Position numbers and translations under genes: made by a program
From: Bacteroidia bacterium
Lineage (GTDB): Bacteria > Bacteroidota > Bacteroidia > J057 > JANWXU01
NCBI GenBank assembly: GCA_025057395.1
Contig: JANWXU010000025.1
Location: 1 to 40,463 of the forward strand
Direction of reading: 5' to 3'
DNA length: 40,463 nucleotides
Shown: positions 1 through 40,463 of the stretch, piece by piece
Position numbering within the stretch: position 1 is the stretch's first letter
How the letters are laid out: every line of letters begins with the position of its first letter
Notes under the pieces: generated by a model
Seen by the model: the letters and a program-made list of their open reading frames with translations, nothing else
Database searches by the model: none
What the model was told of the DNA's origin: nothing

Positions 1-1
1 A

Positions 2-139
2 GCAGCACTACAATTAGGCTACAAAAGAACTATCACTGATATTTATAAAACTGCAGGTGTAAATTTTACCTTTTCAAAAGACTCCATTGCAGAATTAATG
101 GAGTTTGTAGAAAGCGAATTACAAAAATTAATAGACTAA
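2..139 (+). CDS. C-terminal end of an M3-family oligoendopeptidase (partial)
   Basis: The gene enters from the left edge in the frame starting at base 2 and stops with TAA at 137-139, leaving 45 residues. They begin AALQLGYKRTITDIYKTAG and continue into a helical, acidic tail ending in QKLID. This resembles the C-terminus of M3 zinc oligoendopeptidases (PepF/Pz-peptidase type), where a GY-x-x-[ST]-I-x-[DE]-[IL]-Y-x-x-AG segment is followed by a short F-x-F-[DS] helix. These cytosolic enzymes cleave oligopeptides. The HEXXH zinc site lies outside the window, so the call rests on the tail alone. It is followed by a hairpin terminator shared with the convergent adhesin gene. Confidence 0.6.
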   Translation, partial: AALQLGYKRTITDIYKTAGVNFTFSKDSIAELMEFVESELQKLID

Positions 140-196
140 TACAGGCTTAGCCTAAGCTCGCATAATTAGCTCTAATTTCCAAATTAGGAGAAAATA

Positions 197-222
197 AAAG
201 GGGAGCCTTAAGACTCCCCTTT
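197..222. terminator. Bidirectional hairpin terminator
   Basis: A perfect 9-bp stem, AAAGGGGAG pairing with CTCCCCTTT, encloses an 8-nt loop. A-rich sequence precedes the stem and T-rich sequence follows it, so it can end transcripts from both sides. It sits between the convergent peptidase and giant adhesin genes. Confidence 0.85.
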
Positions 223-241
223 GAAATTTATTTTACTTACT

Positions 242-3200
242 TTAGTTCATCATAATCTTAGCGGTAGCTACTCTACCCCCTTGTTTTAGCCGAACAAGAT
301 AAATGCCACTTGTATAATCCGACAATTCTACCTTATATTCATTTTCACCTAAAAAGGTTCTAAAAGTTTCGTTAAAAATAACTTTTCCTGCTAAATCTAC
401 TACTTGCAATATAGTAGGCTCTTCAGTTTGAGCTTCATAAATTACGTGAAATGCACCATTGCTAGGGTTAGGATAAAGCTCAAAAGCCGCCCCTCTACCA
501 TTTAACACACCCGAAAACCTAGGAGTAGAAAAACTAAAATTAATAGTATGAGTAAGTGACTGACTCTCGGGCTGTGCACAATTATTACAGTTAGTAATTA
601 TGCTTAGAGTATATTGTTTACCACTCTCTAAGAAAGGAACCTCAAAACGAGTATTGGATACAGTTCTAGGTCCCCCCTTTGGAGTACCATTTTCAAATAG
701 CTGTAAGCGATAGCAAACAGGGGTTGCTCCATCCCATGCCGTAAGAGGCGCTTCCCACGATACAATAGCGCTGCTATTATCTGCATCAATACTTACTCGC
801 AAATTTCTTACCGTATCACAACTAGCGGGGCGGACAATATCCGTAGTAGCTGTAAAAATAGAAGACCAAGGAGAAACATCATTGTTAGGGCAGGTAGCTT
901 GCACTTGAAATTCATATGTAGTTCGAGGAATTAACTGAGCAACATCTAGAGAGTTAGTAGGATTACCTTCATCATACAAGATCCATTCGGGCTCTGCTTG
1001 CTTGCGATACCGCACACTATAAGTAATACCATTGCCTGCTAAAGCATCCCAGCGCAAAGCGATACTAGTAGAATCAGGATTCCTGCGTCCTACATATTCA
1101 AACAAGCCTAGATTTCGAGGTGCACTAATGAATAGTGTGTCAGCAAGAGTCTGAGCTAAACAACTATTTCCGTCTACGACCCGAACTTTATAAATTCCTG
1201 CGCGCAGTAATTCAAAACCCGCTGAAGAACTGGCACTACTCGTAACTTGCTGTAAAATATTATTATTAGCATCTAACAAGAAATAGCTAAATGGGGCATC
1301 AGCTGTAGTTACATTTACTTCTATCTTTCCATTTTGAACACATCCTAGTGGCGGAATTTTCGAAGTGGTAATTGTGGGCAAGGGCTTTATAATTACAGCA
1401 ACTGTATCCTTTTCAGGCTCACAAAAAGTATTATTTTCTACTGTCAATTCATAAGTATAAGTTCCGGGCGCAACATCGGCATTAAAGCTAGGGTTACGAA
1501 CATTTAAACTAGAGAGGGTAGGTGCACCTGACGTAAGCGCTCTCCATCTATAACTTACCCCGTCAGTTTGTGCATTTAAAGATCCTGAAGCTCCTGCACA
1601 TACAATAACATCGCCTCCTGCATTAGCCTTTGCTTTTTGGCGTACTACAAAAGCCCGGCTAATTGCTACACAACCAGAAGTTGTATCAGTAATGATTACA
1701 GAATAATTTCCACTTTGCGTAATATTAGCTAAGCTAGGCTGCTGGGCATTAGAAATAGAGGCTCCATTAAACTGCCACTGATATTCTACCTTACTATTAC
1801 TTCCTCCATTTAAGTGACTTGCATGAAAGGCAGATAGCGTAAGAGGCAAATTACCGCAATAGGTAGAATCGCTCACTACAGCACCCGGTGCACTTTGAGT
1901 AGCAGTAATTTTTGCAATAGGTGCCTGATAAGCCGTTACTCTAACAGTATCAGTAGCCCTACAGCCATTAGTTGTCTCAACCATAAGTTCATATACCCCG
2001 CTTTGTGTTGCAGTATATGTACTGCTCGTACCCACAACACTTCCTCCTAATTTCCAAGTATAGGCTTGAGCAGTTATATTGCTGGATAGTCGAACTCTTC
2101 CCCCTTGGCAAAAAGCCAAAGGCGTAGTATGTTGAATTCTAACCACCGGTGCAGGCTTGACCGTTACTTCTACAGTATCCTTGCTGCTACAGCCATTAGC
2201 CTCTACTGTAAGTACAAAACGATAATTGCCAGCTTGAGTCGGAGAAAAAATAGGTTGTGCTAAATTCGCGTTATTAAGCTGCTCTGGTGGCACCCAGCTA
2301 TAGTTAATACCCTGGATAGCCGGTGTTCCTAGCTGTGTAGTCTCGTTAGAGCAAATGCTTACATCCACACCAGCACGCGCAGTAGGAATAGGAAAGACAG
2401 TGATACTAGAAGTATCTGAATTTTCTTTGCACCCAAATTCATTAGTTACTGCTACCCAATACGCTCCACTTACTTGCACAAGTAAAGAAGCTTTTGTTTG
2501 GCCCGCTAGTAGAGTGGCATTACGATACCATTGATATTGCCAGTCTCTATTTTCTATTACCCTAAGCGTAACTGATTCACCTGCACAGATATTTCTACCC
2601 CCCAATATTTGAACACTAGGTTTAGGGTGCACAGTTACTTCTATTTCATTCGATACACTTGTGCAGCCTGTTTCAATATTACTAATTTTTACACTATACT
2701 TGGCTATGCCCAGCTCAGTAACCAAGAATTGAGCATTATTCGCATTTGGAATAGGCTCGCCATTTTTAAGCCATTGATAGCCATTAGTAGGAACAGGATT
2801 AGTAACTAAGAGCCTAGCAAAACCGTCTTGGCAAATTACTGTTCTTCCATTTTCAGCAGAAATATTAGCTTCAGGTCTTGGGTTTACAGTAATAGTAACA
2901 AGCGAAACGTCTAAACACGTATTAGTAGAATCCGTAACAGTAAGGGTATAGATAGTAGTAGAAGCAGGCGAAGCCTTAGGTCTAGCAATACTAGGATTGC
3001 TTAAGCCAGTTGCAGGAGCCCATCTATAAAGATTAGCTAAGTTGCCGTTACCCCCTGTAGAACTTCCTTCTAAACGAATAGAATCACCTCTACAAATTGC
3101 GGCATTATTACCTGCATTAGCTGCCACTGCAGGAATAATGCGCACCTGCACAGTAGTATCATTCTTACAGCCTGTTACACGGTCATAAACCTCTACTTTA

Positions 3201-6200
3201 TATTGCCCTGCAACATTAGCTACTAAAGCCCTAGTATTAGTAGCTACTATTTGGTTGTTCCTAAACCAGGTAAGGCTATCATTGCCATTGTCTACTATCA
3301 AGATAGTGGGGCGCTGAGAGCTGCAATACGTAAGGTTACCTGTGCTACTCAAATTCAAAAACGGTGCTGAGAAAATAGTTACAGGAATGACAGAAGAAAT
3401 CGCCTTGCATCCTAAAGGACTAGTCACCTGAACCCGGTACTGTCCGTTATTTCTTGGAATGAAAGAGTTTTGGTTAGCACCAGGAATGGGAATTTCGTTT
3501 CGAAACCATTGGTAGGTAGTTCCTGCCACTCCCGCTTCTACCCTCAGAGCCTGGAGTTGGTTATTACAAATTCGCTGCGGACCTGTTACATTCAAGATAA
3601 CATTAGGCTTAGCTGCAACTTGCACTACCTGAACATCTGAAGTTCTGGCACACCCGTTTGAATCTACAGCTTCTACTGTAATATTATAACTTGCATTTAA
3701 AACTAAGTTATCCGCAATCATTCTATACAAAAGACCTGAAACTGGTTGTATAACTCCATTTTGCCGCCACGTAAAACGAATACCATTATCTGTCTCTGCC
3801 TCTAAAATTAATGTATCACCAGGAGCACATAACACGCTACTAACAGGAGGGCGAATACGTGCCAAAGGCAAACGATTTACAGTAAGAACCGCTACCGCAG
3901 TATTTTGGCAACCTTTAGCATCAGTTACTCTTACTTGGTAAGTGCCACCTTCGCTTGCTACTAGCGTTGGGCCGCCTCCTAGCTCTCTTCCATTAAAAAA
4001 CCACTCAAAAGCCGTGGCAGTTGAAGAAGTAGCTCTTAAAGTAACGCTTCCACCTTCACATATAGTAAGCTCATTAATAGGGTTAGTAATGCTTACTGAA
4101 GGCAGCGTATTCACAACAATAGTAACAATTTCAGATTCAGCTTTGCAACCCTCTTGATTTTCAACAGATACCTTATACTGGCCTGCTCTACTAGCAAGGA
4201 ACCTTTGCTCTGTAGCACCATCAATAGATATAAAACCCCCTCCTGACTCATTAAAAGTACTCCATTGGTAGCGTACATTAGGTTCAGAAGCTACGGCTAC
4301 TAATGTTGCACTTTGCCCTGCACAAAATGTAGTAGGATCGTCTGTTGCAATACGAATTGTAAGTAAAGTTCCATCTTCTACAGTTACCACCCCGGGGGCT
4401 AATAGGCAATTGCGAGCATCTGATACACTGAAAGCATAATTTCCAGCTACTAGGTTAGACAAATCTTCGGTATTAGTAGTTGTACCTCCTGGCAAAGTCC
4501 ATGTATAAGTATAGGGTGGGGTACCGCCTCTTACAGTTAAATCAATTTTGCCATCACGCCCTCCTCGGCAGGTTACACGCGTAGGCTGCACAATCGCAAT
4601 TAGCGGAGCTGGTTCTATAATTTGAATATTACGCCTTAGCGTAGTGCAATTATTAGCATCTGTTACTTCTACCACGTATTCCCCAGCTCCCAAATTGACC
4701 TGTAAAGCCTGCGCTGAAGGATTAATATCTGGTCCACTCCATGTGTATGCATAGGGAGGGGTACCACCTCCTACGGTTATGCTAATTCTTCCGTCTTTTC
4801 GCCCACTACAGCTAATGTCTTGCTTGGAGAATTCCAAAGCTAGGGGCAAGGGCTGCGTAAGAGTAACTGTTGCTTCTGTACTACAGCCTTTAGTGTCTGT
4901 AACCTTGCCTACATAGGTTCCGACTGCAAGATTGGTAAGGTCTTTTTGTGTAGAAGAAAAGCCGTTAGGTCCACTCCAATTAAACGTATAAGGCTCTGTG
5001 CCCCCTGTAACATTAATTGCAATACTTCCATTACTACCATTATGGCAACTGATATTAGTAGTACTTCCTAGAGTAACCACCAAGGGAGCCGGTGTAGGAA
5101 TAGTGTACTGCTTATTAAGGGTACAATTTCTTGCATCCCGAACGGTCAGCACATAGTCGCCTGCAGCAACATCATTCAAGTCTTCTGTATTTGCTTGAAA
5201 GCCATTAGGACCCTGCCAAGCAAAAACATAAGGAGCAGCGCCTCCCCTTACTGTTATATTAAGTTTACCACTATTATTACCTGCGCAAGTAACAGCAGTT
5301 ATATTTTCGAGACTAACAACAAGTGCTGAATTTTCTGGAACACTAAAAGAACGTGTTAATTGACAACCCTTGCTATCAGTTATGACTAGAATATATTCTC
5401 CACTACCAAGCTGCGTTATATCTTCAGTAGTATCTATAAAACGAGGAGCCTTTCTCCAAAGGTAAGAATAAGGGGCGGTTCCACCGCTTACGCTAATATA
5501 AATAGCGCCATCCGATTGGCCTGCACAGCTAACAGGAATAATAGAATCTACCTTCACTTCTAATGGTTCTGGCTGAGTTATAGTTACAGTACCTGTAATT
5601 TTACAACCATTAGCATCTGTAATATTCCCCTGATAGTCTCCAGCTGCTAAACCATTAAGATTTTGAGAAGTACTTCTAAAACCATTGGGGCCTTGCCAAT
5701 CAAAAGAATAGGGAGAAGCTCCCCCCGTTACAGAAATAGTAATTTTACCATCTCGTAGACCATGGCAGCTCACATTCTCTGAAACCACATCTTCTAAAGC
5801 TAGGGCACTTGGCTGAGTAATAGTCACTAGCTCTTCTCTTCTACAGCCGTTGCCGTCTGTTACCACCAGTGTATATGTTCCCGCTTTCAATCCTGTCAAA
5901 TTTGAAGTGGTAGCAGTGAAACCATCAGGTCCTTGCCACCTATAGGAATAAATTCCTACTCCGCCTCGTACATTTACACTAATAGCTCCATTAGAAGCAC
6001 CATAGCATAAGAGATTAGTAGAAGTAACAGAACTCTCTATGGGAGATGGCTGAAGTATACTTACCGTAGCTTGTGCTTGACAACCATTTCTATCCGTTAC
6101 TGTCACTCCATATTCCCCCGCACTTAAATTTTGAATAGTTTCTGTAGAAGCCCAAAAATTATTAGGTCCTCTCCATTGATAGATATATGGTCTTTCACCC

Positions 6201-8350
6201 CCACTAACAAATACCGCAGCACTTCCCGAATTATCTTCTGCGCAGCGTAAAGAATTAGCCCTAGTATTTACTTGTAAGCTACTGTTTGCACAGGGAGAAT
6301 CTCCCTGAAAAGAAACTAAAAAAGCATCTTCTTCGTCACCGTAGTTGGCTTGCCATGGATTCTGCAGGGGAAAATTTCGACTATTTGTATAGCCAGCAAT
6401 ATGTATATTCCCTTTTGTGTTGGCAAAAACACTATTGGCTTGGTCCATAAACGTACCACCATATACGATTGCCAACTTTCTCTGGCCTTCATAATCCCAC
6501 CCTAATAAAAAAGCATCATAAAAACCTCCTAGAGGCTGAAAGTAGTCTCCAGGATTATTAGTAGTAGGAAAATCAGCACTATTAGTAGAACCAACAACAT
6601 ATACTCTGCCACTTGTTACTGCAATGCTGGTAGGCTTATCTATATTCGTTCCGCCGTAGTAGGTACTCCAACGTAAATCTCCCTGAGGGTTAAAAGAAGC
6701 AATGTAAATATCTTCACTTAGAGTAGAACCATTTTTAGTAGCATCAAAAGCATTACGTGTAGGAAGATTAATACTTTTAGTTGAACCGGTAACGTATAAA
6801 TTACCAGCAAAGTCGCTTGCCAAGGCCAAAGCTTCCTCCTCCTCACTTCCTCCAAAATATCTTGCCCACTGCAAAGCCCCATTTCTCCACGTGGCTATAA
6901 AAGCGTCTCTCTTACCACTGGCAGCATTTATAGCCATAGGTAAAGAAGTACCCTCTACAAGACCTGCAATAGAGATTGCTGAGCTACTAACAGTAATTCC
7001 CCAAGCTTGTTCTATGCCAGAGCCACCATAGTACGTAGAAAGTAATAGATTTCCTTCATTCGAGAAGGCTGCTACAAAGGCATCACTTCCACCCCCTCCA
7101 AAATTAGCTTGCGTAGCATTCACGGCAGGCAAACCCTCACCTGTAGCAAAACCTGCTATATACAGAATATTACCCTGGGCTGCAATGCTAGATGCCCAGT
7201 CTCGTTCATTAGAACCGTAATATTGTGACCACCTCCATAGACCTGTGGACGTAAAACTAGCAATAAAAGCATCAGTAGCGCCCTTCAATGTATTGCTAGC
7301 ACCTGGCAAATTATTACTATGAGTAGAACCTACAATGTAAATATTACCCGAAGCATCGGCAGCAACAGCACTCGCCTGGTCGACTGCCCTTCCACCAAAA
7401 TAAGTTGCCCAAAGGCGATTCCCATTCGCATCAAATTGGGCAATAAAAGCATCTGTTTCTCCTCCAAAAGGGATAGGATTACTCCCCAGCCCTGGGAAAA
7501 TGAGAGTTGATGTAGAAAGAGTAGAGCCAGCAATAGTTATTTTTCCTGCAGCGTCTTCTGTCACAGCAAAAGCTCTATCTCTACGATTCCCTCCGTAAAA
7601 AGTAGCCCACTGCCTCACAAGGGGATCAATTATAACATCTTGACTAGGGTCAAATTCACTTAGCACAAAAGATATAACGCCGCTTTGGGGTTCTAAAGTA
7701 TAATAAGCAGGAATAGAAATATTATTCTGATAAACAACAGGCGCTTCATCTATCAACTTGCCTAAAGGATGTTTCACTTCCACCTCACCCTGCTTAGTAA
7801 GCTTTATGTTTAGCTTAGAATCACCTGCATTATACCGAAGCTTTATATCTTTAGGGTTGCCCCCCGGATGGATAACAAAATCATATTTTAAATGCCCTTT
7901 ATGTGGGTAAAACACCAAATCTATATTCCTATACACATTGCGATAGATAATTTTTTGATAGGAGGAGATTGATTCAATTGGCTCTGCTCCTAAGTAGTAA
8001 TGAAGCTTTTCTAAAGTAGGGGCTTGAGCCTCTACAATAGTGCTAGAATTAGCTTCTAAAAGTTCAAGGTCTATACGGTAAAGCTCAGCAAGAATATTTT
8101 GTTCTTTTACTTGTTCATAGCGGGGAAATACATAGCTAACTTTTGTTTTTTGAAAAAATACAGAGACTCCTTCAATATGAGCATAATAGGCCACTTCTTC
8201 AGCGGGCTGTCCTTTCAAGTCCCGAATCTGTCCTTTGTTTTCCACAAAACAAATACTCGGGCTATCCCACTTTTTTTCTATCACATTTTTTCCCCGTGCC
8301 CCCCAAAAGCCAAGTATGCTTATGGCAATAGTTAATAAAGCTTTTTTCAT
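242..8350 (-). CDS. Giant T9SS-secreted adhesin with SBBP, SprB and Ig-like repeats
   Basis: A 2702-residue secreted surface protein. A signal peptide (about 1-20) is followed by an N-terminal domain with FVENKGQ near residue 35, the domain usually found ahead of SBBP repeats (DUF7948, from memory). Seven SBBP beta-propeller repeats follow at about 250-680, with the signature W-x-T-[YF]-[YF]-GG and a GN-[IL]-[YH]-[IV]-x-G-x-T strand. Eight SprB repeats occupy about 695-1330. About twelve Ig-like domains (C near the start, YQW or FTW core) reach about 2330, then one more SprB-like unit, two FN3 domains (about 2410-2600), and a T9SS type-A sorting domain from LYPNPSNGAF to the end. SprB repeats are known from the Flavobacterium gliding adhesin, so a role in adhesion or motility is inferred. 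No catalytic site is visible. The ATG lies 35 nt after a TAACTTTG promoter element. Confidence 0.9.
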   Translation of the reverse strand: MKKALLTIAISILGFWGARGKNVIEKKWDSPSICFVENKGQIRDLKGQPAEEVAYYAHIEGVSVFFQKTKVSYVFPRYEQVKEQNILAELYRIDLELLEANSSTIVEAQAPTLEKLHYYLGAEPIESISSYQKIIYRNVYRNIDLVFYPHKGHLKYDFVIHPGGNPKDIKLRYNAGDSKLNIKLTKQGEVEVKHPLGKLIDEAPVVYQNNISIPAYYTLEPQSGVISFVLSEFDPSQDVIIDPLVRQWATFYGGNRRDRAFAVTEDAAGKITIAGSTLSTSTLIFPGLGSNPIPFGGETDAFIAQFDANGNRLWATYFGGRAVDQASAVAADASGNIYIVGSTHSNNLPGASNTLKGATDAFIASFTSTGLWRWSQYYGSNERDWASSIAAQGNILYIAGFATGEGLPAVNATQANFGGGGSDAFVAAFSNEGNLLLSTYYGGSGIEQAWGITVSSSAISIAGLVEGTSLPMAINAASGKRDAFIATWRNGALQWARYFGGSEEEEALALASDFAGNLYVTGSTKSINLPTRNAFDATKNGSTLSEDIYIASFNPQGDLRWSTYYGGTNIDKPTSIAVTSGRVYVVGSTNSADFPTTNNPGDYFQPLGGFYDAFLLGWDYEGQRKLAIVYGGTFMDQANSVFANTKGNIHIAGYTNSRNFPLQNPWQANYGDEEDAFLVSFQGDSPCANSSLQVNTRANSLRCAEDNSGSAAVFVSGGERPYIYQWRGPNNFWASTETIQNLSAGEYGVTVTDRNGCQAQATVSILQPSPIESSVTSTNLLCYGASNGAISVNVRGGVGIYSYRWQGPDGFTATTSNLTGLKAGTYTLVVTDGNGCRREELVTITQPSALALEDVVSENVSCHGLRDGKITISVTGGASPYSFDWQGPNGFRSTSQNLNGLAAGDYQGNITDANGCKITGTVTITQPEPLEVKVDSIIPVSCAGQSDGAIYISVSGGTAPYSYLWRKAPRFIDTTEDITQLGSGEYILVITDSKGCQLTRSFSVPENSALVVSLENITAVTCAGNNSGKLNITVRGGAAPYVFAWQGPNGFQANTEDLNDVAAGDYVLTVRDARNCTLNKQYTIPTPAPLVVTLGSTTNISCHNGSNGSIAINVTGGTEPYTFNWSGPNGFSSTQKDLTNLAVGTYVGKVTDTKGCSTEATVTLTQPLPLALEFSKQDISCSGRKDGRISITVGGGTPPYAYTWSGPDINPSAQALQVNLGAGEYVVEVTDANNCTTLRRNIQIIEPAPLIAIVQPTRVTCRGGRDGKIDLTVRGGTPPYTYTWTLPGGTTTNTEDLSNLVAGNYAFSVSDARNCLLAPGVVTVEDGTLLTIRIATDDPTTFCAGQSATLVAVASEPNVRYQWSTFNESGGGFISIDGATEQRFLASRAGQYKVSVENQEGCKAESEIVTIVVNTLPSVSITNPINELTICEGGSVTLRATSSTATAFEWFFNGRELGGGPTLVASEGGTYQVRVTDAKGCQNTAVAVLTVNRLPLARIRPPVSSVLCAPGDTLILEAETDNGIRFTWRQNGVIQPVSGLLYRMIADNLVLNASYNITVEAVDSNGCARTSDVQVVQVAAKPNVILNVTGPQRICNNQLQALRVEAGVAGTTYQWFRNEIPIPGANQNSFIPRNNGQYRVQVTSPLGCKAISSVIPVTIFSAPFLNLSSTGNLTYCSSQRPTILIVDNGNDSLTWFRNNQIVATNTRALVANVAGQYKVEVYDRVTGCKNDTTVQVRIIPAVAANAGNNAAICRGDSIRLEGSSTGGNGNLANLYRWAPATGLSNPSIARPKASPASTTIYTLTVTDSTNTCLDVSLVTITVNPRPEANISAENGRTVICQDGFARLLVTNPVPTNGYQWLKNGEPIPNANNAQFLVTELGIAKYSVKISNIETGCTSVSNEIEVTVHPKPSVQILGGRNICAGESVTLRVIENRDWQYQWYRNATLLAGQTKASLLVQVSGAYWVAVTNEFGCKENSDTSSITVFPIPTARAGVDVSICSNETTQLGTPAIQGINYSWVPPEQLNNANLAQPIFSPTQAGNYRFVLTVEANGCSSKDTVEVTVKPAPVVRIQHTTPLAFCQGGRVRLSSNITAQAYTWKLGGSVVGTSSTYTATQSGVYELMVETTNGCRATDTVRVTAYQAPIAKITATQSAPGAVVSDSTYCGNLPLTLSAFHASHLNGGSNSKVEYQWQFNGASISNAQQPSLANITQSGNYSVIITDTTSGCVAISRAFVVRQKAKANAGGDVIVCAGASGSLNAQTDGVSYRWRALTSGAPTLSSLNVRNPSFNADVAPGTYTYELTVENNTFCEPEKDTVAVIIKPLPTITTSKIPPLGCVQNGKIEVNVTTADAPFSYFLLDANNNILQQVTSSASSSAGFELLRAGIYKVRVVDGNSCLAQTLADTLFISAPRNLGLFEYVGRRNPDSTSIALRWDALAGNGITYSVRYRKQAEPEWILYDEGNPTNSLDVAQLIPRTTYEFQVQATCPNNDVSPWSSIFTATTDIVRPASCDTVRNLRVSIDADNSSAIVSWEAPLTAWDGATPVCYRLQLFENGTPKGGPRTVSNTRFEVPFLESGKQYTLSIITNCNNCAQPESQSLTHTINFSFSTPRFSGVLNGRGAAFELYPNPSNGAFHVIYEAQTEEPTILQVVDLAGKVIFNETFRTFLGENEYKVELSDYTSGIYLVRLKQGGRVATAKIMMN
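4370..6250 (-). repeat. Tandem array of eight SprB-type repeats within the adhesin gene
   Basis: Eight copies of a domain of about 79 residues recur every 234-244 bp, judged from the spacing of the codons for the W-x-GP-[ND]-GF segment. Each copy reads C-x-G-x-[ND]-G-x-I-x-[IV]-x-V-x-GG-x-x-PY-x-[FY]-x-W, then L-x-x-G-x-Y, then a V-x-D-x-x-x-C strand. The copies are diverged at nucleotide level, with no near-identical tandem units, so the array looks old and not recently expanded. Confidence 0.85.
6370..7620 (-). repeat. Seven SBBP beta-propeller repeats within the adhesin gene
   Basis: Seven units of roughly 55-65 residues each start with a W-x-x-Y-[YF]-GG strand followed by an acidic residue, D or E, and an A-rich strand, then [IL]-[YH]-[IV]-x-G-x-T. 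Examples are QWATFYGGNRRDRA, LWATYFGGRAVDQA and RWSTYYGGTNID. Seven blades is a common number for a closed beta-propeller, so this segment may fold as one propeller head. That is inference. Confidence 0.75.
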
Positions 8351-8385
8351 ACTACTACTCTAATTCAGTTCTTTACTTCAATGCG

Positions 8386-8393
8386 CAAAGTTA
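8386..8393 (-). promoter_or_regulatory. Bacteroidota -7 promoter element (TAACTTTG)
   Basis: Read on the minus strand this is TAACTTTG, an exact match to TAnnTTTG. It lies 35 nt upstream of the ATG at 8350, the same distance as other such boxes in this window. I see no TTTG -33 box at the usual 19-21 bp spacing. Confidence 0.5.
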
Positions 8394-8482
8394 TCAATAT
8401 AGAGCGTAAAAATAGGAATATTTATTTTACAATTTTTATAAAATCCTTCTTTATAAACGAAATCCAGTTTCACGTGCAGTAA

Positions 8483-8522
8483 AAATAATGGGCTGCTTTT
8501 TTGTAATAACAGCCCATTATTT
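8483..8522 (-). terminator. Hairpin terminator of the subtilisin-like protease gene
   Basis: A perfect 13-bp stem (AAATAATGGGCTG with CAGCCCATTATTT) encloses a 14-nt loop. In the minus direction a run of T follows the stem. It starts 14 bp beyond the stop codon at 8537 and separates the protease transcript from the adhesin gene downstream. Confidence 0.85.
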
Positions 8523-8536
8523 ATACTTTGCCCTTC

Positions 8537-11500
8537 TTAGTGCTTAATAATTTTTGCCACCTGAATAGATTTATGTTTTTTAGAGCCCAAATTAAGCATA
8601 TAAATACCAGCAGGTAGATCTTTTAGCTCCAGTTTATAGCGTTTTGTTTGGCCTTCTTCCAAAGTAAAAGAAACGTGAAAATTTTGACCTAAAGTATTAT
8701 GAAGCCGCAAATATTCAAATTCTTCTTGTAAGTCGGATATTTCTATATATAAAATATCCTTAGTAGGATTAGGATATATACAATAGCCGTTAGTTTCAGC
8801 TAAAAACAGCTGCCCAGTAATAACACTTACCTTAAAAGGATTGCTTAAAGTACCACACTCATGGTCCTGAGATTCTACGTATACGCTATAATTACCCGTT
8901 TTTTGCGGCACATAGTACTGTTTAGTAGCATTAGCAATAGGCTTTTCTTCATAGTACCATTGGTAACGAGAAAAAGTTTGAGTAAAAAGTGTATCGCCCT
9001 TTAAGTATATTGTAGCGGGAGGACCTGCCTGTATACGCACTGGCCAACTAGAGGTATTCTGGCAACCATTTTCGTCCGCTCCTATAACCGTAATTTTACC
9101 TTCACTTTTAGGAATTACTAAAGCATCTTGCCCTTGATTAATTAGATTAGCTTGCTCATAAGTTTTCCACTGATATTCTTTTGCTCCTGAAGCTTGCAAA
9201 ACTAAAGTATCAAAAACACAAACAGCAGCTTTATTAGCTTGCAGTTGAATAATAGGCTGGCTTAAATTAAGCCATACCGCCTGCCGACGCGGAACGCAAC
9301 TAGAATTAGTTTCTACATAAACTACTTGACTTTTAGTAAGCTGTGGCAAAGTAAAGAAAGGACCCCGTCGCAGTAAATTATTTCCCGCTGGTGCATCGTA
9401 CCATAAGGGCATGCCACCCGAGCTATTAGCACGAATGCTTACAGGTTGGGCAGGACAATAGGCTGGTGCCAAGCCCTCGATGGTAATAGGAGTACAAGGA
9501 CAGTGCACCCTCAACTCAAAAGAAGTGCCAGGCAAATAACTATCTATTACCAAAAAGTAACTACGCCCCGCTTCCAAATAATGAAACTCCTGCAAACGCG
9601 GCGCAGCTTCCCATAATGCCTGACAATAAAAACCATTACAATCTGTTTGTAGAATCAAAACATGCGGATTTTCAGAAGAATTATGAGAAACAAGTTCAAA
9701 ACGGTACAATCCACTTTGGGGCGGATTAAAAGAATAAACCTTTTCCCCTCCTGCTAGCGGAGCACTATAAGAACAAGCATAATATCCTAATTGACTTCGT
9801 AAACCCTGCGTACTCCCTCTGATAGGTACACCGCACGTAATAGATTCAGCATTTGCGCAATTAGGGGAGCTGCACATGTATTCTACTTCGTATTCAACTC
9901 CTTGAATACCTTCACCTTCCACTACCAAAAAATAAGTACCCATCCCAGCACGTACATTAATAGAATCTCTGATAAAAAGGAAACAATTTTGGGGATTGCA
10001 GCCTCCTATTAAAAAGCCAAAAGCTCTACGGCCTGGAGTCAAGCTGCGAAGGCGAATAAACAAATTCGAAGCTTCACTAAGCTGAATACGATGAATCCTT
10101 TCTGGTCCTATAAAGCTACCCCCACGGCAATTGTAACTTGTAAATCGATTTTGTCCCTGGCTAGTATTGCCCCGAAAAGGCACATTGCACTTTAGTAACG
10201 TACTTTGCTCCGTACAATTGAAGGTAAAGCAATTTACTTTGAGAATATAACTTATGGTGTTATTAGTAATATTACCTGGTCTATTTCGCTCTAACGCAAC
10301 GTATAAAGTTCTGGGTCCAGTAACCCAGGCAGAATAGTCGCTATCTACTATAGCAGCACAGCGGAAAGGATTACACTCATTCAAAATTAACATATCTAGA
10401 GTAGGGTCGGAACTATTCAAATTCAACTGTACCAAGCGGGGTCCACTTTCTGCAATTTCGATAGGATAGATAACTTCAGTGCCTAGTAAGTCTCTCCCGG
10501 CTGCACAGTCATAGAGTGCCCAGCGGCTAAAACCAGCATCTGTAATAAGACCTCTAATTTCACTACCACAGGTTAATTTTTCCTCCTGGTGACATGAAGA
10601 TGCTTCACATTCCACAGTAAGAGTATAGTTACCTACTGCCCAGTTTCGAGAATCCACAACCACCTGATACGTGCCGGCAGCAGGAGCCAAAAAAGACACC
10701 TCTTGTCTGCCAGAACCCAGACATCGAGAATAGTTACAGTTGCTAAGAACAGCAATTTCTAAATTCGGCTGCTCAGTGATAAGCTTTACAGTAATAAAAC
10801 CTGGTGCCTCTAAAATTAACGGATGAACCACTTCCGGACCATTTAAGTTTAAGCCAGAAGCACAGTAATTATTAACTCGATTAGTTCTCCCTACATTAGT
10901 TCCATTAACTTTACTCCCACACCTAATAGGCGGAGCCGAAGCACAATCATAACACTCAAGGGTAAGAGTATACTGGGTAGGAGCAACGGCATCAACAACA
11001 ATATAGTATTTACCAGGAGCAAGCCTTGCATTCATAGGCGTATTATTGTTCGAGTTAGCAAAGCCTGCTGCAACGCAAACAGGCGCATCGCAAGCACTTA
11101 ACAGCATAATGTAAGTATTTTGAGTAACATTACTTAGACGTGCTTGCAAACGAGTGGTATCACTCACTTCCCAAACATATATCTTCTCTTTAGCCGCTAA
11201 CTGTTCAAAACGACAATTCCCATAATACTCTAGCAAATTTGAGCCTTGCGCAAGATTTCCACTAACTACAGCCCCACAAGAAATAGGTTCTTGCTCTAAA
11301 CCACAGTTCCACGGTACACAATTAAAGCCTAATTCGTAATCAAGAGCTAAACTATCACTGTTTACAATTAAATAATATTCTCCTTTTTGGTCTAGGTATA
11401 CCATTGTGTCCACGTCAAAAGTAGCAATACAATTTTGGGGGTTACAGTCCCGTACAATAATAACTTGCCCCTTTGCTACCTCCCTTGCATAGCGAAAACG

Positions 11501-13357
11501 AATATCGAGTAAGCTAGGCTGCTGCAAAATAAAAGGATGCCATACTTCCGGGCCCTTAAAGCTCCTATTAGCGCAGGCATAACTACTATTCAATGCTAAG
11601 CCATTCAAAGTAGTGCCCTTAATAAATTGCCCGCAGGTAACAGAATCGCCTATTGTAGGCTTATAAAAAGCAAAAGTAAGCTGGTTATTATTAGGGGTAT
11701 TATCACCTGGTGGAGTAGGATTTAACCTTATTGTAAGAGTAGAAATTCCTTGGGGAATTTTATTAGTAGGTATCCCAAGTCGCAGGGCTTGCCCACCTGC
11801 TAAAAAACCTTGCCAACTAAAATTTTGCTCACCAGGAATACCGCTAATTTCATACTCAAAAGAAAGAGAATTGTAAGTTTGACGTCCTTGATTCTGTACT
11901 TCAAAATAAAGCGAATCGCTAAGACTACAAGCCCAAGGAATAGAAATAGGGTAGAGAGCAACTTCATTTTGCTTGGGTAATGCGCAGGCTAAAGCGGCTG
12001 CTGCGTCTATTCTTCCTGCACCTAATTCTCCTGCCTTATCTGGGTGTAAATGGTCTATTGAAACAGCGGTAGCTTTTAAGCATTCCAATAATTGACGATT
12101 AGTAAGATAAGGATTTACAGAATACATTTGAGCACATAGCCCTGCTACAAGGGGCGTAGCCATAGAAGTGCCATCATAATATGCATAGTTACTAGGATTA
12201 CCTGCCACACTACTTATGATTCTTTCCCCCGGTGCAACAACATCTACCCACTTACCATAATTTGAAAAACTAGCAAGTTTATCTTGAGAATTAGAAGCGG
12301 CTACCGCAATTACATCTTCATACGCAGCAGGATAGTGCGGAGCATTAGTAGAACTATTACCAGCAGCCGCTAAAATTGTAATTCCTTGCGAAGCTACATA
12401 GCTTACTAAATCTTGTGCAAATTGGCTGTATCGTGAGCTTCCCCATGAACAGCTGATTACCTTGGCACCCATTAAAGCAGCATATTCAACCCCTTGATAA
12501 GCCGCTTGAATAGTTCGTCCATTACCGCTACTAATAGAAGCTTTTACAGGTAGTATAGTTACATTTCCGCCTAAAGAAGCAATTCCTAAGCCATTATTAG
12601 TACGGGCAGCAGCAATACCCGCACAGTGTGTACCATGAGAAAAAAAATTAGCATTCGCATTCGCAGGCGGATTAGGATCATTATCATTATCTGCTACGTC
12701 CCAACCATTTACATCGTCTATATATCCATTATTATCGTCATCAACTCCATTATTAGGAATCTCCCTAGGGTTAATATAAATACTTTCTTTAAGATCTTCA
12801 TGCTCTAAATAAACTGCATCGTCTACCATAGCTAGCAATACTTTAGGACTGCCCAGCGAAATTTGCCACGCTTCCACTGCTCTTACTTTAGATAAGTACC
12901 ACTGGCTTACGCGAATATCATTAGGTAGGGTAAAGATTTGGTGCCATTCATAATACTCCACATGTTCAATGAATGAAATACGCCGCAGGTGCTGAAAAAG
13001 AGGGTCTCGAAAGTTGCTATCCGCTACCGTAATTTCAAAATATCTTTGTAGCAAAGGACTAGGTAGCCGAGATGCTTTTTGCAAAGCTGTTACTCGATAA
13101 GCCTGAATGATATCCTGCCACAAAGAAGGAATAGATACTTTGGATACTACCCTTGAATCTTTTTGAAATAAAGGCACACTTTTTTCAAAACCCTCTTTAA
13201 CCCGAAAACGAACTTTATAGGGATCTATCTCTTGAGCATAAACTTCCAACTCTAATAAGCCTACTAATCCTACTAATAGACCTAACCAAAGGAGGTACAC
13301 TCTCTTTTTTCTAAAAGCAAGGACCAAAAGGATAAAACTGTGAATAATAGATTCCAT
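8537..13357 (-). CDS. T9SS-secreted subtilisin-like serine protease (peptidase S8)
   Basis: A 1606-residue secreted protease. The hydrophobic export segment is at about 20-42, after an unusually long n-region with no internal Met. The S8 catalytic domain spans about 150-460, with Asp179 (LLAMVDDAV), His241 (HGTHCAG), oxyanion Asn334 (AAAGN) and Ser398 (DGTSMATP) all present. An Asp-rich segment, NNGVDDDNNGYIDD (about 202-215), is typical of calcium-binding Bacteroidota subtilases. Six cysteine-rich repeats of about 120 residues follow (about 570-1290), resembling pre-peptidase C-terminal (PPC) domains. Two or three Ig-like modules and a T9SS sorting domain (CIYPNPTKDI to the end) complete it. 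The triad is intact, so it should be active. The substrate cannot be read from sequence. It is upstream of and codirectional with the giant adhesin gene but has its own terminator. Confidence 0.92.
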   Translation of the reverse strand: MESIIHSFILLVLAFRKKRVYLLWLGLLVGLVGLLELEVYAQEIDPYKVRFRVKEGFEKSVPLFQKDSRVVSKVSIPSLWQDIIQAYRVTALQKASRLPSPLLQRYFEITVADSNFRDPLFQHLRRISFIEHVEYYEWHQIFTLPNDIRVSQWYLSKVRAVEAWQISLGSPKVLLAMVDDAVYLEHEDLKESIYINPREIPNNGVDDDNNGYIDDVNGWDVADNDNDPNPPANANANFFSHGTHCAGIAAARTNNGLGIASLGGNVTILPVKASISSGNGRTIQAAYQGVEYAALMGAKVISCSWGSSRYSQFAQDLVSYVASQGITILAAAGNSSTNAPHYPAAYEDVIAVAASNSQDKLASFSNYGKWVDVVAPGERIISSVAGNPSNYAYYDGTSMATPLVAGLCAQMYSVNPYLTNRQLLECLKATAVSIDHLHPDKAGELGAGRIDAAAALACALPKQNEVALYPISIPWACSLSDSLYFEVQNQGRQTYNSLSFEYEISGIPGEQNFSWQGFLAGGQALRLGIPTNKIPQGISTLTIRLNPTPPGDNTPNNNQLTFAFYKPTIGDSVTCGQFIKGTTLNGLALNSSYACANRSFKGPEVWHPFILQQPSLLDIRFRYAREVAKGQVIIVRDCNPQNCIATFDVDTMVYLDQKGEYYLIVNSDSLALDYELGFNCVPWNCGLEQEPISCGAVVSGNLAQGSNLLEYYGNCRFEQLAAKEKIYVWEVSDTTRLQARLSNVTQNTYIMLLSACDAPVCVAAGFANSNNNTPMNARLAPGKYYIVVDAVAPTQYTLTLECYDCASAPPIRCGSKVNGTNVGRTNRVNNYCASGLNLNGPEVVHPLILEAPGFITVKLITEQPNLEIAVLSNCNYSRCLGSGRQEVSFLAPAAGTYQVVVDSRNWAVGNYTLTVECEASSCHQEEKLTCGSEIRGLITDAGFSRWALYDCAAGRDLLGTEVIYPIEIAESGPRLVQLNLNSSDPTLDMLILNECNPFRCAAIVDSDYSAWVTGPRTLYVALERNRPGNITNNTISYILKVNCFTFNCTEQSTLLKCNVPFRGNTSQGQNRFTSYNCRGGSFIGPERIHRIQLSEASNLFIRLRSLTPGRRAFGFLIGGCNPQNCFLFIRDSINVRAGMGTYFLVVEGEGIQGVEYEVEYMCSSPNCANAESITCGVPIRGSTQGLRSQLGYYACSYSAPLAGGEKVYSFNPPQSGLYRFELVSHNSSENPHVLILQTDCNGFYCQALWEAAPRLQEFHYLEAGRSYFLVIDSYLPGTSFELRVHCPCTPITIEGLAPAYCPAQPVSIRANSSGGMPLWYDAPAGNNLLRRGPFFTLPQLTKSQVVYVETNSSCVPRRQAVWLNLSQPIIQLQANKAAVCVFDTLVLQASGAKEYQWKTYEQANLINQGQDALVIPKSEGKITVIGADENGCQNTSSWPVRIQAGPPATIYLKGDTLFTQTFSRYQWYYEEKPIANATKQYYVPQKTGNYSVYVESQDHECGTLSNPFKVSVITGQLFLAETNGYCIYPNPTKDILYIEISDLQEEFEYLRLHNTLGQNFHVSFTLEEGQTKRYKLELKDLPAGIYMLNLGSKKHKSIQVAKIIKH
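9490..11645 (-). repeat. Six cysteine-rich PPC-like repeats in the protease
   Basis: Six units recur every 345-380 bp. Most start with I-x-CG-x-x-[IV]-x-G (VTCGQFIKG, ISCGAVVSG, IRCGSKVNG, LTCGSEIRG, LKCNVPFRG, ITCGVPIRG). All carry a central CX4C pair (CNPQNC, CDAPVC, CNYSRC, CNPFRC, CNPQNC, CNGFYC), and each ends in a Cys-containing strand. The third, for example, has GPEVVHP and a TYQVVVDS strand, as in PPC domains. The regular cysteines suggest a disulfide-stabilised stalk. Confidence 0.75.
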
Positions 13358-13519
13358 TTTGTTATTTTTTTAGAGAAAATTTTGCTTAATGAAAATAATG
13401 ATTTTTTGTATAAGATAATTGACTCTCTAATAGTTTTGTATGAAAATCTATTACTTTAGTTGCCTTGAAATAGAATATGGCAAAACACAATTTGACTAAA
13501 GCCTTTCTAAAAAACTTGT

Positions 13520-13527
13520 TACTTTTG
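13520..13527 (+). promoter_or_regulatory. Bacteroidota -7 promoter element (TACTTTTG)
   Basis: Exact TAnnTTTG match, with 40 nt between it and the ATG of the TPR gene. A TTTG at 13491-13494 could be the -33 box, but its 25-bp spacing is a little long. Confidence 0.5.
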
Positions 13528-13567
13528 CATTTTGACAAGCCTAGTGTTTTTATTTTTTCCACTCTAA

Positions 13568-14293
13568 ATGTACACCACTTTTTTTAAAGGACATAAATTA
13601 CTATTAGGAGTTCTAAGCATAATAACTTTTGGTACTTTATGGGCACAAAAAACAAAACTTAGCAGTGGGCACTCTGCTTCTCTACACTGGCGCGCCTATC
13701 AACTAGCCAAAAAAAACAATGACATGCAGGCGGCACGTGTAGCCTTATATTATGCTTTAGCCGAAGACCCTACCAACCTAGCAATTAAAGATACCTTAGC
13801 AATTAGTTATTTTTCCTCAGGCATTTATGAACAAAGTATTCTTTTAGGTAAGGAGTTAATAGAAAATAAACCTAATGATATTCGCTTGCTTTCGATGCTT
13901 GCTTTTGCATATGGAGCCTTAGGGGCTACGCGTGAATCTTTAGAGTATTACGAAAAAGTATACAAACTTACAGGCTCTGCCTATCATCTTTACCAAGTAG
14001 CTATTTTACAATTTACAATGCGCCGCTTTGGAGAGTGTGCGCAGTCTATAGAAAAATTACTACAAAGCCCACAAGCAGAAATAGAAAAGGTTTACGTGCC
14101 CAAAAAGGGGGGAAAAGAGCAACAAGAAATAAGTATTCGAGCAGCCGCATTTTACGTGGAAGGACAACTTTGGAAGGAACAAAAGGAGCAAGAAAAAGCC
14201 AAAAATAGTTTTGAGCAAGCTCTTAAACTCGAACCCAATTTTGAGCTTGCAGCTTCTATGCTCCAAGAACTTAAAGAACTAGAGAAAAAATAA
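13568..14293 (+). CDS. Exported tetratricopeptide repeat protein
   Basis: A 241-residue protein. Residues about 1-26 form a signal peptide (hydrophobic LLLGVLSIITFGTLWAQ with cleavage after Ala-Gln). The rest is helical with TPR-like pairs. ARVALYYALAEDPTNLAIKD, a second unit around ESLEYYEKVYKLTGSAYHLY, and a C-terminal unit with KAKNSFEQALKLEPNFELAA show the TPR spacing of small and aromatic residues. TPR proteins are scaffolds for protein-protein contact, and a periplasmic location is inferred from the signal. The partner is not evident. It is first in a plus-strand run, 49 nt before the M19 gene, with a TAnnTTTG element upstream. Confidence 0.8.
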   Translation: MYTTFFKGHKLLLGVLSIITFGTLWAQKTKLSSGHSASLHWRAYQLAKKNNDMQAARVALYYALAEDPTNLAIKDTLAISYFSSGIYEQSILLGKELIENKPNDIRLLSMLAFAYGALGATRESLEYYEKVYKLTGSAYHLYQVAILQFTMRRFGECAQSIEKLLQSPQAEIEKVYVPKKGGKEQQEISIRAAAFYVEGQLWKEQKEQEKAKNSFEQALKLEPNFELAASMLQELKELEKK

Positions 14294-14342
14294 ATTTCTC
14301 ATTATCTTAAATGTAAGAAAGTCTAAAAAACTTTAATAAGCG

Positions 14343-15794
14343 ATGATAGATACCAATGATTTTTACGTAGATATCCACCTTCACCCTACTCTAAAGCCTT
14401 TTTTAGTAAAAGAACTACATTCACCCTGGCATGCTAATAATCACGTGCCTTTAAGCCAGCGCTTGCGGCGCTCAATGCGCGTCACCCAGTCGGATTTTAG
14501 TACACTTTTAGAAGGAGGTGTACGAGTAATATGGCACTCCTTACATACCTTAGAAAGGTATACCCTAAGCAAATTAATTACCAGTCCGCGCATTATGAGC
14601 CAGTTTTTAAAAATGGATATTGAACGGCTGCGCCAAATTGTTTCTTGTCGCCCTATTCGAATTTTGCAGGAGGAACTTAGCTATTTGAAGGAAAATTTAA
14701 AGTGTCCGGATGGAGAAGCAGAAGCAGTAATTGTAAAAAACTATGATGAATTAATCCAAACGCTCGCTTCTCCTAATAAACTGGCTATTATTTTAACTAT
14801 AGAAGGGGCTCACAATTTAGGATTCGAATACGTAGATAATACCTTTCCTCATGCCGGACAAAAAGTGAATATCACAAATACTATTTTGGAGGGGGCCGAA
14901 GAACTATCCGAGGCCCTTATTCAAGAAAGGGTGCGATTTATGAAGCAAAATCACATTTTTATGCTTACGCTCAATCACTTCGTTTTTAATCAATTGGCTT
15001 CAATGCCCAAGGCTATCGAGCTTACAGGAATTAGTAAACGAATCTTGCATAACCCTATCCGCTCCTTAGATTCCCTAGGAAAGTATCGAGGTCTTACTTT
15101 TTTGGGCTATTCTATGGTCGAACGATGTATGGAAAATAATATTATAATAGACCTCAAACACTGTGACGCAGTTACAAGGCACCAAATCTATGCTATCGCT
15201 GCACGCTACCAAAAGCCAGTAGTAGGCTCTCACATCGCTTGCAGTGGTAGAAAAACCAATTTCCGAGCTCATACGTTGCTTAAAAAAACAGAAGACACCT
15301 TCGAAGACCGCCAAAAAAGTGAAATCTTTAACCCATGGGACCTCAATTTCCACGACGATGATATCGTTGCCATTCATAAGCTTGGAGGACTTTTAGGCTT
15401 AATTCTAGATAGAAGAGTACTAAGCAGCGTAAAAGCCTTTGAACTAGCCAAAAGAACTGGCAACTGGCTCCAGTTACTTTTTAATCAAATTGAACATATC
15501 TATAAGGTACTACTAGCAGCAGGAATTCCACCAGCCCAAGCCTTTGATTCTATTTGCATAGGCAGTGATTACGACGGTTTTATTGAGCCGCTTCCTAACG
15601 TAACCCACTCAGCAGAATTTCGATACAAGGAAGAAAGAGATGGTAAAACGTTACGCCTAGATAACGGTTTAGTGGACTACTTTACTCGTAATTATGCAAT
15701 CTATCAAGATTCAGGTTTAAATCCTGAAACCATCAAGAATAAAATTTTGCGCGATAATGCTATGGAATTTCTCAAAAAGCACTTCTGCTCTTAA
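14343..15794 (+). CDS. Membrane dipeptidase-like metallohydrolase (peptidase M19 family)
   Basis: A 483-residue protein of the amidohydrolase fold, with no signal peptide. Motifs in order match M19 renal-dipeptidase-type enzymes: VDIHLHP (about 9-15) for the first metal pair, TIEGAHN (about 155) at the position of the bridging Glu, DLKHCD (about 270) and GSHIACSG (about 296) for the second-site histidines, and IGSDYDGF (about 406) for the catalytic Asp region. M19 enzymes hydrolyse dipeptides using two zinc ions. Several flanking residues differ from the common DLSH and SHSN patterns, so the substrate may not be a plain dipeptide. It lies between the TPR gene and mrp and may be cotranscribed with both. 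Confidence 0.75.
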   Translation: MIDTNDFYVDIHLHPTLKPFLVKELHSPWHANNHVPLSQRLRRSMRVTQSDFSTLLEGGVRVIWHSLHTLERYTLSKLITSPRIMSQFLKMDIERLRQIVSCRPIRILQEELSYLKENLKCPDGEAEAVIVKNYDELIQTLASPNKLAIILTIEGAHNLGFEYVDNTFPHAGQKVNITNTILEGAEELSEALIQERVRFMKQNHIFMLTLNHFVFNQLASMPKAIELTGISKRILHNPIRSLDSLGKYRGLTFLGYSMVERCMENNIIIDLKHCDAVTRHQIYAIAARYQKPVVGSHIACSGRKTNFRAHTLLKKTEDTFEDRQKSEIFNPWDLNFHDDDIVAIHKLGGLLGLILDRRVLSSVKAFELAKRTGNWLQLLFNQIEHIYKVLLAAGIPPAQAFDSICIGSDYDGFIEPLPNVTHSAEFRYKEERDGKTLRLDNGLVDYFTRNYAIYQDSGLNPETIKNKILRDNAMEFLKKHFCS

Positions 15795-15840
15795 ACTTTT
15801 GCCGCTTCTATGTTGTTTTGAAACATATAAAGCCCAAAGT

Positions 15841-16902
15841 ATGCAAATTACTGAAAAAGAGATCTTACAAGCCCTCAGCCATGTAGAAGAGCCCGACCTG
15901 AAAAGGGATATCGTCAGCCTTAATATGGTAAGAGATATCCAAATTACAGAAGATAAAATTAGCTTTACGGTGGTACTTACTACACCTGCTTGCCCCCTTA
16001 AGGAAATAATACGCAATGCTTGCGAAAATGCCATCCGCCATTTTGTAAATGGCCACTTTGTAATAGAAGTCAATATGACTTCGCAAGTAACAAGCAAAAT
16101 AAATACCTCTTCCTTTCTTAAGGGTGTAAAAAATATCATTGGTATTGCCTCAGGCAAGGGAGGGGTAGGGAAGTCCACTATTGCGGCTAATTTAGCTATT
16201 AGCCTTGCCCAAATGGGTGCAAGAGTGGGTCTCTTAGACGCCGATATCTACGGGCCGAGTATACCTATACTTCTAGGCTTAGAAGAAGAACGACCGCTAG
16301 CCCATAGTATCAATGGGAAAGACTATATTGTACCTATACAAAAATTTGGCTTGCAGGTAATGTCCCTAGGCTTTTTAGTTCCAGCAGGGCAAGCAGTAGT
16401 TTGGCGCGGACCTATGGCCTCTAAAGCCATTATGCAAATGGCAGGCGATACTCAATGGGAAAATGTAGACTACCTAATAATTGATATGCCTCCTGGCACA
16501 GGAGATATACATATCTCGCTTTGCCAACAATTGCCAATGACAGGTGCCATCGTTGTTACTACTCCTCAAACTGTAGCTCTTGCCGACGCAAGAAAAGCAG
16601 CCGCCATGTTTACTATGGATTCAATCAAAGTACCCCTCATTGGAATTGTAGAGAATATGTCATACTTCTGCCCTCCTGAGGAACCTACTAAAAAGTATTA
16701 TATTTTTGGTAAAGATGGAGCTAAGCAATTAGCCGAAGAATTTAATGTACCTCTCTTAGCGCAAATTCCTCTAGTAGAAGAAATTCGAAATGGAAGCGAT
16801 ATGGGTATTCCCATAGCACTAATAGCAGACTCTCCCCAGGCAAAAGCTTTCGAAAATCTAGCGATGCTTACTGCCCAACGTATCTCTATCTTAAATGCTT
16901 AA
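15841..16902 (+). CDS. mrp: Mrp/NBP35-type ATP-binding iron-sulfur carrier
   Basis: A 353-residue cytosolic P-loop ATPase that carries Fe-S clusters to apoproteins. The N-terminal MIP18/DUF59 domain (about 1-95) has EEPDLKRDIVSLNMV and the TTPACPLK loop. The ATPase domain starts with the deviant Walker A SGKGGVGKST (about 104-113), then LLDADIYGPSIP, and DMPPGTGD as Walker B. The usual C-terminal CxxC is not there. The equivalent loop reads MSYFCPPEEPTKKYYIFG with a single Cys, and such cysteine-poor loops occur in other Bacteroidota Mrp proteins (from memory). I chose the ATG at 15841 because the family starts at this point. An upstream ATG at 15757 would overlap the preceding gene. nfu follows after 12 nt. 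Confidence 0.92.
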   Translation: MQITEKEILQALSHVEEPDLKRDIVSLNMVRDIQITEDKISFTVVLTTPACPLKEIIRNACENAIRHFVNGHFVIEVNMTSQVTSKINTSSFLKGVKNIIGIASGKGGVGKSTIAANLAISLAQMGARVGLLDADIYGPSIPILLGLEEERPLAHSINGKDYIVPIQKFGLQVMSLGFLVPAGQAVVWRGPMASKAIMQMAGDTQWENVDYLIIDMPPGTGDIHISLCQQLPMTGAIVVTTPQTVALADARKAAAMFTMDSIKVPLIGIVENMSYFCPPEEPTKKYYIFGKDGAKQLAEEFNVPLLAQIPLVEEIRNGSDMGIPIALIADSPQAKAFENLAMLTAQRISILNA

Positions 16903-16914
16903 AATCTCAAAAAC

Positions 16915-17154
16915 ATGAGCTATCCTACTCTTGAAGAAAGAGTACAAAGCGCAATAGAATCCATACGCGCCTACTTACAAGCAGATGGAGGCGACATCCG
17001 CCTTATAAACATTCAAGAAGACAGCATAGTACAAATAGAATTCCTAGGAGCTTGCCGCAGCTGCAATATGAATGAACTTACTTTAAGAGCAGGCGTAGAG
17101 GCTGCTATCAAAAAAGCAGCCCCTGAAATTAGAAGTGTAGTAATTCTGGAATAA
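16915..17154 (+). CDS. NifU-like (Nfu) iron-sulfur scaffold domain protein
   Basis: A 79-residue protein consisting only of the NifU C-terminal domain. The sequence shows YLQADGGDIRLI (about 20-31) and GACRSCNMNELTL with Cys47 and Cys50, the CxxC pair that binds a cluster between two subunits. In this family the motif is usually AC-x-x-CP-x-S-x-x-TL, so only the residues around it vary. It is 12 nt downstream of mrp, which supports an operon in which Nfu holds and Mrp transfers clusters. The stop lies 14 bp from the convergent trhO stop, and I see no hairpin between them. Confidence 0.9.
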   Translation: MSYPTLEERVQSAIESIRAYLQADGGDIRLINIQEDSIVQIEFLGACRSCNMNELTLRAGVEAAIKKAAPEIRSVVILE

Positions 17155-17168
17155 TAAATGTAATTCAA

Positions 17169-18116
17169 TTAATGCGTCGTCACGTAATTCTTGCTATTGA
17201 CCCCGCGCCAATACATTCCTCTACCATCATATACTCTCCGCTTAGGCGCTTGCATACACTCTTCTGAACAACACCCCTGAAGCCTCTCTTGACAAGAGGG
17301 GCAAAGTAAAAAGTGTTTGTTACAGTCTGCGTTTGCACAGTTTACAAACTTTTCCGTAGGTGCAGCACAAACTCCACATCTACCAATAACGCTAGGATTT
17401 ACAAAATTTACCGGCACTACTACCCGATCATCAAAAACATAGCATTGCCCTTCAAAATGTTTACCCCCTGTTTCTTTACTATATCGAATAATTCCCCCAT
17501 GCAGCTGATAAATATTCCGAAAACCACGACGCAAAAGTAAAGGCGTTAGCTTTTCGCAACGAATACCCCCTGTGCAATAAGTAACTATTTTTTTATCTTT
17601 ATACTTTTCAAATTCGTCTAAATAAGCATGGATATCCCTAAAGTGATGAATATTAAAACCAATCGCGTTTTTAAATTTACCCACATTATACTCGTAATCA
17701 GAACGAGTATCAATAATAACCACATCTTCGGGCTCTTCCTCTAAAATAGCTAACATTTCCTCAGGCTCTATATATGGAGCTGCTGGTGGTATAAAAGGAG
17801 CTCCCAAATTGACAAGCTCATCCTTGCAACGCACATGTAATTTATGAAAGGCATGCTCGTAATGTTCATCCACTTTAAACTCTATTCCCTCAAAATAAGG
17901 ATGATTAAGCATGTAATTCATATAAGCATCCGTGGCTTCCTTAGTACCCGAAACTGTACCGTTAATCCCCTCCTTGGCAATAAGAATTCTACCTTTTAGC
18001 CCTAGCTCCTGACATAGACCAAAATGCTCATCTCGATAGGCAACAGGATCTGGAATTTCTACAAATTTATAATAGAGAAGTACTTGGTATAGATTTTCTT
18101 TAGATAGTGCCTCCAT
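17169..18116 (-). CDS. trhO: tRNA uridine(34) hydroxylase, rhodanese family
   Basis: A 315-residue protein of the TrhO/YceA family, which hydroxylates uridine-34 of certain tRNAs, a step toward 5-methoxyuridine or its carboxymethylated form. The N-terminal acylphosphatase-like domain has ILIAKEGINGTVSG (about 44-57). The rhodanese domain has IIDTRSDYEYNVGKF (about 134-148) and the active loop CTGGIRCEKLTP with Cys181 and Cys187. The C-terminal segment includes FDDRVVVPVN and a cysteine-rich tail (CGVC, CPSC and a CC pair), as in the family. The length is typical. It is convergent with nfu, and the small gene behind it is on the same strand, 98 bp away. Confidence 0.92.
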   Translation of the reverse strand: MEALSKENLYQVLLYYKFVEIPDPVAYRDEHFGLCQELGLKGRILIAKEGINGTVSGTKEATDAYMNYMLNHPYFEGIEFKVDEHYEHAFHKLHVRCKDELVNLGAPFIPPAAPYIEPEEMLAILEEEPEDVVIIDTRSDYEYNVGKFKNAIGFNIHHFRDIHAYLDEFEKYKDKKIVTYCTGGIRCEKLTPLLLRRGFRNIYQLHGGIIRYSKETGGKHFEGQCYVFDDRVVVPVNFVNPSVIGRCGVCAAPTEKFVNCANADCNKHFLLCPSCQERLQGCCSEECMQAPKRRVYDGRGMYWRGVNSKNYVTTH

Positions 18117-18214
18117 TGGGAAAAATAATTTTTTGAACGTCGAATATGAAAACTTTTTTCAATAAGTACAATTAAGGTAAGACAATCTAGCCTGATTGTT
18201 TTCAATTTTCTAAA

Positions 18215-18682
18215 CTAACGTATTGGTAACCCGGCAGGAACGCCTAACCAACTGCGCATTAAGCCCGTACCTATGCCATAAGGTTCAAATAAGCCCCGTA
18301 AAAACAAATAGCCGGGTGTATTATACATTTGATCTACCCCTACCCAAATATTACTGCTTACAGGCTGCATCCGAGTACCTTGTCCTCCAAAAGCCATTGC
18401 AGAAGCCAGATCAAAAGGATAAACATCGTAGGTAGTATACAACAAAGATTTATTATCAGGCAATACTAGATATGGCCAATATAAGCGCACTGGCTCCATA
18501 CGGAATAGATTCAAACGGCGTACTTGCCAAAGCTTGCTCCGTAGTGCTAGTTGCTCGTAGCTTATCCTAAAGGCTTCCGCCGGATCCTCTTCCCCATTCT
18601 GAAAACTTTGTGCAACTATAGCCCCTTGTAAGGCAAAAAGGTGGATAATAAAAATAATAACTGCCCGCAACATAGAATTCAA
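18215..18682 (-). CDS. Small exported protein of unknown function
   Basis: A 155-residue protein I do not recognise. Residues about 1-24 are a signal peptide (AVIIFIIHLFALQGAIVAQ). The mature part is rich in aromatic residues, with VRLYWPYLVLPDNKSLLYTTYD, Gly-rich AFGGQGTRM, and a final stretch that is Gly, Leu and Pro rich (PYGIGTGLMRSWLGVPAGLPIR is its last segment). No cysteine remains after the signal, so it is not a lipoprotein. A Met at position 4 is an alternative start. It is upstream of trhO on the same strand and divergent from the UbiA gene. Nothing links it to either function. Confidence 0.6.
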   Translation of the reverse strand: MNSMLRAVIIFIIHLFALQGAIVAQSFQNGEEDPAEAFRISYEQLALRSKLWQVRRLNLFRMEPVRLYWPYLVLPDNKSLLYTTYDVYPFDLASAMAFGGQGTRMQPVSSNIWVGVDQMYNTPGYLFLRGLFEPYGIGTGLMRSWLGVPAGLPIR

Positions 18683-18707
18683 ATAAATTACTTAAACCAA
18701 CCGCAAT

Positions 18708-18738
18708 AAATAGCCTATGCTATTTTTTATTAAATAGC
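18708..18738. repeat. Three alternating copies of AAATAGC / GCTATTT
   Basis: AAATAGC (18708-18714), GCTATTT (18719-18725) and AAATAGC (18732-18738) lie in the divergent intergenic region between the small exported gene and the UbiA gene. The middle copy can pair with either neighbour, giving 7-bp stems with loops of 4 or 6 nt. It could be an operator or a switching hairpin. Confidence 0.45.
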
Positions 18739-18851
18739 CAAGTAATATAATAATTTTTCAATTCTTAAGTTATCCTTATCTGAAAAATCTTTTATAAAAT
18801 TCCAGTCTATTTTTTGTATTAAATTTACACTAAGGTTTCAATTTAGCTTCT

Positions 18852-19769
18852 GTGGGCACCTTTTCTACCCCTCCCATTACTCAATTTATCGTATATACTT
18901 ATCGGCTCTTATATTCTCTTTTTCAACTCTCTCGCCCTATTAGCCTTTTGCTAGAGGCCTTTTCTTTTAACTGGGCTGCTTATTTTTCCGTGCATCAAAG
19001 TTTTGATTTCCTTAAGCAAAAAAATTATTGGCTGGAACTTTTACTTATACTCCTGATTCTTGCCAGTGGTTACTGGATAAATGACGTAGTAGACCAAAAG
19101 ATAGACCAAATTAATAAGCCTCACAAAATTATAATCGGAAACACTCTATCTCGTAAAAAAGCCCTTACTGCCTACTTCTTGGCAACCAGCTTCATCCTCA
19201 TATGTACTATCTGGCTCTTGCCCTTCAGGTTTTGGATACTTAACTTTTTTGCAGTAGGCGTTCTATTTTTTTATACAAGCCACCTTAAAAAGCACTTAGC
19301 AGTTGCTAATTTTACCGTGGCTATCCTTAGTGGACTTACAATCGTAGCAGGGGCAGTCCTCTTACATTTCAAAATTATTCATCTATGGGGAATTATCTTT
19401 ATTTTTTCGCTAAATTTACTTCGAGAAATTACTAAAGATATAGAAGACGTAGAAGGCGATTTGGAGCACGGTTTACACACCCTCCCTACACTCGTAGGAA
19501 TTCGCACCACCCAAAACTTTCTAATTGGGGGCCACCTTTATTTACTAGCTTTGCAATTTATTTTTCTCATTTTTTACTACTTTCAATATCATATTCTACC
19601 CCTCTTCTTTATTGCTATTTTATTCTTTTTTGTAATTCTCCCTATCTTAAATAATCTTTACCTTCTAATCAAAGCCCAACTGCCCCACGAATACCATATT
19701 CAACGCCAAAATCTACAATGGATTACAGTTACCAATATGGTAAGCTTCCTTTTTTTACCTATAGTTTAG
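18852..19769 (+). CDS. UbiA-family prenyltransferase, possibly geranylgeranylglycerol-phosphate geranylgeranyltransferase type
   Basis: A 305-residue integral membrane enzyme with about eight or nine hydrophobic segments. Both aspartate-rich motifs of the UbiA superfamily are intact: NDVVDQKIDQINKP (about 77-90) and DIEDVEGD (about 196-203), which bind the prenyl diphosphate through magnesium. Bacteroidota proteins with this motif pattern are usually annotated as geranylgeranylglycerol-phosphate geranylgeranyltransferases, but quinone or other lipid acceptors are possible. The start is the GTG at 18852. An in-frame stop lies 21 nt upstream at 18831-18833 and no ATG occurs in the first two thirds of the protein. 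It stands alone between a divergent gene and the dnaJ-like gene. Confidence 0.8.
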   Translation: MGTFSTPPITQFIVYTYRLLYSLFQLSRPISLLLEAFSFNWAAYFSVHQSFDFLKQKNYWLELLLILLILASGYWINDVVDQKIDQINKPHKIIIGNTLSRKKALTAYFLATSFILICTIWLLPFRFWILNFFAVGVLFFYTSHLKKHLAVANFTVAILSGLTIVAGAVLLHFKIIHLWGIIFIFSLNLLREITKDIEDVEGDLEHGLHTLPTLVGIRTTQNFLIGGHLYLLALQFIFLIFYYFQYHILPLFFIAILFFFVILPILNNLYLLIKAQLPHEYHIQRQNLQWITVTNMVSFLFLPIV

Positions 19770-19904
19770 CTCATTTAGATAAGTGCTAAAGTATTGGAAG
19801 AAACTATATACTTTTGTCCTTTTCATAACTTCAAAATAGCTGGTAATTAGTCGAAAAACCATAAGCTTCTACCCCTTTTTAATCTTATCAACAACTCACA
19901 TTTG

Positions 19905-19919
19905 CTGCCAAAATGGCAG
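19905..19919. promoter_or_regulatory. Palindrome CTGCCA-AAA-TGGCAG upstream of the DnaJ gene
   Basis: A perfect inverted repeat with 6-bp arms and a 3-bp spacer ends 13 bp before the sigma-54-like -24 element. The adjoining AGAATATTCT (19918-19927) is a second perfect 10-bp palindrome overlapping its end. Placement fits an operator for a regulator acting at the promoter. Confidence 0.5.
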
Positions 19920-19932
19920 AATATTCTTTTTT

Positions 19933-19948
19933 TGGCAAGAACTTTGTA
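19933..19948 (+). promoter_or_regulatory. Sigma-54-like promoter upstream of the DnaJ gene
   Basis: TGGCAAGAACTTTGTA aligns with the -24/-12 consensus TGGCACGNNNNTTGCA with only two mismatches and exact spacing (GG of -24 and TTG of -12 in place). Transcription would start near 19958-19960, giving a leader of about 85 nt that contains the hairpin at 19964-19991. No TAnnTTTG element lies near the gene. The nearest, TACTTTTG at 19809-19816, is over 220 bp away. Confidence 0.55.
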
Positions 19949-19963
19949 TTTTACAGCGTTAAA

Positions 19964-19991
19964 GCAGGTTGTCTCTATTCTACCAACCTGC
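19964..19991 (+). other. Leader hairpin upstream of the DnaJ gene
   Basis: A perfect 8-bp stem, GCAGGTTG with CAACCTGC, encloses a 12-nt loop and would lie at the very 5' end of the mRNA from the sigma-54-like promoter. A T-run (TTTTTT) starts only about 11 nt after the stem, so it is not a standard terminator. A stabilising or temperature-responsive element is possible. Confidence 0.4.
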
Positions 19992-20042
19992 AGTACAAAT
20001 GTTTTTTATTCATTGTACCTTATCGTATAAATTAAAACTAAA

Positions 20043-20942
20043 GTGGAGTTCAAAGACTACTATAAAATATTAGAAGTTCCGCGCAATGCTAGCCAAGAAG
20101 ATATCAAAAAAGCCTATCGTAAGCTAGCTAGAAAATACCACCCAGACCTCAACCCGAATAATAAAATTGCAGAAGAAAAGTTCAAACAAATATCTGAAGC
20201 CTATGAAGTACTTAGCAACCCGGAAACACGTAAAAAATATGATATGCTTGGCAGTAATTGGAAATATTATCAAGAACAAGCTGCTTCTCAAACACAAAGT
20301 GATGATTTCTTTCAGCGCAGAACCTATTACAGAACTACCGATACTAGAGACCCTTTTTATTCCTTCTTTGGAGATAATTTTAGTTTTTCTGATTTTTTTC
20401 AAACTTTCTTTGGCAGCAGTGCTAACCATGGAAGCAGGCAAGAAACAAGAGATATTCACTCCAGTATCAATATCCGCCTAGAAGAAGCTTACCAAGGATG
20501 CGATAAAAAAATAAGTCTAAATAACAAAGAGTTCCGCCTCAAAATTAAGCCAGGTATTGCCGACGGACAGACTCTTAAAATTAAGGGGTACGGACAAAAT
20601 GGAGGAGACTTATATCTTAAAGTAAATATCTTGCCCCATCCTATCTATGAAAGAAAAGGTAATGATTTATTTCGTACCTTGACTATAGACCTCTATACGG
20701 CCATTTTAGGCGGCGAAGTTACAATCCAAGGAATCGACGGGAAAAATATCAAAGTAAAAATTCCCGCAGGAACTCAGCAAGATACTATCTTACGCCTCAA
20801 GGATAAAGGAATGCCCTTTTATAATTCCCCTATGCATTTTGGTAATCTTTACCTAAAACTAAAAGTTCAAGTTCCTAGTCATCTTACTCCTCAAGAAAAA
20901 AGACTTTTTGAACAACTAGCTTCGCTACAAAAATCCAAATAA
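20043..20942 (+). CDS. DnaJ/CbpA-type J-domain co-chaperone without zinc finger
   Basis: A 299-residue Hsp40. The J domain (about 4-68) has [12 protein letters not shown], the HPD motif at 33-35 that stimulates the DnaK ATPase, and [13 protein letters not shown]. In place of a Gly/Phe-rich linker there is a Phe- and Ser-rich stretch (about 88-130) with repeated [11 protein letters not shown] and DFFQTFFG. The zinc-finger cysteines of DnaJ are absent. The C-terminal substrate-binding domains carry [20 protein letters not shown] and [21 protein letters not shown]. This is the architecture of CbpA-like, type II co-chaperones. The start is the GTG at 20043, which puts the J domain at the N-terminus. 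The upstream sigma-54-like promoter and palindrome suggest stress or developmental control. Confidence 0.88.
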
Positions 20943-21061
20943 ACTTTCCCTCTCCAGAAATAAATTTTGTATTCTACCCCTCCCTGGACCCCTGTACCGC
21001 AAAATCACCTTTTCTCCTAAGCCTAAAATGAGTAAAACTTAAAATCCCTTTGCTACTCAAA

Positions 21062-21077
21062 GTATAAGCCTTTATAC
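21062..21077. repeat. Inverted repeat GTATAA-GCCT-TTATAC
   Basis: Perfect 6-bp arms separated by 4 bp, in the 291-bp gap before the methyltransferase gene and 156 bp from its ATG. The size and symmetry fit a dimeric regulator site, but the function is unknown. Confidence 0.35.
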
Positions 21078-21106
21078 CAAGTCATGCTTAACTAAACTTC
21101 ACCTCC

Positions 21107-21132
21107 TTTATTCAATGCATTTATTCAATGCA
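21107..21132. repeat. Two tandem copies of TTTATTCAATGCA
   Basis: The 13-bp unit is repeated exactly end to end, and each copy with the following T's contributes a palindrome AATGCATT, so two such palindromes lie 13 bp apart. They are about 100 bp upstream of the methyltransferase ATG. Either an iterated binding site or a slippage duplication. Confidence 0.5.
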
Positions 21133-21233
21133 TTATGCTCACCTAATTTCAGGAATGCTCCCACTTTTACCCCCCAAAATACTATACACTTCCAACTTTC
21201 GTCGTATATTACCAGCCTAAATAAATAAACTCT

Positions 21234-23885
21234 ATGACAATTACCTGTTTAGGAAAAACATTTGAAACGGAAGAAGAAAGAAGAGCTTACTTTAGAGAAG
21301 AATTGCGCAAATTACTTCCCGAACTCCGCAAACTCGAAGGATTCCCCTTGGGCTCAGACGAAGACATCCTTGCCCTTTCCGACCCGCCCTACTTCACCCT
21401 TTGCCCTAACCCCTGGCTCAAAGATTTTATTCAAGAATGGGAAAAACAAAAAGAACAAAACCCCCACTATAACCCCCATTTCACCGTAACCCAACCCTAC
21501 GCTACCGATGTTTCCGAAGGAAAAAACGACCCTATCTATAACGCCCACAGTTACCATACTAAAGTACCCCATAAAGCCATTATGCGCTATATTTTGCACT
21601 ATACGCAACCAGGAGATATTATTTTGGATGGCTTTGCTGGAACGGGCATGACGGGGGTTGCCGCCCAATTTTGCGAAAAACCAGATGCCCCAACCCAAGC
21701 CCAAATTGAAAACGAATTTCGAGCTTTGGGCTTGCCGCCGCCACAATGGGGTAAGCGTTATGCCATTTGCTCGGACCTAAGCCCTATTGCTAGCTTCATT
21801 GCCTACAATTTGAATACACCCACTGATGTCGAGCTTTTTGCCAAAGAAGCGCAAGCTATTTTGGAGGAAGTAGAAAAAGAATGCGGCTGGTTATATGAAA
21901 CCCAAGATGAATATGGCAAAGGTCGAATTAACTATGTAGTATGGAGTGATGTTTTTCGTTGTCCTGGGTGTAATGCAGAGATGGTGTTTTGGGACGTAGC
22001 AGTAGACCACGAAAACGGTAAAGTAAAAGATGTTTGGCCCTGCCCTAAATGCAGTTTAAAACTTAGCAAAGATGGGCAAAAGGACAGCGTAAAGGTAGAG
22101 AAGGCAACGCGTAGTTTTTGGGATAGTGCAATAGGGGAAGTGATTACGCAGGTGAAGAGTGTTCCGGTTTTGATTAATTACACTCGTGGGGGCAAGCGCT
22201 ATGAGAAGAAGCCTGATGCTTTTGACTTTGAATTATTGGAGCGGATTGAGGCAGCAGAAATACCGTATTGGTTTCCTACAGATGCTATGATGGGAGTTGG
22301 AGAAAAATGGGGGGATACATGGCGATCTGGCATTCATGAGGGCATTACGCATGTGCATCATTTTTATACTAAGCGGAATTTGTGGGCAATTAGTTGCTTA
22401 TGGAGCAAACTTAAGGGTAAGCAAAAATTTTTATTGACCTCTGCTTTAAATAGAAATCTTACAAAACTGAATCGATACATCTTTTACAAAGGTAAGGGTG
22501 GTATTGGGCGTCCGCTCAGCGGAACACTTTATATGCCATCAGAAAATGTGGAGCAGTCTCTATTTCATCTATTGGGCAAGCAAGAGGCAAAATTCAAAAT
22601 TTTAAATTATAGCCTAGTTTCTGTAAGCTCGCTTTGCAGTAATGATAGAAAACAAAATGAAAAAATTCCTTCCAACAGTATTGACTATATATTCACCGAT
22701 CCTCCTTTTGGCGGGAATATTATGTATTCGGAGCTAAATTTTATTACGGAAAGTTGGCTCAAAGTAAAGACAAACCCTGCTTCAGAGGCAATAATAAATA
22801 AAACCCAGGGAAAAGGGCCAGAGGAGTATTATGAGCTAATGAAAGCTGCTTTTATGGAATATTATCGAGTACTGAAGCCCGGGAAATGGATGACCGTGGA
22901 ATTTAATAATACCAAAGCTTCTATTTGGATGGCTATCCAAAATGCTATACACACAGCCGGATTTGTATTAGCAAACGTAGCGGTTTTAGATAAGAAGCAC
23001 GGAGGTATTAAGGCAATGGCAATCCCGACAGTTAGCAAGCAAGACCTTATTCTAAGCTGCTATAAGCCCCCAGAACCTATTGAAGAAGCGGTACTTCATT
23101 CTTGTGACAAGAAATTTGTTTGGACATTTATTAGAAATTTACTTGAACATTTGCCCTTGTTGCTTCAAGAGCAAGGCGAACTTATTGGTGTTGCCGAACG
23201 TTGCCCTAAAGTTTTATACGATAGGCTAGTGATGTATTGCCTTAGCCACCGAAGGCGCGTGCCTTTAGGAGCTCGAGATTTTCAAGAAGGACTAGCTCAG
23301 CATTTTGTTTGTCGGCAAGGGTTATATTATACTCCAGAGCAAGCTCAGGAATATGATTTCTTGCTAGCCCAGAATAAAAAAATTAAACAAGCCCCTATGT
23401 TTATTAGTAACGAAGAGGAGGGAATAGCGTGGTTAGCATTAAAGCTGAATGATAAGCCACAAAAGTTACAAGATTTACAAACAGAGTGGAAACAAATTTT
23501 ATTTCCTAATAAAAATGAAGTAATTCGAGAACTTAAAGAAATTTTAGTAGATAACTTTATTCAGGAAGATGGAGGATATTGGCGGCTTCCTACAGTAGAA
23601 GAAAGTATGTTGCGGAAGAAACAAAAAGAGGAAAAGCTAGCCCGTGAATTTGAAAGACTACATAGAGAAATTCAACAGGGAAAAAAGATAGAAGAGGTGC
23701 GAAGGGAAGTATTACTTTTTGGAATAGAACGTTTTTTTGAAAAGGAGCAGTATACAAGTATCATAGAGGTTTGCAAAGGCCTGCCCAAAGGTTACGTAGA
23801 AGAAGATGAACAGCTATTTATGTATTACGAAATTGCTAACGAAGGAGTTAAAACAGAAGAGATACAAAATTCTACTATACAATGA
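21234..23885 (+). CDS. Large solitary DNA methyltransferase, probably N6-adenine type
   Basis: An 883-residue enzyme predicted to transfer methyl groups from S-adenosylmethionine to DNA. An N-terminal LSDPPYFTLCPNPW (about 48-61) is followed by ATDVSEGKND, the SAM-binding motif I DGFAGTGMTGVAA (about 132-144), a zinc-ribbon-like pair CPGC/CPKC (about 243-272), and the catalytic motif TDPPFGGNIMYSELNF near 488. D-PP-[FY] is typical of adenine enzymes and S-PP of N4-cytosine enzymes. The C-terminal part has VPLGARDFQEGLAQ and a charged helical tail. Proteins of this layout occur in some genomes beside large ATPase or helicase genes in defence-type clusters (from memory), but here the neighbours are a chaperone and an adhesin. 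No restriction gene is visible. The first 550 bp are strongly C-biased and the middle G-biased. Confidence 0.82.
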   Translation: MTITCLGKTFETEEERRAYFREELRKLLPELRKLEGFPLGSDEDILALSDPPYFTLCPNPWLKDFIQEWEKQKEQNPHYNPHFTVTQPYATDVSEGKNDPIYNAHSYHTKVPHKAIMRYILHYTQPGDIILDGFAGTGMTGVAAQFCEKPDAPTQAQIENEFRALGLPPPQWGKRYAICSDLSPIASFIAYNLNTPTDVELFAKEAQAILEEVEKECGWLYETQDEYGKGRINYVVWSDVFRCPGCNAEMVFWDVAVDHENGKVKDVWPCPKCSLKLSKDGQKDSVKVEKATRSFWDSAIGEVITQVKSVPVLINYTRGGKRYEKKPDAFDFELLERIEAAEIPYWFPTDAMMGVGEKWGDTWRSGIHEGITHVHHFYTKRNLWAISCLWSKLKGKQKFLLTSALNRNLTKLNRYIFYKGKGGIGRPLSGTLYMPSENVEQSLFHLLGKQEAKFKILNYSLVSVSSLCSNDRKQNEKIPSNSIDYIFTDPPFGGNIMYSELNFITESWLKVKTNPASEAIINKTQGKGPEEYYELMKAAFMEYYRVLKPGKWMTVEFNNTKASIWMAIQNAIHTAGFVLANVAVLDKKHGGIKAMAIPTVSKQDLILSCYKPPEPIEEAVLHSCDKKFVWTFIRNLLEHLPLLLQEQGELIGVAERCPKVLYDRLVMYCLSHRRRVPLGARDFQEGLAQHFVCRQGLYYTPEQAQEYDFLLAQNKKIKQAPMFISNEEEGIAWLALKLNDKPQKLQDLQTEWKQILFPNKNEVIRELKEILVDNFIQEDGGYWRLPTVEESMLRKKQKEEKLAREFERLHREIQQGKKIEEVRREVLLFGIERFFEKEQYTSIIEVCKGLPKGYVEEDEQLFMYYEIANEGVKTEEIQNSTIQ

Positions 23886-23937
23886 TAAAAAAATAGTGCC
23901 CATTTTTTAATTATTTTATTATTAATTAATTGTTGTG

Positions 23938-23945
23938 TATATTTC
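23938..23945 (+). promoter_or_regulatory. Imperfect -7 promoter element (TATATTTC)
   Basis: Seven of eight positions match TAnnTTTG, and the distance of 34 nt to the ATG at 23980 equals that of the better boxes in this window. It directly precedes the 18-bp palindrome. Confidence 0.3.
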
Positions 23946-23963
23946 TTATTTTTCGAAAAATAA
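23946..23963. promoter_or_regulatory. Perfect 18-bp palindrome TTATTTTTCGAAAAATAA
   Basis: Two 9-bp arms meet with no spacer, 16 bp before the ATG at 23980. The core TTTTTCGAAAA recurs at 39362-39372 upstream of the FN3 adhesin gene. In this AT-rich DNA short A/T palindromes arise by chance, but 18 bp with a central CG is long. Confidence 0.4.
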
Positions 23964-23979
23964 AAAATTACCTTAGTAG

Positions 23980-26900
23980 ATGATTAAAGCAGACATTAAA
24001 AAGTTTTATAAAATGAAGGGTATACATGGAATAAGTTTGTACTTGCTTTATTTTTTAGGCGCGTTAGTAAGTATCAAAGCACAAGATAACATAATTGACC
24101 CCAAAGCTAAGACTACTCTTTACAAAAAACCTTTAACCCTTGATTTACGCCCTTTTGTAACAGGGCCGGAGCAAGATTGTGAAAGTGCATTGAGTTTGTG
24201 TAGTTTAGCCTACCGCAATCCGTATTCTTATACCGGATGGGGACGCAGGCAAGAAGTAGTAAATACTTGCTTACTGATGGGTGAAAGAAATTCGGTGTGG
24301 TTTGTCTTCACAGTGCAGCAAGGGGGCACATTCGGTTTTGAAATTCGTCCTGAAAACTTGCTACCCTTTATTGGTGGGGATGACTATGATTTTGCTCTAT
24401 ACGATATCACTAATGCTACTTGCAGTGATATTCCGAGGCTCACGCCTGTTCGTTGCAATTATTCTGCAGATGGGCAAATTACCGGCTTACGCTTCAATAG
24501 TGTTAGCGATATAATACCTATTAGCTATACTGCTACTGACCCCCCTATGATGCCAGGCTTAAATGTACGTGCGGGTCAAAGGTTTGCTTTAATTGTAGAT
24601 AATTATTCGGGTTCTACTTCGGGTTTTCGTCTTACGGCAACGGGTACAGCAGTTGTAGGAAATGTTACTCCGCCCTCATTCACCGGTGCTTTAGATATTA
24701 ATTGCCGCGACCAACTTACTAAGCTTGTAACCGTTAATTTTTCGCATCCAGTACGTTGCTCCTCAGTACAGCCTGAAGATTTTGTAATCTTAGACCCTGA
24801 CGGCAATACAGCGCGTATCACTGATGTATTTTGTATCAGTGGTACAGATTTCGCTTCTTTCATTCGTGTAGCTTTTACTACCCCTACACGTAAAAATGGA
24901 CGCTACCGTTTAGTGCATAGGGGTGATGTACGAGATAATTGTAACAATATTATGCGCAATGGGGAAGAAATAGCATTTAATGTTACTCACGTACCTACTA
25001 TTAGCGCAAATTTTAGTCCATTAGAGTGTAACTCTACGACCCTCTTTCTAACAGCAAGCGCCGAAATTGAAGCGACTTCGCTAAGTTACCTTTGGCAAGG
25101 ACCTAATGGCTTTAGTAGTACTGAAGCTAATCCTAGTATTACCCCCCCTGTTGGGGGTACTTATTCTGTAGTAGCTATTGCAGATGGGTGTACAAGCGCT
25201 ACTGCCGCCGTAAATGTAACTTTTGCGCCTGCCCCTACAGCTGATTTTAATGTTTCTCAAAATAGTGTTTGCGCCAACCAAGAAATAGCTATTTTCTACA
25301 CAGGTACAGCAAGCCCCCAAGCCGACTTTCGCTGGAATTGCAATGGCTGCAATCCTAGTTTACTTTCCGGTTCGGGCCCTTTTTCAGTTTCTTGGGGTTT
25401 ACCGGGCATTAAAACTATTTCCTTAGTTGTAATAGAAAATGGTTGCACTTCAGCAATTGCTAACAAAACAATAAATGTAGCAAGTGCACCGGGAGCTACT
25501 TTCCAAATTCGGCAAGCTGGTTGTGTTAATGAGCAAGTAGAACTTAGCATTATAGAAAGTAACAATGCCATCACTTTTCAATGGAATTGCATGGGCTGTT
25601 CACCACAACCACAAGGTAGGGGGCCTCACTTAGTAAGCTGGAATACCCCAGGTAAAAAAACCATTACACTTACTACAGAAGGAGATGAACGTTGCCCTTT
25701 TGGCGTTAGTACTGAAGAAATTCATATTGTAGCTATTCCAGAGCCCCCCTTGGTAAGAAGCCAAAATTTATGCGCAGGACAAACCATAGCTATTGCTCCT
25801 ACTTTTTCAGGAGCAGAACCTGATAATGTTTTTGTATATACTCAAAGCCAAGGCGGCGCTCCTATTGAATTACTTACCAGTCCATTTTTATTTTCTACCA
25901 CCATCACTACAACCACTACTTATTACTTTGAAAGCGTTAATACCTTAGCAGGTTGCAAAAGTACAGTTCGTACACCGGGTATTTTTACAGTATTTCCTAT
26001 TCCTGAAGTACCACGTATAGAAAATGTTCGGCTCTGTAATGCGGGAGTAGTAGCCTTTACTTTGCAAAGCTTACCGCAAAATGCTAATGAAGTTTGGCTT
26101 TTTGATGCTCCTTCAGGCGGCGAAGTCTTAGATATTGCTACGGCTCAGGGCTCACTTTTATATAACCGTTTTTTAAGTCAGAGTAAACGTTTTTATGTTC
26201 AAAGCTATGCTCATGCTAATGGTTGCGTGAGCCCGCGCATACCTATAGAAGCAACTATACTAACTTCTCCGGGTCCGCCTAATGCATTTATTCCTAAAAG
26301 ATGTGGAGTAGGGGAAATCACTATGGAACTGGTGATGGGTACACCCGCGGGTGAAAAATTCCGTATTTACGATGCCCCTCAGGGAGGGCGGCTTATAAAA
26401 GAACAACCTGCCTTTGAAAATATATTTAAAACTACTATTGCTCAAACTACTACTTTTTATGTAGAAAGTTACCAAGAACTCCAGGGTTGCAATACTAGCA
26501 GCCGTACTGCAGTAGTAGCCGAAATTTTAGATAAACCTAACTTACCCGCCTTTCAAGAAATTAAAATTTGTGAAAATACAGCCGCTACTATTCCTTTTCA
26601 AGTTGTGGGTCCTGGTAGTTACCAGGTGGAACTTTTTGCTGATACTAGTAGCTTACCCATAAGTTCGGGTAGAAGTCCTATTAACTTAGTAACCCCTACT
26701 TTAGCTAGTTCCAGAACCTTTTTTGCTAAAACTTATAATCTAGAAAATGGCTGCACTAGTAATTGGCAGGAGATACAAGTAAAAGTTTCACCTAAGCCTA
26801 TCTTACCTACCCCTACGCCCTTGGGCAGATGTAATCCTGGCTTTGTACACTTTACAGTAGCTACGGGTCAGGCGCTTGTTTCTACCATTCGTTTGTATTC

Positions 26901-28641
26901 TGCTATAGGAACTACTACGCCGCTTGCGGAAGCCAATGTTTCTCCTTTTGCTTTTCGCACGCCCTTACTTACTACCCACACCACTTATTATATACAAGCA
27001 GTATACGAAGGTTGCGTAGGGGAAATATTAGCACTGCCTATTACGGTAGTACCGGTATTACAGCTAGATGTCCAAACTACACCGGCCCTTTTAGGAAATG
27101 ATGGCAAAATTGTAGTTTCCGTAAGTGGCGGTATGCCGCCTTATACCTTCGTTATTGGCTCCATGGTCAATACTACTGGTATATTTAGCAACTTAGCACC
27201 TGGCACCTATACTTTAAGAGTAAATGATTCGGGTAATTGTATTGCTACTCGTAGTATTGTAGTAGATGCCCACTGCCCTCTACCTAATATTCCAGCAATA
27301 AAAGAAAACGAAAAAGGACAATTGATTTTACATTGGGCCCCTTCTTCTAATGCTATAGTTTACCAAGTTACCCTACAAGAAGAAGGGCAAGCTCCTGGAC
27401 CTACCCTTCTTGTAAACGATACTTTCCTAATTTTACGCAGACTTACTCCTGAAACTAAGTACCGAGTAGAAATTAAAGCCGTATGCCGTAATGGAAGGAT
27501 ATCAGCCCCACAATTTGGCGAATTTACTACTCCTCTTTGTAACGCCGTTAATTTTGTATATATGACAGATGTTACAGAAACCACTGCTTTAGTAAATTGG
27601 TCCGAAATGGAGGGTGCTGATAGTTATGAATTTAGTTGGCGTAAGCAAGGAAATTTAGAATGGGAGCCCTTAGAAAATTTAAGACAAAAAAGTCGCTTTT
27701 TGAACCGCCTGCAAAGAAATACTACTTATGAAGTTCAAATTCGAACTCTTTGTAATGAAGGTTCTGTACAAGCAGATATTGTATATAATAGTTTTACTAC
27801 CCTAAAGTGCAATACAATTTCTAATATTTGGCATACACATCTGAATCCTACCACTACCCTAATAGAATGGCAACAAGGAGGAAGTGCTACCCAATACGAG
27901 ATTCGCTATGCTATAAGTGGAACTTCTAATTGGCGACGTGTAGTTACTACGCAGCCACGTATACAGCTTTCTGGACTTTTACCCCAAACTTCTTATGAAG
28001 TACAAATTCTACCTCTCTGCGGAATCGATGCTGCCCAAGAAACTAAATATTCCTTTACTACCCATACTTCTAACCCTGATTGTAGTACACCACTAGGCGT
28101 ACAAACGGCAATAATTGGTCCTCAAGCCTTACAAGTGCTCTGGCAAAATGTACCTAATGCCACCCATTATAGCTTGCGATATAACGCCGAAGGACAACCT
28201 CCTATTATTGTTCCAGCAACAGCTCCTTTTCTACTCGGTAATCTAACGCCGGGTAGAATTTACAATATAAGTGTTAGAGCCTATTGTACAAACAGCATAA
28301 CTTCGGCGTGGAGCTTTCCTGTAGCAGTATTCTTACCTTCTAATGCCCGTTCGATAGAAGCAGCCAACAAAGAAAGCTTATTGATATACCCTAATCCTGC
28401 CCAAAATACCATTCACTTATCGATAAAATTACCCTCTGAAGAAGCCCAAAAAAATCCAGAATTATGGATAAAGATTATAGACGTAAATGGAAAGTCAGTT
28501 TTATATTCCTCTTTAGCTAGTGAAAATACCGAAAACTATACACTAGACATTTCAAGACTTACTCAAGGAATGTACACTATTGCAGTGGGAACAGCTCAGC
28601 AAATTTTATTAACACAAAAGTTACTTATACAACAAAAGTAA
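23980..28641 (+). CDS. Giant T9SS-secreted multidomain surface protein with FN3 repeats
   Basis: A 1553-residue secreted protein. The export signal covers about 12-35 (ISLYLLYFLGALVSIKAQ). ATG 24013 would trim eleven residues and is an alternative start. The N-terminal domain (about 60-227) starts DCESALSLCSLAY and contains NSVWFVFTVQQGG and DDYDFALYD, a jelly-roll-like module common in T9SS cargo. A Big-like domain follows (about 230-337, VNFSHPVRCSSV), then Ig/PKD-like modules with paired NCNGC and NCMGC, five Ig-like repeats of about 88 residues (about 590-1025, several with LFDAPSGG or IYDAPQGG), one SprB-type unit (VVSVSGGMPPYTF), four FN3 domains (about 1100-1465) and a T9SS sorting domain (LLIYPNPAQN onward). 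No enzyme site is visible. A structural or adhesive role is inferred. A strong terminator follows. Confidence 0.88.
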   Translation: MIKADIKKFYKMKGIHGISLYLLYFLGALVSIKAQDNIIDPKAKTTLYKKPLTLDLRPFVTGPEQDCESALSLCSLAYRNPYSYTGWGRRQEVVNTCLLMGERNSVWFVFTVQQGGTFGFEIRPENLLPFIGGDDYDFALYDITNATCSDIPRLTPVRCNYSADGQITGLRFNSVSDIIPISYTATDPPMMPGLNVRAGQRFALIVDNYSGSTSGFRLTATGTAVVGNVTPPSFTGALDINCRDQLTKLVTVNFSHPVRCSSVQPEDFVILDPDGNTARITDVFCISGTDFASFIRVAFTTPTRKNGRYRLVHRGDVRDNCNNIMRNGEEIAFNVTHVPTISANFSPLECNSTTLFLTASAEIEATSLSYLWQGPNGFSSTEANPSITPPVGGTYSVVAIADGCTSATAAVNVTFAPAPTADFNVSQNSVCANQEIAIFYTGTASPQADFRWNCNGCNPSLLSGSGPFSVSWGLPGIKTISLVVIENGCTSAIANKTINVASAPGATFQIRQAGCVNEQVELSIIESNNAITFQWNCMGCSPQPQGRGPHLVSWNTPGKKTITLTTEGDERCPFGVSTEEIHIVAIPEPPLVRSQNLCAGQTIAIAPTFSGAEPDNVFVYTQSQGGAPIELLTSPFLFSTTITTTTTYYFESVNTLAGCKSTVRTPGIFTVFPIPEVPRIENVRLCNAGVVAFTLQSLPQNANEVWLFDAPSGGEVLDIATAQGSLLYNRFLSQSKRFYVQSYAHANGCVSPRIPIEATILTSPGPPNAFIPKRCGVGEITMELVMGTPAGEKFRIYDAPQGGRLIKEQPAFENIFKTTIAQTTTFYVESYQELQGCNTSSRTAVVAEILDKPNLPAFQEIKICENTAATIPFQVVGPGSYQVELFADTSSLPISSGRSPINLVTPTLASSRTFFAKTYNLENGCTSNWQEIQVKVSPKPILPTPTPLGRCNPGFVHFTVATGQALVSTIRLYSAIGTTTPLAEANVSPFAFRTPLLTTHTTYYIQAVYEGCVGEILALPITVVPVLQLDVQTTPALLGNDGKIVVSVSGGMPPYTFVIGSMVNTTGIFSNLAPGTYTLRVNDSGNCIATRSIVVDAHCPLPNIPAIKENEKGQLILHWAPSSNAIVYQVTLQEEGQAPGPTLLVNDTFLILRRLTPETKYRVEIKAVCRNGRISAPQFGEFTTPLCNAVNFVYMTDVTETTALVNWSEMEGADSYEFSWRKQGNLEWEPLENLRQKSRFLNRLQRNTTYEVQIRTLCNEGSVQADIVYNSFTTLKCNTISNIWHTHLNPTTTLIEWQQGGSATQYEIRYAISGTSNWRRVVTTQPRIQLSGLLPQTSYEVQILPLCGIDAAQETKYSFTTHTSNPDCSTPLGVQTAIIGPQALQVLWQNVPNATHYSLRYNAEGQPPIIVPATAPFLLGNLTPGRIYNISVRAYCTNSITSAWSFPVAVFLPSNARSIEAANKESLLIYPNPAQNTIHLSIKLPSEEAQKNPELWIKIIDVNGKSVLYSSLASENTENYTLDISRLTQGMYTIAVGTAQQILLTQKLLIQQK

Positions 28642-28664
28642 CCCCTAGTACTAATCCTTAGTTA

Positions 28665-28695
28665 AAAAAATCCGCCTCTAAAAGGCGGATTTTTT
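28665..28695. terminator. Strong hairpin terminator with flanking A and T runs
   Basis: TCCGCCT pairs with AGGCGGA around a 5-nt loop, extended by six A-T pairs. The stem ends in a T run, 24 bp after the stop of the T9SS cargo gene. Confidence 0.92.
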
Positions 28696-28712
28696 GTTTA
28701 TATGAAAATTTT

Positions 28713-28720
28713 TATATTTG
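28713..28720 (+). promoter_or_regulatory. Bacteroidota -7 promoter element (TATATTTG)
   Basis: Exact TAnnTTTG match, with 35 nt between it and the ATG at 28756. A TTTG at 28693-28696 is a possible -33 box at 16 bp, slightly short. An upstream in-frame ATG at 28702 would lie in front of this box, which argues against that start. Confidence 0.55.
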
Positions 28721-28733
28721 CAATTTTGTTGCA
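28719..28733. repeat. Inverted repeat TGCAA-TTTTG-TTGCA overlapping the promoter
   Basis: Perfect 5-bp arms around a 5-bp spacer overlap the end of the -7 element and the expected start of transcription. A further TTGCAA lies at 28746-28751. The position fits a repressor site for the lipoprotein gene. Confidence 0.35.
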
Positions 28734-28755
28734 TTTGAAACAAAGTTGCAAGTAT

Positions 28756-29592
28756 ATGAAAAAACTAGAATTGATTATTGTTTCTCTGAGCTTACTTTTG
28801 GCTATCTGGAGTTGCAAGAAAGACGAAGATAAGCCTAAGCCGGTAGTAGACAACACGCGACCAATAATTAGTAATGTAACTACAGGAAAAGCAGATAATA
28901 CTTTTCAAGTAGGACAAACAATTCAACTAAGAGCTCGCCTTTCTGATGATACAGAACTAGGGCAGTACAAAGTAGAAATACACGAAAATTTCGATGGGCA
29001 CAGCCATGGCAAAACAAGTAGTACCACGCCTTTTGAATATAAAAAAATAGTTAATATTTCGGGCAAGGCACATGATTTGGTGCAGGATATTAAAATACCT
29101 GAGAATGCAGCTAGCGGCCCTTATCACTTATTAATTTATTGCCTAGATAAACAAGGAAATGAGGCAGAGTTTGTGTTAATTGACTTGAATATCACTAATA
29201 GTTCGCAGCCGGTAATCAATATTACTCGGATAAATGGCAAAGACGCAAGCAAGGAAGTACATTTACACGAAATAGGTAGCGATACAGTTTCTTTGCAGCC
29301 CGAAGGTGATATTACAGATAGTGACGGATTAGCAAAAGTAAAAATTAAAGTAGTGGAAGCTAAGCATAGTCACGGCAAGAATAGTGAAGACCACGTATGG
29401 GAATGGGAGCAGGAAAATAATTTAAGCAATCGTTTAGATATAACGGCTCTTTTTAGAAACAACCCTATTCGCTTTCGTTTAACGAAAGATGGCAAGCCAG
29501 CTAACGAAAATCATTATGATCTTATGTTTATAGCTAAAGATAAACTCGGGAATTATTCTATGCAAGTAGTAGAAATACATGCAGAAAAATGA
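28756..29592 (+). CDS. DUF4625-type lipoprotein with HSHGK motifs
   Basis: A 278-residue lipoprotein. The signal peptide ends in a lipobox, LLLAIWSC, with the lipidated Cys at 20. The residues after it, KKDED, resemble the acidic surface-export signal described for Bacteroidota lipoproteins, so it probably faces outward. Two beta-sandwich domains follow (about 30-145 and 150-278), of the DUF4625 type. Each holds a histidine cluster: HENFDGHSHGK (about 80) in the first, and KHSHGKNSEDH (about 215) plus HLHE in the second. The function of DUF4625 is not known to me. Metal binding is suggested by the histidines but unproven. The start at 28756 is chosen from the lipobox distance and the promoter position. 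It has its own promoter and terminator. Confidence 0.78.
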   Translation: MKKLELIIVSLSLLLAIWSCKKDEDKPKPVVDNTRPIISNVTTGKADNTFQVGQTIQLRARLSDDTELGQYKVEIHENFDGHSHGKTSSTTPFEYKKIVNISGKAHDLVQDIKIPENAASGPYHLLIYCLDKQGNEAEFVLIDLNITNSSQPVINITRINGKDASKEVHLHEIGSDTVSLQPEGDITDSDGLAKVKIKVVEAKHSHGKNSEDHVWEWEQENNLSNRLDITALFRNNPIRFRLTKDGKPANENHYDLMFIAKDKLGNYSMQVVEIHAEK

Positions 29593-29630
29593 ATAAAAAA
29601 TGAAAATAGAAAGGTCTTTTAGAAGAATTC

Positions 29631-29668
29631 AAAATAAAGAGCTGGGGAAACTTCCGGCTCTTTATTTT
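29631..29668. terminator. Hairpin terminator after the DUF4625 gene
   Basis: AAAATAAAGAGC pairs with GCTCTTTATTTT. The stem extends inward by a G-U and two G-C pairs around an 8-nt loop and ends in a run of T. It lies 38 bp after the stop codon. Confidence 0.88.
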
Positions 29669-29800
29669 TTTAGTAAATTTCCTAGGCAAGCTAGAGCAAA
29701 AAATAATCAACAAAGCATTAGACAAAAAGTAAATTGTTTTGGCTTAAAAATTGAAATGTATTATTTTTAATGCCTTGTAGAACGAATCATTATGTTTTTT

Positions 29801-30124
29801 ATGGCAGAAGACACACCAAGACCCAACGAATTTAATGTAGAAATTACCGAAGAAATTGCCGATGGTATCTATTCTAATATGGTAATAATATCTCATTCGA
29901 ATGCAGAGTTTATTTTTGATTTTATCCGCATTGTGCCAGGGATTGCAAAAGCCAAAGTGAAGTCTCGAGTGATCATGACGCCCCAACATGCCAAGCGCCT
30001 ACTTTTGACAATGCAGGATAACTTACAAAAGTATGAGGCTACCTTTGGAACTATCGAACTCAAAGACAATATAGATACAGGAGCTGGCCCTTTTGGTTTT
30101 GGGCCGCCGGCAGGAATGGCTTAA
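29801..30124 (+). CDS. DUF3467 family protein
   Basis: A 107-residue soluble protein of the DUF3467 family. Its sequence shows NVEITEEIADGIYSNMVIISHSNAEFIFDF and RVIMTPQHAKRLLLTMQDNLQKYE, the two conserved blocks of the family, and a Gly/Pro-rich tail. The biochemical role is unknown. From memory, Bacteroidota homologs usually sit next to rpoC, so the location here is unusual. The ATG at 29801 gives the start MAEDTP. An in-frame ATG three codons upstream (29792) is equally possible. The OmpA-type gene follows 13 nt after the stop, so the two are likely cotranscribed. Confidence 0.8.
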   Translation: MAEDTPRPNEFNVEITEEIADGIYSNMVIISHSNAEFIFDFIRIVPGIAKAKVKSRVIMTPQHAKRLLLTMQDNLQKYEATFGTIELKDNIDTGAGPFGFGPPAGMA

Positions 30125-30137
30125 TTCATTTGTAAAC

Positions 30138-31016
30138 ATGAAGCAAATTTTTCTTTCTGTAGCATTACTTTTTGCCCTTCAACTAGTAATAACTTCTTGT
30201 AAGATAGAAAATAATAAGAAGTACAAGGCTATGAAAGAAGGGCTGGAAAAGCGTTTAGCTAACTGCCAGGAGGAAGTTCGTGCATTAAAGGCAGAAAATA
30301 AAAGTCTTAAAGACGATACCGCCAGCCTAGGACAAAAATTACGAGAGTGGATCCAAAAGTACCGAGATTTGGAGCGACGGTACCAAGACCAAACTAAAAA
30401 GTTGGCAGATGTAGAGGATAATTATAAAAAACTAAAATCTCAAAGTACTCAAGAGGTACAAGACCTTATTCGCAAACTAGAAAAATTACAGCAAAACTTA
30501 CAAGATGTACAAAGTAAATTAGCAGCCCGCGACTCAGCTCTTAAGGCTTTAAAAGAGCGAATTCGACAAGCTCTTCTGGGCTTTGAAGGAAGCGGCCTTA
30601 CTGTAACCGAAAGAAATGGTAAAATTTACGTCTCACTTTCTAATCAACTTCTATTTGAAAGTGGACGATATGACTTGAACAAAAGAGGGAAGGAAGCAAT
30701 TACGCAACTATGTAATGTTTTAGTCCAACAACCCGATATTCAGATTCAAGTAGAGGGCCATACAGACTCGGAGCCTTTCAAAAGTGGTGTGCTAGTTGAT
30801 AATTGGGACCTTAGTGTTAAACGTTCTACGGAAGTAGTACGTTTTATGGTGGAGCATGGCAAAGTAGCTCCCCAGCGCTTAACAGCTAGCGGACATGGAG
30901 AATTTATGCCTATAGCCAGCAACGAAACCAGTGAGGGAAGAGCTCAAAATCGAAGAACAGAAATTATTCTTGTACCTAATTTGGAAGACGTATTCAAAAT
31001 ACTGGAGCAAGACTAG
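30138..31016 (+). CDS. OmpA-family lipoprotein with long coiled coil
   Basis: A 292-residue protein anchoring to peptidoglycan. The signal peptide ends in the lipobox LQLVITSC with Cys21 lipidated. A highly charged heptad-like region (about 25-138) is a predicted coiled coil. The C-terminal OmpA-like domain (about 165-285) shows LLFESGRYDLNKRGKEAI, then VEGHTDSEP, WDLSVKRSTEVVRFM and GHGEFMPIASN, ending NRRTEI, which together form the peptidoglycan-binding pocket. The residues after the lipidated Cys (KIENN) are less acidic than in the DUF4625 lipoprotein, which fits a periplasm-facing anchor. The ATG at 30138 is chosen because it starts the signal peptide. The gene lies between DUF3467 and an unknown exported helical protein. 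Confidence 0.88.
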   Translation: MKQIFLSVALLFALQLVITSCKIENNKKYKAMKEGLEKRLANCQEEVRALKAENKSLKDDTASLGQKLREWIQKYRDLERRYQDQTKKLADVEDNYKKLKSQSTQEVQDLIRKLEKLQQNLQDVQSKLAARDSALKALKERIRQALLGFEGSGLTVTERNGKIYVSLSNQLLFESGRYDLNKRGKEAITQLCNVLVQQPDIQIQVEGHTDSEPFKSGVLVDNWDLSVKRSTEVVRFMVEHGKVAPQRLTASGHGEFMPIASNETSEGRAQNRRTEIILVPNLEDVFKILEQD

Positions 31017-31055
31017 ATATCATTAGGTGCCATCAGCCCAATGGGATAGAAAGAA

Positions 31056-31583
31056 ATGAAAAGAATTTTTTTCTCTTCCTTTGTCTTTTGTCTATTCTGC
31101 TTATTATCTCTAAGTCTCTGTATTGCCCAAACCGAGGATGAAAATCCTAGTAGCTTTAAAGGCAAACAAAAAGAAATGCTTGCTTTAATTGAAAAACAAA
31201 AGCCACGCTTAGCAGAAATGACACAAAAGGTAGAGGCTTATCATAAAAGAGTCCTTCAGTTTGATGAGTTACTTAAAATTCCTAAAAATGTAAAAATTTA
31301 TCGCGATTCGGCTCAAAAAGCTCTAGTAAATATTCGAAAAAGTAATGATGCTGTTCTTAGAGAATTACACGCACTCTATTTTGAATGGTTTCCTTATACC
31401 AGGCACCTAAGTTCCGTGTATACACGCTATGGAGAAATGAAAGCTAAAAATATTACGGAAGAGTCGTTAACCGCCTTTTTAATAGCTCATCGAGAAATCA
31501 TTGCTAGCATTGAACATATATCCAAAAAAATAAAAGATATTTATAACGATTGTGACTTTTTGTTAAATGCCAAGTTAGAGTAG
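31056..31583 (+). CDS. Unknown exported helical protein
   Basis: A 175-residue protein I do not recognise. The signal peptide is clear (FFSSFVFCLFCLLSLSLCIAQ, cleavage after about residue 25). The mature part is almost wholly helical and charged, with KQKEMLALIEKQKPRLAEMT and later helices, and no conserved catalytic pattern. A periplasmic helical bundle is the simplest reading. It begins 39 nt after the OmpA-type gene and ends in a hairpin terminator, so it probably belongs to the same transcript, and its product could contact the OmpA-type protein. That link is inference from position only. Confidence 0.6.
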   Translation: MKRIFFSSFVFCLFCLLSLSLCIAQTEDENPSSFKGKQKEMLALIEKQKPRLAEMTQKVEAYHKRVLQFDELLKIPKNVKIYRDSAQKALVNIRKSNDAVLRELHALYFEWFPYTRHLSSVYTRYGEMKAKNITEESLTAFLIAHREIIASIEHISKKIKDIYNDCDFLLNAKLE

Positions 31584-31618
31584 GGTACGTATTTTATTTC
31601 TCTTATCTCTCTCGTTGT

Positions 31619-31640
31619 AACCTGGCGCAAAAGCCAGGTT
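31619..31640 (+). terminator. Hairpin terminator with T tail
   Basis: AACCTGGC pairs with GCCAGGTT around a 6-nt loop, and TTTTATT follows. It closes the DUF3467-OmpA-helical protein unit. Confidence 0.9.
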
Positions 31641-31703
31641 TTTTATTAGCAATATCTTTTTTAGTATTTAATATTTTCAAATTTTAATTAAATAAAAAAT
31701 AAT

Positions 31704-32042
31704 ATGATAATCTCTAAACTAAGAATTCTTTACTACTGGCTACAGCTTATAGCGTTACTGCTAATCTTAAGCGCAGAAAATAGTAAACTCTGTGCTACAG
31801 AGCCCGAGTTAAAAGTTTTACACCTAGGCTACGAAGGCGAAGTGCTTATTATTCGCTACTCTATACCTTACGATGGTATGGTAGAAATAAAAATATTGAA
31901 CCATGAAAAAAAAATCATTTGGCGTAACCAATTTAATAAAACCAAGGGTGAGTATGGAATTCGCATTCCTAGAAAAGAGCTAGAGGGGGCAAAAATTTAT
32001 GAAATTACCTATAAGGGACGTGTAAAACGCGGGAAAATATAA
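31704..32042 (+). CDS. Small exported beta-rich protein of unknown function
   Basis: A 112-residue protein. Residues about 1-31 are hydrophobic and end LSAENSKLCATE, a probable signal peptide with a Cys close to the cleavage site but no convincing lipobox. The mature part is beta-rich, with VLIIRYSIPYDGMVEIKILN and KGEYGIRIPRKEL, ending YEITYKGRVKRGKI. The strand pattern (a two-residue turn, then a Leu-Pro-like phrase before a tyrosine strand) recalls FlgD-type or T9SS sorting-domain Ig-like folds, but I cannot assign a family. It begins the operon with yicC (9 nt gap). Confidence 0.55.
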   Translation: MIISKLRILYYWLQLIALLLILSAENSKLCATEPELKVLHLGYEGEVLIIRYSIPYDGMVEIKILNHEKKIIWRNQFNKTKGEYGIRIPRKELEGAKIYEITYKGRVKRGKI

Positions 32043-32051
32043 AGTAAAGAT

Positions 32052-32930
32052 ATGTTAGAATCTATGACTGGCTTTGGTACAGCCACTTTTACAGAAAAAA
32101 ATTATACTATTACTGTTCAAATTAAGTCTTTAAATAGTAAAACCCTGGAATTTCATTTCAAGCTTCCTCCTTATTATTTTCAACAAGAAATAGCTCTAAA
32201 AAATCTTATTACACAGAAGATACAAAGAGGAAAGATTTATTACATTTTAAGTGTACATAAAAACATTCTACTAGAAAAAGAAAAAAATTATTTTAACCAT
32301 GCTTTACTAAAAAAATATTATAATGAGCTACTAGAACTACAAAGGGAAATGGAAATTACTTCTCCGATACCCCTTACAACTTTATTACACTTACCACAGG
32401 TAATAGCGGAGCCAGAGATGGAAGTAAGCGAAGAAGAATGGCAACTGGTACTGCAAGCTACCGAGCAAGCTCTGGCAAACCTATTAGCAGAACGCCTTAA
32501 AGAAGGCAATATGCTTTACCACGATATTGTTTTGCAAATACGCAAAGTTGAAACTTGCTTAGCAAAAATGAGCCAGTATGAGGGGGCGAGAATAGCAAAC
32601 ATCAAACTTAAATTACAACAAGCCCTTGCTGAAATTAAAAACTCCGTTTCATATTCAGAAGAAAGGCTAGAGCAAGAGCTTATTTACTACCTCGAAAAGT
32701 TAGATATCAACGAAGAAAAAATTCGTATTCAGTCTCATTTACATAATTTTTATCAAACTTTAGAAGAGCCCCAAAGCCAAGGAAGGAAGCTAAACTTTAT
32801 TATGCAAGAACTTTGGCGCGAAGCAAATACTTTAGGCGTCAAAGCAAATGAAGTTAATATACAAGCTCTGGTAGTAGAAATAAAAGATGCTGTTGAAAAA
32901 ATAAAAGAACAATTAATGAACGTAGTATAA
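32052..32930 (+). CDS. yicC: YicC/YloC family endoribonuclease
   Basis: A 292-residue protein of the YicC family, single-strand endoribonucleases implicated in RNA turnover. The start MLESMTGFG is the family hallmark, followed by VQIKSLNSKTLEFHFKLP. The C-terminal domain carries DINEEKIRIQSHLHNF and a near-C-terminal KLNFIMQELWREANTLGVKAN, the conserved block of this family. The full length is normal. It sits just upstream of gmk and nadD, a gene order common in Bacteroidota. The stop at 32930 is followed by 69 bp that hold a promoter-like element for gmk. Confidence 0.92.
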   Translation: MLESMTGFGTATFTEKNYTITVQIKSLNSKTLEFHFKLPPYYFQQEIALKNLITQKIQRGKIYYILSVHKNILLEKEKNYFNHALLKKYYNELLELQREMEITSPIPLTTLLHLPQVIAEPEMEVSEEEWQLVLQATEQALANLLAERLKEGNMLYHDIVLQIRKVETCLAKMSQYEGARIANIKLKLQQALAEIKNSVSYSEERLEQELIYYLEKLDINEEKIRIQSHLHNFYQTLEEPQSQGRKLNFIMQELWREANTLGVKANEVNIQALVVEIKDAVEKIKEQLMNVV

Positions 32931-32955
32931 CAACTAAAAGCAACAAACAATTCTG

Positions 32956-32963
32956 TATATTTG
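32956..32963 (+). promoter_or_regulatory. Internal -7 promoter element (TATATTTG) before gmk
   Basis: Exact TAnnTTTG match, with 36 nt between it and the GTG at 33000. It overlaps an in-frame TTG at 32961 that could be mistaken for the gmk start. No good -33 box is visible. Confidence 0.45.
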
Positions 32964-32999
32964 AAGTGCTACAATTTAGGTGGGAATTTAATACAAATA

Positions 33000-33572
33000 G
33001 TGCAAGATAACTTTAAAATTATTATTCTTTCTGCGCCTAGTGGGGCAGGAAAAACCACTGTATTGCAAGCCGTGCTAAAACAAATTCCGGAACTAGCTTT
33101 TTCTATTTCAGCCACCACCCGTCCTCCGCGGGCCAATGAGCAACACGGCACACATTATTACTTTTTAGCTATTACCGAGTTTGAGCAACTTAAAGCGCAA
33201 GGAGCTTTTGTTGAATGGGAAGAAGTTTACCCAGGTCGCTTCTATGGAACCTTATATAGCGAAATAGAACGTATTCAAAAAGAAGGGAAAATACCTATCT
33301 TTGAAGTAGATGTTTTTGGGGGAATAAGCTTAAAACAAAAATTTGGCAAGCAAGCTTTATCTATTTTTCTTAATCCACCCTCTTTAGAAGCCCTCAAAGA
33401 AAGGCTAATATGCAGGGGTACAGAAAATGCCGTTGATTTAGAAAAACGCTTGCAAAAAGCAGAGATAGAGTTACAACAAAAAAGTGCTTTTGATATAATT
33501 GTAGAAAACATTTTCTTAGAAAAAGCAATTGAAGAGGTAGTTTTTCATATTCGAAAATTTATTGCGGCATGA
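33000..33572 (+). CDS. gmk: Guanylate kinase
   Basis: A 190-residue enzyme that phosphorylates GMP to GDP with ATP. The P-loop IILSAPSGAGKTT is near residues 8-20. SISATTRPPRANEQHGTHYYFL and the GAFVEWEEVYPGRFYGTL block are the GMP-binding region, and EVDVFGG (about 101-107) and FLNPPS follow. The start is taken as the GTG at 33000 because the P-loop then lies at the usual distance from the N-terminus and a TAnnTTTG box lies 36 nt upstream. A TTG at 32961 would add 13 residues with no family match. The stop overlaps the nadD start by 4 bp, which indicates translational coupling. Confidence 0.92.
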   Translation: MQDNFKIIILSAPSGAGKTTVLQAVLKQIPELAFSISATTRPPRANEQHGTHYYFLAITEFEQLKAQGAFVEWEEVYPGRFYGTLYSEIERIQKEGKIPIFEVDVFGGISLKQKFGKQALSIFLNPPSLEALKERLICRGTENAVDLEKRLQKAEIELQQKSAFDIIVENIFLEKAIEEVVFHIRKFIAA

Positions 33573-34156
33573 AAATCATACTTTTTTTCGGTTCTTTTAA
33601 CCCTATTCATATAGGACACCTAATTATTGCCCAAAGTTTATTAAATGAAACAGGCTATGATCGAGTGTGGTTAGTAGTCTCGCCTCAAAACCCCTTCAAG
33701 CCCGCCCACTCTTTATTAAATGAATATGAACGCTTGTATATGTGCGAATTAGCTCTAAAAAATCATGATCGCATTCTTGCTTCCAATGTAGAGTTCTTTC
33801 TGCCACGCCCTTCTTACACCATAGATACCCTTACTCATTTAACAGCTCGATATAGTACTTATCATTTTGCTATTTGCATGGGCGAAGATAATTATCTCCA
33901 CTTTCATAAATGGAAAAAAGCAGAGATAATTCAAAAATATTACCCTATTTTTATCTATCCTCGAATCAAAACCTCAGAACGTAGTCCTACTCCTACTATT
34001 AAGAATGGCACAACAACTTTCTTAGATATGCCTTTGCTTGATATTTCCTCTAGCTATATTCGTCAGCTGCTTAAGCAAAAAAAATCTATACGCTTTTTGG
34101 TACCCGATCCTGTTTATGAATACATTTACGCCAAAAACCTTTATGCCTACCCTTAA
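33569..34156 (+). CDS. nadD: Nicotinate-nucleotide adenylyltransferase
   Basis: A 195-residue cytosolic enzyme that joins nicotinate mononucleotide and ATP to deamido-NAD. The nucleotidyltransferase motif FFGSFNPIHIGHL (about 6-18, GSFNP and HxGH) opens the protein. VSPQNPFKP and MGEDNYLHFHKW follow, and the second signature SSSYIRQLL (about 158-166) lies near the end. Its start overlaps the gmk stop by 4 bp and its end overlaps pssA by 14 bp. With nadA at the right end of the window, two steps of de novo NAD synthesis are nearby but not in the same transcript. Confidence 0.93.
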   Translation: MKIILFFGSFNPIHIGHLIIAQSLLNETGYDRVWLVVSPQNPFKPAHSLLNEYERLYMCELALKNHDRILASNVEFFLPRPSYTIDTLTHLTARYSTYHFAICMGEDNYLHFHKWKKAEIIQKYYPIFIYPRIKTSERSPTPTIKNGTTTFLDMPLLDISSSYIRQLLKQKKSIRFLVPDPVYEYIYAKNLYAYP

Positions 34157-34904
34157 AAAATGGCTTCCTAATAGCATTACTTTATTGAATTTATATTTTG
34201 GTTGTTTAGCTATTAGTTTTTTGGCTAGCCACCAATTCCGTTATGCTACTTACTGTGTTTTCGCTGCTTCACTTTGTGATTTTCTAGATGGTTTTTTAGC
34301 TCGACTCCTTAAAGTAAATTCTGAATTAGGTAAGCAACTAGATTCTCTAGCAGACATCGTTTCTTTTGGAGTGGTGCCTGGCCTTACACTTTTTTTTCTA
34401 GTAGAAAAAAACTCGTTTTGCTTCAAAACAACGGAAACAGACTTTGAATTTTATCTTGTTTCCAGCTCTTGTCTTCTAATACCTATTTTTTCTGCATTAC
34501 GTTTAGCTAAATTTAACTTAGATACCCGCCAAACTACCCATTTTATAGGTCTTCCTACCCCTGCTAATACCCTTTTTATTACTTGCCTACCTCTAATTTT
34601 TGAAAAACAAGCCCCCTTTCGCAGTTTTTTAGAAGATTATTTTCTTCACCCCCTTAGCATCATAACTCTAACCTTACTTTCTTCTTTTCTTTTGGTATCT
34701 CCCTTGCCTTTTTATGCCATAAAATTTAATAGTTTTAAGAATTTTTCCCTTCGAGAAAATTTACCCACGTTTATACTCATTACAATTTCTTTGCTTTGTA
34801 TTCTCACTCTAAGTTTTTTAGCAGCAATACCCATATTTTTTTTCTATATTATTCTATCCTTAATAGTCCTGAGAAAAAAATCCCCAAGAATAATTAAGAA
34901 TTAA
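34143..34904 (+). CDS. pssA: CDP-diacylglycerol-serine O-phosphatidyltransferase
   Basis: A 253-residue integral membrane enzyme that makes phosphatidylserine, the precursor of phosphatidylethanolamine. The CDP-alcohol phosphatidyltransferase signature is complete: D46-x2-DG-x2-AR-x8-G-x3-D-x3-D71 (DFLDGFLARLLKVNSELG onward). It has about seven hydrophobic segments. The start chosen is the ATG at 34143 giving MPTLKKWLPNSITLLN, the usual family N-terminus. A longer reading frame from 34038 would lie inside nadD. The 14-bp overlap with nadD and 8-nt gap to ribD put it in the same operon. Confidence 0.9.
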   Translation: MPTLKKWLPNSITLLNLYFGCLAISFLASHQFRYATYCVFAASLCDFLDGFLARLLKVNSELGKQLDSLADIVSFGVVPGLTLFFLVEKNSFCFKTTETDFEFYLVSSSCLLIPIFSALRLAKFNLDTRQTTHFIGLPTPANTLFITCLPLIFEKQAPFRSFLEDYFLHPLSIITLTLLSSFLLVSPLPFYAIKFNSFKNFSLRENLPTFILITISLLCILTLSFLAAIPIFFFYIILSLIVLRKKSPRIIKN

Positions 34905-34912
34905 TTTTAGTA

Positions 34913-35959
34913 ATGAACCTCTTTTTACAAAGAGCTATAGAAATTGCAAGGTTAGCAGGTAACCAAGTAGCAACTAACCCAAGGGTAGGGGCTGTGATTG
35001 TTTACAATAATCAAATTATTGGAGAAGGATATCATGCAAAATGGGGTGAACCCCACGCTGAAGTTCAGGCTATTAATGCCGTTCAAGATAAAAGTTTGCT
35101 TCGTAAAAGTATCCTGTACGTAACGCTAGAACCTTGTAACCACTATGGTAAAACACCCCCTTGTACTGAGCTCATCATCCGTTCTCAAATTCCTAAAGTA
35201 ATCATCGGTAGTAAAGATCCCTATCCACAAGTAGCTGGCAAGGGAATTGAGCGCTTACAGCAAGCAGGCATTTGTGTAGAACTTGTAACAGACCCTACCC
35301 CTTTTTATGAGCTCAATAAATTTTTCTTTACCAACCAACTTTTTCATAGGCCTTATGTTACCTTAAAATGGGCAGAAACAGCAAACGGATTTATAGGAAA
35401 CACTCAGATGCGGATGAATATTAGTGGAAAAGAAACCCTTTGCCTTACCCATTTTTTGCGTGCCGAACATCAGGGCATTGTAGTAGGAAAAAATACTGTC
35501 CTTGTCGATGACCCGCAACTTACAGTTCGATTTTACCCTGGTTTTTCTCCTATTCGTTTGCTTCTCGATCCGCAATTAGAAATTACTACTGGTGCAAAAG
35601 TATTGGAAAAAAATGCAGAGGTCTGGCATCTTAATCAAATTAAAGAAGGAGTAGAAAATCATATACGTTACATACAAGTTCCTTTCACCTCCCCTTGGCC
35701 CATAAAAGAACTTTTAGAATATTTATATACCTACTACTCTTTGTCTTCAGTATTAGTAGAAGGCGGGGCTTTCACCTTACAACGATTCATTGAAGCTAGT
35801 GTATTTGATGAAATTTTCGTTTTTCGCTCCTCTCTAATTTTTCCGGAAGCTAATATTCGAGCTCCCCAGTTACCTGAGTCTCTAAGCCTTGCCTACAAGG
35901 GCGCCTGGAATAAAGACTTAATTTATCATTATCGGCGTCCTGGGCTAATCAATTTTTAA
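34913..35959 (+). CDS. ribD: Bifunctional diaminohydroxyphosphoribosylaminopyrimidine deaminase / reductase
   Basis: A 348-residue enzyme for two steps of riboflavin synthesis. The N-terminal deaminase domain (about 1-145) has the zinc site: H48-A-E50 and PC75-x8-C84 in EPCNHYGKTPPC, with NPRVGAVIV ahead. The C-terminal reductase domain (about 150-348) has RPYVTLKWAETANGFIG, an AEHQGIVVGKNTVLVDDPQLT block, RLLLDPQLEI, and VLVEGGAFTLQRFIE for NADPH and substrate binding. Both halves look intact. It is last in the operon and is followed by a terminator 15 bp after the stop. Confidence 0.93.
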   Translation: MNLFLQRAIEIARLAGNQVATNPRVGAVIVYNNQIIGEGYHAKWGEPHAEVQAINAVQDKSLLRKSILYVTLEPCNHYGKTPPCTELIIRSQIPKVIIGSKDPYPQVAGKGIERLQQAGICVELVTDPTPFYELNKFFFTNQLFHRPYVTLKWAETANGFIGNTQMRMNISGKETLCLTHFLRAEHQGIVVGKNTVLVDDPQLTVRFYPGFSPIRLLLDPQLEITTGAKVLEKNAEVWHLNQIKEGVENHIRYIQVPFTSPWPIKELLEYLYTYYSLSSVLVEGGAFTLQRFIEASVFDEIFVFRSSLIFPEANIRAPQLPESLSLAYKGAWNKDLIYHYRRPGLINF

Positions 35960-35974
35960 AATGCATAAAAAAGT

Positions 35975-36002
35975 AAAAGCGGGCATAAATAAGCCCGCTT
36001 TT
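35975..36002. terminator. Bidirectional hairpin terminator
   Basis: A perfect 10-bp stem, AAAAGCGGGC with GCCCGCTTTT, surrounds an 8-nt loop. It separates ribD (plus) from the convergent FN3 adhesin gene (minus) and can serve both. Confidence 0.92.
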
Positions 36003-36030
36003 CTCATAATTAATAATTAAAATAAACCCC

Positions 36031-39000
36031 TTATTCAATGCTTACTTTCACCACTTCGTTAGTAGTTTCACCTATTAGCCGGAATAAATATAGCCCTGCT
36101 GGCAAGGAAGAGGGATGTATAAATATTTCATTAGTTCCTTCTTGCGCTTGAAACGTGGTTTGGTAAACTACTTTACCCTGTAAGTCTACCAATTGTGCAA
36201 TATAGCTTCCTCCTTTTTCAGAAGAAAAGCTAGCTATAAAGTTTCCTAAGTTAGGATTAGGATATACGCTTAGCTTAGAAGCACTTAGCTCTACTCCTGT
36301 TTTAGCTCGAGTAGTAGTAAAATTACTAAATAGAGTCCATTCTGAAATATTAGGTCCTCTATTGGAGCACTCGCCACAATTGGTTCTTAGGCGAAGCTTA
36401 TAATTTTCAAAAGAAGAGAGGCCGTTAATCACAAAGTTATTGAAAATTCCAGGAATGATTACCTCTTGTAAATTTTGCTCTGCTGCTTGTACGGGTCCAT
36501 ACTGCAACACATAACAAACAGCTTCTGTTACAAGATTCCAACGTACAGCTACACTGCTAGCACTACGGGGCGAAATTGTAACAGTATTAGGTCTGGCGCA
36601 GAAGGAAGTGGTGAAAGTAGTAACAGAATATTCCGAAGTGGCTTCAGCGCAAATAGCTCTAACCCGAACTTGATAGGTAGTATTAGGCAGTAATTTATCA
36701 AGCACCACAAAAGTATTGTTGGTGTAATATAAATTAATCCAGGTATTAGAATCACTTGCTCTGTATTCTACTTGGTAATATCGCACATTAGGAACAGCAC
36801 TCCAGCTAATACGGGCTGAATTAAAATCTAAAACAGTAGTGATAAGTTGTGGTGTGGCACATTGAGAAAAGGAGGGGGTTGTAAATTGAATACTAGCATA
36901 TTCCGAAAAAATACCATTATTACAATTAATTCTTACTCTTACCTCATATTGGGTATTAGGCTCTAGATTGATAAGAGTAATTGTTCTTTGCGTGGTAATG
37001 ATAGGTTCTGTAAACCTAGCTTCTCCTAGTTTACGATAAGAAACTTCGTAAGTTTGCCGCCCTATTACGCAGCAATCCCAGCTGAAGATAGCAGTATGAT
37101 GAGTAATATTAGAAATTCTTAAGCTCGTAGGCGTACTACACCCATCCAAGCAACAAGCTGTTGTAAATTCAACCTCGCTAAACTCAGAAGCAATATTTTC
37201 TCCACATATAGCACGCACTCTTGCTACATGCGAAGTACAAAAAGTAAGATTCGTTAAATTAATACTATTCGTATAGGTAATTAGAGGAACTGAGAAATTA
37301 GAATTGCTCGCCAGGCGGTAGTATACTTCGTAATATAGTGCACCTGAAACAGGTTCCCACTCTATAGTAACACTATTTACGGTTTCATTCCTAGCTATTG
37401 GGTTAGGAGGAGCAATCTCACATAGTGGAATGCAACCTACCGTCTGAAAACTAATAGTATCATAGGGTGAATATATATCAGAGCGGCAATAGGTACGTAC
37501 AATTACTTCATACTCTGTGCAACGCTCTAGCCCTTCGATAAAAACAGCGGCTGTGGTAACTAAAATAGGTTGTGAAAAATTTGCTTGCCCTTTCTTGCGA
37601 TAAGCTACTTCGTAAAAGCGTGCGTCTTTATCCGGCAACCAAGTAAGAGTAGCTGTATTTTGGGTAATTACATAGGTAGCTAAATTAGAAGGAGGATCTA
37701 AGCATTCGCAGTTTTGAGTTTGAGCCCTTGCAATGGCATAGTTGGAAAAACGATTAGGACCACAAATAGCACGCATACGAAAAACATAAGGCGTACAGCG
37801 GCGTAATCCATCTACAGTGGCTCGAGTGATAGTAACTACAATAGGAGGACTAAAATCCAAATCTTCCTCTCCTTCCTCCGCATACGATACTTCGTAAGCA
37901 ATAGCATTATCTACTCGAAACCATGCTAATTCTGCCGTATTTTGACCAATACTTACTACACTCAAATTATTTATATTATTAAGACAATCGCAACCTTCGG
38001 TAGCTATAGAAGTATAGGCGTAGGGTGAATAATTTCCTTGGCCACAGCGTGCTCTTACACGCACTTCATAGTAAGTACAAGGCTTCAGATCAAGGTTCAC
38101 GAAATTACAGTTTACTAGAATAGGCTCGGAGTAATTATCTTCATTTTCTGCGCGGTAGCTTACCTCGTAGGTAAGGACCCCTGGTATACCATCCCACATT
38201 AATTTAGCACTATTGCGCGTTACGTTGCTTACCGTAAGTCCTCTTACTATAACATCACAAGTTTGGCGGCAGCCATTAGTAGCAAAAGAGCCCAAACTAT
38301 AGCGTGAAAATTGATTAGCTCCGCACCTTGCACGCACTAAAACTTCATATTGAGTGCAAAAATCCAGTCCTGTTAGACGAATTTGATTAGTAGGAGTAAT
38401 GGGTGCTAGAGTATAGGCAGTGTCGGCAAGTCTTCGATAAGCTACCTCATAGCCTGTAGCCCCTACTACTGCATTCCAAACTACAGTGGCATTATTTTCC
38501 TCAATAGCGCCTGTAACTATATTATCTGGAGTTTGGCTACAGGGCGGAATGCAGCCTATCGTAGAGAAAGTAGTAGTTATGGAAGGAGTAGTGATTTCAT
38601 TTGCACATAAGGCACGCAATTCCACTACATATTGGCTACAGTTATCTAGGTCAGTAAAGTCGTATGAAGGACTTCTTACTACAAGGGTAGAGCCCGTGCT
38701 TTCATTACTTTTTCGAATGCTAAGTGCATATGCCCGAGCTTCATTTACTGCATTCCAAAATAGGCGTGCCCCATTAGCACTAATATTCGTTACTGTTAGC
38801 CCTGTAGGAGCATTTTGGCAAACATTAACACATCCTGTGGTTGTAAAACGAATCTCTGCAGGTTCAGAACTTCCGCTGCTACAAAGCGCTTTAACTTGTA
38901 CCTCGTAAGTACGACACGGCAATAGATTGTTAAGGTTAATAGCCGTTGTAGTAACCACCTGAGGCTCGAGATAAAATCCTGCCTCTTGCACTTTATAGAC

Positions 39001-39255
39001 TACTTCGTAGCCCCTTGCCCCTAATACAGGCTGCCAAGTAATACGAGCACTATTGTTAAGTACAATAGTAGCACTCAGCCCCTCTACCTTACTGCAAGGT
39101 TGTGCCCTTAGGCTTCCTAACCCTAAAAGAAATATCCCTAGGTACAAACCTACTGCGTAACTATATTTAAAGAAAGCACTTTTTAGCGCCTGTTTGAAGT
39201 TATTTTGCCTATTAGTTACAGGGCTTTTTGTTAAAGTAAAATTTTTCTGCTTCAT
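36031..39255 (-). CDS. T9SS-secreted protein with ten fibronectin type III domains
   Basis: A 1074-residue secreted protein. The export signal lies at about 31-51 (YSYAVGLYLGIFLLGLGSLRAQ) after a long basic n-region, with no other Met to start from. Ten FN3 domains of about 90-95 residues follow (about 53-983). Each shows W in the second strand (ITW, LFW, VVW, LMW, LAW and so on), Y-E-V-x-Y, an L-x-x-C/T-x-Y-x-V-x-V-R-x-x-C strand, and a Cys-containing linker. The last 80 residues are the T9SS sorting domain (LSVYPNPNLGNF onward). No other domain is present, so this looks like a pure rod. Its role in adhesion is inferred. It is convergent with ribD and divergent from nadA. Confidence 0.9.
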   Translation of the reverse strand: MKQKNFTLTKSPVTNRQNNFKQALKSAFFKYSYAVGLYLGIFLLGLGSLRAQPCSKVEGLSATIVLNNSARITWQPVLGARGYEVVYKVQEAGFYLEPQVVTTTAINLNNLLPCRTYEVQVKALCSSGSSEPAEIRFTTTGCVNVCQNAPTGLTVTNISANGARLFWNAVNEARAYALSIRKSNESTGSTLVVRSPSYDFTDLDNCSQYVVELRALCANEITTPSITTTFSTIGCIPPCSQTPDNIVTGAIEENNATVVWNAVVGATGYEVAYRRLADTAYTLAPITPTNQIRLTGLDFCTQYEVLVRARCGANQFSRYSLGSFATNGCRQTCDVIVRGLTVSNVTRNSAKLMWDGIPGVLTYEVSYRAENEDNYSEPILVNCNFVNLDLKPCTYYEVRVRARCGQGNYSPYAYTSIATEGCDCLNNINNLSVVSIGQNTAELAWFRVDNAIAYEVSYAEEGEEDLDFSPPIVVTITRATVDGLRRCTPYVFRMRAICGPNRFSNYAIARAQTQNCECLDPPSNLATYVITQNTATLTWLPDKDARFYEVAYRKKGQANFSQPILVTTAAVFIEGLERCTEYEVIVRTYCRSDIYSPYDTISFQTVGCIPLCEIAPPNPIARNETVNSVTIEWEPVSGALYYEVYYRLASNSNFSVPLITYTNSINLTNLTFCTSHVARVRAICGENIASEFSEVEFTTACCLDGCSTPTSLRISNITHHTAIFSWDCCVIGRQTYEVSYRKLGEARFTEPIITTQRTITLINLEPNTQYEVRVRINCNNGIFSEYASIQFTTPSFSQCATPQLITTVLDFNSARISWSAVPNVRYYQVEYRASDSNTWINLYYTNNTFVVLDKLLPNTTYQVRVRAICAEATSEYSVTTFTTSFCARPNTVTISPRSASSVAVRWNLVTEAVCYVLQYGPVQAAEQNLQEVIIPGIFNNFVINGLSSFENYKLRLRTNCGECSNRGPNISEWTLFSNFTTTRAKTGVELSASKLSVYPNPNLGNFIASFSSEKGGSYIAQLVDLQGKVVYQTTFQAQEGTNEIFIHPSSLPAGLYLFRLIGETTNEVVKVSIE
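36310..39096 (-). repeat. Ten FN3 repeats in the adhesin gene
   Basis: Units recur roughly every 275-290 bp. Seven of the inter-domain linkers hold a close cysteine pair, for example GCVNVC, GCIPPC, GCRQTC, GCDC, NCEC, GCIPLC and CCLDGC, next to an internal V-R-[AV]-x-C strand. Copies are diverged at DNA level. Confidence 0.75.
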
Positions 39256-39421
39256 CTAGTTTACTTAGTAAAAAGTTAAGTAAAAACCTAATAAGTAACG
39301 CTTTTAATAGATTTTTTATTGAATTTGCCAAATTAACAAAAGTTCATTAGTTGCTAAAAAGTTTTTCGAAAAGAAGGGTTTTTATTTTCCTGTTGTTTGC
39401 TAACATGTATTCTTTAAGGTC

Positions 39422-39438
39422 TGTTTTATTATAAAACA
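39422..39438. promoter_or_regulatory. 17-bp palindrome TGTTTTATTATAAAACA
   Basis: Perfect 8-bp arms flank a central T. It lies 147 bp upstream of nadA and 167 bp upstream of the adhesin ATG, so it could control either divergent gene. Confidence 0.4.
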
Positions 39439-39557
39439 AAGTGTTAATAATCTATAAAATCTTAGTTCTAAAGTAACTCCAAGATTCAAGTCTTAATGTC
39501 TATCCTTTTAGAAGTAAAAAATTTTCTAATTAGTAACTTAATTTTTTATTTTCCGAA

Positions 39558-39565
39558 TATATTTG
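39558..39565 (+). promoter_or_regulatory. Bacteroidota -7 promoter element (TATATTTG) before nadA
   Basis: Exact TAnnTTTG match, but only 19 nt separate it from the ATG, so the leader would be about 13 nt. No clear -33 box. Confidence 0.4.
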
Positions 39566-39584
39566 AAGGCTAATATTTATATTT

Positions 39585-40463
39585 ATGAAAACGCAGTTAC
39601 AAGAAAAAGACTTTTTGCCCCTAGGCTATATAGACGAAGAAGTAGACCCCTGCCTAGATTTAGAAGCAGAAATTCTACGCCTGAAAAAAGAGAAAAATGC
39701 AATTATTTTAGCTCATTATTACCAAGATTCTGAAATTCAAGATCTTGCCGACTACGTAGGAGATAGTCTAGGCTTAGCCCAGCAAGCAGCAAAAACAGAT
39801 GCTAGAATCATTGTTTTTGCAGGGGTTCATTTCATGGCGGAAACGGCTAAGATTCTTTGCCCTGATAAAAAAGTTGTACTCCCGGACCTAAATGCCGGCT
39901 GTTCGCTTTCAGATAGCTGTCCGGCCCCAGAATTTGCACGATTTAAGGAAAAGTATCCTGACCATAAGGTAGTAAGCTATATTAATTGTTCAGCAGCTCT
40001 CAAAGCTCTAAGCGATGTGATTGTTACTTCGTCTAATGCTGTAAAAATTGTAGAGTCTTTTCCTAAAGAACAGCCTCTTATTTTTGCGCCTGACCGTAAC
40101 TTAGGTGCTTACATTAATAAAATTACAGGACGAAACATGCTATTATGGAATGGGGCTTGCATGGTACACGAAATCTTCTCTTATCGAAAAATACAGGCAG
40201 CGCTCCAAGAATATCCTGAAGCCGAATTAATTGCTCATCCTGAATGTGAAGCGCCTGTATTAGAGCTCGCTTCCTTTATAGGGTCTACCTCCTCGCTACT
40301 TAATTATGTTCAAAAATCTCCCAAAACGCAATTCATTGTAGCTACCGAACCCGGCATTTTACATCAAATGCGTAAAGCAGCTCCCCATAAAACTTTTATT
40401 CCTGCTCCTTCTAATCAAACTTGTGCGTGCAACAATTGCCCTCACATGAAACTCAATACAATG
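39585..40463 (+). CDS. nadA: Quinolinate synthase (3' end cut off by the window)
   Basis: The first 293 residues of the 4Fe-4S enzyme that condenses iminoaspartate with dihydroxyacetone phosphate to quinolinate for NAD synthesis. [22 protein letters not shown] (about 40-61) binds substrate. [11 protein letters not shown] follows. Cluster cysteines are Cys106 (LNAGCSL), Cys192 (NGACMVHE) and Cys285 in the CACNNCPHM segment, the third-ligand motif of the family. [11 protein letters not shown] and HPECEAPV are also conserved. The frame is open to the last base, and roughly 30-40 C-terminal residues are missing. The ATG at 39585 follows a TAnnTTTG element. It is transcribed away from the FN3 adhesin gene. 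Confidence 0.93.

Follow-up and report, generated by a model that had tools for sequence, protein, structure and literature searches.

Results

Sequence and predicted structure of copy A

The window, by which we mean the whole analysed stretch of 40,463 nucleotides from a Bacteroidia bacterium, contains a gene, here called copy A, that begins with ATG and encodes 883 residues with no internal stop codon (Table 1). The protein matches the PADLOC model for PglXI over the whole length of the family, residues 3-780 aligning with positions 19-793 of the 919 in the profile, and its tblastn relatives are 40-50% identical over their full length. Pfam detected N6_N4_Mtase only, in two stretches (71.5 bits), and an NCBIfam search gave zero families above the cut-off. 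The closest sequence in the PDB was CcrM (6pbd), with E = 2.6e-5 over an aligned length of 41 residues. Assignment to the DUF1156/BR-type methyltransferases was ruled out, that model scoring 24.1 bits (E = 2.2e-6) versus 1028.7 bits for PglXI. At the level of sequence, copy A is an intact DNA methyltransferase and specificity subunit (PglXI/BrxXI) of type 3 BREX, and adenine-N6 methylation is predicted for it from its family.

A preliminary description of the gene had listed two D-PP-[FY] segments, a SAM motif I, a CPGC/CPKC pair and a long C-terminal region. All of these are present, but the first DPPY is non-catalytic and sits in a family-conserved N-terminal element, GFP-G-DEDI--LSDPPYYTACPNP. 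We read the order of motifs as X, I, II, a recognition insert with the zinc ribbon, and IV (DPPF), where HTKVP (residues 108-112) is the segment that we take to be motif X. The four cysteines of CPGC (residues 243-246) and CPKC (residues 270-273), namely C243, C246, C270 and C273, and the DPPF motif each reach at least 97% conservation across 94 homologues and are therefore not chance matches.

The AlphaFold2 model of copy A, built from a 60-sequence alignment (mean pLDDT 86.2, pTM 0.76), places the second DPPF and the zinc ribbon, as the preliminary description had proposed that a structure prediction might. Strands 176-181 (core strand 2) and 483-488 (just before DPPF) bracket nearly 300 inserted residues that include the ribbon; the family insert at this place, from core strand 2 to core strand 3, is about 250 residues long. 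The family's four-cysteine motif is thus found within the insert of copy A, and zinc binding itself is predicted. The C-terminal region of the model is mostly helical. As BrxXI is outlined in PMC12839542, the family's Rossmann core is interrupted by a large insert after strand 2 and before strand 3, and the family also has a four-cysteine zinc motif and a triad of HTH elements in the C-terminal region; copy A has the same core, insert and zinc motif, together with its C-terminal helical region. In Foldseek comparisons the model matched generic methyltransferase folds both in the PDB (best E = 2.1e-4) and among viral models (best E = 4.2e-7).

Table 1. Positions in the window of copy A and of the features within it.
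Feature	Position	Strand	Remarks
Copy A of pglXI/brxXI, 883 aa	21234..23885	+	PADLOC PDLC02541, 1028.7 bits
N-terminal DPPY, residues 50-53	21381..21392	+	Conserved in the family, non-catalytic
Motif X-like HTKVP, residues 108-112	21555..21569	+	
SAM-binding motif I DGFAGTGMTG, residues 132-141	21627..21656	+	Model strand 129-132 just before
Recognition insert between core strands 2 and 3, about residues 195-482	21816..22679	+	AlphaFold2 model; architecture as in PMC12839542
Tract common with copy B, residues 198-387	21825..22394	+	Codon identity scan; stops at the start of the variable segment
Zinc ribbon CPGC...CPKC, residues 243-273	21960..22052	+	Four conserved Cys
Variable segment within the insert, residues 385-478	22386..22667	+	Exchanged with respect to copy B
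Catalytic motif IV DPPF, residues 489-492	22698..22709	+	
C-terminal helical region, residues 613-883	23070..23882	+	Predicted model
Short tract common with copy C, residues 836-867	23739..23834	+	Codon identity scan

Surroundings of copy A in the window

The neighbours of copy A are a DnaJ-family gene (20043-20942) and a gene (23980-28641) whose product is an Ig/FN3 surface protein bearing a Por secretion tail, which bears out the chaperone and adhesin flanks first described. On the one side lie the DnaJ and UbiA genes, and on the other side T9SS-type surface proteins. Models of PglXI, BrxC, BrxHII, BrxA and PglZ run against the 40-kb window at E = 1e-4 found copy A and nothing else, and the BrxF model had no match at E = 1. 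Among the six genes of a type 3 BREX locus, brxF, brxC, pglXI, brxHII, pglZ and brxA (PMC10799925), the window locus holds pglXI alone, and the gene is indeed a methyltransferase without a partner there. PADLOC analysis of six other proteins of the window gave only a weak AbiEii match (E = 0.0054), inside a rhodanese/UPF0176 gene.

A scan for promoters yielded 14 promoter-like sites against 8.0 expected, with no single decisive site. Placement of the gene by means of a tRNA or terminal repeats was rejected, as the window contains 0 tRNA genes and no inverted repeat of at least 25 nt around copy A.

BREX genes elsewhere in the genome

The genome (G000; 4.08 Mb, 244 contigs, 96.09% complete) contains PglXI at three places, so that copy A stands alone within the window but is one of three copies in the genome. 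Copy B, on contig C191, is 68% identical to copy A. Copy C opens contig C164, where the contig end cuts it; it covers the protein from about residue 455 onward, and comparisons with it cover its C-terminal half, the N-terminal half falling outside the contig. Downstream of copy C we named, by eye, a SpoU-like rRNA/tRNA methyltransferase gene and then a gene for an NADH dehydrogenase subunit. The three copies are monophyletic in the tree with a support of 1.0 and, on this phylogenetic evidence, are lineage-specific paralogues scattered in the genome.

Contig C191 holds brxC, brxHII and brxA beside a pglXI. BrxHII (BrxHI/BrxHII model, 838.7 bits) and BrxA (50.6 bits) are encoded on one strand and face BrxC (736.7 bits) and copy B (PglXI, 1049.2 bits) on the opposite strand. 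This BrxC is the single copy found in the genome; it has its Walker A motif and keeps 67/74 invariant residues. The same protein (L007:3758-7981, minus strand) carries insertions at 586-605 and 609-737, about 150 residues that are missing in >80% of 60 relatives.

A BrxHII query found full-length homologues on contigs C44 (51%) and C196 (45%) in addition to C191, together with a more remote homologue (29%) on C61. The C44 and C196 genes (L179:8762-11560 and L180:5187-8039, both on the minus strand) encode solitary full-length helicases that both keep 145/147 invariant residues; in the surrounding sequence fetched there was no PglXI, BrxC, BrxA, PglZ or BrxF match. All three BrxHII copies keep 143-145 of the 147 invariant residues, and they are scattered in the tree rather than forming one group. 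Contig C61 carries a SNF2-type helicase gene, a coiled-coil gene and then an Eco57I-like methyltransferase gene (L181:646-7890), which we judged by eye to be a distinct locus, either DISARM-like or of restriction type.

Searches of the genome with PF08665 and the type 3 PglZ profile matched only a PorX-type response regulator-PglZ protein on contig C16; in control searches the PglZ profile matched in 6/6 other BREX-3 genomes with E = 5.8e-47 or better. BrxF had no match at E = 1, while the same model matched in 4/4 control genomes. It is possible, at 96.09% completeness, that pglZ and brxF were lost in an assembly gap. A genome of the same order (G020), which has a contig with PglXI-BrxHII (C216, L010), likewise gave only a weak match to PglZ, in a PorX-sized frame of 528 aa (E = 1.6e-12).

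Constraint on copy A

Conservation was assessed in an alignment of sequences longer than 780 aa and scoring above 1000 bits, from which L048 and L060 were dropped as duplicates. At the columns with at least 97% conservation among the 94 homologues, copy A keeps 87/94 residues, copy B also 87/94, and copy C 45 of the 50 that it covers. The dN/dS ratio between copies A and B over residues 1-384 is 0.09. Judged from these alignments, the data show that copy A is under purifying selection. Of 171 columns at least 90% conserved, A and B each deviate at 19, and the top three of the 94 members deviate at 15, 20 and 24; since A and B deviate as much as only the most divergent members do, the A/B lineage has drifted as a whole.

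Occurrence of solitary PglXI genes

The relatives from named genomes were the best 80 of 291, a selection in which diverged solitary copies may be missed. Where at least 5 kb was available on both sides (51 of these best 80 of 291), BrxC was found in 51/51 cases, PglZ and BrxA in 50/51 each, and BrxHII in 41/51. Proteins of this layout thus do accompany a large ATPase or helicase gene, as the preliminary description had stated, the layout being that of PglXI of type 3 BREX. Whole-genome scans were run for 50 of the 80 loci; every extra full-length PglXI that they revealed was either a tandem copy or part of an additional complete locus (G472, G495). Within the scope of these searches, a solitary PglXI is unusual. 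One genome (G475) has a partial PglXI relative, 33% identical, on a 7-kb contig without BREX parts. In G338, a genome from the phylum sample given below, one PglXI adjoins BrxC and a second, solitary PglXI ends before the DPPF half; by eye, the latter (L041:11320-13641, plus strand) lies near genes resembling AIPR and RecQ-type defence genes. In a sample of the phylum, 15/395 genomes, including that of the window, had a PglXI match, at most two candidates being scored per genome, which makes copy numbers lower bounds.

Thirteen loci from viral contigs were also analysed; six have a strong full-length PglXI match, with BrxC in 5/6 and absent from L166. The L166 gene (7923-10553, plus strand) encodes an 876-aa PglXI-like methyltransferase without BREX partners, beside a gene that by eye is HsdM/HsdS-like (positions 13132-31228 of the 31228 of the viral contig were read), and perhaps serves protective self-modification by a phage. 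The C-terminal part of L168 is near-identical to the L166 protein. In the phage collection there was no PglXI match at E = 1e-20. Fourteen plasmid records matched, and 4/4 of those opened are annotated BREX-3 loci with brxF and pglZ.

Two further features concern type 3 loci. A 1421-aa BrxC (L116:5071-9336, plus strand) also matches the BrxF model (65.7 bits) and is possibly a BrxF-BrxC fusion. Accessory genes lie within loci at L049:8075-9862 and L061:12585-14273; one matches pAgo-type models and one Orf5/HEC-06/SspE models.

Mosaic structure and recombination among the copies

Identity between copies A and B varies strongly along the protein, being 89% over residues 1-230, 84% over 231-300, 86% over 301-384, 34% over 385-478, 76% over 479-612 and 51% over 613-868. 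In the variable segment (385-478) the two share 31/90 residues, and among 96 other aligned PglXI sequences the closest to this segment of A is not B but L062 (43/86, 50%). The nucleotide block 21233-22394 is 83.2% identical to copy B by blastn. Between A and B, dS starts at 1.43 in the first block and 1.29 in the second, falls to 0.22 and 0.57 in the next two, and is very high or saturated beyond. A recent segmental duplication was rejected as the source of copy A, the blastn similarity to copy B beginning one base before the ATG and ending within the gene with no common flank; an assembly chimera was rejected as the source of the mosaic, the 83.2% similarity within the tract being well below identity.

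Recombination was scanned for at degenerate codons encoding the same residue, and each tract was tested against shuffles. Between A and B, 123/150 codons are identical over residues 198-387 (0/2000 shuffles; 0/1000 in a repeat), and between B and C 94/103 over residues 486-600 (0/2000; 0/1000). Between A and C, 22/23 codons are identical over residues 836-867, including an identical run of 62 nt (0/2000; 1/5000 in the repeat). Control pairs with the G020 protein gave 1758/2000 shuffles for A and 176/2000 for B. Since 3/80 between-genome pairs also reach 0/200, the test has some false positives or detects real exchanges among relatives. The two long tracts, A-B and B-C, lie far outside these nulls, and the A-C tract is short. 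The end of the A-B tract and the start of the B-C tract are both within about ten residues of the variable segment. Synonymous-site patterns point to recombination within each of the three pairs of copies, with two tracts flanking the variable segment.

Tandem PglXI pairs within one locus occur in 6/80 of the loci fetched (the best 80 of 291), and five pairs were compared, L084 being excluded by the length and score filter. In these five, residues 385-478 are 19-31% identical, the motif IV core 54-71% and the C-terminal region 60-97%; the low identity marks residues 385-478 as the part that changes upon PglXI duplication. In the shuffle test only the L093 pair reached 0/1000 (115/116 codons identical over residues 758-840), the others giving 22, 178, 432 and 482. 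The L093 pair (9941-15525, plus strand) has C-terminal regions that are 97% identical and variable segments that are 23% identical.

Discussion

Copy A is best explained as a PglXI of alternative specificity, kept by selection and recombining with its paralogues, that would be used with the one BrxC of the genome; we give this reading a probability of roughly 0.45, its last step being inferred. The single BrxC would be the natural partner for all three PglXI proteins, and each copy, having a different recognition segment, would have a motif of its own. Copy A would then assemble with the shared BrxC from the C191 core and methylate another motif than the in-locus copy B does. The scattered copies would act as alternative specificity subunits, and their recognition segments may turn over by gene conversion.

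The expectation of a partner comes from type 1 BREX, in which, according to the published accounts, BrxX alone does not methylate and the BrxBCXZ complex is needed (PMC11842806), PglX activity also needs PglZ and BrxB (PMC13326643), and PglX/BrxX is the recognition and specificity subunit for both marking and defence (PMC11842806, PMC13326643). If these requirements carry over by analogy to type 3, one would expect BrxC to be necessary for the activity of a solitary PglXI, since type 1 BrxX does not methylate alone. The counterpart of BrxB in type 3 is BrxF. The main difficulty of a shared core is therefore that neither type 3 PglZ nor BrxF was found in this genome. Either the two were lost in an assembly gap, or the machinery has changed to one free of PglZ, or the copies act alone.

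The last of these is a possible reading that we hold more tentatively. Copy A would mark its own motif as an orphan methyltransferase without a BREX partner, protecting against other restriction or affecting gene expression. It is full-length, conserved and placed among housekeeping genes, and a canonical BREX complex cannot form if PglZ and BrxF are missing. Stand-alone modification is plausible for the solitary full-length gene on the viral contig. If the C-terminal region contacts the core, its 51% identity between A and B, compared with 60-97% in tandem pairs, is a sign that A may not use that core. Against such autonomy stand the behaviour of type 1 PglX/BrxX as described (PMC11842806), the intact BrxC and BrxHII of this genome, and the 50 BREX-3 genomes scanned whole, in 0 of which a second full-length copy stands alone. 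The self-contained enzyme considered in the preliminary description is likewise weakened by a helicase partner elsewhere in the genome, the BrxHII-BrxA-BrxC-PglXI core on C191, with its conserved co-occurrence.

A wider form of the alternative-specificity reading, which taken whole we consider rather unlikely, is a delocalised, mix-and-match BREX. PglXI and BrxHII, three of each, would be spread among housekeeping genes, the PglXI differing in their recognition segments; all would share one BrxC/BrxA core without PglZ-BrxF, and the specificities would be renewed by gene conversion between chromosomal copies.

It is improbable that the genes are leftovers of dismantled type 3 loci that lost PglZ and BrxF, with PglXI and BrxHII persisting either with no common function or with borrowed functions. 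For one BrxC and one BrxA-containing core, the genome has three genes each for PglXI and BrxHII, the BrxHII copies are ungrouped in the tree as expected if they came from different loci, and remnants do occur, as in the truncated PglXI of G338. However, the invariant residues kept by BrxHII, by BrxC with its Walker A and by copy A, together with the low dN/dS, are a degree of conservation that decay would not leave. The defence-island remnant envisaged earlier finds no support in the sense of a decaying gene, copy A having a full-length frame, as many invariant residues as copy B and a low dN/dS; as a dismantled system it retains the point that PglZ and BrxF were not found. Lastly, it is very improbable that A and C are silent cassettes, unused as enzymes, that store recognition segments recombining into copy B: the tracts do flank the variable segment, but A has its own start codon, a full-length frame and intact catalytic residues that a pure donor need not keep.

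Several known systems resemble parts of this arrangement. Type 3 BREX has PglXI/BrxXI of the same build but differs from this genome, which has a solitary copy, three copies with mosaic exchange, and no detectable BrxF or type 3 PglZ. Tandem PglXI pairs also comprise two copies with a strongly diverged recognition insert, but they stand side by side in complete loci, whereas the copies here are on different contigs. The DUF499/DUF1156 BREX-related (BR/Hma) systems, as presented in PMC12839542, have a related methyltransferase with the same kind of insert; copy A, in contrast, matches DUF1156 weakly, and the ATPase of this genome is BrxC/DUF6079. Exchange of recognition domains by recombination, with a change of specificity by domain movement, is described for the methyltransferases and HsdS subunits of Helicobacter pylori (PMC3077401, PMC3983042), but there it involves different enzyme families and partner systems and no BREX core.

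In the literature searched, no title or abstract concerned solitary or dispersed PglXI, and no genome was described with scattered recombining PglXI, scattered BrxHII, a single BrxC and no detectable PglZ or BrxF. Copy A itself belongs to a known family; the combination of scattered recombining PglXI and scattered BrxHII with a single BrxC is the part that we did not find described. One bacterium may in this way keep several interchangeable specificities. The genome makes two questions testable: can a single BREX core serve several methyltransferases in trans, and can a BREX-derived complex free of PglZ still modify or restrict DNA? For the family at large, counts of BREX that are based on intact loci miss such scattered parts.
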